From: a virus
Direction: 5' to 3' (one strand)
IMG/VR virus record: IMGVR_UViG_3300042327_000965
Location: 1-64,000 of that record
Length of the DNA: 64,000 bases
Position numbers and translations under genes: made by a program. Every line of letters starts with the position of its first letter. Position 1 is the first letter of the stretch. Of this stretch, positions 1 to 64,000 are shown piece after piece. The notes beneath the pieces are model-generated. The model did not search any database and had not been told where the DNA came from. It worked only from the letters and a program-made list of their open reading frames with translations.

Positions 1-143
1 CTCTCACCCGAAGTTCCATTCTCTCCCGAAGTTCCATTCTCACCCGAAGTTCCATTCTCACCTGAAGTTCCATTCTCGCCTGAAGTTCCATTCTCGCCTG
101 AAGTTCCATTCTCGCCTGAAGTTCCATTCTCTCCTGAAGTTCC
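1..143. repeat. 18-bp tandem repeat (GTSGEN codons)
   Basis: About eight head-to-tail copies of an 18-base unit (plus-strand form CCATTCTCNCCYGAAGTT) encode Gly-Thr-Ser-Gly-Glu-Asn on the minus strand. Copies differ mostly at third codon positions, such as TCTCCC, TCACCC and TCGCCT. The array runs off the left edge. Confidence 0.9.
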
Positions 144-419
144 GCTTTCACCACTTGACCCTGAGGTTCCTGAAGTTCCTGAAGTACCAGTTCCACCACC
201 TGAGGTTTTTAAGACTAAATCTAAGTCGGTAATACCACTAAGATACCAATATTCAACAATATCAGTTACTCCCGTTAAAATACCCACAGTTAATCCAATA
301 TATCTATTTGCGGTAATAACACTGGTGTTAGCAAATGTTGTACTAGAATATGGCCCAAACCTACTATCTAATGGTTTTGGTGAAAAAGTTGTTAAATTAT
401 CATTTATTATAATACCCAT
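1..419 (-). CDS. Gly-X-Y (GTSGEN) repeat fibre protein, N-terminal part, cut by window edge
   Basis: The minus frame opens with ATG at 419 and stays open to base 1, so at least 139 residues are present and the C-terminus lies outside the window. About 75 residues of non-repetitive sequence (start MGIIINDNLTTFSPKPL) lead into a collagen-like array, first GTSGTSGTSGSSGESG and then GTSGEN units. The array is read from at least eight 18-base tandem copies. The start lies four bases after the stop of the preceding fibre gene, suggesting co-transcription. By analogy with the two giant repeat proteins in this window it is probably a long fibre or whisker. Unlike them its visible repeats carry Glu and Asn at fixed positions. 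The true length is unknown. Confidence 0.75.
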   Translation of the reverse strand, partial: MGIIINDNLTTFSPKPLDSRFGPYSSTTFANTSVITANRYIGLTVGILTGVTDIVEYWYLSGITDLDLVLKTSGGGTGTSGTSGTSGSSGESGTSGENGTSGENGTSGENGTSGENGTSGENGTSGENGTSGENGTSGE

Positions 420-423
420 ATCT

Positions 424-1587
424 TTAAGAATTTCTTAGTTGCATTACGCCCGTTGTAGTTGTTTGATAATTAGAAATATAAATATCAAAATTTATGCTAC
501 TCCAGTAGCTGCTAGGACTTGTAACCGATTGAATTATCGGTGACCCAAATAAATTACCACTTCCACCAATACCACCACTATTCAATGAGTCAACAAACCA
601 AACAGTTTTGTCAGTATAATTTGAAAAGTGAGCAAACCATAGATATTCGGACGATGCGGCGAATGTGATATTAATAGTTCCTGATGCGGAAGATAGAACT
701 TTATTTGCCGAGTTTGCTTGTATTGCACTTGAGATACTACTTGCGTTTGGTAATGTACTTGATACCCCATAGAAAAATGGATAGATACCTGTATACGTCA
801 CCACCGAAGTTGCAAAATTATTTGACGAGTCTTGAGGTGCGTTAGTACTTCTAACTAACGGGGTTCGAGTATCATTAACACCTTTATTATTTTTTTTAAC
901 AACTCCCGCAAGATAATTACCATCGGCATTATAAGTTGTTGTCGTAGACTGATTACCACCTGTTGGTGCTGGTATAGTATAACTATCGGTATATGGGGAT
1001 GGACTTATTGTGAATCCCGAATTTGGATTGTTTAAATCCGTATAACCGAATTGTGCTGGTATGTCTGTTGCCGATGAACTTGATAATGTTGTGTCAGTTA
1101 AAATCGGTGTCCCATCTCTAAAAATCCTAAGTTGATTATAAATTCCTGCATCATTTTTAACCGCAGAAACCGTTATATTTGAGGTGAGATTTGACCCAAC
1201 CTCAACAGTTGAATTTGATACACCTCCTATTGATATTGTTGGTATTGTATATGTTGGGGGTTCTGTCGGGAATAGTAACTCGTCAAACAACGAAACAAAA
1301 GTTTTACCCGATAATTGAGCAACGGTGGTTCCTCCTGATAATCCACCAACGGCACTTGCCATAGAAATCGTAGGGTCTAATAAGGTATTATAAGTTGTGT
1401 ATAATACACCACCATCAACACCTAACCCCGTATTTGCCGAAATACTAATATTAGAACCCGTAAATGATGAAAAATATATTGCTTCAGTCCTTCCAGAACT
1501 TATAGGGTTATAATTAACGATTGCCAACAACGAGTCTGAATAACCTGTTGATGCTAAGGGGAGTGAGGATATTGGTAAATCTGCCAT
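424..1587 (-). CDS. putative tail-fibre/structural protein, 387 aa
   Basis: I do not recognise a named family. The protein is rich in Ser, Thr, Asn and Gly with few charged residues and many predicted beta-strand-like stretches, as in phage fibre and baseplate-peripheral proteins. It starts MADLPISSLPLASTGYSDSL, similar in style to phage fibre heads. The middle (residues about 110-240) has a TYTIPTISIGG segment and Thr/Ser-rich loops that could be an immunoglobulin-like fold. No signal peptide or membrane segment is seen. It sits in a minus-strand fibre module between a Thr-Pro-rich protein and a collagen-like protein, and a TATTTATA motif lies 8 bases before its ATG. Structural role is inferred from context and composition only. 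Confidence 0.6.
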   Translation of the reverse strand: MADLPISSLPLASTGYSDSLLAIVNYNPISSGRTEAIYFSSFTGSNISISANTGLGVDGGVLYTTYNTLLDPTISMASAVGGLSGGTTVAQLSGKTFVSLFDELLFPTEPPTYTIPTISIGGVSNSTVEVGSNLTSNITVSAVKNDAGIYNQLRIFRDGTPILTDTTLSSSSATDIPAQFGYTDLNNPNSGFTISPSPYTDSYTIPAPTGGNQSTTTTYNADGNYLAGVVKKNNKGVNDTRTPLVRSTNAPQDSSNNFATSVVTYTGIYPFFYGVSSTLPNASSISSAIQANSANKVLSSASGTINITFAASSEYLWFAHFSNYTDKTVWFVDSLNSGGIGGSGNLFGSPIIQSVTSPSSYWSSINFDIYISNYQTTTTGVMQLRNS

Positions 1588-1595
1588 AGTTTAGT

Positions 1596-1603
1596 TATAA
1601 ATA
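1596..1603 (-). promoter_or_regulatory. TATTTATA motif before gene 424-1587
   Basis: Exact TATTTATA on the coding (minus) strand, 8 bases before the ATG. It is one of 14 directional copies in this window. Confidence 0.45.
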
Positions 1604-1627
1604 TTATACTTTAGATTATTGTGTTTA

Positions 1628-2221
1628 TTATGTAATGATTATTCTACCCCCATTTTCTTGTAAGATTAGGAATAAATCTTCTTGTGATAGGTAGTTACTC
1701 CCTGTTGTTGGTGTAGGTGTCGGAGTTGGCGTTGGTCCAGGTGGTGTAGGTGTAGGACATGTGTTATTAATACAAGGTAAACCAATAGTAATTGTAACAT
1801 CAGACCCCGCAACTGGTTGACTACCACAATAATAAACCGAAGTTCCTGAATATACCACAGTGTTTAATATAGTACCATCACACTGTGTTAAACTAATTGG
1901 GTAATTTAGATTACCATATAAATTGTTAAATCCAATACAATCACAATCACCATGTGTTGGTGATGGTGTCGGTGTTGGTGTTGGTGTCGGTGTTGGTGTG
2001 GGAGTAATACAAGATATTATTTGGAAATAATCACACGACGTACTATCGGTTACTTTTAATATTATTTGGGCTGCAGGTTGTAATAATGTTGGTACTGTAA
2101 CGGTAATTGGAGCTGAAGAAACACCTGTCGCAACTACATAGCAATAAGTTAACGTAACATCACAAATTGTAATGGTATACGGACTAACACCAGTAAACGA
2201 AAGTATTTCAATTGATTGCAT
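1628..2221 (-). CDS. Cys-containing Thr-Pro-rich fibre-associated protein, 197 aa
   Basis: Residues 1-70 form a compact domain that aligns by eye with the 100-aa protein at 30270-30572: IEI..F.GV.PY....CDV....C, then P..I.IVLP-like strands, then a D..C..F.II.C ending. Two Thr-Pro tracts (about residues 73-90 and 160-178) flank a second Cys-containing domain. The C-terminus is short and hydrophobic (ENGGRIIIT). Pro-Thr tracts are typical of extended, often glycosylated linkers. It starts ATG only three bases after a TATTTATA motif. The function is not known; a small virion-surface or fibre-tip protein is a reasonable inference. Confidence 0.6.
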   Translation of the reverse strand: MQSIEILSFTGVSPYTITICDVTLTYCYVVATGVSSAPITVTVPTLLQPAAQIILKVTDSTSCDYFQIISCITPTPTPTPTPTPTPSPTHGDCDCIGFNNLYGNLNYPISLTQCDGTILNTVVYSGTSVYYCGSQPVAGSDVTITIGLPCINNTCPTPTPPGPTPTPTPTPTTGSNYLSQEDLFLILQENGGRIIIT

Positions 2222-2224
2222 TAC

Positions 2225-2232
2225 TATAAATA
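2225..2232 (-). promoter_or_regulatory. TATTTATA motif before gene 1628-2221
   Basis: TATTTATA followed by GTA and then the ATG on the minus strand. The same three-base gap and GTA are found at 49888-49898 on the other strand. Confidence 0.45.
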
Positions 2233-2313
2233 TACACCTGAACGGTTTACCATAAATAGATAATTAACTAAACTTGGGGTATAATTTTTGAGTTTTTATT
2301 TTATATTTTACTT

Positions 2314-3255
2314 ATGAAAAAAATATGTCTTGATTTATCGGAAGCAAAGGCAATCGGGGATACCCTTTGCTCAACCCCCGTACTTAGAAAACTACATCAA
2401 TCATATGACTCAAAAGTTACCGTTGTAACTAATTTCCCTGAATTATTTAAAAATCATCCTTTGGTTGAAAAGGTTTACCACTCGAATTCGGTTAATTTAG
2501 ATTTCATTAAATCTAATTTTATAACTCATAATTCATTTTATGAGAATGGACAAAAAAATAACCGAGGAGTTGAGTTTAAACATAACCGTATTGACATTAG
2601 ACAATATCACGCAATTAAACTTGGTTTTATGTTAACCAAAGATGAAATGAATATTGATTATATTCCTGATGAGTATGAACCAATTAAAGGATTACCTGAG
2701 AAATATGTACTAATACACCCCGTCCAAAATTGGCCAAGCAGAACTTGGGATGCGGTTAAATGGATGGAATTAAGTAAAAAATTAAACGACCATAATATTA
2801 GTGTAATTTCAGTTGGTAAAGACTCAAGTGAGGTTGGATTTTTTAATGTTAAAAAACCAATTTTTAATTTTGAGATTAAAAATGGCCTTAATTTAATGAA
2901 TAAAACCACATTAAGTCAATCGTGGCATTTAATTAATAAATCATTGTGTTTTGTCACAATGGATTCAGGATTACTTCATTTAGCAGGAACAACTGATTCA
3001 GAAATCATTCAATTAGGAAGTTCTATCAATTACGAATTTAGAGCCCCATATCGAAATAATTCACAAGAATATAAATACCATTATGTTGGTGGTGGTTGTA
3101 GTCTGTTTTGTGGTTCAGATATAAAATACGGAGTTAAAGAATGGGGGGATATCCAAGGGGTACCACCTTTAATTAATTGTTTAGAAAATAAACCAACATT
3201 TGAGTGCCATCCCTCAGTTGAGCAAGTGTTTAATAAAATTTTAGAAATTATATGA
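2314..3255 (+). CDS. glycosyltransferase family 9-like (heptosyltransferase-like), 313 aa
   Basis: Predicted to transfer a sugar from an activated nucleotide donor. The N-terminus has the GT9 signature GDTLCSTPVLRKLHQSY (residues about 16-32). A second Rossmann-like half starts LIHPVQNWPSRTWDAVKWMEL and contains the family motif TMDSGLLHLAG near residue 220. The C-terminus has four cysteines (262, 266, 289, 298), the last in FECHPS. This resembles the last metal-site cysteine (FECHKS) of the 10552 protein, so both may carry a TibC-like bound iron. First gene of a plus-strand run of nine; the next gene overlaps by four bases (ATGA). Donor and acceptor are unknown. A protein rather than LPS acceptor is my inference from the Cys motif. 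Confidence 0.75.
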   Translation: MKKICLDLSEAKAIGDTLCSTPVLRKLHQSYDSKVTVVTNFPELFKNHPLVEKVYHSNSVNLDFIKSNFITHNSFYENGQKNNRGVEFKHNRIDIRQYHAIKLGFMLTKDEMNIDYIPDEYEPIKGLPEKYVLIHPVQNWPSRTWDAVKWMELSKKLNDHNISVISVGKDSSEVGFFNVKKPIFNFEIKNGLNLMNKTTLSQSWHLINKSLCFVTMDSGLLHLAGTTDSEIIQLGSSINYEFRAPYRNNSQEYKYHYVGGGCSLFCGSDIKYGVKEWGDIQGVPPLINCLENKPTFECHPSVEQVFNKILEII

Positions 3256-4277
3256 AAATAGGAATATTACTTTCCGCATACAACTCCGAAGAATATATTG
3301 ATGAGTGTTTACGTCCTTGGATAAACTTAAAAAATGAATTAGACATTACTATTGGTTGTAATAGTGGTATGTACCAGGAATATATTAATTTTGGATTTAA
3401 ACCAAAGAATAAAGAGACTCTAACTAAATTAATAAATTATGAATTAGACTTTTTAATCACCACAGGAATGAAATCATTGTTTGGTGAAAATGAGAGTAAG
3501 AATAATGTTTTACATGTCTTAAAGAATAATTGTGATTTAGTTTGGATTGTGGATTCTGATGAGTTTTACACCGAAGACGAAATTAGAAATATTTTAAATT
3601 TTATTCAGGAAACACCTCAATACGATTGGTATTCGGTTAACCTTAAAAATTACACATTTACAAAACAGTTATGGGTGGATGGTTTCTGTCCACCAAGAAT
3701 TTTTAGAACCAATAGGAATGGAGGGATAACTCATTTTTATTTTGACAACCATATCTTATATAACGATGGTGAAACTTTTGAATCTAAACCAACAATTTCG
3801 ATACCAAGAGATATTGCATGGGTTAAACATTATTCTTGGTTAAATGAGGATAGTAGGTCTAAAGAAAAAATCAGTTACCAACAACAAAGATTTGTCGGTG
3901 GTTGTTCATTTATTTGGGACGATAAAACCAACTCTTTAAAATATTCAGAAAACTTTTACGAAAGTCGTGGTTTGGAAAAACCAATTTTACACGAATCAAT
4001 TGATATCTCCTCAAATGAATTTACAATTGATTTTATTAGAAATGAGAATAAATTTTATATTAAAAATATAACTAAACCACAATCACTAAATTTTAGATTT
4101 TTTGATGGACAGACAGGGGACCAAATTTATGAAACATTTTTAAACATTCTACCCAAAACAACTTATTTTGTGTGGCCGTCATCAATTATATTTCACGAAA
4201 TTAATGAGTTCAAAAAATTCAGAGTTGAGGTGACATTAAACAAACAAATAATCCATAACGAATTTATACACATATAA
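3252..4277 (+). CDS. glycosyltransferase family 2-like with C-terminal beta domain, 341 aa
   Basis: Starts KIGILLSAYNSEEYIDECL, the usual GT2 opening, and has a DxD-type metal and nucleotide-sugar site in WIVDSDEFYTEDE (about residues 97-109). A later PPRIFRTNR segment fits GT2-like phage transferases. From about residue 247 to the end is a separate beta-rich segment (DISSNEFTIDFIRNENKFYI) of the kind that recurs in five other proteins of this cluster. The start overlaps the preceding stop (ATGA), implying translational coupling. Likely cytoplasmic enzyme extending a glycan chain. Substrate cannot be read from the sequence. Confidence 0.75.
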   Translation: MKIGILLSAYNSEEYIDECLRPWINLKNELDITIGCNSGMYQEYINFGFKPKNKETLTKLINYELDFLITTGMKSLFGENESKNNVLHVLKNNCDLVWIVDSDEFYTEDEIRNILNFIQETPQYDWYSVNLKNYTFTKQLWVDGFCPPRIFRTNRNGGITHFYFDNHILYNDGETFESKPTISIPRDIAWVKHYSWLNEDSRSKEKISYQQQRFVGGCSFIWDDKTNSLKYSENFYESRGLEKPILHESIDISSNEFTIDFIRNENKFYIKNITKPQSLNFRFFDGQTGDQIYETFLNILPKTTYFVWPSSIIFHEINEFKKFRVEVTLNKQIIHNEFIHI

Positions 4278-4278
4278 T

Positions 4279-5232
4279 ATGAATAATATTTTTACAGTAA
4301 CTAATATTGAAGAGAATGGTATAATCCATTTTGACTTTAATGGTGATGACATAAAAGAAATATACGAGGTCTCAATTATTGATAACAATACGGGATTAAC
4401 CGTACATAAATCAAACATGGGGTTACGAAAAGGAACCAATTGGTGGATATCGACTGGTGAATCTAACGCAAAAAGACTTAGAAACATAACCTTATCCATT
4501 ATGTATGGTGACCTACAATATTCTCAGGAATTAAAACTATTTGGTCAAAATAGATTTTTAGTAATTAACTCAAAACAAGTTAAATTATCTCACTTGGGGG
4601 ATGATTTATTTCCAATTGTTACTGAGATTTTTTACGATAAAGTATATGAGAGGGATTTTGTTAGACTTAGCATCAATGATACGGTTGTTGATATTGGGGC
4701 GAATTACGGAGTATTCTCATTATACTCACAAATGTTTAACCCATCTAACGTTTATGCGGTAGAACCTCTTAAGGCTACATTTAAAAGTATGAAAAAGAAT
4801 CTTTCCGAACACGGAGTAACTTGTATTAATAAGGCGGTTAGTAATGAGAATGGGTTTGAGAAATTTATGATAACCGAAGTTAATGGTAATAATTTTTCAC
4901 AAAAAAACGAAAGTGGGTTTCACCCATCAACAGTGATTGGTGAAGAGATTGTTGAGACTATCACTATTAACCAATTAATTTCTGACTACGATATCGACAG
5001 AATTGATTTTTTAAAAGTTGATTGTGAAGGTGGTGAGTTGGATTTATTCCGAACAATTGATAAAGAATATTTACAAAATAATATTGGTAAAATTGCAATG
5101 GAATACCACTCAAAAGAAATTTACGATGAAGTTTTAGATATACTAAAATCAAACAACTTTATAATTGAGGATACTTTAGGGTCTAACGATATCGGATTAA
5201 TTTACGCATATAATATTAATTTAATAAAATAA
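4279..5232 (+). CDS. FkbM-family SAM-dependent methyltransferase with N-terminal beta domain, 317 aa
   Basis: FkbM-type enzymes methylate hydroxyl groups, often on sugars. The SAM-binding motif I is VVDIGANYGVFSLYS (about residues 135-149), followed by the acidic strand VYAVEPLKATF. The family motif IDFLKVDCEGGELDLF lies near residue 242. Residues 1-95 are an unrelated beta-rich segment resembling the accessory domain found at the C-terminus of neighbouring transferases. It begins one base after the previous stop and its own stop overlaps the next ATG. In this setting it probably caps or decorates the same glycan made by its neighbours. Family assignment is firm; the exact hydroxyl is not. 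Confidence 0.8.
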   Translation: MNNIFTVTNIEENGIIHFDFNGDDIKEIYEVSIIDNNTGLTVHKSNMGLRKGTNWWISTGESNAKRLRNITLSIMYGDLQYSQELKLFGQNRFLVINSKQVKLSHLGDDLFPIVTEIFYDKVYERDFVRLSINDTVVDIGANYGVFSLYSQMFNPSNVYAVEPLKATFKSMKKNLSEHGVTCINKAVSNENGFEKFMITEVNGNNFSQKNESGFHPSTVIGEEIVETITINQLISDYDIDRIDFLKVDCEGGELDLFRTIDKEYLQNNIGKIAMEYHSKEIYDEVLDILKSNNFIIEDTLGSNDIGLIYAYNINLIK

Positions 5233-7919
5233 TGAAAAAGAAAAAAATATTAGTTGTTTCTCCTCATTTAAGTACTGGAGGAGCGCCTCAAGTCACATTA
5301 AATAAAATACAATTAATTAACAATGAATATGAAATCAAATGTGTTGAGTACGCATTTGTTGCTTGGACGTTTGTCGTTCAAAGAAATCAAATACAAGAAT
5401 TACTTGGTGATAATTTCCATTCTTTAGGGGAAGATAAAAACGAGTTAATTAGAATTGTTAATGAGTTTAAACCTGATGTTGTTAGTATGGAAGAATTTCC
5501 TGAATTTTTCATGGATGATTCTGTCACAAAAGAATTATATAGGGAAGATAGGGAATACACAATATTTGAAACCACACATGATTCTAGTTTTTCTGTTTCA
5601 CATAAAAGATGGTTCCCCGATAAATTTATATTCGTAAGTGCGTATAACGCATTTAGATATTCTATATATGATATTCCGTATGACATTGTTGAATACCCTG
5701 TAGACTATAAAGAAAAAAATAAAAAACAAAACCAAGAATTATTAGATTTAGACCCAACATATAAACATGTTTTAAATGTTGGATTGTTCACGGCAAGAAA
5801 AAATCAATCCTATATTTTTGACATCGCACATAAATTAAAGGATTATAAAATAAAATTTCATTTTTTGGGTAATCAGGCCGAAAACTTCCAATCATATTGG
5901 GGTCCGTTGATTAAAAATAAACCTGATAACTGCGTTGTTTGGGGAGAAAGAAAAGACGTACAATCATTTATTGAAGCGTCGGACTTATTCTTGTTTCCTT
6001 CAAAAGGTGACAGAAACAATAAAGAATTAAACCCAATCGCCTTAAAAGAGGCTTTGGAGTATAGAATCCCAATGATGATGTATAACTTGGATGTTTATTG
6101 TGGAAAATACGATAAGTACGAAAATATAACATTTTTAACAGGAGATATTAATCATGATACATCAAAATTACTATCATTATTAAATCCTTATAAAGAAAAA
6201 TATGATAATAATGAGTTAGTTATTGTTGGTACTTATCCGAATACTAAATCACGAGAAAAATTAACTATCGAATGTATTAAGTCTGTTAAAAAATTAGGTC
6301 GAAAAGTAATGTTGGTTTCTCATTATCCAGTGTCGAACGATATTCAAAAAATGGTCGACTATTATATTTTTGATTCAAATAACCCAACAACAGAACATTC
6401 TTATTATACTAAGTTTTATAATTATAAATCAGAGTTTGATGTTGAGATTAACATTAACGGATTAAAAGATACTAACCAATCATTACCTGTTTTAACTAAT
6501 TTAATTAATGGGTTTAAATCCGCAAAAGATTTTAATTTTAATAAAGTATTTTACATAACCTACGATGTTATATTACATCATGATGATATTGAATATGTTA
6601 ATCAATCATTTAAATTGTTGGATGAAAAAGACGCATTCTTATGTACTTTACCTACGGCGTTTAATGTTGGTATTGAGACTACCGCAATGACGTTTAAAAC
6701 TGATTTCTTTTTAGAAAAATTTTCACATATAATAACTAAAGAAATTTACAAATCAGAATGTAGAATAAATAATTGTCAAAACTTCTTAGAGGATTTCTTT
6801 TATAAGAAATTAATTCACGAACCAACAGTTAATGTCATTACAAATGATAGTCATACATTCTTAATTAATTCAGGTAAAGGAGTCTCATCTAATTCAGAAT
6901 ACTATTCTATATTACCAATTATTAATAACGAGAATAAATGGGTGTTTTATTTCTACACATATAATATTGATGACAGAACAGTTAGTGTTGAGATTAATAA
7001 AAATAACGAAACCATTTATTCTAAATCATTTAATATTCTACAAACCCGAGAATTCTTAAAAGAAATTGACTACGATGGAGTTCCAATAGAGATTAAGTTA
7101 ACCTTTTTTGAGGGTGGAGTTCAATATAAATCAGAATCTTACATATTAAATAATGAAACAATAATTAGTTACAAAAATAATGGATGGTTTAAGTATAAAC
7201 GATTACCTAAAATTAAATTAGTTCATTTACAAACAACAAATAACGATGAGAGAGAAATCTTATCAAGAGAGTCGTTACAACAAGTATCAAAATACGGTAT
7301 TGAATATGTTTTACATACAAATGAACTATACAAATCTATACCTCCATCACATAATTGTGTTAGACCACAATGTGTGTCTATGGAACTTTTTGATGAAGAG
7401 ACAACAAACCGACTAGGTACTGCACTAACACCAGCACATTACGGATGTTTTGAATCATTTAAAAATGGTATTATATCTGAATTCGATAAAGATTTGGATT
7501 TCTTAATTGTTTGTGAGGGAGACTGTTTAATTGAGGTCCCTATTGAGGAATTCATTGATAAAGTTAAACAAGTGTGTGATACCGTTATCGAATCGGACAT
7601 ACAATATTTTTCATTTGGGGACACTAAAACATTAGACTTCGCTTGGCATCAATCAAATGTGATTAAAGAAATCCCGAACCAAGACTTGTTGTTTATTACT
7701 GATAAAATTATTGGGTTACAATGTATTATGTTCCCAAGAAAAACTAGAGAATTCTTATACGAACAATTACGTAATCATAAGTGGGATTGTGCTGACTCAT
7801 ATTTCAACCTTATTTTTATCGAACATGGGTTAAATATGGGTATTCTAAAAAACAGAATTACAACTCAAGCTGATGGAGTGTCATTAATCGATAAGGAATT
7901 TAAAACATTTATTAAGTAA
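5232..7919 (+). CDS. multi-domain glycosyltransferase (GT4-like + paralogous core + GT25-like), 895 aa
   Basis: Four parts are visible. Residues 1-325 resemble GT4 (ILVVSPHLSTGGAPQVTLNK at the start, LNVGLFTARKNQ in the middle, LNPIALKEALEYRIPMMMY as the C-terminal EX7E-like region). Residues 327-560 match the 7919 protein (GTYPNT; LVSHYPVS near residue 361; MVDYYIFD). Residues about 567-650 are the accessory beta domain. Residues 655-895 look GT25-like: LTPAHYGCFESF followed by DFLIVCEGDC, compared with the usual LT.GE.GC..SH and EDD. The acidic motif is EGD here. TAATG overlaps join it to both neighbours. It may add two or three sugars in sequence. Domain borders are by eye. Confidence 0.7.
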   Translation: MKKKKILVVSPHLSTGGAPQVTLNKIQLINNEYEIKCVEYAFVAWTFVVQRNQIQELLGDNFHSLGEDKNELIRIVNEFKPDVVSMEEFPEFFMDDSVTKELYREDREYTIFETTHDSSFSVSHKRWFPDKFIFVSAYNAFRYSIYDIPYDIVEYPVDYKEKNKKQNQELLDLDPTYKHVLNVGLFTARKNQSYIFDIAHKLKDYKIKFHFLGNQAENFQSYWGPLIKNKPDNCVVWGERKDVQSFIEASDLFLFPSKGDRNNKELNPIALKEALEYRIPMMMYNLDVYCGKYDKYENITFLTGDINHDTSKLLSLLNPYKEKYDNNELVIVGTYPNTKSREKLTIECIKSVKKLGRKVMLVSHYPVSNDIQKMVDYYIFDSNNPTTEHSYYTKFYNYKSEFDVEININGLKDTNQSLPVLTNLINGFKSAKDFNFNKVFYITYDVILHHDDIEYVNQSFKLLDEKDAFLCTLPTAFNVGIETTAMTFKTDFFLEKFSHIITKEIYKSECRINNCQNFLEDFFYKKLIHEPTVNVITNDSHTFLINSGKGVSSNSEYYSILPIINNENKWVFYFYTYNIDDRTVSVEINKNNETIYSKSFNILQTREFLKEIDYDGVPIEIKLTFFEGGVQYKSESYILNNETIISYKNNGWFKYKRLPKIKLVHLQTTNNDEREILSRESLQQVSKYGIEYVLHTNELYKSIPPSHNCVRPQCVSMELFDEETTNRLGTALTPAHYGCFESFKNGIISEFDKDLDFLIVCEGDCLIEVPIEEFIDKVKQVCDTVIESDIQYFSFGDTKTLDFAWHQSNVIKEIPNQDLLFITDKIIGLQCIMFPRKTREFLYEQLRNHKWDCADSYFNLIFIEHGLNMGILKNRITTQADGVSLIDKEFKTFIK

Positions 7920-8896
7920 TGAAAAAATTAATAGTTATCGGAGCATACCCGAATACACCAAAAAAAGAACAAGTTCTAATTAATGAAATAAACTCATTAA
8001 AAAATAGTGGTTTTGATTTTATGTTAGTTAGTCATTACCCTGTATCAATTGAATTACAATCAATGGTTGAGTATTATATTTACGATAAAAACCAAACTTT
8101 AACACCATTAGATAAATCACCGTATTATTGGTTTAAAACCGACTCTTTTTTCTTAAGGGTTAATAACTCAAGACATTCGTTACCGATTTGTCAAAATATG
8201 TTTAACGCATTTAAATTTGCCGATATAAAAAAATACGATTTTGTTTATTTTATTGAGAATGATAATTTATTCTCGGAAAATGATGTTACAAAATTAAATC
8301 AATTGGTTGATACTATGGTTGAGGAAAGAAAGAAATGTATTTTCTTTAAACCTGAGGGGTATAGAGATAGTGGGTCTTATGTTTATGAGACACAACTATT
8401 CGGGATTACACCTTCCTACTTTAATGAAATTTTAAAATTACCTGTCACAGAAAATGAGTGGTACGAACACTTAATGCCGTTAACATTAGAGTTGGCGTTT
8501 TTCCAAAAATTACAACATTATGAGCATGAGTTTTTAATAATCAACGAACACTCAAGTGAGTATTTTAATGAAAGTGATATTAATTTATTTAGGGTTGAGA
8601 ATTTTATGATTGAGGTATTACATAACGTTAAAGACCCATCAACACCAATATTATATTGTCACAGTGGTGTCAGAAATTCATATGAATATCGAGTCGTTGT
8701 TAAAATGAATAATAAAGTCATTACAGATAAAATTGTTTATCCTACACATTGGTTTTATATACCACTATCTTTAAGAGACGATAAATTAATAATTGAGGTG
8801 TACGAAAATGATACAATAGAATATGTGAAAACATTAGTATTAAATGAGGATAGTTTAGAACAAATAAAAGAAAAAGGATTAATTGAATTTAATTAA
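7919..8896 (+). CDS. glycosylation-cluster protein, paralogue of middle domain of 5232-7919, 325 aa
   Basis: Residues 1-230 match the middle domain of the upstream protein and, more weakly, the start of the 9561 protein: IVIGAYPNTPKKEQ, LVSHYPVSIELQSMVEYY, then VYFIENDNLFSENDV, whose END could be a metal site. This pattern is compatible with a GT-A-like fold, but I cannot name a family. Residues about 234-325 are the accessory beta domain (HNVKDPSTPILYC onward). No signal peptide or membrane helix. TAATG coupling with the gene before, and the next ATG follows its stop directly. Probably a glycosyltransferase, inferred from the paralogue fused to GT domains and from context. Confidence 0.6.
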   Translation: MKKLIVIGAYPNTPKKEQVLINEINSLKNSGFDFMLVSHYPVSIELQSMVEYYIYDKNQTLTPLDKSPYYWFKTDSFFLRVNNSRHSLPICQNMFNAFKFADIKKYDFVYFIENDNLFSENDVTKLNQLVDTMVEERKKCIFFKPEGYRDSGSYVYETQLFGITPSYFNEILKLPVTENEWYEHLMPLTLELAFFQKLQHYEHEFLIINEHSSEYFNESDINLFRVENFMIEVLHNVKDPSTPILYCHSGVRNSYEYRVVVKMNNKVITDKIVYPTHWFYIPLSLRDDKLIIEVYENDTIEYVKTLVLNEDSLEQIKEKGLIEFN

Positions 8897-9559
8897 ATGA
8901 AAAGAGATATTAGATTAGTTAGTATATTTAATAAACCAATGGTGGTATTTGATGGCCCTGAATGTATTTCAGATGACATAGTAAAATACAATAATTTTTG
9001 GGAATTTAAGATTGTTAACAAATGGTTACATTTTTTTCCTAAAAACGGTCTTTATCTGGATATTGGGGCTAACATAGGTAATCACTGCGTACAATTAAAA
9101 CATTATTTACCAAATATATCTATTTGGGCTTTTGAGCCGTATTTTGAAAATTATGAATTACTTAGATTAAACACTAAACAATTGGATAACGTACATTGTT
9201 TTTGTTTAGGTGTTGGTAGTTGTAATTCCATGGTACATTTCGACAATGGTCATGACTCTAATAGTGGTGTTGTTAAAGTAGTTGAGTATAGTAATAACAC
9301 TAATTTAGTAATTTCTTTAGATACATTTAATTTACCCGAACCCGTTAAGTTTATTAAAATTGATGTTGAGGGATTTGAAAAATCTTCGTTTGAAGGAATG
9401 GTTAATTTATTAGAAAAAGATAAACCGATGATTTGGTTAGAAGATATTGGTGGGGACGCGGTCACGTTTTTACTAATGAAAGATTATATCATTGTCGATT
9501 CTCAGGAAGAGAGTAGAGATTATTTAATGGTTCACATAACCAACAAACACAAATATTAA
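8897..9559 (+). CDS. FkbM-family SAM-dependent methyltransferase, 220 aa
   Basis: Short FkbM-type enzyme without the accessory domain. Motif I is LYLDIGANIGNHCVQL near residue 55, followed by IWAFEPYFENYELL as the acidic SAM-ribose strand. The family hallmark VKFIKIDVEGFEKSSFEGM lies near residue 151. Compared with the 317-aa paralogue it lacks the N-terminal beta segment. It begins immediately after the stop of the previous gene. Two different FkbM enzymes in one cluster suggest methylation at two positions, or of two sugars, of the same glycan (inference). Confidence 0.8.
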   Translation: MKRDIRLVSIFNKPMVVFDGPECISDDIVKYNNFWEFKIVNKWLHFFPKNGLYLDIGANIGNHCVQLKHYLPNISIWAFEPYFENYELLRLNTKQLDNVHCFCLGVGSCNSMVHFDNGHDSNSGVVKVVEYSNNTNLVISLDTFNLPEPVKFIKIDVEGFEKSSFEGMVNLLEKDKPMIWLEDIGGDAVTFLLMKDYIIVDSQEESRDYLMVHITNKHKY

Positions 9560-9560
9560 A

Positions 9561-10550
9561 ATGAAATCAATTTGTTTAGTCGCGTCTCACACACCAACAA
9601 AAGAAAAACAAGATGCGTTAAGAAATTTAATTAGAAAATTAAAAAAAGAAAAAAAGGACATTTTTCTAATAACCCATAGTTTTACCCCATCTGACATTAT
9701 ATCTGATGTTAACTATCATTTTTATGATAGTGAAAACGAATTTGTCGACGAAGACAATTTAAAAGGATGGGGTCACATTGAACTTTTTGGAAATACCTTG
9801 GTAAGTAAAGATGTTATAAAACAATCAACATCAATTTTACCTTGTACTAGAAATCTATTCTTTGGGATGTTTATTTCTAAAATGTTGGGGTATAATGTAT
9901 TACATTATATTGAATACGATTCGGAAATAACCGACATTAAAGTTATTGATAATAATGACGTTTTACTTAAAGATTATGATTGTGTTTATTATTTAACAAA
10001 ACGAGGGTTCGACGGGGATTCAGACCATTTATTTGGCCCATACTCAGCATATAACCTTAATTCATATACGTATGATGAATTGTTGTGGAATCGAGAAAAA
10101 ATTTTACACGAGTTTTCAAAAGAAGATAATAATCTTTTAGTTGAGAAGGTATCAGAATCTTTATTAATTAATAATAAAAATTTTATATCATTTGATAAGT
10201 CAGAATTATTAAACCAAGGGCTAAATGCCGATACCATTAAAAGTAATACAGATTCTCCTGTAGTGTTTAAGACATTATTTTATGATGACAATAAACTACA
10301 TGTGTATTGTAATAATAGTAACCCAAATAAAATTAACGAAAATATTGACATTATCATTAACGATAACACCTATTTAAATATTCCTATGATAAAACCAAAC
10401 ACGTTTCATTTTAGAACTATTGGTGAATTAAAGGACATTAAAAAAGTAAAATTATATTCAAATAATATATTAATATTTGAATATCAATTAGATGATGATG
10501 AAGTTATTGAAAAATTTAAAAAAAATAACAAATTAATTAAAAATAATTAA
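9561..10550 (+). CDS. glycosylation-cluster protein, distant paralogue of 7919-8896, 329 aa
   Basis: The N-terminus repeats the pattern of the 7919 protein in diverged form: ICLVASHTPTKEKQDAL, FLITHSFTPSDIISDVNYHF, and later HYIEYDSEITD with an acidic cluster that could serve as a DxD-like site. From about residue 230 to 315 is the accessory beta domain (DNKLHVYCNNSNP; INDNTYLNIP). The C-terminal tail is Lys/Asn-rich. It fits between two other cluster genes with gaps of one base. Function inferred as sugar transfer or as a partner of the transferases; the family itself is unknown to me. Confidence 0.55.
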   Translation: MKSICLVASHTPTKEKQDALRNLIRKLKKEKKDIFLITHSFTPSDIISDVNYHFYDSENEFVDEDNLKGWGHIELFGNTLVSKDVIKQSTSILPCTRNLFFGMFISKMLGYNVLHYIEYDSEITDIKVIDNNDVLLKDYDCVYYLTKRGFDGDSDHLFGPYSAYNLNSYTYDELLWNREKILHEFSKEDNNLLVEKVSESLLINNKNFISFDKSELLNQGLNADTIKSNTDSPVVFKTLFYDDNKLHVYCNNSNPNKINENIDIIINDNTYLNIPMIKPNTFHFRTIGELKDIKKVKLYSNNILIFEYQLDDDEVIEKFKKNNKLIKNN

Positions 10551-10551
10551 T

Positions 10552-12654
10552 ATGAATATAACACAAGTAACACCAGGAATTATTTCCATACCCCCAAATG
10601 GATGGGGTGCCGTTGAAAAGATAATTTTTAACTACAATAACCATTTAAACTCATTAGGTCATATTTCTGATATAAAGTATTTAAATGGGGTTGACATTAA
10701 CAATACCGATATTGTTCACATTCATATCGCAAATTTAGCTATTGAAGCGTATGAACGAGGTATACCTTACATTTTTTCATTACACGACCATCATGTTGTG
10801 TATAATGGTAAAGATTCATTTAACTATCAACAAAATTTAGAAGCAATCCAAAAGTCTGTTATTTCATTTTGTCATGCGGAGTTCTTAGTGGATTACTTTA
10901 GTGAGACTGATAAATTATTTTATTTATCTCACGGAGTTGATACTAAATTCTTTAAAGTAGACCAACCTTATCGAACGGAACATAAATTATTGTGTTTAGC
11001 GAACAACGGTATTGGAGGAGACTCGTCTTACGATAGAAAAGGATTTAGATATGCTATTGAAGCGGCTAAGTCATTGGGGTTACCAATAACAATTGCTGGC
11101 CCTGAAAATAACCATAACTTTTTTGAACACCACAAAGACTTATTAGAATATGATAAGTTAACACTATTATTAACAAATCCAAATGAGGATGAGATATTAG
11201 AATTATACAAATCGCATTCAATTTTTCTACACCCATCTTGTTTAGAGGCGGGTCATCCTAATTTAACATTACTTGAAGCAATTTCTTGTGGAATACCAAT
11301 TGTTGGTACTTATAGTGGTACCCAAAAAATTAAAGGTATGATTGTTTGTGAACTTAACACTAATTCTGTCATAAACGGAATACAAGATATTATTAATAAT
11401 TATAATTTTTATGTGTCCCAAACACTGAAGAATAGAGAAAAATTTGATTGGTTGGTAATTTGTGAGCGTATGTTAAAAATGTATGAAGTAACTAAATTAA
11501 TTAAAAAAGAATATAACTCAAATGATACAAAAGAATTATTAGTTGATAATATTGAAAATACAGAAAAATTTGTACCTGTTGTTGAAGAAGATATTGATTG
11601 TGTTATACATTTCGTCAATAATCCTTTTTTAGAAATTAAAGGTTCTGGCGTAAAGTCATACAAAGTACAATTTTATGATAAAGAAAATTTATACTACTCA
11701 ACCGAGTTAAAACCAAATATGTGGACTAAACTATCTAGACAGTATTATACTGATTGGGATGTTAAAGTTCTTGATGGTGAGGAATTAATTTATGAATATA
11801 AACCAAATTTTATTAACAAAAGAGTATTCATTTCATTCGATTCTCGTTCTCTTGGGGATAGTATTGCTTGGATACCATATGTTTTAGAATTTAAGAAGAA
11901 ACACAATTGTCATGTTATTGTTTCAACATTTTGGAATAAGTTATTTGAAAAATCTTACTCTGAGATTGAGTTTGTTTCACCAGGAAGTACGGTTCATGAT
12001 TTAATTGGTATGTATACAATTGGGTGGTTCTATGATACAAATAAAGAACCCGAATTACCAAATACAATCCCATTACAAAAAGCAATAACAAATATTATTG
12101 GTTTAGAGTTTAACGAAATTAAACCAAACATTGATTTTATTCCATCAGAACGACCATTTACGGAAAAGTATATTACGATTGCAAATGAATCAACCGCGGG
12201 AGTTAAGTATTGGAATAATCCTAATGGGTGGAGGGAACTAATTGATTACTTAGTATCTAAAGGATATAGGGTCATTAATGTATCTAAAGAAAGTGACCGA
12301 ATGGATGGTGTGACAAAACTAAAGGACACGTCAATTGAGAACACAATGAATTGTATTCATCATAGTGAGTTCTTTATTGGTTTATCAAGTGGATTATCTT
12401 GGTTGACATGGGCATTAGGAAAACATGTTGTTATGATTTCTAACTTTACCGAACCTGACCATGAGTTTACTTCTAATTGCACAAGAATCACTAACCCATC
12501 AGTTTGTAACGGGTGTTGGAATAATCCAATGTTTAAATTTGATAAGGGTGATTGGAATTGGTGTCCTGAACATAAAGGAACAGAAAGACAGTTTGAATGC
12601 CATAAATCGATAACCTCTCAAATGGTTATTGACAGAATACAACATTTATTATAA
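10552..12654 (+). CDS. fused GT4-like transferase and TibC/BAHT-like protein O-heptosyltransferase, 700 aa
   Basis: Residues 1-315 resemble GT4 (VTPGIISIPPNGWGAVEKII; HLHP..LEAGHPNLTLLEA region near residue 225-245). Residues about 342-420 are the beta accessory domain. Residues 424-700 follow the bacterial autotransporter heptosyltransferase pattern: SRSLGDSIAWIPYVLEF, GLSSGLSWLTWALGK, and a four-cysteine motif (Cys652, 655, 671, 683) built as CNGCW...FDKGDWNWCPEHKGT.RQFEC. In that family (TibC, Aah) the cysteines bind iron and the enzyme O-glycosylates Ser/Thr of extracellular repeat proteins. The beta domain before the GT9-like half also fits the family's N-terminal layout. Located next to giant Ser/Thr repeat fibres. 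Family call from memory of the motif; sugar donor unknown. Confidence 0.75.
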   Translation: MNITQVTPGIISIPPNGWGAVEKIIFNYNNHLNSLGHISDIKYLNGVDINNTDIVHIHIANLAIEAYERGIPYIFSLHDHHVVYNGKDSFNYQQNLEAIQKSVISFCHAEFLVDYFSETDKLFYLSHGVDTKFFKVDQPYRTEHKLLCLANNGIGGDSSYDRKGFRYAIEAAKSLGLPITIAGPENNHNFFEHHKDLLEYDKLTLLLTNPNEDEILELYKSHSIFLHPSCLEAGHPNLTLLEAISCGIPIVGTYSGTQKIKGMIVCELNTNSVINGIQDIINNYNFYVSQTLKNREKFDWLVICERMLKMYEVTKLIKKEYNSNDTKELLVDNIENTEKFVPVVEEDIDCVIHFVNNPFLEIKGSGVKSYKVQFYDKENLYYSTELKPNMWTKLSRQYYTDWDVKVLDGEELIYEYKPNFINKRVFISFDSRSLGDSIAWIPYVLEFKKKHNCHVIVSTFWNKLFEKSYSEIEFVSPGSTVHDLIGMYTIGWFYDTNKEPELPNTIPLQKAITNIIGLEFNEIKPNIDFIPSERPFTEKYITIANESTAGVKYWNNPNGWRELIDYLVSKGYRVINVSKESDRMDGVTKLKDTSIENTMNCIHHSEFFIGLSSGLSWLTWALGKHVVMISNFTEPDHEFTSNCTRITNPSVCNGCWNNPMFKFDKGDWNWCPEHKGTERQFECHKSITSQMVIDRIQHLL

Positions 12655-13025
12655 TGAATATAGAAGTTTCAATTGGGGAAATAGTTGACAAATTAACTAT
12701 CCTAAGAATTAAAAAAAATAATATAACAGATAAAGGTAAACTTTTTAATGTTATTACAGAATACGATTATCTATATGATGTTGTATTTAATCAATTAAAA
12801 ATTGAATCAGATGATTTTTATAATCTATTATTGGTTAATGAACGTCTTTGGGATATTGAAGACCTTATTAGAGATAAAGAAAGAGATAAGGTATTTGACA
12901 CCGAATTCATAGAATTAGCTCGGTCCGTTTATGTAACAAACGATAAACGAGCAGAATTAAAGAAAGAGATTAATTTAAAATATGGGTCTCTTTTTGTTGA
13001 AGAGAAGTCATACAAGGAATATTAA
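12654..13025 (+). CDS. DUF6165-like protein, 123 aa
   Basis: The opening IEVSIGEIVDKLTILRIKKN is the characteristic start of DUF6165-type proteins, which are small, mostly helical and found beside glycosyltransferases in bacteria and phages. The rest is consistent with helices (LWDIEDLIRDKERDKVFDTE). No enzymatic motif is visible. TAATG overlap with the 700-aa transferase suggests a partner or regulatory role in the same complex. Last gene of the first glycosylation run; a bidirectional terminator follows. Family name from memory; biochemical function is unknown. Confidence 0.7.
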   Translation: MNIEVSIGEIVDKLTILRIKKNNITDKGKLFNVITEYDYLYDVVFNQLKIESDDFYNLLLVNERLWDIEDLIRDKERDKVFDTEFIELARSVYVTNDKRAELKKEINLKYGSLFVEEKSYKEY

Positions 13026-13055
13026 AAAAGGGAGTCAAACGACTCCCTTTTTTAT
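13023..13055. terminator. bidirectional Rho-independent terminator
   Basis: GGGAGTC (13030-13036) pairs with GACTCCC (13041-13047) around an AAAC loop, flanked by A-tract and T-tract. It sits between the convergent 12654-13025 and 13057-22410 genes and can end both. Confidence 0.9.
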
Positions 13056-13056
13056 T

Positions 13057-16000
13057 TTAATATAGTATTGAGAGTGTCCAAGTAAATCGAACTTTATTTG
13101 GGGTAGCTAGACGACTACTAATACCAACAATAAACATACCGTCACATTGAGATATTGGGTCATAATATGTAACTTGTGACCCAATACATACGGACTTGGT
13201 ATTTGGATTATAATTATATACATCTTCGAAAATTATAGTAGGTTGTGACACCCCAATCTGACTTAACTCTGAACATTTAACCCACGATACACTCACACCC
13301 ACCTGGTCAGCACCTACTGCGGTATCGCAAAATACATGACCACAAAGATTTATTTTAAATGGTGGTACCGACGTATCGTATAGATTAGGAATTGCACAAG
13401 AACCATTCTGAGTGGGGAATGGAGTCCCAACACCACTAACTATTGGACTTAAGACAGTCCATTCACATCCATTCCATCCGCAAGCCGAGTCTCCAATACG
13501 ATAATTGTCGAGAGATTCATTCACTTGAAAGTCACCAATGGTTGCTGAAGTTGAAGCAATTACATATATCTTTGAGCAGTCAATTCCAACGGTAATTGCT
13601 CCACCACCATCATCAACCGCCGTTATACAAGTACCCGCAAAATTTAAACTAACCGCACTTGATGTTACTAAAGTACCCTCATCGTAAATCGCAATGGAAC
13701 CACCACCACCACCTGATGTACCTGAAGTTCCTGCAACACCCGTCAATCCGCTTGAACCTGAACTTCCTGATGAACCTGAACTTCCTGAACTACCTGAGCT
13801 ACCCGAAGAACCTGATGTTCCACTTGTTCCTGATGTTCCTGAAGAACCTGAAGTACCTCTAGTACCTGATGTTCCTGAACTTCCTGAAGAACCGCTACTT
13901 CCTGAACTTCCTGATGAACCACTTGTTCCTGACGTTCCGCTAGTTCCTGATGAACCTGAAGTACCTCTAGTACCCGATGTTCCACTTGAACCTGAAGTTC
14001 CGTTTGTTCCCGATTTACCATTATAAACCCATGAAATTGTACATACATCACCACTGGTTAACACACCACTTCCAACTAAACTTGAAGAAAAGTTAATATC
14101 AAACCATGTAGTGTTATCAACTATGGTTGTTATCTCATAAATTGCAATATTAGAATTATCCCCTAATTTAGTTACTTGGAAAAATACTTTATTACCTAAT
14201 CCAACAACTAACGCAAGAGCTTTAAACCAATTTGTATAATTAGTCCCAGCATAGTCTAATACATTAATTGTCAAATTGTTATATAACCCTTGAGTTGCAT
14301 TACTTGTCGCGAAACGTGTTGCTAATGGGTCCAACCCAACCCCAACTCCTTTATATTCCCATCTACCTGAGTTTGACCCATCATTTGCGGTAATACCACT
14401 TGTTCCTGACGAACCTGAAGTACCTGAAGTACCTGACGAACCTGAAGTACCTCTAGTACCCGATGTTCCACTTGAACCTGAAGAACCACTACTTCCTGAA
14501 CTTCCTGATGAACCTGAATTTCCGCTAGTACCACTTGAACCTGATGAACCTGATGAACCTGATGAACCTGATGAACCTGATGAACCTGATACTCCACTTG
14601 TTCCTGAAGACCCTGATGAGCCGCTACTTCCTGATGAGCCCGATGAACCTGATGTTCCACTTGTTCCTGATGTTCCTGAAGAACCTGAAGTACCTCTAGT
14701 ACCTGATGTTCCTGAACTTCCTGAAGAACCTGAACTACCTGATGTACCGCTACTTCCTGAACTACCTGATGTACCACTACTTCCTGAACTACCTGAAGAA
14801 CCACTTGAACCTGAACTTCCTGATGAACCTGAATTTCCGCTAGTACCACTTGAACCTGAACTTCCTGATGAACCTGAACTTCCTGAAGTTCCGCTAGTAC
14901 CGCTTGACCCTGAATTTCCTGATGTCCCACTTGTTCCTGAAACGCCCGATGCTCCTGAAACTCCTGACGTACCCGCAGTTCCTGACGAACCACTTGAACC
15001 TGAACTACCTGAAGAACCACTTGAACCTGACGTTCCTGATGAACCTGAACTACCTGATGTTCCGCTAGTTCCTGAAGAACCGCTTGAACCTGAACTTCCT
15101 GACGTTCCACTTGTACCTGATGTTCCTGAAGAACCTGAAGTACCTCTAGTACCCGATGTTCCACTTGAACCTGAACTTCCTGAACTACCACTTGAACCCG
15201 ATGTTCCACTTGTTCCTGATGAACCTGAACTTCCACTTGAACCTGATGAACCTGAACTACCACTTGAACCTGAAATTCCACTAGTTCCTGAACTACCGCT
15301 ACTTCCACTTGAACCTGAACTACCTGAAGAACCACTTGTACCTGAACTTCCTGAAGAACCGCTAACACCTGAAGTTCCTGAAGAACCACTTGACCCTGAA
15401 GAACCACTTGTACCTGAAGTTCCTGAAGAACCGCTTGAACCTGAACTTCCTGAAGAACCACTTGAACCTGAACTTCCCGAAGAACCGCTTGAACCACTTG
15501 TTCCTGATGTTCCGCTAGTTCCTGATGAACCTGAAGTACCTCTAGTTCCCGATGTTCCACTTGTCCCTGATTTACCACTTCCAACCCAATTTATACAATG
15601 ATTATAATTGTTTGTCCATGAACTAACACCTCCACTATTAACCGCCACAGACACTGTGTAAACATTGCCCGCTAATGAAACTGAGTTTACGGTATATATC
15701 CCAACCAATCCTGTTTCAACTTCAACAACTGTTATATAAGCACTACCCGCACCATTTGCAGTTACGTAGTTTTGTAACCCTGTCCACCAAGCCGATGTAT
15801 CAACACTAGGATTATATGATGTTTTATTTACGTATATTGTGTTTAAACTATTAATAACGTTTACAGGTCCGTAAGAAATACGAGTTGATGCTGGTATAGT
15901 TGTATTCGAAGTATCTGATAACCATGTGATACATGATGAAGCTCCATTAACCCCACTCGTACCCGCAGTTCCTGAAGAACCTGAAGTACCTCTAGTACCT

Positions 16001-19000
16001 GATGTTCCGCTTGAACCTGAACTTCCTGAACTACCTGAAGAACCTGATGTTCCGCTAGTTCCTGATGAACCTGAACTACCTGAAGAACCACTAACACCTG
16101 AGCTTCCTGATGAACCACTTGACCCTGAAGAACCACTTGTACCTGAACTTCCTGAAGAACCGCTAACACCTGAAGTTCCTGATGAGCCTGAACTTCCTGA
16201 TGAACCTGAGCTTCCTGAAGAACCACTACTTCCTGATGTTCCGCTAGTTCCTGAAGAACCTGATGTTCCGCTAGTTCCTGATGAACCTGAAGTACCTCTA
16301 GTACCCGATGTCCCACTTGAACCCGAAGAACCTGAACTACCACTACTACCCGAAGAACCTGACGTTCCACTTGTTCCTGATGAACCGCTACTACCACTTG
16401 ACCCTGAACTACCTGATGTTCCCGCAGTTCCTGAAGAACCGCTTGAACCTGAACTACCACTTGAACCTGACGTTCCGCTAGTTCCCGCAGTCCCACTTAA
16501 ACCTGAAGTCCCACTTGTTCCTGAACTACCTGACGTACCTCTAGTACCTGAAGTTCCACTAGAACCTGAAGAACCACTACTACCAGATGAACCTGATGTT
16601 CCTGATGTTCCACTTATCCCCGAACTACCGCTAGAACCCGAACTACCACTCGAACCTGATGTACCTGAAGTTCCACTAGAACCTGAACTTCCTGAAGAAC
16701 CTGAAGAACCACTTGAACCTGATGACCCGCTACTTCCTGATGTACCAGCAGTCCCTGAAGTACCACTTACACCACTTGAACCTGAACTTCCTGAAGAACC
16801 ACTACTTCCTGATGTTCCGCTAGTACCTGATGTTCCGCTAGTACCTGATGTACCGCTCACACCACTAGTACCACTTGACCCCGAAGTACCTCTTGTACCT
16901 GAAGTTCCTGAACTACCGCTAGAACCACTTGACCCTGACGTACCTGATGAACCACTACTACCACTTGAACCCGAAGAACCACTAGTTCCTGAACTACCTG
17001 ATGTTCCCGCAGTTCCTGATGAACCGCTACTGCCGCTTGACCCTGAACTACCTGATGTTCCCGCAGTTCCTGATGAACCACTTGAACCTGAAGAACCGCT
17101 TGAGCCTGACGTTCCGCTAGTACCTGATGTTCCACTTAAACCTGAAGTCCCACTTGTTCCTGAACTACCTGACGTACCTCTAGTACCTGAAGTTCCACTA
17201 GAACCTGAAGAACCACTTGTTCCCGAAGAACCTGAAGAACCACTACTACCAGATGAACCTGATGTTCCTGAACTTCCTGAAGACCCACTTGAACCTGAAC
17301 TTCCTGATGAACCTGATGTTCCACTTGTACCTGACAAACCTGACGAACCACTACTACCTGAAGAACCTGACGTTCCGCTAGTTCCTGATGAACCGCTACT
17401 ACCGCTTGAACCTGAACTACCACTAGACCCACTTGTTCCACTTGTACCTGAAGAACCACTTGACCCTGAAGTTCCGCTAGTTCCTGCAGTCCCATTTAAT
17501 CCTGAAGTTCCACTTGTTCCTGAAGAACCTGAAGTACCTCTAGTTCCTGATGTACCCGAACTTCCTGAAGAACCGCTACTACCACTAGTACCTGATGAAC
17601 CGCTACTACCACTTGACCCCGAACTACCTGATGTTCCTGAAGAGCCACTACTCCCACTCGAACCTGAACTTCCTGAAGAGCCCGATGTTCCGCTAGTTCC
17701 TGATGTACCACTTACCCCCGAACTTCCACTTGAACCTGAACTACCTGAAGAACCACTACTACCTGATGTTCCGCTAGTGCCTGAAGTACCACTTAATCCT
17801 GATGTTCCTGAAGAACCACTACTACCACTTGAACCTGACGTTCCGCTAGTTCCACTTGTTCCCGAAGAACCTGACGTACCTCTTGTTCCTGAAGTTCCAC
17901 TACTACCACTAGAACCTGAACTACCTGATGAACCGCTTGTCCCTGAAGTACCACTTGAGCCTGACGACCCGCTACTACCGCTTGAACCTGAACTACCACT
18001 TGAACCTGAACTTCCTGATGAACCACTTGTTCCCGCAGTCCCACTTGAGCCAGATGTACCTGACGAACCACTACTTCCACTAGAACCTGAAGTTCCACTT
18101 GTACCTGATGAACCACTTGTTCCACTTGTACCTGAAGACCCTGACGTACCTCTAGTTCCTGATGTTCCTGATGAACCACTACTTCCACTTGAACCTGAAC
18201 TACCTGACGAACCACTTGAACCTGAGGTTCCTGATGAACCACTTGAACCTGAAGTACCGCTAGTTCCTGATGAACCACTTGTTCCACTTGAGCCTGAACT
18301 ACCCGAAGAACCTGATGACCCTGAACTTCCTGACGTACCTGATGTACCACTCGAACCTGATGTTCCACTAGTTCCTGACGTACCGCTTACTCCCGAACTT
18401 CCACTTGAACCTGAAGAACCACTAGACCCTGAACTACCTGACGAACCGCTTGTTCCCGCAGTTCCACTTGAGCCAGATGTACCCGCAGTTCCTGATGAAC
18501 CCGAACTACCACTACTCCCACTTGAACCTGAAGACCCACTTGTTCCACTTGTTCCTGATGAACCACTACTACCACTTGAGCCTGATGTTCCGCTAGTTCC
18601 TGATGTTCCGCTAGTTCCACTTGTCCCTGAAGAACCTGACGTACCTCTTGTTCCTGAAGTACCTGAAGAACCACTACTACCGCTTGAACCTGATGTACCG
18701 CTTGAACCTGATGTACCCGAAGAACCGCTAGAACCTGATGTTCCACTTGTACCTGCAGTCCCTGAACTTCCACTACTTCCTGACGAACCGCTAGAACCTG
18801 ATGTTCCACTTGTACCAGCACTACCTGATGTACCCGCAGTCCCTGAACTTCCACTACTTCCTGATGAACCACTAGAACCTGATGTTCCGCTTGAACCTGA
18901 ACTACCTGAAGAACCACTTGAACCTGATGTTCCGCTAGTTCCTGATGAACCGCTTGAACCTGAACTACCTGATGTACCTGAAGTTCCGCTAGTCCCCGAA

Positions 19001-22000
19001 GAACCTGATGAACCCGAACTTCCGCTTGTACCCGATGTTCCTGAAGAACCACTCGAGCCCGAACTTCCACTACTTCCTGATGTACCCGCAGTTCCTGAAG
19101 AACCACTACTACCACTTGAACCTGAACTACCTGAAGTTCCGCTTGTTCCCGCACTTCCTGATGTGCCCGCAGTTCCTGAAGAACCACTTGACCCAGAAGA
19201 ACCTGAACTACCACTACTACCTGATGTTCCGCTAGTACCTGAGGTTCCGCTTATACCACTCGTACCACTTGACCCTGAAGAACCTGACGTTCCACTTGTT
19301 CCAGATGTACCACTTGAGCCCGAACTCCCTGACGTTCCGCTTGTTCCTGATGAACCTGACGTTCCGCTCGTACCTGAACTACCCGCAGTTCCTGATGAGC
19401 CTGATGAGCCTGAAGTTCCAGAAGAACCACTTGTACCTGAACTTCCACTACTTCCTGAAGAACCTGAAGAACCACTCGACCCTGATGTTCCTGAACTTCC
19501 ACTAGAACCTGACGTTCCCGCAGTTCCTGATGTTCCGCTACTTCCACTCGAACCCGAACTACCGCTTGAACCTGATGAACCGCTTGTACCTGACGAGCCA
19601 CTTGAGCCTGAACTTCCACTCGTACCAGCAGTTCCTGATGAGCCACTACTTCCGCTTGAACCCGATGAACCTGATGTACCACTCGTTCCTGATGTACCAC
19701 TCGTTCCCGAAGAACCTGACGTACCTCTAGTTCCTGATGTTCCACTCGAACCTGATGTTCCTGAAGAACCACTTGAACCTGAACTACCTGAACTACCTGA
19801 AGAACCGCTAGTACCTGAAGACCCTGATGTTCCACTACTTCCACTTGAACCCGAAGAACCTGATGTACCATTAGTTCCATTAACACCACTAATTCCACTT
19901 GAACCTGAAGTTCCGCTAGTACCTGACGAACCTGATGTTCCGCTAGTCCCCGAAGAACCTGACGTACCTCTAGTTCCAGAAGTTCCTGAAGAACCGCTAC
20001 TACCACTCGAACCCGAAGACCCACTTGACCCCGAACTACCGCTAGTACCTGCAGTCCCTGATGAGCCACTTGTACCCGCAGTCCCTGATGAACCACTACT
20101 TCCACTTGAACCTGACGTTCCACTTGTTCCTGATGTTCCTGAAGAACCTGAAGTACCTCTAGTTCCTGATGTACCCGAACTTCCTGAAGAACCACTTGTT
20201 CCTGATGACCCTGAAGTACCGCTAGTTCCTGAAGAACCACTCGAACCCGAACTTCCACTACTTCCTGATGTACCCGCAGTTCCTGAAGAACCGCTTGTTC
20301 CTGATGTCCCACTTGTACCAGTACTACCTGAAGTACCTGAAGAACCACTTGAACCTGATGAACCACTACTTCCACTTGACCCTGAGGTACCTGATGAACC
20401 TGAAGTTCCTGATGAACCTGAAGTTCCTGATGTTCCACTACTTCCGCTTGTTCCACTACTTCCGCTTGAACCCGAACTACCTGAAGAACCACTTGTTCCG
20501 CTAGTTCCTGATGAACCTGAAGTACCTGATGTTCCGCTTGAACCCGAACTACCTGAAGAACCACTTGAACCTGAACTTCCACTAGAACCTGACGTTCCCG
20601 CAGTTCCTGATGAACCTGACGTTCCCGAAGTTCCTGATGAACCTGATGTTCCGCTAGTTCCAGATGTTCCTGAAGAACCTGAACTACCACTTGAGCCTGA
20701 CGTACCGCTTGTCCCCGAGGAACCTGACGAGCCACTACTACCACTTGAACCTGAAGTTCCACTTGAACCTGAACTACCTGATGAGCCACTTGTTCCCGCA
20801 GTTCCACTTGAACCTGATGTTCCGCTAGTTCCTGAAGAACCACTTGAACCAGATGAACCTGATGTCCCACTTGTACCAGCACTACCTGAAGAACCACTTG
20901 AACCTGAGCTTCCTGAAGAACCTGAGGTTCCTGATGTACCACTTACACCTGAACTTCCGCTTGAACCTGAACTACCTGATGTTCCGCTAGTTCCTGAAGA
21001 ACCACTTGTACCCGCAGTACCACTTGAACCTGAACTACCTGACGACCCACTTGAACCTGAACTACCTGACGAACCACTTGTTCCGCTAGTCCCTGATGAA
21101 CCGCTTGTTCCTGATGTTCCACTTGTACCAGCACTACCTGAAGTTCCTGAAGAACCGCTAGTACCGCTTGAACCTGAACTTCCTGATGAACCTGATGTTC
21201 CACTTGTACCAGCACTACCTGATGTACCCGCAGTTCCTGAAGACCCACTTGAACCTGAACTACCACTACTTCCACTTGAGCCTGATGTTCCACTTGTACC
21301 TGAACTACCTGACGTTCCACTAGTACCTGAAGAGCCCGAAGTTCCGCTTGTTCCCGAACTACCTGAAGTACCTGAAGAACCACTTGTTCCTGAAGAACCT
21401 GAACTACCTGAAGTACCCGCAGTTCCTGATGAACCCGAACTACCACTACTTCCACTTGAGCCTGATGTTCCACTTGAACCTGAAGTACCACCTGTTCCTG
21501 ATGTACCTGAAGAACCACTAGACCCCGAAGAACCTGATGTTCCTGATGTACCACTTACACCACTTGAGCCTGAAGTACCCGCAGTTCCTGAACTACCTGA
21601 CGTACCACTTGTTCCGCTTGAACCTGAAGACCCTGATGTACCACTACTACCAGATGACCCGCTAGAGCCTGAACTTCCACTTGTGCCCGCAGTCCCTGAA
21701 GAACCTGAACTTCCTGATGTACCTGAAGACCCACTAGACCCTGAACTTCCGCTTGTTCCCGCAGTTCCTGATGAACCACTACTTCCACTTGAACCTGATG
21801 TTCCTGAAGTTCCACTCAATCCTGATGAACCACTTGAACCTGAAGACCCTGATGTACCAGCAGTTCCTGATGAACCACTACTTCCACTTGAACCTGATGT
21901 TCCGCTTGTTCCTGATGAACCCGAAGACCCACTTGAACCTGATGAACCGCTACTACCACTTGAGCCAGACGTACCCGAAGTTCCTGATGAACCACTACTT

Positions 22001-22410
22001 CCACTTGAACCCGATGTTCCGCTTGTACCTGACGAACCACTTGTTCCCGAACTACCTGATGTTCCACTTGTTCCTGATGTTCCGTTAATACCAATAATTA
22101 ACCATCCAGTACCATTACTCTGTACATAAAGAGAATTATCTGTGGTTAATGTTTTAGTAGTACTACCATCAATTGTTTGGCTTGACGTTGTATTTACCGT
22201 TATGGTCGCTGACCCTGTATTTTTAACAACGTATATTTTACCCGAAATACCAACTGAGGTGGGTAATGTTACTGAAAATGGGGCATTCGAAGACCCCTCG
22301 ATAAGATAATCATCAGTTGACACGCTATAAGCACTTGACACTGATTTATAAGGTACTGTTACGCCACCTAAAGATTTGACCCCATTGCGGGCTATGAATT
22401 CATTTGCCAT
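13057..22410 (-). CDS. giant Gly-Ser/Thr-Ser repeat fibre protein, 3117 aa
   Basis: A non-repetitive head (residues 1 to about 105, MANEFIARNGVKSLGGVTV) is followed by roughly 2,500 residues of Gly-X-Ser triplets, X being mainly Ser or Thr with occasional Ala, Val, Leu, Ile or Asn. Two inserted globular domains of about 130 residues lie at about 2153-2283 and 2672-2800, and a globular Cys-containing C-terminus spans about 2898-3117. GTRG motifs recur about 18 times after residue 750 and are absent before. Periodicity is collagen-like, but there is almost no proline, so a standard collagen helix is uncertain. Nothing else in the window approaches its Ser/Thr content. Likely a very long virion fibre; probable target of the adjacent glycosyltransferases (inference). 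Confidence 0.8.
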   Translation of the reverse strand: MANEFIARNGVKSLGGVTVPYKSVSSAYSVSTDDYLIEGSSNAPFSVTLPTSVGISGKIYVVKNTGSATITVNTTSSQTIDGSTTKTLTTDNSLYVQSNGTGWLIIGINGTSGTSGTSGSSGTSGSSGTSGTSGSSGSSGSSGTSGTSGSSGSSGSSGSSGSSGSSGTSGTSGSSGSSGSSGTAGTSGSSGSSGSSGLSGTSGTSGSSGSSGSSGTAGTSGSSGSSGSSGTSGSSGSSGTAGTSGSSGSSGSSGSSGTSGSSGSSGTSGTSGSSGTAGTSGSSGVSGTSGTSGSSGSSGSSGTSGTGGTSGSSGTSGSSGSSGSSGSSGTAGTSGSSGSSGTSGSSGTSGSSGTSGTSGSSGTSGTSGSSGTSGTSGSSGSSGSSGSSGSSGTAGTSGSAGTSGTSGSSGSSGSSGTSGSSGTSGSAGTSGTSGTSGSSGTSGTSGSSGSSGSSGSSGSSGSSGTAGTSGSSGTSGTSGSSGSSGSSGVSGTSGTSGSSGSSGSSGSSGSAGTSGTSGSSGSSGSSGTSGTSGSSGTAGTSGSSGSSGSSGTSGSSGSSGSSGSSGTSGTSGSSGSSGSSGTSGTSGTSGSSGTSGTSGSSGTAGTSGSSGSSGSSGSSGSSGSSGTSGTSGSSGTSGTSGSSGSSGSSGSSGTSGSSGTSGTSGSSGTSGSSGTSGSSGSSGSSGSSGSSGTSGSTGTSGTSGTSGSSGTAGTSGSSGSSGSSGSSGTSGTSGSSGTSGSSGSSGTSGTRGTSGSSGTSGTSGTSGSSGSSGSSGTAGTSGSSGTAGTSGSSGSSGSSGSSGSSGSSGTSGTRGTSGSSGTSGTSGSSGTSGTSGSSGISGVNGTNGTSGSSGSSGSSGTSGSSGTSGSSGSSGSSGSSGSSGTSGSSGTSGTRGTSGSSGTSGTSGTSGTSGSSGSSGSSGSSGTAGTSGSSGSSGSSGTSGSSGSSGSSGSSGSSGTSGTAGTSGSSGSSGTSGSSGSSGSSGSSGSSGTSGSSGTSGSSGSSGTAGSSGTSGTSGSSGTSGTSGSSGSSGTSGTSGTSGSSGSSGTSGISGTSGTSGTSGSSGSSGSSGSSGSSGTAGTSGSAGTSGTSGSSGSSGSSGSSGTAGTSGSSGSSGSSGSSGTSGTSGSSGSSGSSGTSGTSGTSGSSGSSGSSGTSGTSGSSGSSGSSGSSGTSGSSGSSGSSGSSGTAGTSGSAGTSGTSGSSGSSGSSGSSGTAGTSGTSGSSGSSGTSGSSGTSGSSGSSGSSGTSGTRGTSGSSGTSGTSGTSGTSGTSGSSGSSGSSGTSGTSGSSGSSGSSGSSGSSGTAGTSGSSGTAGTSGSSGSSGSSGSSGSSGSSGVSGTSGTSGTSGSSGTSGTSGSSGSSGSSGSSGSSGTSGSSGTSGTSGSSGSSGTSGSSGSSGSSGSSGSSGSSGTSGTRGTSGSSGTSGTSGSSGTSGTSGSSGSSGSSGTSGSSGTAGTSGSSGSSGSSGSSGSSGSSGSSGSSGTSGTSGSSGSSGSSGSSGTSGTRGTSGSSGTSGTSGTSGSSGSSGSSGTSGLSGTSGTSGTSGSSGSSGSSGSSGSSGVSGTSGTSGTSGSSGSSGSSGSSGSSGTSGSSGSSGSSGSSGTSGSSGSSGSSGTSGTRGTSGSSGTSGTSGLNGTAGTSGTSGSSGSSGTSGTSGSSGSSGSSGSSGSSGTSGTSGSSGSSGSSGLSGTSGTSGSSGSSGSSGSSGSSGTSGSSGSSGSSGSSGTSGSSGSSGTSGTRGTSGSSGTSGTSGLSGTSGTSGTSGSSGSSGSSGSSGTAGTSGSSGSSGSSGSSGTAGTSGSSGTSGSSGSSGSSGSSGTSGSSGSSGSSGTSGTRGTSGSSGTSGVSGTSGTSGTSGTSGTSGSSGSSGSSGSSGVSGTSGTAGTSGSSGSSGSSGSSGSSGSSGSSGTSGTSGSSGSSGSSGSSGISGTSGTSGSSGSSGSSGSSGTSGTRGTSGSSGTSGTSGLSGTAGTSGTSGSSGSSGSSGSSGTAGTSGSSGSSGSSGSSGTSGTSGSSGSSGSSGSSGSSGTSGTRGTSGSSGTSGTSGSSGTSGTSGSSGSSGSSGSSGSSGSSGTSGVSGSSGSSGTSGSSGSSGSSGSSGVSGSSGSSGSSGTSGTSGSSGSSGSSGSSGTSGTRGTSGSSGTAGTSGVNGASSCITWLSDTSNTTIPASTRISYGPVNVINSLNTIYVNKTSYNPSVDTSAWWTGLQNYVTANGAGSAYITVVEVETGLVGIYTVNSVSLAGNVYTVSVAVNSGGVSSWTNNYNHCINWVGSGKSGTSGTSGTRGTSGSSGTSGTSGTSGSSGSSGSSGSSGSSGSSGSSGSSGTSGTSGSSGSSGSSGTSGVSGSSGSSGTSGSSGSSGSSGSSGSSGTSGISGSSGSSGSSGSSGSSGSSGTSGTSGSSGSSGSSGSSGTSGTRGTSGSSGTSGTSGTSGSSGSSGSSGTSGTSGSSGSSGTSGSSGSSGSSGSSGSSGTAGTSGVSGASGVSGTSGTSGNSGSSGTSGTSGSSGSSGSSGSSGTSGNSGSSGSSGSSGSSGSSGSSGTSGSSGSSGTSGSSGSSGSSGTSGTRGTSGSSGTSGTSGTSGSSGSSGSSGSSGSSGTSGVSGSSGSSGSSGSSGSSGSSGTSGNSGSSGSSGSSGSSGSSGTSGTRGTSGSSGTSGTSGSSGTSGITANDGSNSGRWEYKGVGVGLDPLATRFATSNATQGLYNNLTINVLDYAGTNYTNWFKALALVVGLGNKVFFQVTKLGDNSNIAIYEITTIVDNTTWFDINFSSSLVGSGVLTSGDVCTISWVYNGKSGTNGTSGSSGTSGTRGTSGSSGTSGTSGTSGSSGSSGSSGSSGSSGTSGTRGTSGSSGTSGTSGTSGSSGSSGSSGSSGSSGSSGSSGLTGVAGTSGTSGGGGGSIAIYDEGTLVTSSAVSLNFAGTCITAVDDGGGAITVGIDCSKIYVIASTSATIGDFQVNESLDNYRIGDSACGWNGCEWTVLSPIVSGVGTPFPTQNGSCAIPNLYDTSVPPFKINLCGHVFCDTAVGADQVGVSVSWVKCSELSQIGVSQPTIIFEDVYNYNPNTKSVCIGSQVTYYDPISQCDGMFIVGISSRLATPNKVRFTWTLSILY
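13735..22090. repeat. degenerate 9-bp-based array encoding GSS/GTS triplets
   Basis: Nearly continuous 9-base (three-codon) periodicity over about 8 kb, interrupted at about 15560-15950 and 14010-14395 by non-repetitive sequence. Codons vary (GGA, GGT, GGG; TCA, AGT, AGC; ACT, ACC, ACG), so it is an amino-acid repeat more than a perfect DNA repeat, although many 12-30 base blocks recur exactly. Confidence 0.9.
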
Positions 22411-22463
22411 TATATTTTTCTTTTTTCACTTTCCAAAAGAAAATTCTTCTATGTTTATTAACT

Positions 22464-22471
22464 TATAAATA
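22464..22471 (-). promoter_or_regulatory. TATTTATA motif before giant fibre gene 13057-22410
   Basis: Exact motif on the minus strand, 53 bases before the ATG. This is a longer leader than most copies in the window. Confidence 0.4.
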
Positions 22472-22501
22472 TGTTATCATAACCTTTTCTCTTTTTAAAA
22501 T

Positions 22502-22539
22502 AAAAAAAACCACCATATAATTTGAGTAATATGGTGGTT
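22502..22539 (-). terminator. Rho-independent terminator of 22561-30222
   Basis: An 11-bp stem (AACCACCATAT pairing with ATATGGTGGTT) with a 10-base loop; on the minus strand it is followed by a run of T. It lies just downstream of the 2553-aa gene. Confidence 0.85.
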
Positions 22540-22560
22540 ATTAATTAATATGTTTTTATT

Positions 22561-25500
22561 TTAGAAGACAATCCTTGTTCCTACACTTATATCCCAAGTT
22601 CCGCCTCCAATTGCTGCGTACAACTCAAGATTTGAACCTATAATTACTGTGTAGAATTTAACCGCCACCGTTGAAGCGTTTAAATCAGGTGTTGAACTAT
22701 CAGTAAATGCCGTATTAGTTCCGTCCCACACTGTCATAATAATACCACTTCTCATCGCGTTTGTTCCAGAATCGTATACGTAATAATCAAATGTTGCACT
22801 TGAACCTGATGCGAATGGAAAACGACAAATTAATGTTGTTGTTGTAACACCTGTTTCTCTACATGATTGTAATGACTGATTACCTTGTTCAATAGTGTCA
22901 CCTGTTATTCCTAAAGTAGTACCATCAAAGGTTAAATTAGGTTCTGATGTTATACCACCCGCACCATCTGAAGTTAATACTTCATTATCATTACCTGATA
23001 CGACAGGAGATAAACCACTTGTACCTGAAGAACCTGATGTCCCACTTGTCCCTGATGTCCCACTAGTTCCTTGCAAACCACTTGTTCCGCTCGTACCCGT
23101 AGTTCCCGAAGAACCACTTGTACCCGATGTTCCTGAAGAACCGCTTGTTCCTGATGAACCAGAACTACCTGATGTTCCGCTTGAGCCCGAACTACCCGAT
23201 GTTCCTGATGAGCCACTCGTACCTGAAGTTCCGCTCGTACCCGATGTTCCTGAACTACCTGACGTACCCGATGTTCCTGAACTACCTGACGTACCCGATG
23301 TTCCTGAAGAACCACTTGTTCCTGATGTTCCACTACTTCCTGATGTACCTGCAGTTCCACTTGAACCCGATGTTCCTGAAGAACCTGAAGACCCGCTTGT
23401 TCCTGAAGAACCTGACGTTCCACTTGTACCACTAGACCCTGAACTACCTGAGGAACCACTTGAACCTGATGTTCCACTTGTACCCGCAGTTCCTGAAGAA
23501 CCCGAACTACCACTAGAACCTGATGTTCCCGATGTTCCACTACTTCCGCTTGTACCCGCGGTTCCTGATGAACCCGATGTTCCACTACTCCCTGAAGTTC
23601 CTGATGAACCTGAACTACCTGATGTTCCGCTTGTACCCGCAGTTCCTGATGAACCACTTGTTCCTGAACTACCCGAAGAACCCGAAGTTCCACTACTTCC
23701 ACTAGAACCTGATGAACCCGAAGAACCGCTTGACCCCGATGTTCCACTACTTCCACTTGTACCCGCAGTTCCTGAAGAACCGCTACTTCCTGAAGAACCA
23801 CTTGACCCCGATGAACCGCTTGTTCCTGAACTACCCGATGTTCCACTACTTCCGCTTGTGCCTGATGTACCTGCAGTTCCTGAAGAACCGCTTGTTCCTG
23901 ATGTTCCTGAAGACCCCGAACTACCACTAGAACCTGAAGACCCCGAACTACCACTTGAACCTGAAGTTCCGCTAGTTCCTGAAGAACCACTTGACCCCGA
24001 CGAACCTGAACTTCCTGACGTTCCACTAGTACCCGCAGTTCCTGAAGAGCCGCTACTACCGCTTGAACCTGAACTACCTGAAGTTCCTGATGAACCACTT
24101 GAACCTGATGAACCGCTACTACCACTTGAGCCAGACGTACCTGAAGTTCCTGATGAACCTGATGTACCTGCAGTTCCTGAAGAACCACTTGTCCCACTAG
24201 ACCCTGATGAACCTGATGAGCCACTTGAACCTGAACTACCGCTAGTGCCTGATGTACCCGAGCTACCACTTGTTCCTGACGAACCACTTGTTCCACTTGA
24301 GCCCGAACTACCTGATGAACCTGATGTTCCTGATGAGCCACTCGTACCTGAAGTTCCGCTAGTTCCTGAAGAACCTGATGAGCCACTCGTACCTGAAGAA
24401 CCGCTAGTTCCTGAAGAACCTGAAGTTCCACTAGTTCCTGAAGAACCACTTGTCCCCGACGTTCCTGAACTACCCGATGTACCACTTGAACCTGAACTAC
24501 CTGACGTTCCCGATGTTCCACTACTTCCACTAGAACCTGAACTACCACTAGAACCTGATGTTCCACTTGTACCTGAAGAACCGCTTGACCCTGATGTTCC
24601 ACTACTTCCACTTGTACCTGCAGTACCTGAAGAACCGCTTGACCCCGATGAACCGCTTGTCCCACTAGACCCTGATGAACCTGAACTACCACTAGAACCT
24701 GAACTTCCTGATGTACCTGAACTTCCGCTAGTACCTGATGTTCCGCTAGTCCCACTTGTACCCGCAGAACCTGAAGTTCCTGATGACCCGTTAGTTCCTG
24801 ATGAACCACTTGAACCTGAAGTTCCGCTAGTTCCTGAAGAACCACTTGTCCCTGACGTACCTGAACTTCCGCTAGTTCCTGATGAACCACTTGTACCTGA
24901 TGTTCCGCTAGTACCTGATGTTCCTGAAGAACCACTTGTCCCTGACGTACCTGAACTTCCGCTAGTTCCTGAAGAACCACTTGAACCTGATGACCCTGAA
25001 CTTCCACTAGTTCCTGAAGTACCACTTGAACCTGAAGTTCCGCTAGTTCCTGAACTTCCGTTAGTTCCTGATGAACCACTTGTTCCTGATGAACCACTTG
25101 TTCCTGATGAACCACTTGTTCCTGATGAACCGCTTGTTCCTGAAGTACCCGAAGAACCTGACGTTCCACTTGTTCCCGATGAACCACTTGAACCCGATGT
25201 TCCTGATGAACCATTAGTTCCTGAAGTACCCGAAGAACCTGACGTTCCACTTGTTCCCGATGAACCACTTGTACCTGAACTACCGCTAGTTCCTGATGAA
25301 CCTGAACTTCCTGACGTTCCGCTTGTACCCGCAGTACCTGACGAACCACTAGACCCTGAACTTCCTGATGAACCTGAACTTCCTGATGTTCCACTTGTTC
25401 CGCTAGACCCTGAAGAACCGCTTGACCCCGATGTTCCGCTAGTTCCTGATGAACCACTAGTTCCTGACGAACCTGAAGTACCACTTGAACCTGATGTTCC

Positions 25501-28500
25501 TGAAGAACCCGATGTTCCTGAAGAACCATCTGTTCCGCTAGTTCCTGACGAACCACTTGAACCTGATGTCCCCGATGAACCTGAACTACCGCTAGTGCCT
25601 GATGTACCCGAGCTACCACTTGTTCCTGACGAACCACTTGAACCTGATGACCCGCTTGTACCTGAAGACCCACTTGTTCCACTAGAACCTGATGTCCCAC
25701 TTGACCCTGAAGTTCCTGATGAGCCACTTGTTCCGCTTGAACCAGATGTACCACTTGTTCCTGATGAACCATTTACACCACTAATACCACTTGAGCCTGA
25801 AGTTCCGCTACTACCATCCGTTCCTGATGAACCATCTGTTCCACTTGTACCTGAACTACCGTCAGTTCCGCTTGTTCCTGAAGTTCCACTTGACCCATCT
25901 GTTCCTGATGAACCATCTGTTCCACTAGTACCTGATGTTCCTGATGAACCATCTGTTCCACTAGTACCTGATGTTCCTGATGAGCCATCCGTACCTGAAG
26001 TACCACTAGTTCCTGAAGAACCATCTGTACCACTTGTTCCGCTAGTTCCTGAAGAACCATCAGTTCCGCTAGTTCCTGAAGAACCATCAGTTCCACTTGT
26101 ACCTGAACTACCATCAACACCACTTAATCCACTTGAACCTGATGTTCCTGAAGTACCTGAACTACCGCTAGTTCCTGATGAACCTGAACTTCCACTTGTT
26201 CCCGATGAACCATCAGTACCTGAAGTACCACTAGTTCCCGAAGAACCATCTATTCCTGAAGTTCCTGAAGAACCATCAACACCACTTAATCCGCTTGAAC
26301 CCGATGTTCCTGAAGAACCATCAGTTCCGCTTGTTCCTGATGAACCATCGGTTCCACTAGTACCTGATGTTCCTGAAGAGCCGTCTGTACCTGAAGTTCC
26401 TGAAGAACCGTCTGTTCCTGATGTTCCTGAAGAACCGTCTGTTCCTGAAGTTCCACTTGTTCCTGAAGAACCATCGGTTCCACTTGTTCCTGAAGAACCA
26501 TCGGTTCCACTAGTACCTGATGTTCCTGAAGAGCCGTCTGTACCTGAAGTACCACTACTTCCTGAAGAACCATCAGTTCCCGAACTTCCGCTAGTTCCTG
26601 AAGAGCCGTCTGTACCTGATGTACCGCTAGTTCCTGAAGAGCCGTCTGTACCTGATGTACCACTAGTTCCTGAAGAACCATCAGTTCCTGAACTCCCACT
26701 AGTCCCTGAAGAACCATCTGTTCCGCTTGTTCCTGAAGAACCATCTGTTCCTGAAGTACCTGAACTTCCACTTGTTCCTGAAGAACCATCTGTTCCGCTT
26801 GTTCCTGAAGAACCGTCAACACCACTTAATCCACTTGAACCTGATGTTCCACTACTCCCATTAGTTCCACTTGTTCCTGAACTACCATCTGTTCCTGAAG
26901 TTCCACTAGTACCTGAAGAGCCATCTGTTCCCGAAGTTCCTGAAGAACCATCTGTTCCTGATGAACCATCTGTTCCGCTAGTTCCTGATGAACCATCTGT
27001 TCCACTAGTACCTGAAGTACCTGATGAACCATCTGTTCCGCTAGTGCCTGAAGAACCGTCAGTTCCGCTTGTTCCTGAACTACCATCCGTACCGCTTGTT
27101 CCTGAACTACCATCAGTCCCACTTGTTCCTGACGAACCACTTGTTCCTGATGAACCATCTGTTCCTGAAGAACCACTGGTCCCCGATGAACCGTTAGTAC
27201 CGCTTGTTCCTGATGAACCATTCACACCACTAATACCACTTGAACCTGACGAACCTGACGAGCCATCTGTCCCGCTAGTTCCTGAAGAACCGTCAGTACC
27301 ACTTGTTCCTGAACTTCCTGAAGAACCGCTAGTCCCTGAAGAACCATCCGTTCCACTTGTTCCTGAAGAACCATCTGTACCTGAACTTCCACTAGTTCCT
27401 GAACTTCCACTAGTTCCTGAAGAACCATCTGTTCCTGAACTACCGTCAGTTCCGCTAGTTCCTGAAGAACCATCAACACCACTTAATCCACTTGAACCCG
27501 AGGTTCCTGAACTACCATCTGTCCCACTTGTACCTGATGTACCGCTAGTTCCTGAAGAGCCGTCTGTACCTGATGTACCACTAGTTCCTGAAGAACCATC
27601 AGTTCCTGAACTCCCACTAGTCCCTGAAGAACCGTCAGTTCCGCTTGTACCTGAAGAACCATCAACACCGCTTAATCCGCTTGACCCCGATGTTCCTGAA
27701 GAACCATCAGTTCCGCTAGTTCCTGAACTACCGTCAGTACCCGAACTTCCACTTGTTCCCGATGACCCATCTGTTCCTGAAGTACCTGATGAACCATCTG
27801 TCCCTGAAGTACCTGAAGAACCATCTGTTCCACTAGTACCTGAACTACCATCTGTTCCACTTGTTCCTGAGGAACCGCCTGAACCTGAAGAACCGCTTGT
27901 ACCAGAACTTCCACTTGTACCTGAAGAACCATCAGTACCCGAACTTCCACTTGTACCTGAAGAACCATCAGTTCCGCTTGTTCCTGAAGAACCATCAGTA
28001 CCGCTAGTTCCTGAAGAACCACTTGACCCCGATGTTCCTGAAGTACCTGAACTACCGTCAGTACCGCTAGTTCCTGATGAACCATCTGTTCCTGAAGTAC
28101 CTGAACTTCCACTTGTTCCTGAAGAACCATCTGTTCCTGAAGTACCTGAAGAACCATCAACACCACTTAATCCACTTGAACCTGATGTTCCACTTGTTCC
28201 TGAAGAACCATCTGTTCCGCTTGTTCCACTAGTACCTGAAGAACCATCAGTTCCGCTTGTTCCTGAAGAACCATCAGTACCGCTAGTTCCTGAAGAACCG
28301 TCTGTTCCGCTTGTTCCTGAAGAACCGTCAACACCACTTAATCCACTTGAACCTGATGTTCCACTTGTTCCCGATGACCCATCTGTTCCGCTAGTTCCAC
28401 TTGTTCCTGATGAACCATCTGTTCCGCTAGTTCCTGAAGAACCGTTAGTACCACTAGTTCCTGATGAACCATCTGTTCCTGAACTACCGCTTGTCCCTGA

Positions 28501-30222
28501 TGAACCATCTGTTCCGCTTGTTCCTGAAGAACCTGACGTACCATTAGTTCCGTTAACACCACTAATTCCACTTGAACCCGAGGTACCACTTGAACCATCG
28601 GTACCACTTGTTCCTGAACTACCGTCAGTTCCACTTGTTCCTGAAGAACCATCAGTTCCTGAAGTACCTGAACTCCCACTTGTTCCTGAAGAACCGCTAG
28701 TCCCTGAAGAACCATCCGTTCCACTTGTTCCTGAAGAACCATCTGTTCCTGAACTTCCGCTTGTTCCTGAACTACCGTCAGTTCCGCTAGTTCCTGATGA
28801 ACCATCTGTTCCTGAACTACCGTCAGTTCCACTTGTTCCTGAAGAACCATCAACACCACTTAATCCGCTTGAACCCGAAGTGCCTGAACTTCCGTCAGTT
28901 CCACTTGTTCCTGATGAACCATCTGTTCCTGAACTTCCGCTAGTTCCTGATGAACCATCTGTTCCTGAAGTTCCTGAACTACCGTCAGTTCCGCTTGTAC
29001 CTGAACTACCATCTGTACCACTTGAGCCCGATGTTCCTGAAGAACCATCTGTTCCACTAGTTCCTGATGAACCATCTGTTCCTGAACTACCGTCAGTACC
29101 GCTTGTTCCTGAAGAACCGTCAATACCACTAGTTCCTGAACTACCGTCAGTTCCACTTGTACCTGAACTACCGTCAGTTCCACTTGTACCTGAACTACCA
29201 TTGGTACCACTTGTTCCGCTTGAGCCCGATGTTCCTGAAGAACCATCTGTTCCTGATGTTCCTGAAGACCCACTATTTCCTGACGTACCTGAACTACCAT
29301 CGGTCCCACTAATACCTGAAGTCCCTGAAGAACCATTAACACCACTTATACCACTAGACCCTGAAGTTCCCGAAGAACCATCAGCACCTGAAGTTCCCGA
29401 ACTACCGTCAGTTCCTGAAGTTCCTGAAGAACCGTCAATCCCACTTGTTCCTGAAGAACCTGACGTTCCTGAAGAACCGTCAGTCCCACTTGTTCCTGAA
29501 CTACCATCAGTACCTGAAGTACCTGATGAACCATCAGTACCCGAACTTCCACTAGTCCCTGAAGAGCCGTTAGTCCCTGAAGAGCCGTTAGTCCCTGAAG
29601 AGCCGTTAGTTCCTGAAGAACCACTACTACCAGAAGAACCACTACTACCTGACGTACCCGATGTTCCTGATGAACCACTTTCACCCGAAGAACCCGATGA
29701 ACCCGATGAACCGTTAGTTCCTGAAGAACCGTTAGTTCCTGAAGAACCGTTAGTTCCTGAAGAACCACTACTACCAGAAGAACCACTTGAACCTGAACTT
29801 CCTGATGAACCACTTGAACCTGAACTTCCTGATGAACCACTTGTTCCACTAGAACCTGATATTCCTGAAGTACCACTTGAACCTGATGTTCCTTTAGTTC
29901 CTGAACTACCCGAAGAACCGCTACTTCCTGATGTTCCACTACTTCCTGAAGAACCACTTAAACCTGAAGTACCATTTTGACCACTTGAACCTGACGAACC
30001 ATTAACACCACTTGTTCCTGATGAACCATTAACACCACTTGTTCCTGCAGTACCTGAAGTACCAGCAAGGGATAGAGCATCCGCAATTTGTTGGATACTT
30101 GCTTTATATGATGAACCTGCGGGGTTTTGTGATGTATCACCCGTAATGACAATGTGTACAATGTCATCTGGAGATACTATCGGAGCTTGGGTTCTGTCGG
30201 TCAGTCTTTGATAATTCGGCAT
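22561..30222 (-). CDS. giant Gly-Ser/Thr-Ser repeat fibre protein, 2553 aa
   Basis: Residues 1-54 are a non-repetitive head (MPNYQRLTDRTQAPIVSPDD). Residues about 55-2397 are Gly-X-Y triplets. The N-terminal part, to about residue 1490, is built from GTDGSSGTSG units with regular Asp, plus marker motifs GLSGVDGSSG and GISGVNGSSG. The C-terminal part of the array has almost no Asp and is GTSGSSG only. Residues about 2398-2553 are a globular tail containing SGNDNEVLTSDGAGGI and FDGTTLGITG, a type often found at the head of phage fibre tips, ending in a beta-rich domain. Probably a second very long virion fibre. Its Ser/Thr density makes it a candidate glycoprotein. The exact repeat number may be affected by assembly. 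Confidence 0.8.
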   Translation of the reverse strand: MPNYQRLTDRTQAPIVSPDDIVHIVITGDTSQNPAGSSYKASIQQIADALSLAGTSGTAGTSGVNGSSGTSGVNGSSGSSGQNGTSGLSGSSGSSGTSGSSGSSGSSGTKGTSGSSGTSGISGSSGTSGSSGSSGSSGSSGSSGSSGSSGSSGSSGTNGSSGTNGSSGTNGSSGSSGSSGESGSSGTSGTSGSSGSSGSSGSSGTNGSSGTNGSSGTNGSSGTSGSSGTDGSSGTSGTDGSSGTSGTDGSSGTSGSSGTSGIDGSSGTSGTDGSSGTSGADGSSGTSGSSGISGVNGSSGTSGISGTDGSSGTSGNSGSSGTSGTDGSSGTSGSSGTSGTNGSSGTSGTDGSSGTSGTDGSSGTSGIDGSSGTSGTDGSSGTDGSSGTSGTDGSSGTSGSSGTDGSSGTSGTDGSSGTSGTDGSSGTSGSSGTDGSSGTSGTDGSSGTSGSSGLSGVDGSSGTSGTDGSSGTDGSSGTSGTDGSSGTSGSSGTDGSSGTSGTDGSSGTSGSSGTSGSSGTSGTDGSSGTSGTDGSSGTSGTDGSSGTSGSSGISGVNGTNGTSGSSGTSGTDGSSGTSGSSGTDGSSGTSGTNGSSGTSGTDGSSGTSGTSGTDGSSGTSGTSGSSGLSGVDGSSGTSGTDGSSGTSGTDGSSGTSGTDGSSGTSGTSGTDGSSGTSGTSGSSGLSGVDGSSGTSGTDGSSGTSGSSGTSGTDGSSGTSGTDGSSGTSGTSGSSGSSGTSGTDGSSGTSGTDGSSGTSGSSGTDGSSGTSGSSGTSGSSGSGGSSGTSGTDGSSGTSGTDGSSGTSGTDGSSGTSGTDGSSGTSGSSGTDGSSGTSGTDGSSGTSGSSGLSGVDGSSGTSGTDGSSGTSGSSGTDGSSGTSGTSGTDGSSGTSGTSGTSGTDGSSGTSGSSGLSGVDGSSGTSGTDGSSGTDGSSGTSGSSGTSGSSGTDGSSGTSGTDGSSGTSGSSGSSGTSGTDGSSGTSGTDGSSGSSGSSGISGVNGSSGTSGTNGSSGTSGSSGTDGSSGTSGSSGTSGTDGSSGTSGTDGSSGTSGTDGSSGTSGTDGSSGTSGTSGTDGSSGTSGTDGSSGTDGSSGTSGTDGSSGTSGTSGTDGSSGTSGTNGSSGTSGSSGLSGVDGSSGTSGTDGSSGTSGSSGTSGTDGSSGTSGTDGSSGTSGSSGTDGSSGTSGTSGTDGSSGTSGTSGTDGSSGTSGSSGTDGSSGSSGTSGTDGSSGTSGTSGTDGSSGTSGTDGSSGTSGTSGTDGSSGTSGTDGSSGTSGTDGSSGTSGTSGTDGSSGTSGTDGSSGTSGSSGLSGVDGSSGTSGIDGSSGTSGTSGTDGSSGTSGSSGSSGTSGSSGTSGTSGSSGLSGVDGSSGTSGTDGSSGTSGTDGSSGTSGTSGTDGSSGTSGTSGTDGSSGTSGTSGTDGSSGTSGTSGTDGSSGTDGSSGTSGTSGTDGSSGTSGTDGSSGTDGSSGTSGSSGISGVNGSSGTSGTSGSSGTSGSSGTSGSSGTSGSSGTSGSSGTSGSSGSSGSSGTSGSSGTSGTSGSSGSSGTSGSSGSSGTSGTDGSSGTSGSSGTSGSSGTSGSSGTSGSSGTSGTSGSSGSSGSSGTSGTSGSSGSSGSSGSSGSSGTAGTSGTSGSSGSSGTSGSSGTSGSSGTSGTSGSSGTSGTNGSSGTSGSSGSSGTSGTSGSSGTSGTSGSSGTSGSSGTSGSSGTSGSSGTNGSSGTSGTSGSSGTSGTSGSSGSSGSSGSSGTSGSSGTSGTSGSSGTSGTSGTSGTSGSSGTSGSSGTSGTSGSSGTSGTSGSSGSSGTNGSSGTSGSAGTSGTSGTSGTSGSSGTSGSSGSSGSSGSSGSSGTSGSSGSSGSSGTAGTSGSSGTSGSSGSSGTSGTSGSSGSSGSSGSSGTSGTSGSSGSSGTSGSSGTSGTSGSSGTSGTSGSSGTSGSSGTSGSSGSSGTSGTSGTSGSSGTSGSSGSSGSSGTSGSSGTSGSSGTSGTSGSSGSSGSSGSSGSSGTSGSSGTAGTSGSSGTSGTSGSSGSSGSSGSSGSSGTSGSSGSSGSSGSSGTAGTSGTSGSSGSSGSSGSSGTSGTSGSSGSSGSSGSSGSSGSSGTSGTSGSSGTAGTSGTSGSSGTSGSSGTSGSSGSSGSSGSSGSSGTAGTSGSSGTSGSSGSSGSSGSSGSSGTSGSSGSSGTSGSSGTAGTSGTSGSSGSSGTSGSSGTSGSSGTAGTSGSSGTSGTSGSSGSSGSSGTAGTSGTSGSSGSSGSSGSSGTSGTSGSSGTSGSSGSSGTSGSSGTAGTSGSSGTSGTSGSSGTSGTSGSSGTSGTSGSSGTSGTSGTSGTSGSSGTSGSSGSSGTSGSSGSSGTSGSSGTSGTSGSSGTTGTSGTSGLQGTSGTSGTSGTSGSSGTSGLSPVVSGNDNEVLTSDGAGGITSEPNLTFDGTTLGITGDTIEQGNQSLQSCRETGVTTTTLICRFPFASGSSATFDYYVYDSGTNAMRSGIIMTVWDGTNTAFTDSSTPDLNASTVAVKFYTVIIGSNLELYAAIGGGTWDISVGTRIVF
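23030..30063. repeat. degenerate array encoding GTDGSSGTSG and GTSGSSG triplets
   Basis: About 7 kb of 9-base periodicity on the minus strand. A clear compositional switch occurs near 25,750: to the right of it Asp or Asn codons recur at intervals, to the left they are nearly absent. Confidence 0.9.
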
Positions 30223-30238
30223 CTTTTTAGTCTATATG

Positions 30239-30246
30239 TATAAATA
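30239..30246 (-). promoter_or_regulatory. TATTTATA motif before gene 22561-30222
   Basis: Exact TATTTATA on the minus strand, 16 bases before the ATG. Confidence 0.45.
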
Positions 30247-30269
30247 TGAATCTTTTCATAATTTGGTTT

Positions 30270-30572
30270 TTATTGGTCTTCGAATATATAAATATTTGCA
30301 TCCATGAAAATAAAGATTTCTCCGTCTTGATAAATCTTACCTTTCTCGTCACAATAAATTATTCCGAACTTTTCGCACCCCAAAGAGTCTATGATTTTTA
30401 TTCCAACGGCGGGGGCTGAATTGAATGTGGTTGGTAGTACAATAGATATTGATGGAGGTACTTGAGTGTTAATAGTTGAAATTAAAACACATTGATTCCC
30501 ATACACATCACACGCATATAAATCATACGGTAATGTAACTCCAGAAACTCCAGTAATCTCAATTTGTGTCAT
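30270..30572 (-). CDS. small fibre-module protein, paralogue of 1628-2221 N-domain, 100 aa
   Basis: Whole-length resemblance to residues 1-70 of the 197-aa protein at 1628-2221: IEITGVSGV.LPYDLYACDV at the start, PPSISIVLP strand, and LGCEKFGIIYCDE corresponding to the Cys-containing end. The C-terminal 25 residues (QDGEIFIFMDANIYIFEDQ) are acidic and aromatic. No Thr-Pro linker is present in this copy. It lies between the second giant fibre and the LamG-like protein. Likely a small structural adaptor or fibre-associated domain; no biochemical function can be assigned. Confidence 0.6.
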   Translation of the reverse strand: MTQIEITGVSGVTLPYDLYACDVYGNQCVLISTINTQVPPSISIVLPTTFNSAPAVGIKIIDSLGCEKFGIIYCDEKGKIYQDGEIFIFMDANIYIFEDQ

Positions 30573-30576
30573 ATTG

Positions 30577-30584
30577 AATAAATA
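30577..30584 (-). promoter_or_regulatory. TATTTATT motif before gene 30270-30572
   Basis: TATTTATT on the minus strand, 4 bases before the ATG. This is a one-base variant of the TATTTATA motif. Confidence 0.4.
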
Positions 30585-30611
30585 GTTAGTATTTACTTTA
30601 ACTCTTTTTTA

Positions 30612-30642
30612 AAACAAAAAATCCCCCAAGGGTTGGAGGACT
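30612..30642 (-). terminator. Rho-independent terminator of 30664-31698
   Basis: Read on the minus strand, TCCTCC pairs with GGGGGA around a 7-base loop, followed by TTTTTTG. It lies directly downstream of the LamG-like gene. Confidence 0.75.
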
Positions 30643-30663
30643 TTATTTATGTTTTTATAGTTA

Positions 30664-31698
30664 TTAATAAGGAGTGTCAGAACTACGTGTTATTGCCCCA
30701 ACAATAACGGTACTACCTAAATTACTAAGGTCTTGTTGAAAAGAGGGTGAATTTAATGAGTCAATTAAAAGAACACAGTCACCATCATTAATTTGATTAG
30801 TGGACGCACCTCCGTAAGGATTTGCACCTTGTATTGGTAATAATGAACTTTTGGGGGTTGTAAACCCACTTGTATATACAATATTTCTACATATCCTTAT
30901 ATCAGTAAGTTTCGCATCTAAAAAATTACTACTCGATAGTAAAGAGCCAAAATAAATTAAACCAATAGTGTTACTAATCAGAGTGTTAGGTATTCCAACG
31001 GCAGTTTTGTCATTACCATCAAAATAGACTTTAACTTGACCATTGTCACATGTAATTGCAATGTGTTGCCAAACATTTGTTGACAATGGTAGAGATATCG
31101 CATTACCAGTGGATAATCCGTGAAGACAACTATCTGATGGGTCAATATATAAATTTAAATCACCACCACCAAATGAAGCACTTTGACTAAATATGTATTG
31201 GTTACTACCTGTTGATACTGGATTTCCAAAATACCAAAATTCAATTGTAAAGAATTCATTAACTGTACCAATATGAGTAGGAATAATCCTTGCCGTATTA
31301 GAACTATTTGGAAATATTAACGAACCTGGATTTACTTCCCAAGAAGACCAATGTCCAAAACCGTTCATCCAAATATACGCCTCGTCACCTGTTGTGTAAG
31401 TTTTACTACTAACAAATCCCGCCTTTTCAACAAATGAAATTTCATTTAACGACAACGACCTCCAAAATCCTACATACGCAGAAATCCCTAACGGATTTGG
31501 TTGTGTTCCTGTTGGAACTGAGTGAGCGATTACATACCCAAGGTCTTCATCGGGTCCGTTCCACCATTGAATTCCACCTGGTTGTAATGTGTAGTCTTGG
31601 TCGTCAACCCCAATAGTTAATGTACTATTAAATACTCGGATAGCCCCATTGATTAGTGATAATGTTGGATTATATGCAAATGGTCTTGATGTTGACAT
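30664..31698 (-). CDS. LamG/concanavalin A-like fibre protein, 344 aa
   Basis: Residues about 145-310 carry the Laminin_G_3-type pattern: FFTIEFWYFGNPV, QYIFSQSA, VWQHIAITCDNGQVKVYFDG, AKLTDIRICRNIVYTSGFT and a following P. Such domains are beta-sandwiches that often bind carbohydrate. The N-terminal 140 residues (start MSTSRPFAYNPTLSLINGAI) look like an attachment region. No signal peptide. It sits within the fibre module, and the role of a receptor-binding or glycan-binding tip is a reasonable inference. Domain call is good; ligand unknown. Confidence 0.75.
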   Translation of the reverse strand: MSTSRPFAYNPTLSLINGAIRVFNSTLTIGVDDQDYTLQPGGIQWWNGPDEDLGYVIAHSVPTGTQPNPLGISAYVGFWRSLSLNEISFVEKAGFVSSKTYTTGDEAYIWMNGFGHWSSWEVNPGSLIFPNSSNTARIIPTHIGTVNEFFTIEFWYFGNPVSTGSNQYIFSQSASFGGGDLNLYIDPSDSCLHGLSTGNAISLPLSTNVWQHIAITCDNGQVKVYFDGNDKTAVGIPNTLISNTIGLIYFGSLLSSSNFLDAKLTDIRICRNIVYTSGFTTPKSSLLPIQGANPYGGASTNQINDGDCVLLIDSLNSPSFQQDLSNLGSTVIVGAITRSSDTPY

Positions 31699-31714
31699 AG
31701 TTTTTTTTTTATTT

Positions 31715-31722
31715 AATAAATA
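31715..31722 (-). promoter_or_regulatory. TATTTATT motif before gene 30664-31698
   Basis: TATTTATT on the minus strand, 16 bases before the ATG. Confidence 0.4.
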
Positions 31723-31755
31723 TCTTTTATTTTTATTTTATTCTTAAACTTAATA

Positions 31756-32253
31756 TTATAAACCAATTGTTGGTGTTACACAAGGGGTGCGAGTTAATGT
31801 TGGTGTTGGTCTTGGAGCACGAGTTGGTTTTGGGGTTGGTGTTGGGGTGGCGCAAGGGTCAAAAGTAGGGGTTGGTGTTGGGTGTAGTGTTGGAGTTGGT
31901 GTTTTGGTTGGTTTAGGCGTTTTAGTTGGTTGTGGGGGGCAAGGAGTGTCTGTTGGTGTTGGTGTTGGCGTACTTGTAGGAATAGGAGTTGGGGTACTTG
32001 TAGGTGTTGGTGTAGGTGTTGGTGATGGAATTGGTCTAACAACAGTTAAGAAGTTAGGGCAGTCAGAATTAATAACTAATATAGTATAAACACCATAAAC
32101 CTCTCTTGGGGGAGTTAATAAGTTAGGTTCAAATAAAAAAGGTAATAATACATCACCTAAATTAATAGCGTCCATACTGTTGTCAGGTTTAAAAACAACA
32201 TTAGCAATTTGACCATTATAATTGATACTAGATATTACAATTGTTTCATTCAT
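31756..32253 (-). CDS. Thr-Pro-rich mucin-like tail protein, 165 aa
   Basis: Residues 1-75 form a small domain ([37 protein letters not shown]). Residues 76-165 are nearly all Pro, Thr and Ser, as [13 protein letters not shown] runs, later turning basic with [13 protein letters not shown] and [10 protein letters not shown]. Such sequences are extended and are classic O-glycosylation acceptors in secreted proteins. The start overlaps the stop of the 1001-aa gene by four bases, so the two are probably co-translated. A structural surface protein by context. Confidence 0.6.
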
Positions 32254-35200
32254 ATACTTAAATTATTTGGGTCACAATCACAATTGATATCAACAACTGT
32301 TACAGTTCCTCCACCATTAAGTTTAATTACATTGATGGCACATTTATAAGTTATGGTAACATATAATGGTACATCAATAACTTCGACAGTATTATCACAA
32401 TATAAAATTTGATACGTTGAACCAGTTCCAGGTCCAAATCCACTATATAATTGGAATGTTTTGCAACAAGATGAACAATCTCCAATAACCGTATACGTCA
32501 GAAAATTTATATGCTGTATTCCTGCACCGCCTCCATATAGACAACTACCTATAATATTTGGTAGTGGTACCCAATTATTCATTCCCCCAATTGGTGTAAG
32601 ACTATTTATAGGAAGATATGCGAGTGGGTTAGGTAATGGATAATATGTGGACATATCCTCTAAAATCCAATAATTATTTATATTATCCCAAGAAATCCTC
32701 ATTAATACGGTGGGTGGGGCGATAGAGTAATAAGTGAAATAATATGATGATTTACCATTAATCTGAGTTGAAGGACTTATATTTGATGGTAATGCAATTG
32801 TACCAGTACAATCCGTTAAATCATCAATAAAACGAATACACTCTCCAGGTGTATAAACCGTAGGTGTAGGTGTAGGTGTAGGTGTTGGTGTTGAAGTTGG
32901 TGTTGAAGTTGGTGTTGAAGTGTTAGTCGGTGTTGGTGTTGGGGTGTTAGTTGGTGTTGGGGTCGGTGAATATGTGGTTGTAGTTGTTGTTAAATTTGAG
33001 GTTGTAGTTGTTGTTGTTAAATTTGAGGTTGTAGTTGTTGTCGTTAAATTTGAGGTTGTTGTTGTCGTTGTGGTTAAATTTGTGGTGGTGGTTGTTGTTG
33101 TTTCTCCAGATATTTGGTATGTAAAGTCGTTAGGTAAACAAACCGATGTCGAGCAGTCAGGACAATCAGGGTTAAACATTCTGAAAGTATTTTTTAATAA
33201 ATTAAAGTTGTGTTTTACCTCAGGAGCCGATAATGGGGTAACATACATTCTAAATTGTGAAATGGCACCATCAAAAGTTCCCGCAAAATTCTGTTCAATT
33301 AATATATTAGTTTTTAACCCATTAAATGTTGTCCCCGATAAATCATTAATTGGGAAATTTTCAGGGTCTTGAATATAAGGTCCGTAAGGTTGCGTCATAG
33401 ATGAAAAAGTTAAATTTTCTCTAAGTCCTTGGGTACCTCCACCCCACGATATATTAAATGGAACACCAACTTGTTTTTCTTTGTCGGTATCTAACCCTCT
33501 TGGGATAATCTCCTCAAAATTTTCAATTGTATGAAATAATTTACCATTAACGTAAATCTTAAGTCTCCCATTTCGATATAATTTATCAATTAACCATTTT
33601 TCATTTAATCTAACCAACTCAATTTGTTCTGATGTTTTACCACCAATTTGAGTGTATGGTATTGTAATTAATGATGTTGCATTATTTGCTAATGATTCTA
33701 AATAAAGTTTTTCAGTTATATCACCAAGTCCTCCTCGATACCATAAATCACACGTATCTAACCATGTATATCTTTCCCATACCGCATCTACTTGAAACCA
33801 ATGTTCCTCCTCTAACCACGCGGGATTCTCTAATAAACATGTAGGGTAAATTGGGGGTGTACAATAATCAACAATAGTGTGTCCTGTAGTGTACGTAATT
33901 CCACTTGTTTCACAAGAACCCGTAGTAACACAGTCTCCTGTGAATTTTAACATTCTAACTCCGATACCAGGATTTTTTGGGTCACCACATAATCTAAAAG
34001 ATAATGCGTTTGACATAGAATCATATATTGGATTTGTTTCACAAGTATTTTCGATTGATGTAAATCCTGTATTACAGTTATAACAAGTTGTGGTTGTTGT
34101 ACAAACATCACATGATGGTGTGCAAACAGGTGGTAGTTCACAATCAGGTATTGGCGTTGGAGGGGGTGTTGGTGTTGGTGTTGGGATAATTATAGTGTCG
34201 CATATGTGTGTTTGACATTCCCACCCACAAGTTTCACAAGGGTCTAAATTACAATCACAACCACAAGTAATTTTCTTTTCTGGGTCTCCATTACAACTAC
34301 TACACCCATAATTAACGTGAGGGTCATGAATATTATTTACTGACCTTGGCGGATAAACAAATACACATCTACTATCCGTAATTGTTCTATTACAACAAGC
34401 ACATGTTTGTAGTTGAGTTAGACCTGATGTTACTCGATTGTACCCCGAAAAACACAATGGACTACCACTGGCGTGGTGATAAAATTTATTTTCAGCTCTA
34501 GTTCCAAAATAAAAAAAAGTATTCTTATTGTTTGGATAAATTTCATTAAGAGTTGTTTCATTAGGTAATGGAGAATACTCATTGATAAGTCTTGGTTTCA
34601 AAACCATTTCAACGGACCATCCTTTATTCATTCTTTCAGGAAAAATCTCATAATCAAAACCAAATAATTTATAAAACCCTTGATAAAAACCACCATATAA
34701 TTCGTGGTATCTACCCTCAAAAGGGCTTGATTTACTAACCACTTCGTATAAAACGGTTTTATTAAACCCCGAAAATCTTACGTTAGGTAAATTGGTGTGA
34801 CCTGTAACTTGATGTAACTTTAATCTTCGGTCGTAATACATTCTATTGAATTTTAAATAATCAGAATATAAACCTTTAGTGAATGTTATCGTTTCACCCG
34901 TCATTTGGTTGACTAATCCGTTGTCAACACCTGTTAACCCAATATCACATGATGTTGATGATGAGTAACAAGTCAAATCATCATTATTTGGATTGTAATA
35001 ATTTTGAGATACAAAAATATTATTATTATTGTATTGTTTATATGAAAGTGTTTGGTTTTGAACACTTAAAGGATTGTTAATGTCAAAATAAACAGGAAGT
35101 CGGTTTCCGTATGTTTGTGCAATCAAATATGGGGAGAAAACAACCTCTTGATTGTAGTCTTGTTCATCTGAGGTCAAAGACATATCATTGGAATCTAAAT

Positions 35201-35255
35201 TAAGTTTTAGAGACCAATTTGAGCGGACGTATTGATTTATATTTTGACTTGCCAT
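32250..35255 (-). CDS. large Cys- and Thr-rich virion/fibre protein with LamG-like region, 1001 aa
   Basis: Residues about 200-270 and 500-700 contain LamG-like strands ([61 protein letters not shown]), apparently one beta-sandwich split by an insert. The insert (about 272-400) is Cys-rich with many CxxC pairs ([30 protein letters not shown]), suggesting metal binding or disulfides. Residues about 713-765 are runs of Thr (TTTTTTSNL repeats), then Thr-Pro repeats to about 795, then a C-terminal domain with paired Cys to 1001. Likely a receptor-binding or surface-display protein with flexible, possibly glycosylated linkers. Confidence 0.65.
32983..33105. repeat. 27-30 bp tandem repeat (TTTTTTSNL)
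   Basis: Four to five copies of a unit containing TAAATTTGAGGTTG plus GTT/GTA runs encode TTTTTTSNL on the minus strand. TAAATTTG recurs about every 27-30 bases. Confidence 0.85.
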
Positions 35256-35264
35256 CTTTTTTAT

Positions 35265-35293
35265 GATAAATACTCTAAATCGAAGTATTTATT
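35265..35293. promoter_or_regulatory. divergent pair of TATTTAT motifs forming an inverted repeat
   Basis: ATAAATAC (35266-35273) and GTATTTAT (35285-35292) are perfect inverted copies separated by 11 bases, midway between the divergent starts at 35255 (minus) and 35306 (plus). Each half reads TATTTAT on its own gene's coding strand, 9 and about 12 bases from the ATGs. Confidence 0.5.
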
Positions 35294-35305
35294 GGAAAAT
35301 GTGTT

Positions 35306-36142
35306 ATGATAAATTTTAACAAAGAATACTACAGTAATAATTATTACTTCTTTTTAAAAGATAGAGGAGACCAAATCTCCTTATACTATTCTATTGCTGA
35401 CACTTTAACCGAATCTAGAAAAAAAGACAAAAAAATGGACTTCGATAAAAAAGATTCGAAAAAAGTTAAAGATGTTGTAAATAATATTTTAAAATCAAAA
35501 GAAAAACAAACAACAATTGATATTGAGGATAAATTAAAAGGTGTAAAAAAATCTTCGGGTGAGATTGGTGAGTTAGTTGATTCTGACGGAACTATGTTAA
35601 GTTCAAGAATTCCTTTGATAAATTTAACCCTTTCCCCAAGAAAAACAATGGACCAAACTGTTGTTATGGCTAGAACAACAAATGACCCTGTAACAAGAGG
35701 TTACCGTGTTTATTATGGTGAGAGTGAAGAAGAAAAAGAAAATATTGTGTCAGAAGTTGACTATTCAGAAGCCTTTGGATATGTTGAGACTGAAGGAAAA
35801 GATTTTAAAGAAACTATAAATATATTAAAAAAGATGGGTGTTGAGAATCCCGTACAAAGAGCAAAAGAATTTGGTAAATTACCCAAAGCTAAGAAAGTTG
35901 GTGGTAAATTAAAACAAAGACTTTCTGAAAAAGATAGTATTGAAGAACAACAAAAAGAAAAAATGATTAAAATGGTTGAGGACATCTTAACTAAGAAATC
36001 TAAAGATAGTTCAGACGTTGTAAAACGTGATGAAAGCGTTAGTAAGATATTAGTTAAAAATTTACAATCAATTAAAAAATTAGCAGATAAAGAAGGTATC
36101 AGTATTTCTAAATTAATTAACATATTAAAATCAAATGAATAA
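35306..36142 (+). CDS. hypothetical charged protein, 278 aa
   Basis: No recognisable family. The N-terminal third is Lys/Asp-rich and probably flexible. A middle segment (about 95-150: SRIPLINLTLSPRKTMDQTV, then TRGYRVYYGE) looks folded, and the C-terminal half is predicted helical and coiled-coil-like (KLKQRLSEKDSIEEQQKEKM; SVSKILVKNLQSIKKLADKE). First of five short plus-strand genes; the next gene overlaps by eight bases. A TATTTATT motif precedes it, as for structural genes, so a virion or assembly role is possible. Confidence 0.55.
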   Translation: MINFNKEYYSNNYYFFLKDRGDQISLYYSIADTLTESRKKDKKMDFDKKDSKKVKDVVNNILKSKEKQTTIDIEDKLKGVKKSSGEIGELVDSDGTMLSSRIPLINLTLSPRKTMDQTVVMARTTNDPVTRGYRVYYGESEEEKENIVSEVDYSEAFGYVETEGKDFKETINILKKMGVENPVQRAKEFGKLPKAKKVGGKLKQRLSEKDSIEEQQKEKMIKMVEDILTKKSKDSSDVVKRDESVSKILVKNLQSIKKLADKEGISISKLINILKSNE

Positions 36143-36605
36143 AGATTTATATGGAAATAAATTTTCTCTACCTGAGGAGGTTGTAAGTTATTTACAACAG
36201 TGTCATGATGCCGCGGGAGGTGCTGACGAAAGTGTTGAGGGTTATAAGAGAAACAAAGAACTAAGAGATAGTCGTGAAGTTACATATCAACAATTAAAAC
36301 GAATGAAAAATTGGTTTGATAAGTTTGAGGGTGACGAAAATGATTTATCTTATATTTTAAATGGGGGTCATTATGTTAAAAATTGGGTTCACAACACCTT
36401 AACTTCAATGAGAGATAATGTACACAATACTAAAAAGAATAAATCTGAGGTTTTACCTAATCAATTTATTCAGCCACATGAGAAGAATGACATGACAACG
36501 ATTAATAGACCTAGTAAAAGTCACAAATCAACCGTTGATAAATATGACACTGCTATCATGGAAAATTTAACTAGAATAAACGATTTAATTAAAAAAATAA
36601 TATAA
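36135..36605 (+). CDS. hypothetical protein, 156 aa
   Basis: Family not recognised. Residues 1-85 look like a compact helical domain (FSLPEEVVSYLQQCHDAAGG; LKRMKNWFDKFEGDENDLSY; HYVKNWVHNTL), followed by a polar linker and a C-terminal helix (TAIMENLTRINDLIKKII). No catalytic motif, signal peptide or membrane segment. Overlaps the preceding gene and is followed one base later by the next, implying one transcript. Confidence 0.55.
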   Translation: MNKDLYGNKFSLPEEVVSYLQQCHDAAGGADESVEGYKRNKELRDSREVTYQQLKRMKNWFDKFEGDENDLSYILNGGHYVKNWVHNTLTSMRDNVHNTKKNKSEVLPNQFIQPHEKNDMTTINRPSKSHKSTVDKYDTAIMENLTRINDLIKKII

Positions 36606-36606
36606 T

Positions 36607-36900
36607 ATGCCAACAACAGAACCAATTAGTTTCGAGCAACCTAAAAATGATTTATCATCAATTGCTGAGATGGAGAGAGCAAAATTATTCCCAAAGAATG
36701 ATTATAAACCAACAAACCAATATTCTGCGGTTAATCCTGACGCTATTGCCGATGGAGATGCTCAAGGTAAAGGTACTGGAGGATTTTTAGATGTTTATAA
36801 TCAAGGTGCGGGAGCAATCCAAGACATTTTAGAGAGAAAGGCCGAGGTAGTTATTAATGAATTTAAACCCAACTCACCGTATACTACACCAAGTGCATAA
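36607..36900 (+). CDS. hypothetical protein, 97 aa
   Basis: Small acidic-neutral protein of unknown family. It has a Gly-rich stretch around residues 50-68 (DGDAQGKGTGGFLDVYNQGA), and the rest is polar and probably partly disordered. It lies inside the 35306-37926 run; its stop overlaps the next ATG (TAATG). Coding potential is supported by its fit in the operon. No function can be assigned. Confidence 0.5.
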   Translation: MPTTEPISFEQPKNDLSSIAEMERAKLFPKNDYKPTNQYSAVNPDAIADGDAQGKGTGGFLDVYNQGAGAIQDILERKAEVVINEFKPNSPYTTPSA

Positions 36901-37334
36901 TGAAACTTTACAACACAGTTAAATCTCTTATTTTAGAAGTAGCGTCGATTGACTCAATCGTTGATGCTATAAAAAAAAGAAATAAGATAGTAATTTACTA
37001 TGATGGTGATGAGCCAGGTGGTAGAGGGTTAAGAGAAATCGAACCTGTTTGTCTTGGGTATAGTAAGTCAGATAATCCTGTTTTAAGAGCTTGGGATAAT
37101 GAAGGGTCTTCTCATACCGCGTATAAAGGCGAACAACCTTTACCTGGGTGGAGATTATTCAGAGTTGATAAAATATTATCATTTAAACCAACGGGAGAAA
37201 ATTTTGATTCATCTAAACCAGGATATAATCCATCAGGGGACAAAAGTATGAATAGAGTTATTATTAACGCAGTGTTTAATCAACAACCAACGGAACCAAC
37301 GGAACCAACGGAACCAACGGAACCAATACAATAA
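36900..37334 (+). CDS. WYL-like domain protein with N-terminal (L/I)xE peptide, 144 aa
   Basis: Residues about 17-105 follow the WYL-domain pattern: IVDAIKKRNKIVIYYDGDE, REIEPVCLGYSK, PVLRAWDNEGSS and GWRLFRVDKILSFKPTGENF. WYL domains are ligand- or nucleic-acid-sensing beta-barrels common in bacterial regulators and anti-phage systems. The first 13 residues (MKLYNTVKSLILE) resemble T4 capsid-targeting peptides, and LILE followed by V would fit prohead protease cleavage. The C-terminus ends in TEP repeats from a 9-bp tandem array. No DNA-binding helix-turn-helix is attached. Possible packaged or regulatory protein; both ideas are inference. Confidence 0.6.
   Translation: MKLYNTVKSLILEVASIDSIVDAIKKRNKIVIYYDGDEPGGRGLREIEPVCLGYSKSDNPVLRAWDNEGSSHTAYKGEQPLPGWRLFRVDKILSFKPTGENFDSSKPGYNPSGDKSMNRVIINAVFNQQPTEPTEPTEPTEPIQ
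37287..37322. repeat. 9-bp tandem repeat CCAACGGAA x4
   Basis: Four exact copies encode TEP repeats at the C-terminus of the WYL-like protein. Perfect identity suggests recent slippage. Confidence 0.9.
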
Positions 37335-37341
37335 TTAAGAT

Positions 37342-37926
37342 ATGACAAACGAAAACGACTTAATACAAAAATTAATGGTATCTAAGGCTATTATGGATAA
37401 ACATAATAATACCCCAAGAGCGGGTAATAATTTAAATATGACAAGTCCAATGGTTCAGGATTACGAAGCCCCACAAGCCAAGTATAACTTACCACAAGAA
37501 TTTATGCAGGAATCTGTAACTCAATCAGTTCCTTCAACACAACAACCAATAACCAAAGATAGGGTTATGTCATCTAAATTACCTGATGAGATTAAAAGGT
37601 TAATGATAGAACATCCAATCAATCAACCAAACTCAATGGCAGGACCTTCATTATCTAATGATTTGATTGATAAAGCCGCAAGATTGATGAATGTTGACGC
37701 TAAAGGAACTCCAAGAGGACCTCAACCAAAAAGAGTTACCGAACAATCAATACCGACTCAAGATTTGTCAAGTTTAAAAGAATTGTTAAGAGAAGTTGTT
37801 GAAGAGGTTTTATTAGAAAATGGATTAATCGCCGAATCAACCCAAAAATCAAATGAAGTATTTTCTTTTAAGGTAGGTAAGCATATATTTGAAGGTAAGG
37901 TTACTAAGATAAAAAAAATATCTTAA
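37342..37926 (+). CDS. hypothetical protein, 194 aa
   Basis: No family recognised. The N-terminal two thirds are polar, Gln/Pro/Asn-rich and likely disordered. From about residue 140 an amphipathic helix (SSLKELLREVVEEVLLENGL) leads to a small beta-like end (VFSFKVGKHIFEGKVTKIKK). The helix contains LxE-type sites. Last gene of the five-gene run and followed by a terminator. A structural or assembly protein is plausible but unsupported by homology. Confidence 0.5.
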   Translation: MTNENDLIQKLMVSKAIMDKHNNTPRAGNNLNMTSPMVQDYEAPQAKYNLPQEFMQESVTQSVPSTQQPITKDRVMSSKLPDEIKRLMIEHPINQPNSMAGPSLSNDLIDKAARLMNVDAKGTPRGPQPKRVTEQSIPTQDLSSLKELLREVVEEVLLENGLIAESTQKSNEVFSFKVGKHIFEGKVTKIKKIS

Positions 37927-37945
37927 AAACAAGTTTACTCTAAAG

Positions 37946-37979
37946 AAAACCCCCCTCATAACTATGTGGGGGTTTTTTA
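37946..37979 (+). terminator. Rho-independent terminator
   Basis: AAACCCCC pairs with GGGGGTTT around a loop of about 14 bases, followed by TTTTTTATTTT. It ends the 35306-37926 run. Confidence 0.85.
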
Positions 37980-38038
37980 TTTTATAAGGTTGATATTCTA
38001 TTATTTTCTTATTATATTTTCTAAGACAATTTTATATT

Positions 38039-39259
38039 ATGAAAGAAAAAATTAATGTTTTAGTACTACCAAGTGATAAAAGTGGTGTTGGGAAATTTCG
38101 TTCTATCGACCCTCACGTACATTTACAAAATTTATATCCTGACGACTTCCATTTAGACATTGACTACGAACCAAAAATCAATGACCCAAATTATTGGAAA
38201 AAATATCAAATCGTTCACGTACATAGAAATATTGGTAGTAATTACGACAATACTCCACTAATCATTAGAAAGTTAAAATCACTAGGAATTATCGTTATTG
38301 TTGACATTGATGATTATTGGTTACCAACAAAAGAACATCCTATTCATCAAATAATTGTTCAACAAAAAATTAACGAAAAAATTGTTGCAAACTTAAAAGA
38401 AGCTGATTATGTTACAACAACAACAGATATTTTTGCAAATGAAATTAGAAGGTTTAATAAAAATGTTGTTGTATTCCCCAATGCAATTAACCCAAAAGAA
38501 CCTCAATTCAATCAACCAACCGTTGAATCAGATAGAATTAGAGTTGGGTGGTTAGGTGGCTCATCTCACTTACATGATTTAATGTTACTACAAGGGTTCA
38601 CTCAAAGAAATGGTAAGGACATTAATGACAAAATTCAATATGTTATTTGTGGGTTTGATACTCGTGGTACTGTTACTGAGATTAATCCACAAACGGGGGA
38701 ACAAAAACGTAGAGACATTTTACCTCACGAAACTGTGTGGGCAAAATATGAAGAGATTTTTACAAACAATTATAATTTAGTTGATGAGGATTATAAAAAA
38801 TTCTTAATGGAATATAAAGAACAAGATTATGTTTCAAATAAAGAATTACCTTATCTTAGAGTTTGGACAAAACCTGTTACCACATATGCAATGAATTATT
38901 CTAAATTTGATATTTCATTAGCTCCAATCAAAAATCACGTCTTTAATAGAATGAAATCTCAGTTAAAAGTTATTGAAGCAGGATTTTATAAGAAAGCGTT
39001 AATCGCGTCTGAAATAGGTCCATATACAATCGACTTGAAACATTGTATGAAGAATGGTAACTTTGTTGATGGTAATGCTTTATTAGTCGGTGAGCAAAGA
39101 AATCATAGTGATTGGTCGAAACACATCAAAAAGTTAGTTCAAAACCCTAATTTGATTACAGATATGGGAGAAAGATTATATGAAACGGTTAAAGACAAAT
39201 ACGATTTAAATACCGTAACAAAAAATAGAGCAGAATTTTATAAATCATTAATTAAATAA
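38039..39259 (+). CDS. glycosyltransferase (GT4/GT-B-like), 406 aa
   Basis: GT-B-type transferase of the kind common in large phages. N-terminus INVLVLPSDKSGVGKFRSID carries the Gly-containing loop; IVHVHRN and IIVIVDIDDYW are Rossmann strands; ADYVTTTT and VVVFPNAINP lead to the second domain, which starts IRVGWLGGSSHLHDLMLL. The C-terminal donor-site region is FDISLAPIKNHVFNRMKSQLK followed by KVIEAGFYKKALIAS. Full-length. First gene after a terminator, so it probably has its own promoter, though I could not identify one. Its next neighbour is a cytidylyltransferase, suggesting an activated donor made nearby. Donor and acceptor unknown. Confidence 0.8.
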   Translation: MKEKINVLVLPSDKSGVGKFRSIDPHVHLQNLYPDDFHLDIDYEPKINDPNYWKKYQIVHVHRNIGSNYDNTPLIIRKLKSLGIIVIVDIDDYWLPTKEHPIHQIIVQQKINEKIVANLKEADYVTTTTDIFANEIRRFNKNVVVFPNAINPKEPQFNQPTVESDRIRVGWLGGSSHLHDLMLLQGFTQRNGKDINDKIQYVICGFDTRGTVTEINPQTGEQKRRDILPHETVWAKYEEIFTNNYNLVDEDYKKFLMEYKEQDYVSNKELPYLRVWTKPVTTYAMNYSKFDISLAPIKNHVFNRMKSQLKVIEAGFYKKALIASEIGPYTIDLKHCMKNGNFVDGNALLVGEQRNHSDWSKHIKKLVQNPNLITDMGERLYETVKDKYDLNTVTKNRAEFYKSLIK

Positions 39260-39260
39260 T

Positions 39261-39719
39261 ATGTATAATAAAAAAGGTAAAGTTGGGTTCACCGCAGGTA
39301 ATTTTGATTTATTACACCCAGGTTATATTTACACTTTTGAAGCGGCAAAAGAAAAGTGTGATTACTTTATGGTCTTTTTACAAAGAGACCCGTCTGAGAC
39401 AAGATTTACAAAGTATAAACCAGTCGTTCCATTATATGAAAGATATAAAACTTTAATGTCAATAAAGTATGTTGATGAAGTTGTGACATATCAAACTGAA
39501 GAGGATTTAATAAAACTTATTGAGTTTTATAAACCTGATGTTAGAATTTTAGGTGACGATTATATTGGTAAGAGGTTTACTGGAGACCATCTACCAATTG
39601 AGGTAGTTTACACCACAAGGTCTCACAATTGGTCAACAACTAAAATCAAAGATTTAATCACAATACAAACATTGAAACAAAACCCTGAAATTTTAAAAAA
39701 TTTAGAGACAAATGATTAA
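39261..39719 (+). CDS. cytidylyltransferase-family nucleotidyltransferase, 152 aa
   Basis: Resembles glycerol-3-phosphate cytidylyltransferase/RfaE-type enzymes, which make CDP- or ADP-activated polyols or sugars. The nucleotide-binding loop is GNFDLLHPGYIYTFEAAKEK, where the usual HxGH appears as HPGY, so the second His is Tyr. The C-terminal motif RSHNWSTTKIKDLI matches the family's ISTTxI region, and VRILGDDYIGK matches the middle strand. Length fits the family. The changed HxGH weakens the case for full activity. It overlaps the next gene by eight bases. A role in supplying donor for the local glycosyltransferases is inferred. Confidence 0.75.
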   Translation: MYNKKGKVGFTAGNFDLLHPGYIYTFEAAKEKCDYFMVFLQRDPSETRFTKYKPVVPLYERYKTLMSIKYVDEVVTYQTEEDLIKLIEFYKPDVRILGDDYIGKRFTGDHLPIEVVYTTRSHNWSTTKIKDLITIQTLKQNPEILKNLETND

Positions 39720-40431
39720 AATACCTATTACTAAAATTTTGTTTCTTGATATAGAAACAGTTGGGATTGAAAAAGACTTCGATACTTGTGTTGAAAAACG
39801 TCCTGAAATTGCACATCAATTCGATAAGTATTTCGATTGGTTTTTAAAACGATTCCCTGAAGACGCAATTAAAGGGGAAAACGAAGATGAAAGAAAAAAT
39901 ATTATATTCTCAACAAGAACCGCGCTGGTACCCGAATTTGCAAAGATTGTATGTGTTAGTGTTGCCTTTGTTATGGATAATGGTGAAGTTAAAAAACAAA
40001 CGTTTTCTGGTGATGATGAGGAACAATTATTACGTGATTGTCAGAAATTATTGGACCGTTGTGGAAGATTGGATTTCTTTCTGTGTGGGCATAATCTAAA
40101 GAATTTTGATATTCCAATGATGGCTAAAAGAATGATTATTAATGGATTACTTCCACCATCAATTTTACCGTCATACGATACAAAACCATGGGAAATTAAA
40201 GCCATCGACACTAAAGAAATTTGGCAATATGGTGCTTATACGGCGATTGGTTCATTAGATTTAATGTGTACCTCAATGGAGATTCCATCACCAAAAGAAG
40301 GTGAAATCACAGGAGATAAAGTACATAATTCATATTGGAACCATGGTAAATTAAAAGAAATCTCAGAATACTGTGAACGAGACGTTAACGTATTAATTGA
40401 GGTGATAAAAAAATTAAAAGAACTTAAATAA
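39712..40431 (+). CDS. DnaQ/PolB-like 3'-5' exonuclease, 239 aa
   Basis: DEDD-superfamily nuclease resembling the exonuclease domain of family B polymerases. Exo I is KILFLDIETVG (Asp12 and Glu14), Exo II is LCGHNLKNFDIPMMAKRM (about residue 125-143) and Exo III is EYCERDVNVLIEVI near residue 222, with the typical YxxxD. An N-terminal insert (about 20-75) is rich in Lys and acidic residues. Likely acts in replication, repair or DNA degradation in the cytoplasm. It overlaps the neighbouring dUTPase start by TAATG. Family call is strong; specific role not determined. Confidence 0.85.
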   Translation: MIKIPITKILFLDIETVGIEKDFDTCVEKRPEIAHQFDKYFDWFLKRFPEDAIKGENEDERKNIIFSTRTALVPEFAKIVCVSVAFVMDNGEVKKQTFSGDDEEQLLRDCQKLLDRCGRLDFFLCGHNLKNFDIPMMAKRMIINGLLPPSILPSYDTKPWEIKAIDTKEIWQYGAYTAIGSLDLMCTSMEIPSPKEGEITGDKVHNSYWNHGKLKEISEYCERDVNVLIEVIKKLKELK

Positions 40432-41033
40432 TGTCAGAAGAAATAGATTTAGATTTTTTAAAGAAAAAAGCCGAAGAGCTAAAATCAATACTATCAATGT
40501 CAGAAAACAATGATATTGATTATAATCAAATCCTTGAGGAGTTTGGTGTTGATGTTAAACAATTAGAAGTTGATATGAAAAACTATAAAGCTCAGTTAGA
40601 ATTAGGTTTTAATAAACTACATCTTGATGCCGTAACCCCAAGTTATAACTACCCAAGTGATTCTGGATTTGATTTATACTCAGTTGAAGATATTACAATT
40701 GAGGGACTTGGTAGAGGTTTAGTTCCGACAGGATTATCATTTGACATTAAAGATGGATATGAAATTCAAGTTAGGTCTAAAAGTGGGTTAGCCATTAATC
40801 AAGGTTTAATGTGTTTAAACTCTCCAGGAACGGTAGATAATGGATATACAGGTGAAGTAAAAGTAATTATATTTAATACAAATAAAGAACCTTTTACAAT
40901 TACTAAAGGTATGAAAGTTGCTCAAGCAGTTTTATGTCCCGTAGTTAATGGTGGTTGGGTTTATTTGGATGAGAGAAATGAAGTAACAAAAAAAGACCGT
41001 AATAGTAACGGATTCGGTTCAACAGGAATTTAA
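40431..41033 (+). CDS. dut: dUTP diphosphatase (trimeric dUTPase), 200 aa
   Basis: Hydrolyses dUTP to dUMP and pyrophosphate, keeping uracil out of DNA and feeding dTMP synthesis. All five motifs are visible: PSDSGFDLYS (I), VRSKSGLAINQG (II), LNSPGTVDNGYTGEVKVIIF (III), ITKGMKVAQAVLCPV (IV) and the C-terminal GFGSTG (V). The catalytic Asp is in GTVDNGY, where most family members read G.ID.xY. An extra N-terminal extension of about 60 residues (LDFLKKKAEELKSILSM) is predicted helical and is not part of the core. Coupled by TAATG to the exonuclease. High confidence. Confidence 0.93.
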   Translation: MSEEIDLDFLKKKAEELKSILSMSENNDIDYNQILEEFGVDVKQLEVDMKNYKAQLELGFNKLHLDAVTPSYNYPSDSGFDLYSVEDITIEGLGRGLVPTGLSFDIKDGYEIQVRSKSGLAINQGLMCLNSPGTVDNGYTGEVKVIIFNTNKEPFTITKGMKVAQAVLCPVVNGGWVYLDERNEVTKKDRNSNGFGSTGI

Positions 41034-41034
41034 T

Positions 41035-42534
41035 ATGATAACAATAATTTATTCAACCCATAAAGACGAAACTTATAATAACAAATTTAAACAACATTTG
41101 TTACAAACTGTTGGATTAAAACATGTTCAGATTTTAGAGTTTCAGAACAATAATCAATACAGTTTGGCTGAGGTATATAACAAAGGTATATCACAATCAA
41201 TTTATGATATTGTGGTTTGTTGTCATAACGACATCAAATTAGAAAATAATTGGGGTAAGAAATTATTTAAAGATTTCGAAAATAACCCTGATTACGGAAT
41301 CATTGGGAAGGCAGGGTCAACATATTTTCCTGAATCAGGAGTCTATTGGGAACGAATGGCTCAAACAATGGTTGGTCATGTATATCACCAACCTGAGGGT
41401 CGTAAAAAATGGGTTAATAAGTATTCCGCAAAATTAGATGAATTAACACCAGTAGTGACTATTGATGGTTTATTCATTTCATTCGATAAAACAAAAATAA
41501 AACATAATTTTAATGAGACTATTGGTAAGTTTCATTTTTATGACCACCCATTCTGTTTAAGTAATTATTTAGACGGGGTAAAAATTGGGGTTACATTTTC
41601 TTTTGATATTACCCACCAATCAGTTGGACGACCAAATGAGGAATTTTTTGAAAGTAAAACTAAATTTTTAGAGAAGTTCTCGTCTAAATTGCCATTAGAC
41701 TTAAAACCAAACAGTATTTACGTTCCTAAAATAAACGAAAAACCAACTAAAAATATTGGTAAAGTTTCGGTAATTATACCAACAAAAGATAAGTTCGAAT
41801 TAATAAGTGAATGTATTCTATCTTTTTACGAACATTGTAACCCTAATTTATTTGACATTTTTATCGCCGACACTGGGTCAACTGATGAAAATAAAGAAAA
41901 ACTTAAATCATTTATTTCTGATTATAATAATATTAAATTAATTGAATATGATTATTATAATTTTGCAAAAATTAATAATGATGTGGTTAAAAACCATCTA
42001 AATAACACTCACGAATATTTGTTATTTTGTAATAATGATATTAAATTATTAAACAACGTTATTTATGGTATGTTAAAAATATTCAAAACAACTCCAAAAG
42101 TTGGTACTGTCGGTTGTCGTCTACATTATTTAGATAATACCGTACAACATGATGGTATGGTAATTTATATTCATAACAATATAATACAATTAACACATTC
42201 GGGATTAAAAGGATATTATACTTATACACCATCAATAAAAAAAGTATTGGGGTCTACTGCAGCTCTATTAATGATTAATAAAACCATATTTGAAAAGTGT
42301 GGTTATTTTAACGAAAATTATCAAACTTGTTTAGAGGATGCGGAATTAAACATCAAATGTCTTTCATTAGGTCTAAATAATTATTATGACGGTAATTTAG
42401 TTGCTTATCACTATGAGAGTCAAACCAGAGGAGATAATGATGATAATTACCGTCAAGATTACATTAACACTTTTTATCCTTTTATGATTAAAAACGAAAA
42501 CAATATTAAACCTTTTATATTTAAATTAAACTAA
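41035..42534 (+). CDS. two-domain glycosyltransferase (StrF-like GT2_5 + GT2), 499 aa
   Basis: Residues 1-225 resemble the Glyco_tranf_2_5/StrF-type domain (IIYSTHKDETYNNKFKQHLL; SLAEVYNKGISQSIYDIVV followed by CHNDIKLE). Residues about 240-490 are a second GT2: KVSVIIPTKDKFELISECIL, IADTGSTDENKEKL, YLLFCNNDIKLL, VGTVGCRLHYLDN and a final LEDAELNIKC that includes the ED-type catalytic position. Length is suitable for a bifunctional enzyme. It begins one base after the dUTPase stop region and overlaps the next gene (TAATG). Likely builds part of the same glycan as the following aminosugar genes (inference). Confidence 0.8.
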   Translation: MITIIYSTHKDETYNNKFKQHLLQTVGLKHVQILEFQNNNQYSLAEVYNKGISQSIYDIVVCCHNDIKLENNWGKKLFKDFENNPDYGIIGKAGSTYFPESGVYWERMAQTMVGHVYHQPEGRKKWVNKYSAKLDELTPVVTIDGLFISFDKTKIKHNFNETIGKFHFYDHPFCLSNYLDGVKIGVTFSFDITHQSVGRPNEEFFESKTKFLEKFSSKLPLDLKPNSIYVPKINEKPTKNIGKVSVIIPTKDKFELISECILSFYEHCNPNLFDIFIADTGSTDENKEKLKSFISDYNNIKLIEYDYYNFAKINNDVVKNHLNNTHEYLLFCNNDIKLLNNVIYGMLKIFKTTPKVGTVGCRLHYLDNTVQHDGMVIYIHNNIIQLTHSGLKGYYTYTPSIKKVLGSTAALLMINKTIFEKCGYFNENYQTCLEDAELNIKCLSLGLNNYYDGNLVAYHYESQTRGDNDDNYRQDYINTFYPFMIKNENNIKPFIFKLN

Positions 42535-43163
42535 TGGCACAAGGAATTTACCAAATAACAGAAAATTTTGAAACTAAACTATCCGAATATACAGGTGCGA
42601 AGTACGTTGTAACAGTGGATAATCAAAGTAACGCATTATTCTTATCACTAATGTATGAGAATATTAAAGGTATGGAAATTGAGATTCCATCCAGAACATA
42701 CCCATCGGTACCATGTGAGATTATTCATGCGGGAGGTAAGGTTAAATTTACCCCTGTTGAGGGTAAAACTATAAAAGGTGCGTACCAGTTGTCCCCAACA
42801 AAAGTTTGGGATTCGGCACTTAGGTTTACTAGTAATATGTACATACCTAACACTCATATGTGTATCTCATTCACAGGACCATACAAACACTTTAAACTGT
42901 CTAAGGGTGGTGCAATTTTAACAGACGACTATGATGCGTATCTTTGGTTCAAACGAGCAAGATATAGTGGGAGAAGAGAATGTTCATACCATGACGACCA
43001 TTTTGATATGTTAGGTTGGAATTTTTATATGATGCCCGAATTAGCCGCGAGAGGTTATTTATTAATGAATCAGTTCTATAATATGGATGGGACTCCAAAA
43101 CATAATGAGGATTTAGAATTACCTTATCCAGATTTATCAAATTTTAAAATATATCAACAATGA
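42534..43163 (+). CDS. compact DegT/DnrJ/EryC1/StrS-like aminotransferase, 209 aa
   Basis: PLP-dependent sugar aminotransferase family, which converts keto-sugars to amino-sugars. The N-terminus FETKLSEYTGAKYVVTVDNQ and N-A-L-F-LSL pattern match the family, and the region SFTGPYKHFKLSKGGAILTDD matches the Schiff-base Lys segment (usually SF...K.l..geGGai.td). WDSAL corresponds to the PLP-binding Asp region. At 209 aa it is little more than half the usual 360-400, lacking the VHLYG-type segment and most of the small domain. It may be a reduced but active form or a non-catalytic remnant. TAATG and ATGA overlaps tie it to both neighbours. Confidence 0.7.
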   Translation: MAQGIYQITENFETKLSEYTGAKYVVTVDNQSNALFLSLMYENIKGMEIEIPSRTYPSVPCEIIHAGGKVKFTPVEGKTIKGAYQLSPTKVWDSALRFTSNMYIPNTHMCISFTGPYKHFKLSKGGAILTDDYDAYLWFKRARYSGRRECSYHDDHFDMLGWNFYMMPELAARGYLLMNQFYNMDGTPKHNEDLELPYPDLSNFKIYQQ

Positions 43164-43777
43164 AAAATTACAAATTTACAGAAGAATGGTTTACCAACGA
43201 TGGGTTATCCGTATTAAATAATTTAGACCCAACAAAAGAAATTCATATCCTTGAGATAGGTTGTTTTGAGGGTAAATCCACTATTTGGTTTTTAGATAAT
43301 ATTTTACAAAACGACAAATCAACGATAACTTGTGTCGACCCATGGACTAATTTTAGTCAAGATAATAATAGTTTAAATTCTTACTTTAAAGATAACGCTG
43401 AATGGTTATTAAGTGAAAGAAAAACTAAAGAAATGTTTTTACATAATATTAATGAAAGTACAAACGCCAATAAGGTAATCGTTAGGGAAGGTCTTTCAAA
43501 TAAAGTCTTACCATTTTTAATTACTGAAGGAAAAATGTACGATATAATTTTTATTGACGGTAATCATACCGCACCATATGTTATGATGGATGCGATTATG
43601 TCATGGGAATTATTAAATGATAATGGTATTATTATTTTTGACGATTACTTATGGGAAATGAGTCGGCCAACAAACTTAAGACCGAAAGAATCTGTAGACT
43701 ATTTTATGTTAACCTTTTCTGACTATATTACCGAATTACATTCAAATTACCGTAAAATAATTAAAAAAATAAAATAA
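43160..43777 (+). CDS. class I SAM-dependent methyltransferase (Methyltransf_24-like), 205 aa
   Basis: Motif I IHILEIGCFEGKSTIWFL (about residues 27-45) and the acidic motif TCVDPWTNF are followed by DIIFIDGNHTAPYVMMDA and GIIIFDDYLW, the pattern of CmcI/Methyltransf_24-type O-methyltransferases often found in glycan clusters. The start overlaps the aminotransferase stop (ATGA). It probably methylates a sugar or other small group of the local pathway. Family confident; substrate unknown. An 88-base spacer after it contains no recognisable gene. Confidence 0.8.
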   Translation: MKNYKFTEEWFTNDGLSVLNNLDPTKEIHILEIGCFEGKSTIWFLDNILQNDKSTITCVDPWTNFSQDNNSLNSYFKDNAEWLLSERKTKEMFLHNINESTNANKVIVREGLSNKVLPFLITEGKMYDIIFIDGNHTAPYVMMDAIMSWELLNDNGIIIFDDYLWEMSRPTNLRPKESVDYFMLTFSDYITELHSNYRKIIKKIK

Positions 43778-43864
43778 AAAAATCGAGAATAGGTACAGGT
43801 GAGTTTGGAAGGAAAGTGAGTAATAATCTTTCTTTACTGTCTATAAAAATTAATTAAAATAACT

Positions 43865-44422
43865 ATGTTTTATACTAAAGAAGAATTAAAATTAATTGGA
43901 TTTAAATCAATTGGGGAAAATGTTTTGATTTCAAACAAATGTTCAATTTACAATCCACGGAACATATCGATAGGTAACAATGTTAGAATTGATGATTTTT
44001 GTGTGATTAGCGCTGGTGAAGGTGGAATTAAAATAGGTAACTATGTTCACATTGCCGTTTTTTGTAGTTTAATCGGGAACGGTAAAATAACACTTGACGA
44101 TTTTTCAGGATTATCATCAAGAGTATCAATATACAGTTCAACTGATGATTATAGTGGTAATTTTTTAACAAATCCAACAGTAAGTAAAGAATACACTAAT
44201 GTTATATCAGGTGATGTTAGGTTAGGTAAACACGTTATTGTTGGTGCGGGGAGTGTGATATTACCAAATGTTAATATTGATGACCATAGTTCTGTTGGTT
44301 CGTTATCATTAGTGACTAAAGATGTTGAAAAGTCTAAAATTGTTGTTGGTATACCATCTAAGGTCATAAAAAATAGAGAAAATAATTTATACAGTTTAGA
44401 ATGCGAGTTTCTGAAAAAATAA
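43865..44422 (+). CDS. left-handed beta-helix (hexapeptide) acyltransferase, 185 aa
   Basis: Typical LbH acyltransferase: repeated hexapeptides (NISIGNNVRIDDFCVISAG; GGIKIGNYVHIAVFCSLIG; VRLGKHVIVGAGSVILPNV) and a C-terminal SLSLVTKDVEKSKIVVGIPS closing segment. Close in style to enzymes annotated as galactoside or dTDP-amino-sugar acyltransferases in O-antigen clusters. It transfers an acyl group from acyl-CoA to a sugar, commonly an amino-sugar. The next gene, a MaoC-like hydratase, overlaps it by 22 bases, suggesting they work on the same acyl-CoA. Full length. The acyl group is not readable from the sequence. Confidence 0.85.
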   Translation: MFYTKEELKLIGFKSIGENVLISNKCSIYNPRNISIGNNVRIDDFCVISAGEGGIKIGNYVHIAVFCSLIGNGKITLDDFSGLSSRVSIYSSTDDYSGNFLTNPTVSKEYTNVISGDVRLGKHVIVGAGSVILPNVNIDDHSSVGSLSLVTKDVEKSKIVVGIPSKVIKNRENNLYSLECEFLKK

Positions 44423-44769
44423 CTATAACAGATAAAATGGTGAGGGATTTTTCCGAACTGTCTGGAGATAAAAATCCAATCCACTTAGATGATGAGTATT
44501 CCAAAAATAGTATATTTGGAAAAAGAATTGCACATGGAATGTTATTATCTTCCTTTTTTTCTAAGATAATTGCAACCTATTACCCTGGTGAAGGTTCAAT
44601 ATATTTAAAACAAGATTTAAATTTTAAAAACCCTTGTTACATTAATGATGAGATTGAAATTGTGATTGAGTTAGACAAAAAAGAAAATAATAAGTATTTT
44701 TTAAAAACAAAAATAATAAGAGACGATGTAGAAATTATTGATGGTAATGCGATAGTTTTAAAAAAATAA
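44401..44769 (+). CDS. MaoC-like (R)-specific enoyl-CoA hydratase, 122 aa
   Basis: Hot-dog fold hydratase. The hydratase-2 motif is complete in FSELSGDKNPIHLDDEYSK, including catalytic Asp and His within GD.NP.H, followed by FGKRIAHGMLLSSFFS as the second conserved segment. Members add water to trans-2-enoyl-CoA giving (R)-3-hydroxyacyl-CoA. A phage copy is unusual. The gene overlaps the acyltransferase by 22 bases and follows an aminotransferase and a methyltransferase, a gene set reminiscent of the Bacillus anthrose operon, where a hydroxyacyl group is attached to an amino-sugar. Enzyme family strong; pathway role inferred. Confidence 0.85.
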   Translation: MRVSEKITITDKMVRDFSELSGDKNPIHLDDEYSKNSIFGKRIAHGMLLSSFFSKIIATYYPGEGSIYLKQDLNFKNPCYINDEIEIVIELDKKENNKYFLKTKIIRDDVEIIDGNAIVLKK

Positions 44770-44787
44770 AGTAAAAACTAAATAATC

Positions 44788-45498
44788 ATGAAACTATCAA
44801 TTATAATATCAACATACCAAAGAACAGATAACTCAACACCTTTTTACTTAAAAAGAGCGTTAGATTGTGTTTTTAATCAAACTCATGAAGATTTTAAAGT
44901 TTACGTTATTGGAGACAAGTACGAAGATAATGAAGAGTTTATTAACATATGTAAAAGTTACGATAAAGATAAACTCTATTTTGAAAACCTCCCGTTTGCT
45001 AAAGAAAGGGACCGTTATGGTAAAGGGTATGCTCTTTGGTCTTACGGTGGTGTTAACGCGGTTAACTACGGAATTGATAAATCATTAGACGATGGAAACT
45101 ATTATATTTGTCATTTGGACCATGACGACGTATGGGAACCAAATCATTTAGAAGTAATTAATAAATGTCTATTAAATACAAACGCCGATTGGGTTTGTAC
45201 TAAGTCAACTTACTTGTCACCAGAAAAAACTATGCCAAAAATAATTGGTATCGAAAATCATTATATTAATTTTCTACCAAGTTATGCGACATTAATCCAT
45301 TCTTCAGTATGTATGAATTTTAATACAATACCATTTAAATATCGTGATTTATTTGATGAAACAGGGGTTGTTGGGTTACCCTCTGATGGTGAATTATGGA
45401 ATAGATGTAGAGAACATATATTAAAAAATAACTTAAAAAGTTATTTAATTAACTCAATAACCTGTCACCATGATGAAGAAGGATTTGAAAGAAATTGA
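44788..45498 (+). CDS. glycosyltransferase family 2, 236 aa
   Basis: Opens KLSIIISTYQRTDNSTPFYL, then VFNQTHEDFKVYVIGDKYED, the usual GT2 core, with a metal/donor site DHDDVWEPNHLEV near residue 110. The rest (TYLSPEKTMP; GLPSDGELWNRC) fits a GT-A transferase of ordinary length without a membrane anchor. It directly follows the MaoC-like gene and may transfer the aminosugar made by the preceding genes (inference from order). A 59-base spacer before the PhoH gene shows no feature I can support. Confidence 0.8.
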   Translation: MKLSIIISTYQRTDNSTPFYLKRALDCVFNQTHEDFKVYVIGDKYEDNEEFINICKSYDKDKLYFENLPFAKERDRYGKGYALWSYGGVNAVNYGIDKSLDDGNYYICHLDHDDVWEPNHLEVINKCLLNTNADWVCTKSTYLSPEKTMPKIIGIENHYINFLPSYATLIHSSVCMNFNTIPFKYRDLFDETGVVGLPSDGELWNRCREHILKNNLKSYLINSITCHHDEEGFERN

Positions 45499-45557
45499 TT
45501 TACATAAACAGTAACTAAAGTATATTTTAAAAAACAATTAACATTTAAGTTTTTAAC

Positions 45558-46295
45558 ATGACAGAAAGAAAAAAAAGAAGTACAGTACCACCAAAACCAG
45601 TTGATGAGTACAAACCAAGACTAACAAAAAAAGAATTAATATCACAAATCATAAAGAAAAAATCTAAAGAGAAGTTTCTTTCGGAAAGTCAAAGAAAGTA
45701 TTATGACATTTTAACTAATAGTCAAATTACCATTTGTTCAGGACCTGCAGGTGTTGGTAAAAGTTACATAGCGATGAAAGCGGCGGTAGATTTACTCGCA
45801 GACCCTACAACACCTTATGAAAAAATCATTATTGTAAGACCCGCAGTTGAGGCCGAAGAAAAATTAGGTTCACTCCCTGGTAATGTTGAAGAGAAATTAG
45901 ACCCTTACATTTTCCCATCGTATTATTTATTAAATAAGATTATTGGTAAAGAAGCGAGAGAAAAATTAAAAGAGATTGAAGCTATCGAAGTTTTTGCATT
46001 GGCCTACATGAGAGGTATGAACATCGACAATTCAATTCTACTATTCGAGGAGGCTCAGAACTCAACACCAAGTCAAATGAAATTATTATTAACAAGGATT
46101 GGGTTTAATTCTAAATTCTTCCTTTCAGGTGACTTAGAACAATTTGACCGACATAAAGATAAAACTCAGACAGGGTTGTGGGACGCACTACAAAAGTTTC
46201 AAAATATGGATGATATTGGAACATTCGAATTCAAACCTGAAGATGTGGTTAGAAACCCATTAATTAGTAAAATCCTAAAAAGATACGAAAACTAA
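45558..46295 (+). CDS. phoH: PhoH-like ATPase, 245 aa
   Basis: P-loop ATPase/RNA helicase-related family widespread in phages, function still debated. Walker A is CSGPAGVGKSYIAMKAAV (about residues 65-82). The conserved VRPAVEAEEKLGSLPG follows. Walker B is SILLFEEAQNSTPSQMK, where most family members have DEAQ, so the first acidic residue is Glu. LTRIGFNSKFFLSGDLEQFD completes the pattern. Basic N-terminal tail. Followed by a long terminator hairpin. High confidence in family. Confidence 0.9.
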   Translation: MTERKKRSTVPPKPVDEYKPRLTKKELISQIIKKKSKEKFLSESQRKYYDILTNSQITICSGPAGVGKSYIAMKAAVDLLADPTTPYEKIIIVRPAVEAEEKLGSLPGNVEEKLDPYIFPSYYLLNKIIGKEAREKLKEIEAIEVFALAYMRGMNIDNSILLFEEAQNSTPSQMKLLLTRIGFNSKFFLSGDLEQFDRHKDKTQTGLWDALQKFQNMDDIGTFEFKPEDVVRNPLISKILKRYEN

Positions 46296-46306
46296 AATAA
46301 TTACGA

Positions 46307-46352
46307 ACCCAATAAGTATAAATTCAATTTAATTTACTTATTGGGTTTTTTA
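46307..46352 (+). terminator. Rho-independent terminator after phoH
   Basis: AACCCAATAAGTA pairs perfectly with TACTTATTGGGTT; the loop is itself partly palindromic (TAAATT/AATTTA). A T-tract follows. Confidence 0.9.
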
Positions 46353-46369
46353 CATATTTTTTTACGTAT

Positions 46370-46966
46370 ATGAGAATAGGTATAGAAATTAATGGTGTTC
46401 TACGAAACACTTTAGACAAAATAGAACAAACTTATCAAAAATTCATGATTGATAAGACTGACGGTATTGAGGAAGAAAACACCTTCAATTACGAGATAAC
46501 AACACCTGTTGATAGTCTTGATTTAAAAAAACATTTTAGTTTTGAAAATGATGAGGAGTTATACTCATTCTTGTATGAAGAATTTCCTATGGAAATTTTT
46601 GGACATGCTCAATCAGCAGAATACTCAACATTTAACGATTTAAATGAAATCTACTTAAAATTAAGAAATGAACATGATTTAATTATTATTTCTGACGAAA
46701 TTAATAAATCAAAACCCGCTTCATTATTTTTCTTATCTAAATTTGGATGCGAATTTGAAAAGGTAAAATTCTATAGTAATTTAACAATTAACTCTATGTG
46801 GGATGAAATTGATGTTTTACTTACCGCAAATCCCGCACTATTATTAGACCATCCATCAGATAAAACATTAATTAAATATGAAACAATTTATAACAATAAT
46901 GTTGAATCGGAATACACAATAAACACAATCAAAGAATTGGAAGATAAATTAAAAATTATTTTATAA
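46370..46966 (+). CDS. degenerate HAD-like protein, 198 aa
   Basis: The N-terminus MRIGIEINGVLRNTLDKI occupies the position of HAD motif I (DxDG[TV]), but the two Asp are Glu and Asn (EINGV). A later IIISDEINKSKPASLFFLSK resembles the motif II/III region, and WDEIDVLLTANPALLLDHPS resembles the end of a HAD phosphatase (usually D.lleD.p). With motif I changed it is unlikely to be a normal phosphatase. Followed by TAATG into the next gene. A binding or regulatory role is possible. Assignment is by pattern only. Confidence 0.55.
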   Translation: MRIGIEINGVLRNTLDKIEQTYQKFMIDKTDGIEEENTFNYEITTPVDSLDLKKHFSFENDEELYSFLYEEFPMEIFGHAQSAEYSTFNDLNEIYLKLRNEHDLIIISDEINKSKPASLFFLSKFGCEFEKVKFYSNLTINSMWDEIDVLLTANPALLLDHPSDKTLIKYETIYNNNVESEYTINTIKELEDKLKIIL

Positions 46967-47241
46967 TGTTAAAAATATTAGGAGAACATTACTATTTGGA
47001 TTTAGATAAGATTGACGAATATATCCAAATAAAACAAGAGCCGTCATCTTCTTCGGGTGAAACCGATAGTACACAAATTAATATCGTAAAATACGAAACG
47101 ATTAAACTCATGTTAGATGTTATTATGGATGATGGAGATGAAGTCGACGAAACTTTAGCAGGTAAAGGGTCAGAGATTACAATTCCATTTAAATTAGCCT
47201 TTAACACACTTTTAAATAAAAAATTACTAAATAAATACTAA
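46966..47241 (+). CDS. hypothetical protein, 91 aa
   Basis: Small acidic protein of unknown family. It begins MLKILGEHYYLDLDKIDEYI, has a Ser-rich loop near residues 25-34 (SSSSGETDS) and an acidic stretch (MDDGDEVDE) before a C-terminal helix (FKLAFNTLLNKKLLNKY). It couples by TAATG to the HAD-like gene and precedes glycosyltransferase genes by four bases. No function can be proposed. Confidence 0.5.
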   Translation: MLKILGEHYYLDLDKIDEYIQIKQEPSSSSGETDSTQINIVKYETIKLMLDVIMDDGDEVDETLAGKGSEITIPFKLAFNTLLNKKLLNKY

Positions 47242-47245
47242 TACA

Positions 47246-48310
47246 ATGAATAAAGAACAAATTTCAAAATTAGAACAGTCAGTTCAAAACATGAAAGATA
47301 AGAAATCAAGAATCTATCTTTTAGTTCAGGATACTAAGGGTAATGCCAAAGCATCAATCGCCTACATTTATAATTTAGGAATGGCATTATTAAACGAAGG
47401 ATATAACCCAATCATTTTACATGAGAAACCTGATTATACAGGAGTATCAGGATGGTTAGGTGAATCATACATGACATCATTACCTCATAAATCTATCGAA
47501 GGTCAAAACTTAGAGGTTTCACCTGAAGATTTTATTGTTATCCCTGAATTATACGGATTTGTAATGAGTCAAATCGCTAAATTACCTTGTGGTAAAATTG
47601 TGTTATGTCAAGCTTATGACCACGTATTGGAAACATTACAACCAGGTCAATCTTGGTCACAATTAGGGTTTTACAAATGTATTACTACATCAGAAACCCA
47701 AATGGAGTTTTTAGAAAACTTAATGAAAGGTATTTCTTATGATGTTTTAAAACCATTCATTTCGGAATCATTCACCAAACAAACATTACCACCAAAACCA
47801 ATTGTTGCAGTCCATTCAAGAGACCAAAGAGATTCGGTTAATTTAATTAAATCTTTCTACATAAAATTCCCTCAATATAGATGGGTCACTTTTAGAGATA
47901 TGAGAGGTTTATCCGAAGAAGAATTTTCTAAATCATTAAAAGAAAGTTTCTTATCTGTATGGATTGATGAAACAAGTGCTTATGGTACATTCCCATTAGA
48001 ATCAATGACTTGCGGGGTACCTGTTTTAGGTTTAACACCAAACTTACTACCATCTTGGATGTCAGAGGATAATGGTATATGGATTAACAATAAAAATCAA
48101 ATGGTTGATTTTGTTGCTGACTTCTTACAAAATTGGTTGGAGGACAATGTTAACCCTAATTTATATGAGGAAATGATTAAAACAGTTGAGAATTTACCAA
48201 CAAAAAAAGAATTCAATGAGGTTTCGGTAAAATTATTTACTGATTATATTAACACAAGATTTGCCTCATTTCAAGAACAATTAACTAAACTAGAAACTAT
48301 CGAAGAGTAA
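47246..48310 (+). CDS. glycosyltransferase (GT-B-like), 354 aa
   Basis: RIYLLVQDTKGNAKASIAY at the start, GKIVLCQAYDHVLETLQPGQ and CITTSETQMEFLENLM form the N-terminal half. The C-terminal half has IVAVHSRDQRDSVNLIKSFY, WIDETSAYGTFPLESMTCGV and PVLGLTPNLLPSWM, in which E..TCGVPV corresponds to the GT4 donor-binding site. No membrane segment. Forms a pair with the next GT2-like gene, two bases apart. Substrate unknown. Domain class fairly clear, subfamily not. Confidence 0.7.
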   Translation: MNKEQISKLEQSVQNMKDKKSRIYLLVQDTKGNAKASIAYIYNLGMALLNEGYNPIILHEKPDYTGVSGWLGESYMTSLPHKSIEGQNLEVSPEDFIVIPELYGFVMSQIAKLPCGKIVLCQAYDHVLETLQPGQSWSQLGFYKCITTSETQMEFLENLMKGISYDVLKPFISESFTKQTLPPKPIVAVHSRDQRDSVNLIKSFYIKFPQYRWVTFRDMRGLSEEEFSKSLKESFLSVWIDETSAYGTFPLESMTCGVPVLGLTPNLLPSWMSEDNGIWINNKNQMVDFVADFLQNWLEDNVNPNLYEEMIKTVENLPTKKEFNEVSVKLFTDYINTRFASFQEQLTKLETIEE

Positions 48311-48311
48311 T

Positions 48312-49124
48312 ATGGAAAACACACAAAAATTTGACGTATCGGTTATTTTACCAATTAAGTCAGGAAAAGCAAACGGATTTACTGAATATTTTGAAAAATG
48401 TATTGAGTCATTAAAAAATCAAAAAGTTGGTATCAATGAATTAATTATAGTTCACACTAACGAAACACATATTGTAGATTACTTAAATCAATTTGATTTT
48501 GGTACTTTAAATGTAGTTAAAGTTGCGTGGACAAAAGACGCTAACTACGCATCACAAATAAATCATGGTGTGAGGTCGGCAAAATCTAAATGGGTTTCTC
48601 TATTTGAGTTTGACGATGAGTATTCAAGTATTTGGTTTAAAAACGTTGAGGTCTACGCTAACTCATATCCTGATGTTGACGCATTCTTACCTATCGTTGT
48701 TGATACAGACCAAACAGGTAAATTTGCAGGATTTACAAATGAGGCAACATTCGCAGCAAACTTCACACCAGAAATGGGTATTTTAACTCATGAAACTTTA
48801 TTAGAATATCAGAATTTTCAAACTTCAGGTATGGTTATTAAAACATCATCTTTTATTGATTTTGGTTTAATTAAACCATCATTCAAATTAACATTTGGAT
48901 ATGAATTTTTCTTAAGAATGACACATAACTCAGTTAAGATTATGTCAATACCTAAGATTGGGTATAAACATGTTAACTTGAGAGACGGGTCTATTTTTTG
49001 GAATTATAAAAATGGTGACGATAGATTAACGGAAGGTGAAGTAAGATTTTGGATTGACTCGGCCAAAAAAGAATACTTTTTTATTAACGACAGGGCCATA
49101 AAGTATGAACCCCAAACAGTTTAA
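48312..49124 (+). CDS. glycosyltransferase family 2-like, 270 aa
   Basis: GT-A-type opening FDVSVILPIKSGKANGFTEY, with INELIIVHTN, KDANYASQINHGVRSAKSKW and the metal site LFEFDDEYSSIWF near residue 97-110. C-terminal half contains a plausible acceptor region (FLPIVVDTDQTGKFAGF; YKHVNLRDGSIFW). Ends overlapping the next gene (TAATG). No membrane anchor. Likely one of the glycan-chain enzymes of the second glycosylation run. Confidence 0.75.
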   Translation: MENTQKFDVSVILPIKSGKANGFTEYFEKCIESLKNQKVGINELIIVHTNETHIVDYLNQFDFGTLNVVKVAWTKDANYASQINHGVRSAKSKWVSLFEFDDEYSSIWFKNVEVYANSYPDVDAFLPIVVDTDQTGKFAGFTNEATFAANFTPEMGILTHETLLEYQNFQTSGMVIKTSSFIDFGLIKPSFKLTFGYEFFLRMTHNSVKIMSIPKIGYKHVNLRDGSIFWNYKNGDDRLTEGEVRFWIDSAKKEYFFINDRAIKYEPQTV

Positions 49125-49873
49125 TGACAGAAATTATTAATTTAACAGGAAACACCAATGTTGAGTTAAAAAAGAAAGGTAGAAAACCAACACAATTAAA
49201 TTATTTTGATGTTCCCGAAGAGCAGGCCGTTGTTAGATTTTTAGAATCAACCTCCTACGAAGAACGAAATAAAATTTATAATGATTTTTTAAAAAAACCT
49301 TTAGATAAGATGATATCTTCGATAATTCGAAGATACAAATTATATAGAAAAGACATGGACTTTACGGAGATACATGTAGACACTCACTCATTCTTAATGA
49401 CAAAAATTGAAAAGTTTAAACCCTCTAGAGAGAAAAAAGCTTATTCATATTTTGGTACAATCTGTAAGAATTATCTTATGGGTCAAATTATTAAGGACCA
49501 AAAAGAAACTAACCGAAAAATATCATATGAAGATATCTCAACGAGTATAGAAAATAACCCTAACTTTTCTTACAGTATAGAAAAAGAAGGTATTGATTCA
49601 GAAAAAGTAATTAAAAACTTTTTACTTGAGTTAGATAATTTGCTAGAAAATGAGAGTTTATCGGAAAACGAAATCAAACTAGGTCATGCGTTACATGACC
49701 TTTTTGAGAATTATGAATCTATTTTTATCGGTAACGATAATAATAAATTTAATAAAAATATTATACTACTCTCATTAAGGGAAATGACTAATTTGTCAAC
49801 CAAAGAAATTAGGGGGTCAATGAAGAAATACAAAACAATGTATTATACTTTAGTGGAGAATATGGTTAAATAA
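49124..49873 (+). CDS. putative T4 gp55-like late sigma factor, 249 aa
   Basis: T4 gp55 is a short sigma-70-like protein that directs host polymerase to late promoters. Here residues about 60-130 match its region-2-like core by eye: KKAYSYFGTICKNYLMGQII followed by KDQKETNRKISYED, compared with gp55's AYITQACFNAFVQRIKKE. A basic N-terminus (KKKGRKPTQ) and an acidic linker precede a C-terminal helical part (LSLREMTNLSTKEIRGSMKK) that could be a region-4-like DNA-binding or clamp-binding element. It lies just before a run of structural genes carrying the TATTTATA motif. Moderate confidence; a profile search is decisive. Confidence 0.55.
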   Translation: MTEIINLTGNTNVELKKKGRKPTQLNYFDVPEEQAVVRFLESTSYEERNKIYNDFLKKPLDKMISSIIRRYKLYRKDMDFTEIHVDTHSFLMTKIEKFKPSREKKAYSYFGTICKNYLMGQIIKDQKETNRKISYEDISTSIENNPNFSYSIEKEGIDSEKVIKNFLLELDNLLENESLSENEIKLGHALHDLFENYESIFIGNDNNKFNKNIILLSLREMTNLSTKEIRGSMKKYKTMYYTLVENMVK

Positions 49874-49887
49874 AATTTTATAGTTAA

Positions 49888-49895
49888 TATTTATT
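49888..49895 (+). promoter_or_regulatory. TATTTATT motif before gene 49899-50276
   Basis: ATATTTATT then GTA then the ATG, three bases away. Same arrangement as at 2225 on the other strand. Confidence 0.45.
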
Positions 49896-49898
49896 GTA

Positions 49899-50276
49899 AT
49901 GGGAAGACCACAAAAAAAAGAAATTAATTTAACTAAAGAGTCGATGTTATCTTTGATGCAAGAAATCTATAATGAACTTGTTGAACAAAGAAACACTGCG
50001 ATTAGAATACAAAATAAAATGTTGACAATGATGAAAGAACCTGAAGATATGACTCTAATAGGTCCTGTTATTGAAAAGCAACAAAAAATCATTAACGATT
50101 GTGTTGAAAAGAAATTAACATTATCTAAACTGCAATCTACTATGTGGGAAAAATCTAATACCGCAGGAAGTGGTAGTTTCTCAATTACTGATTTAGGTGT
50201 GGATGATGATTTATTAGAAAATTTAATACTAAAAGACGCGTCTAAACCTGACGGGTCTTACAAAATGAAAAACTAA
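49899..50276 (+). CDS. hypothetical protein, 125 aa
   Basis: No family recognised. Strongly helical: INLTKESMLSLMQEIYNELV, AIRIQNKMLTMMKEPEDM and QKIINDCVEKKLTLSKLQST, with a Gly/Ser-rich loop and a Lys-rich C-terminus. Starts a structural run, five bases before the 635-aa gene. Coiled-coil-like pattern suggests an assembly chaperone, small terminase or other late protein, but nothing in the sequence decides between these. Confidence 0.5.
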   Translation: MGRPQKKEINLTKESMLSLMQEIYNELVEQRNTAIRIQNKMLTMMKEPEDMTLIGPVIEKQQKIINDCVEKKLTLSKLQSTMWEKSNTAGSGSFSITDLGVDDDLLENLILKDASKPDGSYKMKN

Positions 50277-50281
50277 CTAAA

Positions 50282-52189
50282 ATGGCATCATTAGATTTAG
50301 GTCTTGATTATAAAGACGCACAAAAAAAGATTGCGGCGACCACCACATATAAGGATTTAAAAACTCAATATGATGACACTTCTAAAAAAGCTGGAGAGTC
50401 TTTTGATACTGCCAAACAAAACGTTACTGAGTCTATAGATAAAGTCAAAGAACAGACTAAAAGATTTCAAAGGGAAATCAAAAATCAATTTGAACAATTA
50501 CTAGATATTAATAATCTTACTGGTGGTAAGGGAGGTAGTTCAATTAGTTACGTTAAAAAAACATTAATTAGGGTTATTAAGAATATTGAACCTAAAATTA
50601 TTGAGCTTCTTATGGAAGAAGCAATAAATGCGGTTGGTTGTGACCAACAACAAACATATGCGGCTCAGGTGGTGTATGTTAAAGTAAGTTCAATAGACTT
50701 GATTAACCTATTAAAAAAAGACCCGTCAAGTAAAGAAGGTAAAGTCTTATACGAAAGAAATCCTGTTAACGTACAACTTTATCCATTCTCAATGAACAAA
50801 GAGTTGTATCAAAGAATTCAAAGTGGTCAACCTTACTCAACTGACAACGGTCAACAATATATTGGTCAATCAGGACAAGCGTTATTTGATATTCAATACG
50901 TTGACACAAATAACTTAGGAGAAACTGGTCCGTGGTTTAAGGTAACTCTACCTAATAGAGCAAACAATATTAATAAAGTTGGTACTTTTTTAGCCGATTA
51001 TTATAGAACAACTAAAGTTGTTGAGTTCACAAATATTATGGCAAATATTATGGAGTCATTAAGTGGAGCCATATCTATTAGTGCAAATGTTGGAGTAGCT
51101 CAAGCCGAAGACACTAATAAACTTATGTTAATCATCCAAAGGGTTTTAGGTTTATGTTTTGATAATAAAAAAGAAATCGATGTTAGTGGTATTGCAAAAT
51201 TAGCCGAACTCGATGATATTGATGAGTCGTTTTTTGAATTCACAGATATTGATTTACGTAATATTGACCAAAGAGTAACTAACATTAAAAATGGTGTGAT
51301 TGAATTTGAGGATTGTGGTAATGTTAAATTACCCGTTAATTATGATGACATTCTAAATGATTTAGGTACATTAAATTTTATTGAGGATAAGGATTTAGTC
51401 GATGCTGCTGACGCATTAACTCAAACATTAATTAACAATCCTGAATGGCAAGGTTTTGCTATTGAGGGGAATATTAAAGCCACGGTAGATTTAAACTTCC
51501 TTAAATTAATCGTTCAAGGAATTGCCGCGTCGTTACTATCTCCAAAAGTATTATTACCAATATTTGTAATGTTAAAATCATTAGGTCAAACATTTGTTGA
51601 TGGTGTTAACTCATTCGTCGCTTTCATGAAAACATTTAAAAAGTTTTTTATAAACTTAATGTCAAAAATAGGAGCTTTATTTGTTAAGGAACTTTTTGAA
51701 ATAATTAAAAAAGATATTTTAAATTTAATCCAATCAGTAATTCAAGATGTTGCTAGAGAAAAAATGGATAAAAGAATTATTATGATTTTAAAGTTAATCC
51801 AACTTATAATTGTTGTGGCTCAGTTTATATCGGATTGGCGTAAATGTAAGAGTGTTATTGATGAAATTCTATCATTGTTAAAGATTGCGACTTCTGGATG
51901 GGGTGGTGAAATACCATTACCTCTATTATTTGCATCTCAATTTATGGATGGATATTCTGAATCTCGTGCGTTTATTGGAGCTATTGAGGAAATGCAAAAA
52001 CTTGGTATCCCAACAGGTACAATGCCAGATGGAAGTCCTAATTTAGATGTTCTAAAAATGTTAGGGCAAATGAAATCTATGTCATCGGAAGAGGCTGAAA
52101 ATGGTAAGGTACAAATTGCAATACCACCATTAACAATGACACCAGCAGGTCTGACAGTTCCTTCGAGTGCTTTCGGTAAAAAAATGTAA
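50282..52189 (+). CDS. putative structural (baseplate/tail) protein, 635 aa
   Basis: Not a family I can name. Residues 1-75 are Lys/Glu-rich coiled-coil. A middle segment has YPFSMNKELYQRIQSGQPYS and QALFDIQYVDTNNL, typical of phage structural proteins. Residues about 405-530 are a long hydrophobic and amphipathic region (LKLIVQGIAASLLSPKVLLP; KKFFINLMSKIGALFVKELF) that could embed in or sit beside a membrane or be the core of a helical bundle. It precedes a gp5-like hub gene. A baseplate or tail-tube-associated role is inferred from context. Confidence 0.55.
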   Translation: MASLDLGLDYKDAQKKIAATTTYKDLKTQYDDTSKKAGESFDTAKQNVTESIDKVKEQTKRFQREIKNQFEQLLDINNLTGGKGGSSISYVKKTLIRVIKNIEPKIIELLMEEAINAVGCDQQQTYAAQVVYVKVSSIDLINLLKKDPSSKEGKVLYERNPVNVQLYPFSMNKELYQRIQSGQPYSTDNGQQYIGQSGQALFDIQYVDTNNLGETGPWFKVTLPNRANNINKVGTFLADYYRTTKVVEFTNIMANIMESLSGAISISANVGVAQAEDTNKLMLIIQRVLGLCFDNKKEIDVSGIAKLAELDDIDESFFEFTDIDLRNIDQRVTNIKNGVIEFEDCGNVKLPVNYDDILNDLGTLNFIEDKDLVDAADALTQTLINNPEWQGFAIEGNIKATVDLNFLKLIVQGIAASLLSPKVLLPIFVMLKSLGQTFVDGVNSFVAFMKTFKKFFINLMSKIGALFVKELFEIIKKDILNLIQSVIQDVAREKMDKRIIMILKLIQLIIVVAQFISDWRKCKSVIDEILSLLKIATSGWGGEIPLPLLFASQFMDGYSESRAFIGAIEEMQKLGIPTGTMPDGSPNLDVLKMLGQMKSMSSEEAENGKVQIAIPPLTMTPAGLTVPSSAFGKKM

Positions 52190-52191
52190 TT

Positions 52192-52404
52192 ATGACAAAA
52201 AAAGAACAATCGGAAAAAGCCGTAAAAATAATAAAAGACTACAAATCACACTCAAATAAAGATTTGACTTTTGTTATGGATTTTATTCAGGAAGATTTTA
52301 AATTTACCAAAGATGCGGTCATTAAAATGACCGAACATTTAGATAAATTAGAATTAACTTACAATACTATTCTTAAAGAATATCAAAACAGAACTATTAA
52401 ATAA
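52192..52404 (+). CDS. small helical protein, 70 aa
   Basis: Mostly helix with Lys and acidic residues ([40 protein letters not shown]). Two bases after the previous stop and TAATG coupling to the hub gene. Possibly a chaperone or small baseplate component. No family match known to me. Confidence 0.5.
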
Positions 52405-53984
52405 TGAAAATAGACCAATCTAATAAGTATCAAATTATATTTCCTGGTATCGTTTACGATAACCAAGACCCGATGATGTTAGGTAGACTTAGAGTAATAC
52501 CTGAAACACAAACATATAGTGATATTTTAGCTTCAGTTCCTGATTGGAATGAGGAAATAGATAAATGGACTTCTAAAGACCCGTTAATTTTTTTACCATT
52601 ACTACCTTTTTATTTTAGCCAAGTACCGAAAAAAGACGAGTACGTACATATTATATATCAAAATAAAAAATTTAATTTCCAAAGTCAATTTTATATTCAA
52701 GGACCGTTTTCGTCACCAATGACAACACCTTTTGAGTATTATCAAGGCGCTAAGAAATTTTTAGCTGCGGGAGATAGAATTAAACAAGGTATTTCGATTA
52801 AAAATAGTGATGGGCAATATCGTAACAAAGATAGTTATGGTGTATTTCCCGAACCTGGTGATAACGCATTGTTAGGACGTGGTTCCGCCGATGTAGTTGT
52901 TAAAGAAAATGAGGTTTTAATTAGAGCGGGTAAAACAAAAGTATTAAGTACAACACAATTACCTGTTGGAAATGCGATGAGGTCATTCTTACAACTTTCA
53001 AATTTTACCCAACAAAAAGTTTTATTACCCCAAGAAAGTCAAGCTAGATTAGTTGAAAATGTAAAGGTAGTTAAAAAAATAATAATCTGGGATATTGAAA
53101 ATTTAGAAAACACTCAAAATGTTTTTAATGGGTCTGTTGGATTATACAATGTAATACCAAGTCAGAAAGTTAACAGTAAAAATTTTAAGTCCGACACTAT
53201 CCTTAACTTAAGTGTTGGTACCGATTATAGTGGCCCTATTGAGGAAGTAAAATTTACCGCCAAAAGTTTTAACGAATCATTAACTTTAATTAATAAATTT
53301 AGTGATGGAGTTTTTAAAAAATTTATTGATTTACCTAATTATGTTGTTAACAACCAATTACGTAATATACCTCAAGACCAAATATTTCCATTTGTTGTTA
53401 CCCCATCAAAATTAACTTATGAAAAAGGTGTTAAATTCTCACCATCACAAGTTGTAAATGATGTTGCGGAACTAACTAATTATGTTAATTTTTATAGTAA
53501 AATTAAATTAAATATGGGGTTAGTTAATAGTGGGTGGTTTTTAGTTTGGGAAAACAAAAATGGAACTGCACTTATTGGACCTCAAGGGGATATTAAAACT
53601 GAAACAGTTACTCCATCCGAGTTTGTACCTTCAGATGTCACTTATGGTGTCTTAGGAGCTCAAAAAATTTATTTACTATCTCAAGACTCTACAGGACCTA
53701 AAGGTAAGATTAGTTTAAGTCAAACTTTATATGGTATACCACAAGATAAATTTATTGGTGACGAAAGTAGTATTTTTAATAAGACATACCCAACAACAAG
53801 AGGTGATGAGTTAATGAAACTACTTAGAAAAATATTTTCATTTGTTACTGGTCACGTACATCCTGTGGCTACGGCACCACCTATTCCTGTTGCCGCAGGT
53901 AACGGACAAACCTCCGCAGAAATTAATGCAATTCTTGCTGACGCAGAAAATACCATCCTAAATCAAAATATCCGAATTAATTGA
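52404..53984 (+). CDS. gp5-like baseplate hub/spike protein, 526 aa
   Basis: The N-terminus has the OB-fold signature of phage baseplate hub proteins: [20 protein letters not shown], compared with the family's G.V.D..DP..LGRvrv, followed by the loop [20 protein letters not shown], corresponding to P..G..P..G..V. The middle of the protein is not assigned. Near the C-terminus [20 protein letters not shown] resembles endings of gp5/VgrG-like hub proteins. No lysozyme active site is apparent, so a T4-type lysozyme domain seems absent. Likely sits at the centre of the baseplate. Confidence 0.7.
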
Positions 53985-53992
53985 TATTTATA
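53985..53992 (+). promoter_or_regulatory. TATTTATA motif before gene 54007-55482
   Basis: Exact TATTTATA 14 bases before the ATG, just past the stop of the hub gene. Confidence 0.45.
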
Positions 53993-54006
53993 AGTAAAAC
54001 ACTTAA

Positions 54007-55482
54007 ATGTCAATTAATAACTCCTACTTTAGTAAGAACAATACTATCATATCCAACAGTTTCACCAATACTGGTAGAAACCCAGTTACGGAATTGTTTT
54101 ATGGTTCTACCGCAGTGTCTCAATATCCTAGTGGGTATAGTAGATTCATATTCGATTTAGACCTTTCATTACTATTTCAGAAGATAAATGACGGTACAAT
54201 TTCTACAACTTGTAACGACACAATTGTTCACACTTTAAGAATGGTGAATACCTCAACCTTTGATATTGAGTTATTAAACACCTCAACATCTCAAGGTAGA
54301 AAAAGAGCCACGTCATTTGATTTAATTTTATTCAGAATCCCATACATTAATAACAACCCACTAAACCCACAGATTTGGGATGAAGGTGTTGGTTATGATT
54401 TTGCTGATTTAGTTTATGAATATAGTGATACGGACAAATCTTTTTCTGATAGACCCTCGAATTGGTTTCAAACAACGACAATTGGTGTTTGGACTGAGCC
54501 TGGTGTCTACAATAACTTAAACAGTGGGGTTGTTCCTTTTAGCTCATTAACTATCGTTGACACACAACATTTTGAATTTGGTAATGAGAACGTTAGTTTT
54601 GACATGACTAGTGAAATTAATTCAATTATTGATGGTTCATTAACTAATGTCACAGGATGGGGAATTGCTTACAAACCTCAGGTCGAAAACTTATCAGGTC
54701 TTACTGATACCTATGAAACTCAATTTTTTACAAGACATACTCAAACATTTTACGAACCATTTTTAGAAACAAACTATAATGACCTTATTGAAGATGATAG
54801 AAACTTATTTTCTTTAGGTAGAACAAACAAACTTTATTTGTACTTGTTTGATAACGGTAACCCAATCAATTTAGACAATAATCCAAGTGTTACTATTATG
54901 GATTCATCGGGAAATGACATTCCTGGATTAACAGGGTTAACCGCTTGTCAAAGAACTAAAGGTGTTTATGAAATTGTTATACCACCAATAATTGGTTATA
55001 AAACACCATGTATGTTTACTGATAAATGGTACAACTTAAATTACAATGGTTTCCCATTACCCCAATCGTTTAATGAGTTTACAATACAACCATTAAAAAA
55101 TTCAATTCAGATTGGTACTAATTCAGTCGACCCTAAATTATATGGGTTTGACTTTTATGGTATTAAACAAGATGAAAAAATATACAATACTGATATTAGA
55201 AAAGTTGGTGTTGTCATTAAACAAGCTTACACAACTCAAAAACTTTTACAAAATGTTGACGCTCACTACAGAGTATATGTTAGAGAAGGCCAGACTGAGG
55301 TTGAGGTTCAAGGTTGGACCAAAATCAACAGGACGCCAAACGAATATTATTTTATGTTTGACACTAGGGATAAAATACCTAACGAGTATTATATAGATAT
55401 TAAGGTGGATAGTAGTGGAGAGATAAATACATACAAACGACAAGTTAAATTTCAAATCGTTAATATGAAGTATTTAGATTAA
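54007..55482 (+). CDS. putative virion structural protein, 491 aa
   Basis: Asn/Thr-rich, beta-predicted sequence of phage structural type, starting MSINNSYFSKNNTIISNSFT. Features: DLDLSLLFQKINDGTI, a W-containing FQTTTIGVWTEPGVYNN segment, and a middle segment LIEDDRNLFSLGRTNKLYLY that recalls tail-associated T4-like proteins. The C-terminal 130 residues have alternating beta strands (HYRVYVREGQTEVEVQGWTK). No signal peptide. Context (directly after the hub gene) suggests baseplate or tail. Family not named. Confidence 0.55.
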   Translation: MSINNSYFSKNNTIISNSFTNTGRNPVTELFYGSTAVSQYPSGYSRFIFDLDLSLLFQKINDGTISTTCNDTIVHTLRMVNTSTFDIELLNTSTSQGRKRATSFDLILFRIPYINNNPLNPQIWDEGVGYDFADLVYEYSDTDKSFSDRPSNWFQTTTIGVWTEPGVYNNLNSGVVPFSSLTIVDTQHFEFGNENVSFDMTSEINSIIDGSLTNVTGWGIAYKPQVENLSGLTDTYETQFFTRHTQTFYEPFLETNYNDLIEDDRNLFSLGRTNKLYLYLFDNGNPINLDNNPSVTIMDSSGNDIPGLTGLTACQRTKGVYEIVIPPIIGYKTPCMFTDKWYNLNYNGFPLPQSFNEFTIQPLKNSIQIGTNSVDPKLYGFDFYGIKQDEKIYNTDIRKVGVVIKQAYTTQKLLQNVDAHYRVYVREGQTEVEVQGWTKINRTPNEYYFMFDTRDKIPNEYYIDIKVDSSGEINTYKRQVKFQIVNMKYLD

Positions 55483-55487
55483 TAAGA

Positions 55488-55495
55488 TATTTATA
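55488..55495 (+). promoter_or_regulatory. TATTTATA motif before gene 55581-56183
   Basis: Exact motif in the intergenic gap, 85 bases before the ATG. Confidence 0.35.
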
Positions 55496-55580
55496 ATAAA
55501 AACAAAATGTTAAATAATATAAAATTATTAAATTTTACATTATAACCTATAAAAATTAAAAAAAAAATAACACAAAAGAT

Positions 55581-56183
55581 ATGGCAAATTATATTATAAA
55601 TGAATGTTTAACTAATGATGTATACATTCTTTCTGCAGCAACGTTAACTTTGGGGGCCACAGTAGAGTTCGATATTAGCGAGGCTCGATTTTGTGGTACT
55701 GTTGGGGCAGTAACAGAAAGCGCGGAAACTCTAAATATATCCTTTGTTCAATTACACGACGATTGTTGTACGTGTTTAAGTGGTCTTACAGAGTCTTTAA
55801 ATTTTAAATTTATAGGATGTAATGACTTAGAAGTGTTTAATATTGAAGCAACTAATTTTTGTCGTGAATATGGTACTCCTACAACAGGTATTACTTATGA
55901 AATACAATTTGGTTCTGAAACACCATTTTGTGCTACTTTTGATGAGTTATCACTAACGGGTGAAACAAATTATCATTACAGTTCAGGGCCATTTTTAGAT
56001 TGTGAAGATTGTAAAAATCTACCACCATTATCGTCTAACACTGAAACCACCATATGCCAGGAAATATGCGACAATTCGGTAATTACAATAATTCCTCCAC
56101 ATCCAACCTATACAAATAGTGCTGGTAGAGAAGTTGTTCAAATGAACGCGGTTCTTATTGGTGGTAACGGATTAAACGGGTAA
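55581..56183 (+). CDS. Cys-rich hypothetical protein, 200 aa
   Basis: Unusual for its cysteines: FCGTVG, DDCCTCLSGL, FIGCNDLE, FCREYG, FLDCEDCKN and ICQEICDN, giving about a dozen Cys, suitable for metal sites or disulfides. Otherwise Thr/Ser/Glu-rich and probably beta (ATLTLGATVEFDISEARFCG). No signal peptide despite the Cys content. The C-terminus is Asn/Gly-rich (NAVLIGGNGLNG). Ends at a strong terminator. Likely a virion-surface protein by resemblance to other Cys-rich proteins of this window, but no family was recognised. Confidence 0.55.
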   Translation: MANYIINECLTNDVYILSAATLTLGATVEFDISEARFCGTVGAVTESAETLNISFVQLHDDCCTCLSGLTESLNFKFIGCNDLEVFNIEATNFCREYGTPTTGITYEIQFGSETPFCATFDELSLTGETNYHYSSGPFLDCEDCKNLPPLSSNTETTICQEICDNSVITIIPPHPTYTNSAGREVVQMNAVLIGGNGLNG

Positions 56184-56212
56184 TTAGTAAGACTAATAAT
56201 AAAAAATACAAG

Positions 56213-56247
56213 AAATAACCTTAATTATTTTAAGGTTATTTTTTTTT
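56213..56247 (+). terminator. Rho-independent terminator
   Basis: AAATAACCTTAA pairs exactly with TTAAGGTTATTT around a TTATT loop, then a T-tract. Ends the structural run. Confidence 0.9.
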
Positions 56248-56261
56248 GTCAATATTTTTAC

Positions 56262-56269
56262 TATCTTTG
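56262..56269 (+). promoter_or_regulatory. Bacteroidetes-type -7 element (TATCTTTG)
   Basis: TATCTTTG fits the TAnnTTTG -7 consensus of Bacteroidetes housekeeping promoters. The TTTG at 56245-56248 is only 13 bases upstream, shorter than usual. Lies 35 bases before the 56305 ATG. Confidence 0.5.
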
Positions 56270-56304
56270 TACTTAAGATAATGTAATCAACATACAACAA
56301 AAAA

Positions 56305-56715
56305 ATGAAAATATATTTAAAGAGGGTTCTAAAGAGATGGTACACTAAATTTACTCTTTGGCACAAGTATCGATTTTTCACAGAAAAAAGTCGACTATCG
56401 GAAAATGAAAAGATTTGTACCGCAATTTGTCGTAGACTTATTAATCATCCTGATTCTAAATTTTTAATTGCTCCACTATCAGGTAAGAAATATATCAAGA
56501 ATGTTACGTTAGGTTTATTTATCCTTATGGACGATAGAAAAATTAGTATTACCAATCACGTATACCATTATGATATAGTTTTGTCTCAGAGAGATTGGGA
56601 AAAATTAAATGTTTTGTATGATAACAAAACAGAGATTATGAGACAAGGGTACGAAGATGAAATAAAATCACAAATAGTTCATTCTTTATCATCAATATTA
56701 GAAAAAATTGCTTAA
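56305..56715 (+). CDS. hypothetical basic protein, 136 aa
   Basis: Unknown family. Basic N-terminus (KIYLKRVLKRWYTKFTLWHK) then a compact domain (KICTAICRRLINHPDSKFLI; VTLGLFILMDDRKISITNHV; DIVLSQRDWEKLNVLYDNK) and a C-terminal helix. The N-terminus is basic and aromatic and could bind nucleic acid or be an amphipathic helix. It has its own TATCTTTG promoter-like element, unlike the TATTTATA-type upstream genes, so may be expressed earlier or by host polymerase. Confidence 0.55.
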   Translation: MKIYLKRVLKRWYTKFTLWHKYRFFTEKSRLSENEKICTAICRRLINHPDSKFLIAPLSGKKYIKNVTLGLFILMDDRKISITNHVYHYDIVLSQRDWEKLNVLYDNKTEIMRQGYEDEIKSQIVHSLSSILEKIA

Positions 56716-56720
56716 CTTTG
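56713..56720 (+). promoter_or_regulatory. TAnnTTTG element directly before 56725
   Basis: TAACTTTG fits the TAnnTTTG pattern but ends only four bases before the ATG, and I see no -33 element at a suitable distance. A promoter here would give a leaderless message. Confidence 0.3.
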
Positions 56721-56724
56721 TAAT

Positions 56725-57120
56725 ATGAAAAAATTAATCACACTCATCGTTTTAGTCTTAACCACATGTGTTGGTTTCGCTCAGGTTGAATCCTCTATTA
56801 AGAAGGCGGGGAACTTCTATGAGTTAAGTGATTTATGGGTTAAAGATTCCGTATCCGTTAAGTTGTTACTTAACACATACAAGATTGATATCACTAATCT
56901 TGATTCAGTTAGATTTTTCAAGGACTTCAAACTTAATCAAACGTTACATAATGAATTCACATACGATTCATACGTATATATCCAAGATAAGAAAACAGGG
57001 GTTGTCACATTAGATAGTATTCCACATACTAATACTCATCCTAAGTTAGGTAAGTATGTTTTAATCTACTGCTTTGATGACTACACTGATAAGAAAATTA
57101 TCAACATCAAAGTGTTCTAA
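56725..57120 (+). CDS. secreted/periplasmic hypothetical protein with signal peptide, 131 aa
   Basis: Clear Sec signal: basic MKK, hydrophobic LITLIVLVLTTCVGF and an AQ end typical of Bacteroidetes secreted proteins, so cleavage near residue 19-20 is expected. Cys15 lies in VLTTCVGF, but I favour signal peptidase I because no clean lipobox is present. The mature part is small, charged and beta-like (YVYIQDKKTGVVTLDSIPHT; YVLIYCFDDYTDKKIINIKV). Such phage proteins may act in the envelope, for example in superinfection exclusion or lysis, but nothing in the sequence shows this. Confidence 0.6.
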   Translation: MKKLITLIVLVLTTCVGFAQVESSIKKAGNFYELSDLWVKDSVSVKLLLNTYKIDITNLDSVRFFKDFKLNQTLHNEFTYDSYVYIQDKKTGVVTLDSIPHTNTHPKLGKYVLIYCFDDYTDKKIINIKVF

Positions 57121-57122
57121 AT

Positions 57123-57150
57123 AAAAAAGAGGTCTAATGACCTCTTTTTT
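57123..57150. terminator. bidirectional Rho-independent terminator
   Basis: AAAAAAGAGGTC pairs with GACCTCTTTTTT around TAAT, between the convergent 56725-57120 and 57153-58598 genes. Confidence 0.9.
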
Positions 57151-57152
57151 TT

Positions 57153-58598
57153 TTATTCTGTATAATCTTTAATTTTAATTACAAACCTTCTATTAGGTTG
57201 TGTTTGGTCAGTAGTAGTTGATTTTTCTTTTGTCCATCCTGGCCCGAACTCAGTCGTTTCACCTTTACCAATAGGGGTCATAACAATACCCGTTTTCTCT
57301 TTAATCATATTAGCGATTGTATTTGCTCTTTGTTGTGATAAACATTGATTATACTCACCAATAGTTTTAGATGATTGACATGCAGGTAATTTACCAATTA
57401 TTCTATCGTTAGGGTCTTTATCTCTTGATGAATATCCGATAATTAATGGGACGTTTTGTAATAAGAATTTACCATACTTAGGATATGTTTTCAAGTAACC
57501 ATTTAAATTAGAAATAAATTTATCAATCTTATCTTGAGCTTCAGGTTTTAATTCTGTTTTGTCAAATACGAACGGTTCTGTAATATCCAAACTAATATTA
57601 GTCGGTGTTGGTGTTGTTTTTTTTGATGACCCACCAATTGTAACTTCAGTACCAGGTCTTGCGCCAGGATATAACATCACATAATACCCTTTTCCACCCT
57701 TCTTATAATACATCATAGGTGAAATGGTAGTATCTTTAGATTCGGTCATTCCGATTGATTTTAAGACACTTATGTCCTCTGCAACAATATTACCCGTGTA
57801 AACAACTGGTTTACCGATTGAGGCCTTATTAGGAACACCTTCAGGTGCCACGGCAATAAATTTGTATCTTACATTATTATATTGTCCAGGTTGTATATCA
57901 GAACGAACTATATCATTCCAATAAAACTCTGTGAATTCGATATTTGTTCTATAGTCCTCGTCAAGTACTTCACCTGTTTTAACATCTACTTTGAAGTCGT
58001 ATAACTCCCCGTTTAATGCGTAGTCTGGTTTTACTTCACCTGTTGATTTATTAAATAATACCGTGTATAATTTTCCATCAATAATTTTAAATCCTAAACC
58101 TGTTGCACCTAACTTATAATAAGTTTTTTCATCATCTTGTTCAGATAAAATTCTTTTTACCATTCGAATAATATCACCTTCGTTAAGTTTAATTACTTTC
58201 TTTTCACCAACAACTACAGTGTCTTTTTTTATTTCAATCCACTCTTTTAGAGTTGTGATTGGTACAATACTTTTTTTACCTCCAGGTGTTTGGTTTATAT
58301 TATTACCTTCATCATCACCAGATGTTAAAGTAGGGTGATTCTTAATATAATTGGAGATGTTTTTTGCTTTATTTTCCATCTTTTTAATTTTCTTTTTAGG
58401 GGTACTCATTTTACCGTCATAACTGTCGTATCCCAACTCAGTATTGACATACTTTGATACGGGTGTTATAAATGGTTGTAACGACTCTTTACTAAATTCT
58501 CTAACACCAGGTTGTAAAGGAGAAACATAGGACCCTCTACCCCCATTACTGTCAGAAGTTGCCTCGAGTAATACTTTCTTTATTAATTGATTTAGCAT
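57153..58598 (-). CDS. OmpA-like C-terminal domain protein with capsid-cleavage-like N-terminus, 481 aa
   Basis: Residues about 340-481 are an OmpA-family domain: EPFVFDKTELKPEAQDKIDK, then VPLIIGYSSRDKD, SQQRANTIANMIKEKTGI and QPNRRFVIKI, the last a standard ending. OmpA domains usually bind peptidoglycan. Residues 1-12 (MLNQLIKKVLLE) followed by ATSDSNGGRG match the predicted major-capsid cleavage context FLINE|ATSDGSSG in residues EATSD. The middle (about 60-330) is Lys-rich, then holds a domain with YYKLGATGLGFKIIDGKLYT. No signal peptide, so it is not an ordinary outer-membrane protein. Likely packaged in the head or bound to the virion. Confidence 0.7.
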   Translation of the reverse strand: MLNQLIKKVLLEATSDSNGGRGSYVSPLQPGVREFSKESLQPFITPVSKYVNTELGYDSYDGKMSTPKKKIKKMENKAKNISNYIKNHPTLTSGDDEGNNINQTPGGKKSIVPITTLKEWIEIKKDTVVVGEKKVIKLNEGDIIRMVKRILSEQDDEKTYYKLGATGLGFKIIDGKLYTVLFNKSTGEVKPDYALNGELYDFKVDVKTGEVLDEDYRTNIEFTEFYWNDIVRSDIQPGQYNNVRYKFIAVAPEGVPNKASIGKPVVYTGNIVAEDISVLKSIGMTESKDTTISPMMYYKKGGKGYYVMLYPGARPGTEVTIGGSSKKTTPTPTNISLDITEPFVFDKTELKPEAQDKIDKFISNLNGYLKTYPKYGKFLLQNVPLIIGYSSRDKDPNDRIIGKLPACQSSKTIGEYNQCLSQQRANTIANMIKEKTGIVMTPIGKGETTEFGPGWTKEKSTTTDQTQPNRRFVIKIKDYTE

Positions 58599-58615
58599 AG
58601 ATATTTTAGTATACT

Positions 58616-58623
58616 TATAAATA
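58616..58623 (-). promoter_or_regulatory. TATTTATA motif before gene 57153-58598
   Basis: Exact TATTTATA on the minus strand, 17 bases before the ATG. Its complement TATAAATA is 23 bases before the divergent 58647 ATG, so the site is ambiguous here. Confidence 0.4.
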
Positions 58624-58646
58624 TATCAAAAAAAGATATTTTCACA

Positions 58647-58880
58647 ATGGAAGAACAACAATTATTTGGAAAACTATTCGACACAATACCTCTACTAACT
58701 GAGGACCATTTAGACGTGCTACTACAATCTATGGATAAAGACAATGCTTCATACCTATTAATACAAGCGGTTAAGAAGGCATACCACGAGGGGGTTTATT
58801 CTTTAGGTGAGGCAGAGGTTGTATCAAGAGCAATTAGAGTTATGTCAAAACAGGAAATTAAAAATGAAACAGAAGATTAA
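58647..58880 (+). CDS. hypothetical protein, 77 aa
   Basis: Small helical protein (EEQQLFGKLFDTIPLLTEDH; LDVLLQSMDKDNASYLLIQA; VKKAYHEGVYSLGEAEVVSR) of unknown family, acidic C-terminus. Overlaps the methylglyoxal synthase start by 17 bases, so the two are probably co-translated. No function can be proposed. Confidence 0.55.
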   Translation: MEEQQLFGKLFDTIPLLTEDHLDVLLQSMDKDNASYLLIQAVKKAYHEGVYSLGEAEVVSRAIRVMSKQEIKNETED

Positions 58881-59247
58881 ATTAGCGTTAATCGCTCACG
58901 ACGGTAAGAAGGCCGATATGGTATCATTCGTAATGAAACGACTACCTTTCTTCACTTCAGATAATGTTGAAGTAGTTGCCACAGGTACAACAGGAAAACA
59001 TTTAAAACATGCTGGATTAACTAAGGTTGAGACGATGTTAAGTGGTCCTATGGGTGGTGACGCTCAGATTGCGTCAATGATTGTAAACAAAGAAGTCGAT
59101 ATAGTTATATTCTTTATCGACCCCTTAGAAGTTCATCCACATCAAGTAGATGTTAGTATGTTATTAAGAATTTGTAATGTCCATGACATTGCAATCGCTA
59201 CGAATTATTCTACCGCTAGTAGATTAATCAGTCCCTTAGAAGATTAA
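58864..59247 (+). CDS. mgsA: methylglyoxal synthase, 127 aa
   Basis: Converts dihydroxyacetone phosphate to methylglyoxal and phosphate. Family motifs are intact: IALIAHD-type start (LALIAHDGKKADM), ATGTTGKHLK, MLSGPMGGDAQIASMI with the catalytic Asp, VIFFIDPLEVHPHQVDVSML with the conserved His and Asp, and IAIATNYSTASRLI. I chose the inner ATG (58864) because family members start near here. The longer frame from 58807 would add 19 residues and overlap the 77-aa gene more deeply. Phage copies are rare to my knowledge. Role could be host metabolic control or damage. High confidence in family. Confidence 0.9.
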   Translation: MKQKIKLALIAHDGKKADMVSFVMKRLPFFTSDNVEVVATGTTGKHLKHAGLTKVETMLSGPMGGDAQIASMIVNKEVDIVIFFIDPLEVHPHQVDVSMLLRICNVHDIAIATNYSTASRLISPLED

Positions 59248-59726
59248 ACCGTTAAGCTATCAACAGGTTCATCTGTTGCTGACGCAACTGTAGTTCCAGC
59301 GGGTGTTTGTACTCCTGCGGGTGTTTGTACTCCTGCAGGTGTTTGTACTCCTGCGGGTGTTTGAGTTCCCGAACTTTTACTCAAATCAATACCCGTACAA
59401 GCATTAATTGCGTTCATAGTATTAGTACCGTATATACCATCCTCAACTAATTTTTTAGATATCTTAGTACATTTATCGTTAATTTTAACTTGTACATCTA
59501 AAACTTTTTGTTTACATCTTGTAGGATTTTTAGTTGTTGTACAATCTACTTTTCTATCTTGGGATGCAGGAGCTGCGGTTGCAGGAGCTGCGGTTGCAGG
59601 AGTTGCGGTTGCAGGAGCTGCAGTTACAGGAGCTGGTGTTTGTTCCATTAATCTATTTTTATACGTGTTATGTAAATTTAAAATAGACTCTTTTTCAGAT
59701 TCAGTTATTTTTATAATTTTCTTCAT
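59244..59726 (-). CDS. Ala-Pro linker protein with (L/I)xE N-terminus, 160 aa
   Basis: Residues 1-28 (MKKIIKITESEKESILNLHN, ending RLME) resemble the N-terminus of the neighbouring 291-aa protein and end in LME, a possible prohead-protease site. Then comes an Ala/Pro/Thr-rich linker from a 15-bp repeat (PATAAPATAAP). A short segment, LVEDGIYGTNTMNAINACTG, resembles a peptidoglycan-binding-1 repeat (L.dGiyG..T..Ai). The C-terminal tail has GVQTPA repeats. It shares its stop region with mgsA, overlapping tail-to-tail by four bases. Likely packaged or virion-associated; peptidoglycan binding is tentative. Confidence 0.6.
   Translation of the reverse strand: MKKIIKITESEKESILNLHNTYKNRLMEQTPAPVTAAPATATPATAAPATAAPASQDRKVDCTTTKNPTRCKQKVLDVQVKINDKCTKISKKLVEDGIYGTNTMNAINACTGIDLSKSSGTQTPAGVQTPAGVQTPAGVQTPAGTTVASATDEPVDSLTV
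59298..59365. repeat. 18-bp tandem repeat x4 (GVQTPA)
   Basis: Unit GCGGGTGTTTGTACTCCT, nearly identical copies. Confidence 0.9.
59576..59650. repeat. 15-bp tandem repeat x5 (Ala-Pro linker)
   Basis: Unit GCAGGAGCTGCGGTT, with a few substitutions towards the right end. Confidence 0.85.
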
Positions 59727-59742
59727 TTTAATAATTAATAAT

Positions 59743-60618
59743 TTAAAGTTTAGTCAATACCATATCTAAATCTGTATCTGAAGGTATTGTTGGTTGTTTA
59801 ACTTTTGTCTTAGTATTTGTCTTAGTATTAGACGATTCTTTACCACAAGAATAACTGGCCATAGTTCCGTCGACCAATTTTTTTCTACCATTCCCGTAAT
59901 AAACCACCCCATCAATTATGTAAGCAATACTACCGTCACTCAATTTTGATGATTTCGCTTTTGGGTTACTTGGAATACAAGGAAATTTTTCAAATCCCTT
60001 TACGACACTTGATTCCTTTTGTGCCGCCAATTTTTTACCAAGGTCAACACTGTTTTCATATGCGTCTAATAATGGTAAAAAAACATATTGTTTCCATTCA
60101 CCCTCAGAATCGATGTCCCCATCAATTGCTGCGAATAAACTTTCACCATGTCTTGTATTATATATGTTTGACATCGCACATAAATCAGGAATTGTTGTGA
60201 TTTTTTGTAGATTACTTTTAATTGCATCCTCATCAGTACCCATACCATCAACCGCTGCGTTAATACCATCGGCAATACCATTTAATGTGGCTCTACTCAG
60301 TGTTGATTTACCAACTTCTTTTAAATTTCCACAAGCTTGTAAAATTTTTTCGGCACCTTTGTAAGAATAATTCCCACCATTAATTAATCCGTTAATTAAT
60401 CCAATCGCTCCACCGATAATTGCTCCTGGAACTAAACCAACGGCTCCACCAATTGCAGCACCTGTTGCCATTGACGCCATTACACCATCTTCGGCTAACT
60501 CATTTTCAGATGACATCATAGTGTCGTCTTCTTTAAGATATTGTTTTTTAGTTGCTTCTTTATGAAGATTTAGAATTCTTTTAGATTCTTCTTCATTTAA
60601 AAAATATAATTTTTTCAT
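59743..60618 (-). CDS. glycine-zipper, annexin-like-repeat protein with (L/I)xE N-terminus, 291 aa
   Basis: Starts MKKLYFLNEEESKRILNLHK and ends its first block in YLKE, a possible protease site (E30). Residues about 45-85 form a hydrophobic Gly-rich helix pair (MASMATGAAIGGAVGLVPGA; IIGGAIGLINGLINGG), like membrane-active or pore-forming segments. Residues about 120-165 read GMGTDEDAIKSNLQKI, then a G-ESLFAAIDGDI-type end, resembling an annexin repeat whose GxGT loop binds calcium. C-terminal domain has YIIDGVVYYGNGRK. A packaged ejection or membrane protein is a plausible inference. The annexin resemblance is by eye only. Confidence 0.6.
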   Translation of the reverse strand: MKKLYFLNEEESKRILNLHKEATKKQYLKEDDTMMSSENELAEDGVMASMATGAAIGGAVGLVPGAIIGGAIGLINGLINGGNYSYKGAEKILQACGNLKEVGKSTLSRATLNGIADGINAAVDGMGTDEDAIKSNLQKITTIPDLCAMSNIYNTRHGESLFAAIDGDIDSEGEWKQYVFLPLLDAYENSVDLGKKLAAQKESSVVKGFEKFPCIPSNPKAKSSKLSDGSIAYIIDGVVYYGNGRKKLVDGTMASYSCGKESSNTKTNTKTKVKQPTIPSDTDLDMVLTKL

Positions 60619-60636
60619 ACCTATTTCTGTTTAATA

Positions 60637-60644
60637 TATAAATA
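60637..60644 (-). promoter_or_regulatory. TATTTATA motif before gene 59743-60618
   Basis: Exact TATTTATA on the minus strand, 18 bases before the ATG. Confidence 0.45.
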
Positions 60645-60665
60645 TCTGTTTTTTCGAAAAAAAAG

Positions 60666-60695
60666 TTGTGGATTCAGTATATTTACTTATCTTTG
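60666..60695 (+). promoter_or_regulatory. Bacteroidetes-type promoter (TTG-N19-TATCTTTG)
   Basis: TTG at 60666-60668 and TATCTTTG at 60688-60695 are 19 bases apart, a good fit to the Bacteroidetes -33/-7 consensus. It points to the small RNA that follows. Confidence 0.7.
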
Positions 60696-60700
60696 TAATG

Positions 60701-60812
60701 TGGTTGAGGGAAACGATTCAGATACAACTAAATCAATCATAATGGTTAGGACGAAAACCTCCTAATTTGAACGGGATAGAAACGATTTAGATACTAAGTC
60801 CCGTTCTTTTTT
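60701..60812 (+). ncRNA. candidate small RNA of about 112 nt with 16-nt direct repeat
   Basis: Lies between a consensus promoter and an intrinsic terminator, in a gap between two minus-strand genes. GAAACGATTYAGATAC occurs at 60710-60725 and 60779-60794, 15 of 16 identical; the second copy fills the terminator loop. Between them TTAGGA (60746-60751) and TCCTAA (60760-60765) form a hairpin. Only very short frames are inside (14 and 7 codons), so a peptide product is less likely. I do not recognise an RNA family. Confidence 0.6.
60769..60812 (+). terminator. Rho-independent terminator of candidate small RNA
   Basis: GAACGGGA (60769-60776) pairs exactly with TCCCGTTC (60799-60806), 22-base loop, then TTTTTT. 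The end coincides with the stop of the converging 60811-61224 gene. Confidence 0.8.
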
Positions 60813-61224
60813 AAATCCAAATAACAAATTGGTCTTTACCAACTCTAAAAGATAAATCATACGATTCTCTAAAAACGGTAATTATAAGTAATTTCCAATA
60901 GGAGCCACCACCATGTTTTGGTACTATGACCATAGCGATTTCTTTTTCTTTTGATTTAATAACAAATGCTACATCATCTTTAATCTCTCCTGTGGTAATT
61001 CCTTCCGCAATTTCTCGTCTACAACTCTCAATTATATATTTTAATTCACCGTTAGATATTTCTCTATCATTATAATCAGGAATATCAGTTCTGTTTTTTC
61101 TTTCATATGCGTGGGTAGTTCTATCAATCTCAAAACCAAAGGCAATTTCTATTTTGGCCATAATATGCCCAATTTTCTTTTCTAATAATAAATGTTCTTT
61201 GATTAATCTACGTAATTCGCTCAT
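60811..61224 (-). CDS. putative packaged nuclease-like protein with (L/I)xE N-terminus, 137 aa
   Basis: I chose the ATG at 61224 because the upstream in-frame one (61248) lies within the AT-rich TATTTATA region. Residues 1-15 (MSELRRLIKEHLLLE) look like a capsid-targeting peptide with IKE and LLE sites. The rest, with TTHAYERKNRTDI, VAFVIKSKEKEIAMVIVPKH and KLLIITVFRE, resembles the pattern of RelE/barnase/EndoU/colicin-type (BECR) toxin folds found in phage proteins, with a His-x3-Arg near residue 35 as a possible active site. No signal peptide. Fold resemblance is tentative. Could be an ejected effector. Confidence 0.5.
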   Translation of the reverse strand: MSELRRLIKEHLLLEKKIGHIMAKIEIAFGFEIDRTTHAYERKNRTDIPDYNDREISNGELKYIIESCRREIAEGITTGEIKDDVAFVIKSKEKEIAMVIVPKHGGGSYWKLLIITVFRESYDLSFRVGKDQFVIWI

Positions 61225-61228
61225 ATAA

Positions 61229-61236
61229 TATAAATA
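61229..61236 (-). promoter_or_regulatory. TATTTATA motif before gene 60811-61224
   Basis: Exact TATTTATA on the minus strand, four bases before the chosen ATG. Confidence 0.4.
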
Positions 61237-61245
61237 CTTGTAAAA

Positions 61246-61275
61246 CAAAAAAAGGGACGATTACTCGTCCCTTTT
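61246..61275 (-). terminator. Rho-independent terminator of the major capsid gene
   Basis: On the minus strand GGGACGA pairs with TCGTCCC around GTAAT-like loop, followed by TTTTTTTG. Directly downstream of the capsid gene. Confidence 0.85.
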
Positions 61276-61295
61276 CATATTATTTAAGATGTTGA

Positions 61296-63167
61296 TTATC
61301 TCAATTCTCTTAAGTCGAATGTTCTAACTCCATCAACTGTGATACGTCCGTAGAAACGGTTGTTAACCATTTTCTTAGCGTAACGTGTCATAATACCTTT
61401 AATAGGTGTGAAGTTGAATGGGTTATACATTGTAGGTGTTAATTGTAATGGTACATACGGTGCGTAGATGTAACCTGTGTCTAACAATGACGTTCCTTTA
61501 TGTCCTACTAACACTGTGTTAGCTGGGAAGTAAGGGTCACGGTAAACTTGGTAACGACCTGCTAATGTTCCAACTCTTTCAATACCCATGTTGTATTGGT
61601 CTTGCTCTGGAGACGCGTTAGATACGTGGAAGTACTCTAAATCATCAAAAATAGCCGAAATCTCAGAAGAAACTACAATCCAGTTAGCTCCACCTCTTAA
61701 TGTAGATTTGTGGATTTGTGCTGACAATTGGTTAATTGCAGTAATTAATGTTTGATTCCAATCTTTTTGAGTATAAGATGTAGTTTGAGAAATTCTTCTC
61801 CATCCGTTGTAATCCCAACGTAAGTTCCATGCCGCACCTTTACGTAAATCTCTTAAGATTTCACGGTCGATTTCAGCAGCAACTTGTTCAGATAATAAAG
61901 CCGTTAATTCAGCTTCAGCATCGATGTTGTGGAATGCAGCAACGTCTTGAGCTAACTCAGGAGACCATTGTGCTCTTAATTTTCTTTCTGTAACAGATAC
62001 AGTAACTGAATCTAAGTCGAAAGAAACCTCACCGATTTTATCTTCAAATTCTAATTGTTCGTAACGTCTGAACGCTGCGTAGAATGATGTTCCTGAAGAC
62101 GCTTCAGTAATAGTAGTACCTGTGTAACCATCTAAAGATGTAGAATCACAATCAGCACATACTGGACAAGATAAATCAACTTCTAAGTAGATACATCCGT
62201 TAGCGTCACATACGGTTTTAAACGAACCACCGTTACCTGCAGGGTTATTACCTGATGCCGCTGGCCAATTAGTTTGAACTGTATTACCGTAAGAAACGAT
62301 TCCTTTACCATATTGTTGAGTAACAACTCTGAACAATAATGCTCCTGTTGAAACTGTACATGGAGAACCTTCAGCAACTGTTAAACCAGCACCTGTAAAG
62401 ATAACTAAATCAGATAAGAAAGATTCTGTATCCATTTCATTACCGTCAGGTCCGATTAATTTACCAGCTCCTGTATCAGCGAAACCACACATTTTAACAA
62501 TAACTTTTCTTGTGTTACCTGAAGCAATTTCAATACCATTTGCTGGTGCACCATCATTAATAGTTGCATCAACTAATGACCCATTTGACCATGCTTGAAT
62601 CAACGTACTTGCAGTGATTGCTGACCAACGACCTTTTGAATAATCGAATAAACCTGCTGGGTCTAAACCTGGTTCAGTTCCTTCGTAGAATAAGTCATAA
62701 AGGTTTTTAGCAACCGCTCCAGTTCCTGTGTAACCTGCATTTTGAGATGTTGGTCCGTTTGGTGCTCCTAGTGGTGCGTAGTGGTCTCCTGAAGATACAT
62801 CACTCCATGGAGTGTTAGTACCACCTGAATACCCTTGAATTTTAGGTACAAAGAAGAATAATTTACCGATTGGTAAATTCATCGCTTGTACTGATACGAT
62901 GTCATTCGCTAATAATTTAGAGAATACACGTCTTACGATAGGGAATACAACAGTTTCAAATGAACCTGAAGACCCGTCAGACGTTGCTTCGTTAATTAAG
63001 AAAGACGCTTGGTTCTCATATAACTGAGCTACGTTTTCTTTTAGGTGACCTTTAAGGCCTTCTAGGAATCCTAATTTATCCCATTTGTTGATAGTATCTT
63101 CTTTGATAACTTTAAGGTGTTTTAACCCGATGTTACCAACAAGACCTGATTCTAATAATGCTCCCAT
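61296..63167 (-). CDS. T4 gp23-like major capsid protein, 623 aa
   Basis: Forms the hexameric shell. Residues about 72-105 (FPIVRRVFSKLLANDIVSVQ, then AMNLPIGKLFFFVP) match the gp23 conserved region MVRRAIPNLIAFDI..VQPMN..TG. Residues 1-60 are a delta-domain-like propeptide ending SFLINE, and cleavage is expected between Glu60 and Ala61 (LINE|ATSDGSSG), compared with T4 FLTE|AEIGG. Further capsid sequence includes AQDVAAFHNIDAEAELTALL and a C-terminal YGRITVDGVRTFDLREL. Length is that of the family (T4 521 before processing, here longer, with an insert around 300-340 rich in Cys and Gly). Follows a scaffold-like gene, as in T4. Confidence 0.85.
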   Translation of the reverse strand: MGALLESGLVGNIGLKHLKVIKEDTINKWDKLGFLEGLKGHLKENVAQLYENQASFLINEATSDGSSGSFETVVFPIVRRVFSKLLANDIVSVQAMNLPIGKLFFFVPKIQGYSGGTNTPWSDVSSGDHYAPLGAPNGPTSQNAGYTGTGAVAKNLYDLFYEGTEPGLDPAGLFDYSKGRWSAITASTLIQAWSNGSLVDATINDGAPANGIEIASGNTRKVIVKMCGFADTGAGKLIGPDGNEMDTESFLSDLVIFTGAGLTVAEGSPCTVSTGALLFRVVTQQYGKGIVSYGNTVQTNWPAASGNNPAGNGGSFKTVCDANGCIYLEVDLSCPVCADCDSTSLDGYTGTTITEASSGTSFYAAFRRYEQLEFEDKIGEVSFDLDSVTVSVTERKLRAQWSPELAQDVAAFHNIDAEAELTALLSEQVAAEIDREILRDLRKGAAWNLRWDYNGWRRISQTTSYTQKDWNQTLITAINQLSAQIHKSTLRGGANWIVVSSEISAIFDDLEYFHVSNASPEQDQYNMGIERVGTLAGRYQVYRDPYFPANTVLVGHKGTSLLDTGYIYAPYVPLQLTPTMYNPFNFTPIKGIMTRYAKKMVNNRFYGRITVDGVRTFDLRELR

Positions 63168-63199
63168 TTTTTTGGTTTTTATTAATTTTTTAGTTTATT

Positions 63200-64000
63200 T
63201 TATTTTAATTTTGACATTAAATCTTTCATTCTTAAGAACTGAGGATTTTCGTATGTTTTAGACTCAATCAAGTTAGCCGAAGAACCTGTTGATGGAGAAC
63301 TTTGAATGGTTCTTTCCATTGATTCATTCATTGGTTGACTTGTCGTAGCCGAAAGGTCATCTTTTAATGTCTTATACAAGTTTTTAGATTCTTTAATAGT
63401 TTCAACACTATCAAAACGTCTTAAGATATTAATCTTCTCTTGTTTTGATGTCGAATGTTCTGTAAACAAACGTGTAGCATAAGCTAAGTTTGAATTAAAC
63501 ACTGCAACTTCGTTTAATTTATTTCTGAAAACGTTAAGTGCTTTTCTGTACTCTTCATTTTTTTCTCTAAGAACTTGTAATTCTTTGTTATCAACACTCT
63601 CTTTTTGGATTGCGGTATTAAATTTAGAGTGAGCTCTTGGTTTTGATAAACCACCCTTTCTAAAGTTAGAACCGTTTCCTAAAGTTCTTGATGCTTCTTT
63701 GGTTTCAACCTTTTTAACAGTTTTCATATCACCGTCAAGATTTTCACCGTCTTTGTATTCAAATTTCGCTTTACCAGTACCCATAGTTTTATTAACTGTT
63801 TTTTTCACAGTTTTGAAACCACCTTCTTGGTTAGGTTTGTTTGAGTATACTTTTTTCTTATTTGGATTTCCCATGCCAACACCCTTAGGTTTGATTGACA
63901 TCTTTTTAGATTCCATAACAGGTTCTTCTTCCATATCCTCGTCTTCTTCTTCGTAAGATTCGTACATTTCTTCTTCTACTTCATCTTCTTCAGATAGACC
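63200..64000 (-). CDS. prohead scaffold/core-like protein (gp22-like), start beyond window
   Basis: The frame is open through base 64000 (upstream codons read acidic residues, EEDEVEEE), so the real start is outside. Visible part: an acidic stretch (EEEDEDMEEE), a basic Gly/Lys linker, then a coiled coil (ELQVLREKNEEYRKALNVFR; LNEVAVFNSNLAYATRLFTE; KQEKINILRRFDSVETIKES). This architecture and the position directly before the major capsid gene match T4 gp22, the main prohead core protein. It is probably degraded by the prohead protease. Call from position and composition. Confidence 0.65.
   Translation of the reverse strand, partial: GLSEEDEVEEEMYESYEEEDEDMEEEPVMESKKMSIKPKGVGMGNPNKKKVYSNKPNQEGGFKTVKKTVNKTMGTGKAKFEYKDGENLDGDMKTVKKVETKEASRTLGNGSNFRKGGLSKPRAHSKFNTAIQKESVDNKELQVLREKNEEYRKALNVFRNKLNEVAVFNSNLAYATRLFTEHSTSKQEKINILRRFDSVETIKESKNLYKTLKDDLSATTSQPMNESMERTIQSSPSTGSSANLIESKTYENPQFLRMKDLMSKLK

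What the first reader, a model, noticed from the sequence alone, without database searches (positions are those of the whole stretch)
10552..12654. TibC/BAHT-like protein O-glycosyltransferase beside giant Ser/Thr fibres: a phage self-glycosylation system
The C-terminal half of this 700-aa protein has the motif CNGCW...FDKGDWNWCPEHKGT.RQFEC, which I recognise as the iron-binding Cys signature of bacterial autotransporter O-heptosyltransferases that glycosylate Ser/Thr in repeat proteins. It lies between two blocks of fibre genes whose products are almost pure Gly-Ser/Thr-Ser repeats (13057-30222). A system in which a phage builds a glycan with about a dozen encoded transferases and two or more methyltransferases, then coats its own fibres, would be novel.
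Basis: partly seen in the sequence, partly recalled or inferred. Interest (0 to 1): 0.88.

Follow-up and report, generated by a model that had tools for sequence, protein, structure and literature searches.

The report
Phage enzyme for sugar-coating collagen-like fibres
A virus of bacteria carries an enzyme, kin to one that sugar-coats bacterial adhesins, beside giant collagen-like proteins, and the same pairing recurs in other viruses and in some bacteria, so the enzyme very likely decorates those proteins.

Summary
The 700-aa protein at 10552-12654 has a GT4 glycosyltransferase half and a TibC-like half (TIGR04414, 285 bits, cut-off 200; model on TibC at Z 37.6). Four iron-finger Cys and catalytic Asp, Thr, Lys are invariant in 63 of 63 distinct phage domains. 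The two ORFs beside it (13057-30222) are Gly-Ser/Thr-Ser triplet (collagen-like) shafts with almost no proline.

The new part came from comparison. A tree of 92 TIGR04414 domains splits in two (100/100). TibC's side: 0 of 66 loci have a Gly-S/T-S ORF in their flanks, and ten neighbours I picked all carry the known acceptor repeat TIGR04415. The window's side: 14 of 14 cellular-genome loci have such an ORF, eight being unfused gammaproteobacterial enzymes within 1 kb of a small Gly-S/T-S protein; so do 35 of 37 phage contigs; TIGR04415 is absent from all 48 records and genomes searched. Most phage members lack TibC's thumb hairpin and its adenine-reading Arg.

Best reading: a sister subfamily whose acceptor switched to collagen-like shafts. 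Glycosylation is inferred. Against: two enzyme records without a shaft (636 kb and 79 kb), and shafts in phages without a detected enzyme.

The parts
10552..12654 (+). GT4 + TibC-like fusion, 700 aa; GT4 half about residues 1-319, TibC-like half about 347-700
   Evidence: TIGR04414 285.3 bits; PF00534/PF13692; AlphaFold model, VIA Z 37.6 to TibC over 347 residues and Z up to 23.6 to other GT-B transferases over residues 1-315
11590..12651 (+). TibC-like catalytic domain with N-terminal beta-barrel; equivalents of TibC D110, T226, K230, W305 at D436, T548, K552, W617; R286 replaced by T598; thumb hairpin absent
   Evidence: alignments; residue roles from eLife e03714 passages
12505..12600 (+). 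iron-finger module, Cys 652, 655, 671, 683
   Evidence: invariant in 63 of 63 distinct phage and 80 of 80 genome-contig domains
13057..22410 (-). giant G-[S/T]-S shaft protein 1, 3117 aa, presumed fibre and acceptor
   Evidence: 852 G-X-Y triplets, X = S/T in 815, Y = S in 787; non-shaft parts at the N-terminus, in the middle and at the C-terminus
22561..30222 (-). giant G-[S/T]-S/D shaft protein 2, 2553 aa, presumed fibre and acceptor
   Evidence: 784 triplets, X = T/S in 746, Y = S in 644, D in 103
3..434 (-). third G-T-S gene, (GTSGEN)n, cut by the contig start
2314..3255 (+). GT9-type (heptosyltransferase-like) transferase
   Evidence: PF01075 55 bits
3252..4277 (+). possible GT2-like protein, weak match under its cut-off
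   Evidence: PF00535 20.7 bits, cut-off 23.3
4279..5232 (+). FkbM-type methyltransferase
   Evidence: TIGR01444 98.5 bits, cut-off 37.7
5232..7919 (+). 895-aa GT4-type transferase
   Evidence: PF00534 40.7 bits
7919..8896 (+). operon member, no family found
   Evidence: NCBIfam and Pfam
8897..9559 (+). FkbM-type methyltransferase
   Evidence: TIGR01444 68.5 bits
9561..10550 (+). operon member, no family found
   Evidence: NCBIfam and Pfam
12654..13025 (+). 123-aa ORF overlapping the end of the enzyme gene, no clear family
   Evidence: only weak PHROG matches
38039..39259 (+). phage-type glycosyltransferase, second sugar cluster
   Evidence: phrog_7162 157.8 bits
39261..39719 (+). nucleotidyltransferase; fits heptose-1-P adenylyltransferase and glycerol-3-P cytidylyltransferase equally
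   Evidence: 69.8 and 69.2 bits, both far under their cut-offs
41035..42534 (+). two-domain GT2 transferase
   Evidence: PF13712 84.3 and PF00535 59.2 bits
43160..43777 (+). third methyltransferase
   Evidence: PF13578 76 bits
43865..44422 (+). hexapeptide acyltransferase, NeuD-like
   Evidence: PF00132; TIGR03570 below cut-off
44788..45498 (+). GT2 transferase
   Evidence: PF00535 43.8 bits
48312..49124 (+). GT2 transferase
   Evidence: PF00535 30.2 bits
61296..63167 (-). major head protein, identifies the record as a phage
   Evidence: phrog_138 226.9 bits

Best explanation
The TibC-like half is a protein O-glycosyltransferase that puts a first sugar on Ser/Thr of the phage's own collagen-like (Gly-Ser/Thr-Ser) shafts; the GT4 fused to it, and the other transferases and methyltransferases of the operon, then extend and cap the glycan. 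It belongs to a sister clade of the bacterial autotransporter heptosyltransferases (BAHT) whose acceptor changed from beta-helical strand-loop-strand repeats to Gly-X-Y shafts, and whose phage members mostly lost the thumb hairpin that closes the TibC ring. Shown: kinship, intact catalytic and iron-finger residues, thumb loss, genetic pairing with the shaft in phages and in bacteria, absence of the classical acceptor repeat from the records searched. Inferred: that the reaction happens, its donor sugar, its order, and that the shaft proteins are virion fibres.
For: Family and fold. D110, T226, K230 and the four Cys kept in 63 of 63 distinct phage domains, the window's among them. Neighbour rule, classical side: 10 of 10 scanned neighbours of classical enzymes carry the known acceptor repeat TIGR04415 above cut-off (picked by me for closeness from 14 listed, out of 66 classical loci; first 980 residues scanned). 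Same rule, this clade: 14 of 14 genome-contig loci have a Gly-S/T-S ORF, against 0 of 66 classical loci; in eight gammaproteobacterial loci it lies within 1 kb. Phages: 35 of 37 enzyme-bearing contigs of 40 kb or more hold the strict repeat, against 0 of 11 enzyme-free contigs drawn by head protein (2 of the 9 checked with a looser test). Within 10 kb the shaft ORF is downstream in 29 of 41 clusters with 5 kb of downstream sequence, always on the opposite strand, and upstream in 4 of 39. TIGR04415 is absent from 38 of 38 enzyme-bearing phage records and from the window's record and nine whole genomes. Fusion: of 51 phage enzymes scanned, 43 also match GT4-type models (PF00534), 5 an FkbM and 7 another methyltransferase model.
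Against: LR756504 (636 kb) has the enzyme domain but no strict repeat anywhere and no shaft ORF in the 41 kb around it; contig G059 (79 kb, L025) has the enzyme and no shaft by either test. Of 37 repeat-selected contigs, 20 have no TIGR04414 match; in the GT2-marker control 6 of 39 contigs without an enzyme over the cut-off have the repeat; with the looser test two near-alike enzyme-free head-protein contigs, G047 and G048, have a large shaft. So shafts occur without a detected enzyme, though these are fragments. 2 of 6 GT2-marker contigs with the enzyme lack the strict repeat, but have a looser one. The switch maps to one branch of the tree, so loci are not independent. No glycoprotein has been seen, and the shaft proteins are not proven virion parts.
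Confidence: 0.76

Rival explanations
1. The cluster alters the host's surface polysaccharide (O-antigen or capsule conversion, superinfection exclusion) and the TibC-like domain is just another sugar transferase in it.
For: Many GT2, GT4 and GT9 genes and methyltransferases lie together; such conversion is common in phages (established knowledge).
Against: No flippase, polymerase or undecaprenyl-phosphate priming transferase is named among the hits of the window proteins that I scanned; several scanned ORFs have no match and some small ORFs (for example 46966-47241, 49899-50276, 52192-52404, 58647-59726) were not scanned. The known members of TIGR04414 act on proteins, and the gammaproteobacterial enzymes of this clade lie beside a Gly-S/T-S protein (further neighbours of three of them were listed but not scanned).
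Confidence: 0.1
2. Protein glycosylation, but of another virion protein (for example the Pro-Thr linker protein at 1631-2263 or the head), with the shaft gene next door by chance or as part of a fibre module.
For: Pro-Thr-rich linkers exist in the window and in L456; the enzyme lies among presumed structural genes; 20 of 37 shaft contigs lack a detected enzyme; LR756504 and G059 have the enzyme but no shaft.
Against: In eight gammaproteobacterial loci the enzyme's neighbour is a small protein, seven with a lipobox-like start by eye, whose common part is the Gly-S/T-S stretch; I saw no phage fibre there, though the wider neighbours were not scanned. Of 43 shaft proteins compared, only 110 of 903 pairs share detectable non-shaft similarity (32 fall in one linked group), so the shaft is what recurs.
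Confidence: 0.12
3. The enzyme glycosylates modified bases of phage DNA, as other viral glycosyltransferases do.
For: Phage glycosyltransferases are reported to act on DNA (statement in PMC12619734 passages).
Against: The domain is nearest to a protein O-glycosyltransferase; no hydroxymethylase or base-hypermodification gene was recognised among the window proteins scanned.
Confidence: 0.02

Closest known systems
BAHT enzymes TibC/AAH with TibA/AIDA-I (TIGR04414 with TIGR04415 acceptors)
   Same: same fold (Z 37.6), catalytic residues, iron finger, gene beside a repetitive Ser/Thr-bearing surface-type protein
   Different: thumb stretch shortened in the phage members, adenine-reading Arg mostly replaced there, usually fused to GT4, neighbour repeat is Gly-Ser/Thr-Ser instead of strand-loop-strand
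Mycobacteriophage virion glycosylation (Freeman 2023; not held; seen only as cited in PMC12619734 passages)
   Same: phage glycans on virion proteins
   Different: there on capsid and tail-tube C-termini; here a BAHT-type enzyme beside collagen-like shafts
Phage collagen-like fibre proteins, e.g. EPclA (PMC3368898 passages)
   Same: Gly-X-Y shafts with non-collagenous ends in phage fibre-type proteins
   Different: those have Pro in close to half of X positions, and the recombinant protein tested was unglycosylated; these have almost no Pro, with Ser/Thr in nearly all X and most Y positions
Glycosylated prokaryotic collagen-like and Ser-rich repeat proteins (BclA; SRR adhesins with GtfA/B; recalled, no call, apart from SdgB structures listed)
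   Same: dense O-glycosylation of low-complexity Ser/Thr stalks
   Different: different enzymes (GT4 and others) and hosts

Membership tests
BAHT (bacterial autotransporter heptosyltransferase) | sequence over the TIGR04414 cut-off | tested here: met
   285.3 bits against 200
BAHT (bacterial autotransporter heptosyltransferase) | TibC fold with beta-barrel and catalytic lobes; catalytic base D110, donor-site T226, K230, W305 | tested here: met
   model on TibC Z 37.6, rmsd 2.3, 347 residues; D, T, K 63 of 63, W 62 of 63. Pfam's TibC_1st model (N-terminal domain) matched only 1 of 51 members
BAHT (bacterial autotransporter heptosyltransferase) | four-Cys iron finger | tested here: met
   63 of 63 distinct phage domains; metal binding itself not testable here
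BAHT (bacterial autotransporter heptosyltransferase) | beta-hairpin thumb (F265/V266 tip) that joins dimers into the dodecamer | tested here: not met
   stretch is 15 residues in the window against 25 in 66 of 66 classical loci; tip residues missing in the alignment with TibC; no hairpin assigned there in the model
BAHT (bacterial autotransporter heptosyltransferase) | Arg286, adenine contact giving ADP-sugar specificity | tested here: not met
   Thr598; in phages T 50, V 7, R 2, A 2, I 1, L 1 of 63; R in 75 of 80 genome-contig loci
BAHT (bacterial autotransporter heptosyltransferase) | partner with TIGR04415 strand-loop-strand repeats | tested here: not met
   0 in G000 (a 68-kb record that may be a fragment) and 0 of 38 enzyme-bearing phage records; E. 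coli control rings
BAHT (bacterial autotransporter heptosyltransferase) | transfers heptose to Ser/Thr of a protein | not testable with these tools
   needs biochemistry
Collagen-like protein (acceptor) | uninterrupted Gly-X-Y repeats | tested here: met
   852 and 784 triplets in runs of six or more
Collagen-like protein (acceptor) | forms a triple helix | not testable with these tools
   almost no Pro (17 and 8 residues in the whole proteins), so a bare triple helix is doubtful; polyglycine-II packing is an alternative (recalled)
LPS/O-antigen locus | flippase, polymerase and lipid-linked priming transferase | tested here: inconclusive
   none named among the hits, but several ORFs have no family match and some small ones were not scanned

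The most novel reading that the evidence does not exclude
A second, unrecognised branch of the BAHT family builds sugar-stabilised collagen-like rods: O-glycans on Ser/Thr take the structural place of hydroxyproline in proline-free Gly-Ser/Thr-Ser shafts, in large phages (bundled with GT4 elongation and sometimes methyl capping in one polypeptide) and in gammaproteobacteria (lipoprotein stalks), with a ring-less enzyme that processes rods thousands of residues long and, in most phages, a donor other than ADP-heptose.
Probability: 0.4. Interest if true: 0.92.

Novelty: new variant of a known kind. Interest (0 to 1): 0.82.

Why it matters
It gives a common but unexplained class of phage proteins (giant Gly-Ser/Thr repeats) a likely modifying enzyme, shows an acceptor switch inside a structurally well-known glycosyltransferase family, and predicts a minimal two-gene bacterial module (an enzyme of about 373-427 aa plus a repeat protein of about 113-237 aa) that can be tested in E. 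coli. It would also mean that many large phages may display a self-made, methyl-capped glycan on their fibres, with consequences for host recognition, defence evasion and glycan-engineered fibres.

Tried and rejected
Considered and rejected: chance motif match (curated model, fold and residue conservation exclude it); frame artefact: the shaft ORFs have long antisense ORFs (15926-22129 +, 22895-29980 +), but it is the - frame whose non-shaft parts have homologues in other phages and, in bacteria, lipobox- or signal-peptide-like starts; recent DNA tandem duplication alone: Ser at Y is coded by both AGY and TCN, and neighbouring Y-Ser codons are identical less often than expected (0.281 against 0.372; 0.212 against 0.347).

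Led nowhere: structure of the C-terminal domain of shaft 1 (three sequences, pLDDT 43.6, unusable); PHROG names for the non-shaft parts (unknown-function matches and one weak structural one, 16.4 bits); class-wide search for more bacterial members (2 of 369 genomes over the cut-off, both already known). The Gly-WSN pattern was in 16 of those 369 genomes, the two included, but its backward control rang in about 17 (my count), so in cellular genomes the pattern alone says nothing and only its place beside the enzyme does. In the phage sets the backward control rang in 0 of 50 and 2 of 45. Literature on the cultured phage Mel-JY01: 0 papers. Paper searches for BAHT/TibC with phage, phage glycosylation, collagen-like or polyglycine phage fibres and glycosylated Riftia collagen listed no paper whose title or shown start of abstract describes a TibC-like phage enzyme or this pairing; I read passages of PMC4358343, PMC12619734 and PMC3368898 only, in an open-licence library, so absence from print is not shown.

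Limits found on re-check: 'thumbless' is not exact for the whole clade: among the 14 genome-contig members the stretch is 15-16 in nine, 21 in three, 27 in two. Statistics treat loci as independent, which they are not; the trait maps to one branch. The looser shaft test that found shafts in G100 and G117 was at first run only on enzyme contigs; run later on 9 of the 11 enzyme-free head-protein contigs (some a little short of full length) it found shafts in 2 (G047, G048, alike), and none in G059; it was not run on G039, G040 or the 39 GT2-marker contigs without enzyme. Two GT2-marker contigs with weak enzyme matches (G123, G125; 108-114 bits) have no strict repeat.
Full report
1. Observation. 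The ORF at 10552-12654 (+) encodes 700 residues with the quoted Cys motif. TIGR04414 matches residues 370-698 at 285.3 bits (cut-off 200); the only PDB sequences matched at E 0.01 are the two TibC entries; residues 1-319 are a GT4-type transferase. AlphaFold on 22 sequences gives a confident C-terminal half (mean pLDDT 76.9 overall, mostly over 85 from about residue 350) that lies on TibC with Z 37.6, rmsd 2.3 over 347 residues (Foldseek TM-score by target about 0.8, by the whole query about 0.46). The record is a virus record of 68,132 bases with a phage major head protein.

2. The neighbours. The ORFs at 13057-22410 and 22561-30222 (-) are Gly-X-Y shafts: 852 and 784 triplets, X Ser or Thr in 815 and 746, Y Ser in 787 and 644 (with Asp in 103 of the second), 1734 and 1439 Ser+Thr in all, Pro 17 and 8. 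Ser at Y is written with both AGY and TCN codons and adjacent codons are identical less often than expected, which suggests that the protein pattern, not the DNA, is being kept. A third such gene is cut by the contig start. Upstream lies a tightly packed operon of transferases and two FkbM methyltransferases (2314-12654), and a second sugar cluster lies at 38-49 kb.

3. Relatives in viruses. A scan of viral contigs gave 210 relatives; the best 80 were kept. D110, T226, K230 and the four Cys of TibC are invariant in 63 of 63 distinct domains (the window, loci and three named phage records), W305 in 62 (residue roles from passages of eLife e03714). The TibC-like domain stands at the C-terminus behind changing partners: of 51 members scanned (four of 55 left out, three cut at the 5' end and LR756504's), 43 match GT4-type models, 5 FkbM and 7 other methyltransferase models. 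Of 37 enzyme contigs of 40 kb or more, chosen from the 80 with most near-copies left out, 35 hold the Gly-[S/T]-[S/T] pattern. Of the other two, L076's contig ends 2.3 kb downstream of the enzyme; L025's contig (G059) begins inside the enzyme gene and has no shaft in its 79 kb by the looser test either, a true exception as far as it reaches. After clustering at 95% (52 clusters), the shaft ORF lies downstream in 29 of 41 clusters with 5 kb of downstream sequence, always convergent, and upstream in 4 of 39. In named records, Mel-JY01 and the 735-kb LR756501 have both; LR756504 (636 kb) has the enzyme but no repeat.

4. Controls in phages. Drawn by the window's head protein (13 of 80, the longest): the 2 with the enzyme have the strict repeat, the 11 without have none; but with the looser test 2 of 9 of these 11, G047 and G048, which are near-alike, have a shaft with over 2,200 residues in runs and a lower Ser/Thr share. 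Drawn by a GT2 gene (45 of 80): 6 have the enzyme over the cut-off, 10 the repeat, 4 both, 33 neither; the two enzyme contigs without the strict repeat (G100, G117) have a looser G-T-N/G-T-S shaft, a test not run on the 39 others. The association is clear in direction but not exclusive: shafts occur in phage contigs with no detected enzyme, and contigs are fragments.

5. Relatives in cells, and the substrate switch. A genome-contig scan gave 205 relatives; the best 80 were kept. The tree (thumb columns removed; 48 phage rows thinned at 90% identity, 14 genome-contig rows, 30 of the 66 classical rows) splits 100/100 into a classical side and a side with all phage rows and the 14; in a quick tree with TibC added, TibC falls on the classical side. 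On the classical side 0 of 66 loci have a Gly-S/T-S ORF (30 or more residues in runs) in their flanks of up to 10 kb; on the other 14 of 14 do. Some of these 14 (L292, L293, L297, L299, with long fusions, and perhaps L298) may be phage contigs in metagenome bins, but eight are unfused enzymes of 373-427 aa in Gammaproteobacteria, within 1 kb of small Gly-S/T-S proteins, seven with a lipobox-like start by eye and one (L304) with a signal-peptide-like start; L294 is looser (5 kb). As a check that the neighbour of a BAHT tends to be its acceptor, ten neighbours of classical enzymes were scanned over 980 residues each and 10 of 10 carry TIGR04415, the strand-loop-strand acceptor repeat, over its cut-off (I chose these ten of the 14 for closeness and likeness to autotransporters; L310, L319, L341 and L346 were not scanned). 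That repeat is absent from 38 of 38 enzyme-bearing phage records, from the window's record and from nine whole genomes that carry this clade's enzyme; the E. coli control rings in both.

6. Changes in the enzyme. Arg286, which reads adenine in TibC, is Thr in 50 of 63 phage domains and Arg in only 2; it stays Arg in 7 of the 8 gammaproteobacterial members and in LR756501. So ring assembly and, in most phages, the donor nucleotide are predicted to differ from TibC.

7. How it most likely works (inferred). The TibC-like half primes Ser/Thr of the nascent or assembled shaft; the fused GT4 and operon transferases extend; FkbM-type methyltransferases cap. A proline-free Gly-Ser/Thr-Ser chain is expected to be a poor bare triple helix; Thr glycosylation is named as a means of collagen stabilisation (PMC3368898 passage), so the glycan may be structural as well as a coat. 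Known phage collagens, rich in Pro at X and unglycosylated as recombinant protein, fit this contrast.

8. Limits. No biochemical datum; the shaft proteins are not shown to be in virions; the tip domain could not be modelled; the acceptor switch is one event on the tree, so small P values overstate the evidence; two exceptions with enzyme and no shaft (LR756504, G059), and shafts without a detected enzyme. It is filed as a sister clade of the BAHT family, not as a BAHT, because thumb, adenine contact and classical acceptor were tested and not met.

Noticed in passing
window 3-434 (-): A third Gly-Thr-Ser gene, (GTSGEN)n with an 18-bp tandem repeat, is cut by the start of the contig.
   Followed up: partly
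window 1631-2263 (-); L456 3603-5582 (-): Pro-Thr-rich linkers (PTPTPTP...) in proteins near the cluster, another possible O-glycan acceptor.
   Followed up: no
L021 17028-21074 (-): A 1349-aa ORF downstream of the enzyme with STISGGGQNTASG-type repeats resembling YadA-type adhesin heads (recalled likeness, not tested) where other loci have a Gly-S/T-S shaft.
   Followed up: no
L518 12474-20000 (+), L521 10149-20000 (+): Two near-alike phage contigs (G047, G048) without a detected TIGR04414 enzyme carry a shaft ORF of over 2,500 residues in which Ser/Thr make up only about 69% of X and Y; what, if anything, modifies it is open.
   Followed up: no
window 39261-39719 (+): Nucleotidyltransferase that fits heptose-1-phosphate adenylyltransferase and glycerol-3-phosphate cytidylyltransferase equally (69.8 and 69.2 bits); a clue to the donor sugar.
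   Followed up: partly
L082 1-3052 and 9446-9628 (Mel-JY01): The deposited annotation puts small - strand CDSs over what reads as Gly-S/T-S coding on the + strand; such shafts may be missed in annotation.
   Followed up: partly
window 42534-43163 (+): A 209-aa ORF matching only near the N-terminus (72 residues) of DegT-type sugar aminotransferases, perhaps a remnant or a new architecture.
   Followed up: no
L300, L302, L305: Two different Gly-Ser lipoprotein-like genes lie near one enzyme in three gammaproteobacterial loci, one mostly repeat and one with an added non-repeat part.
   Followed up: partly
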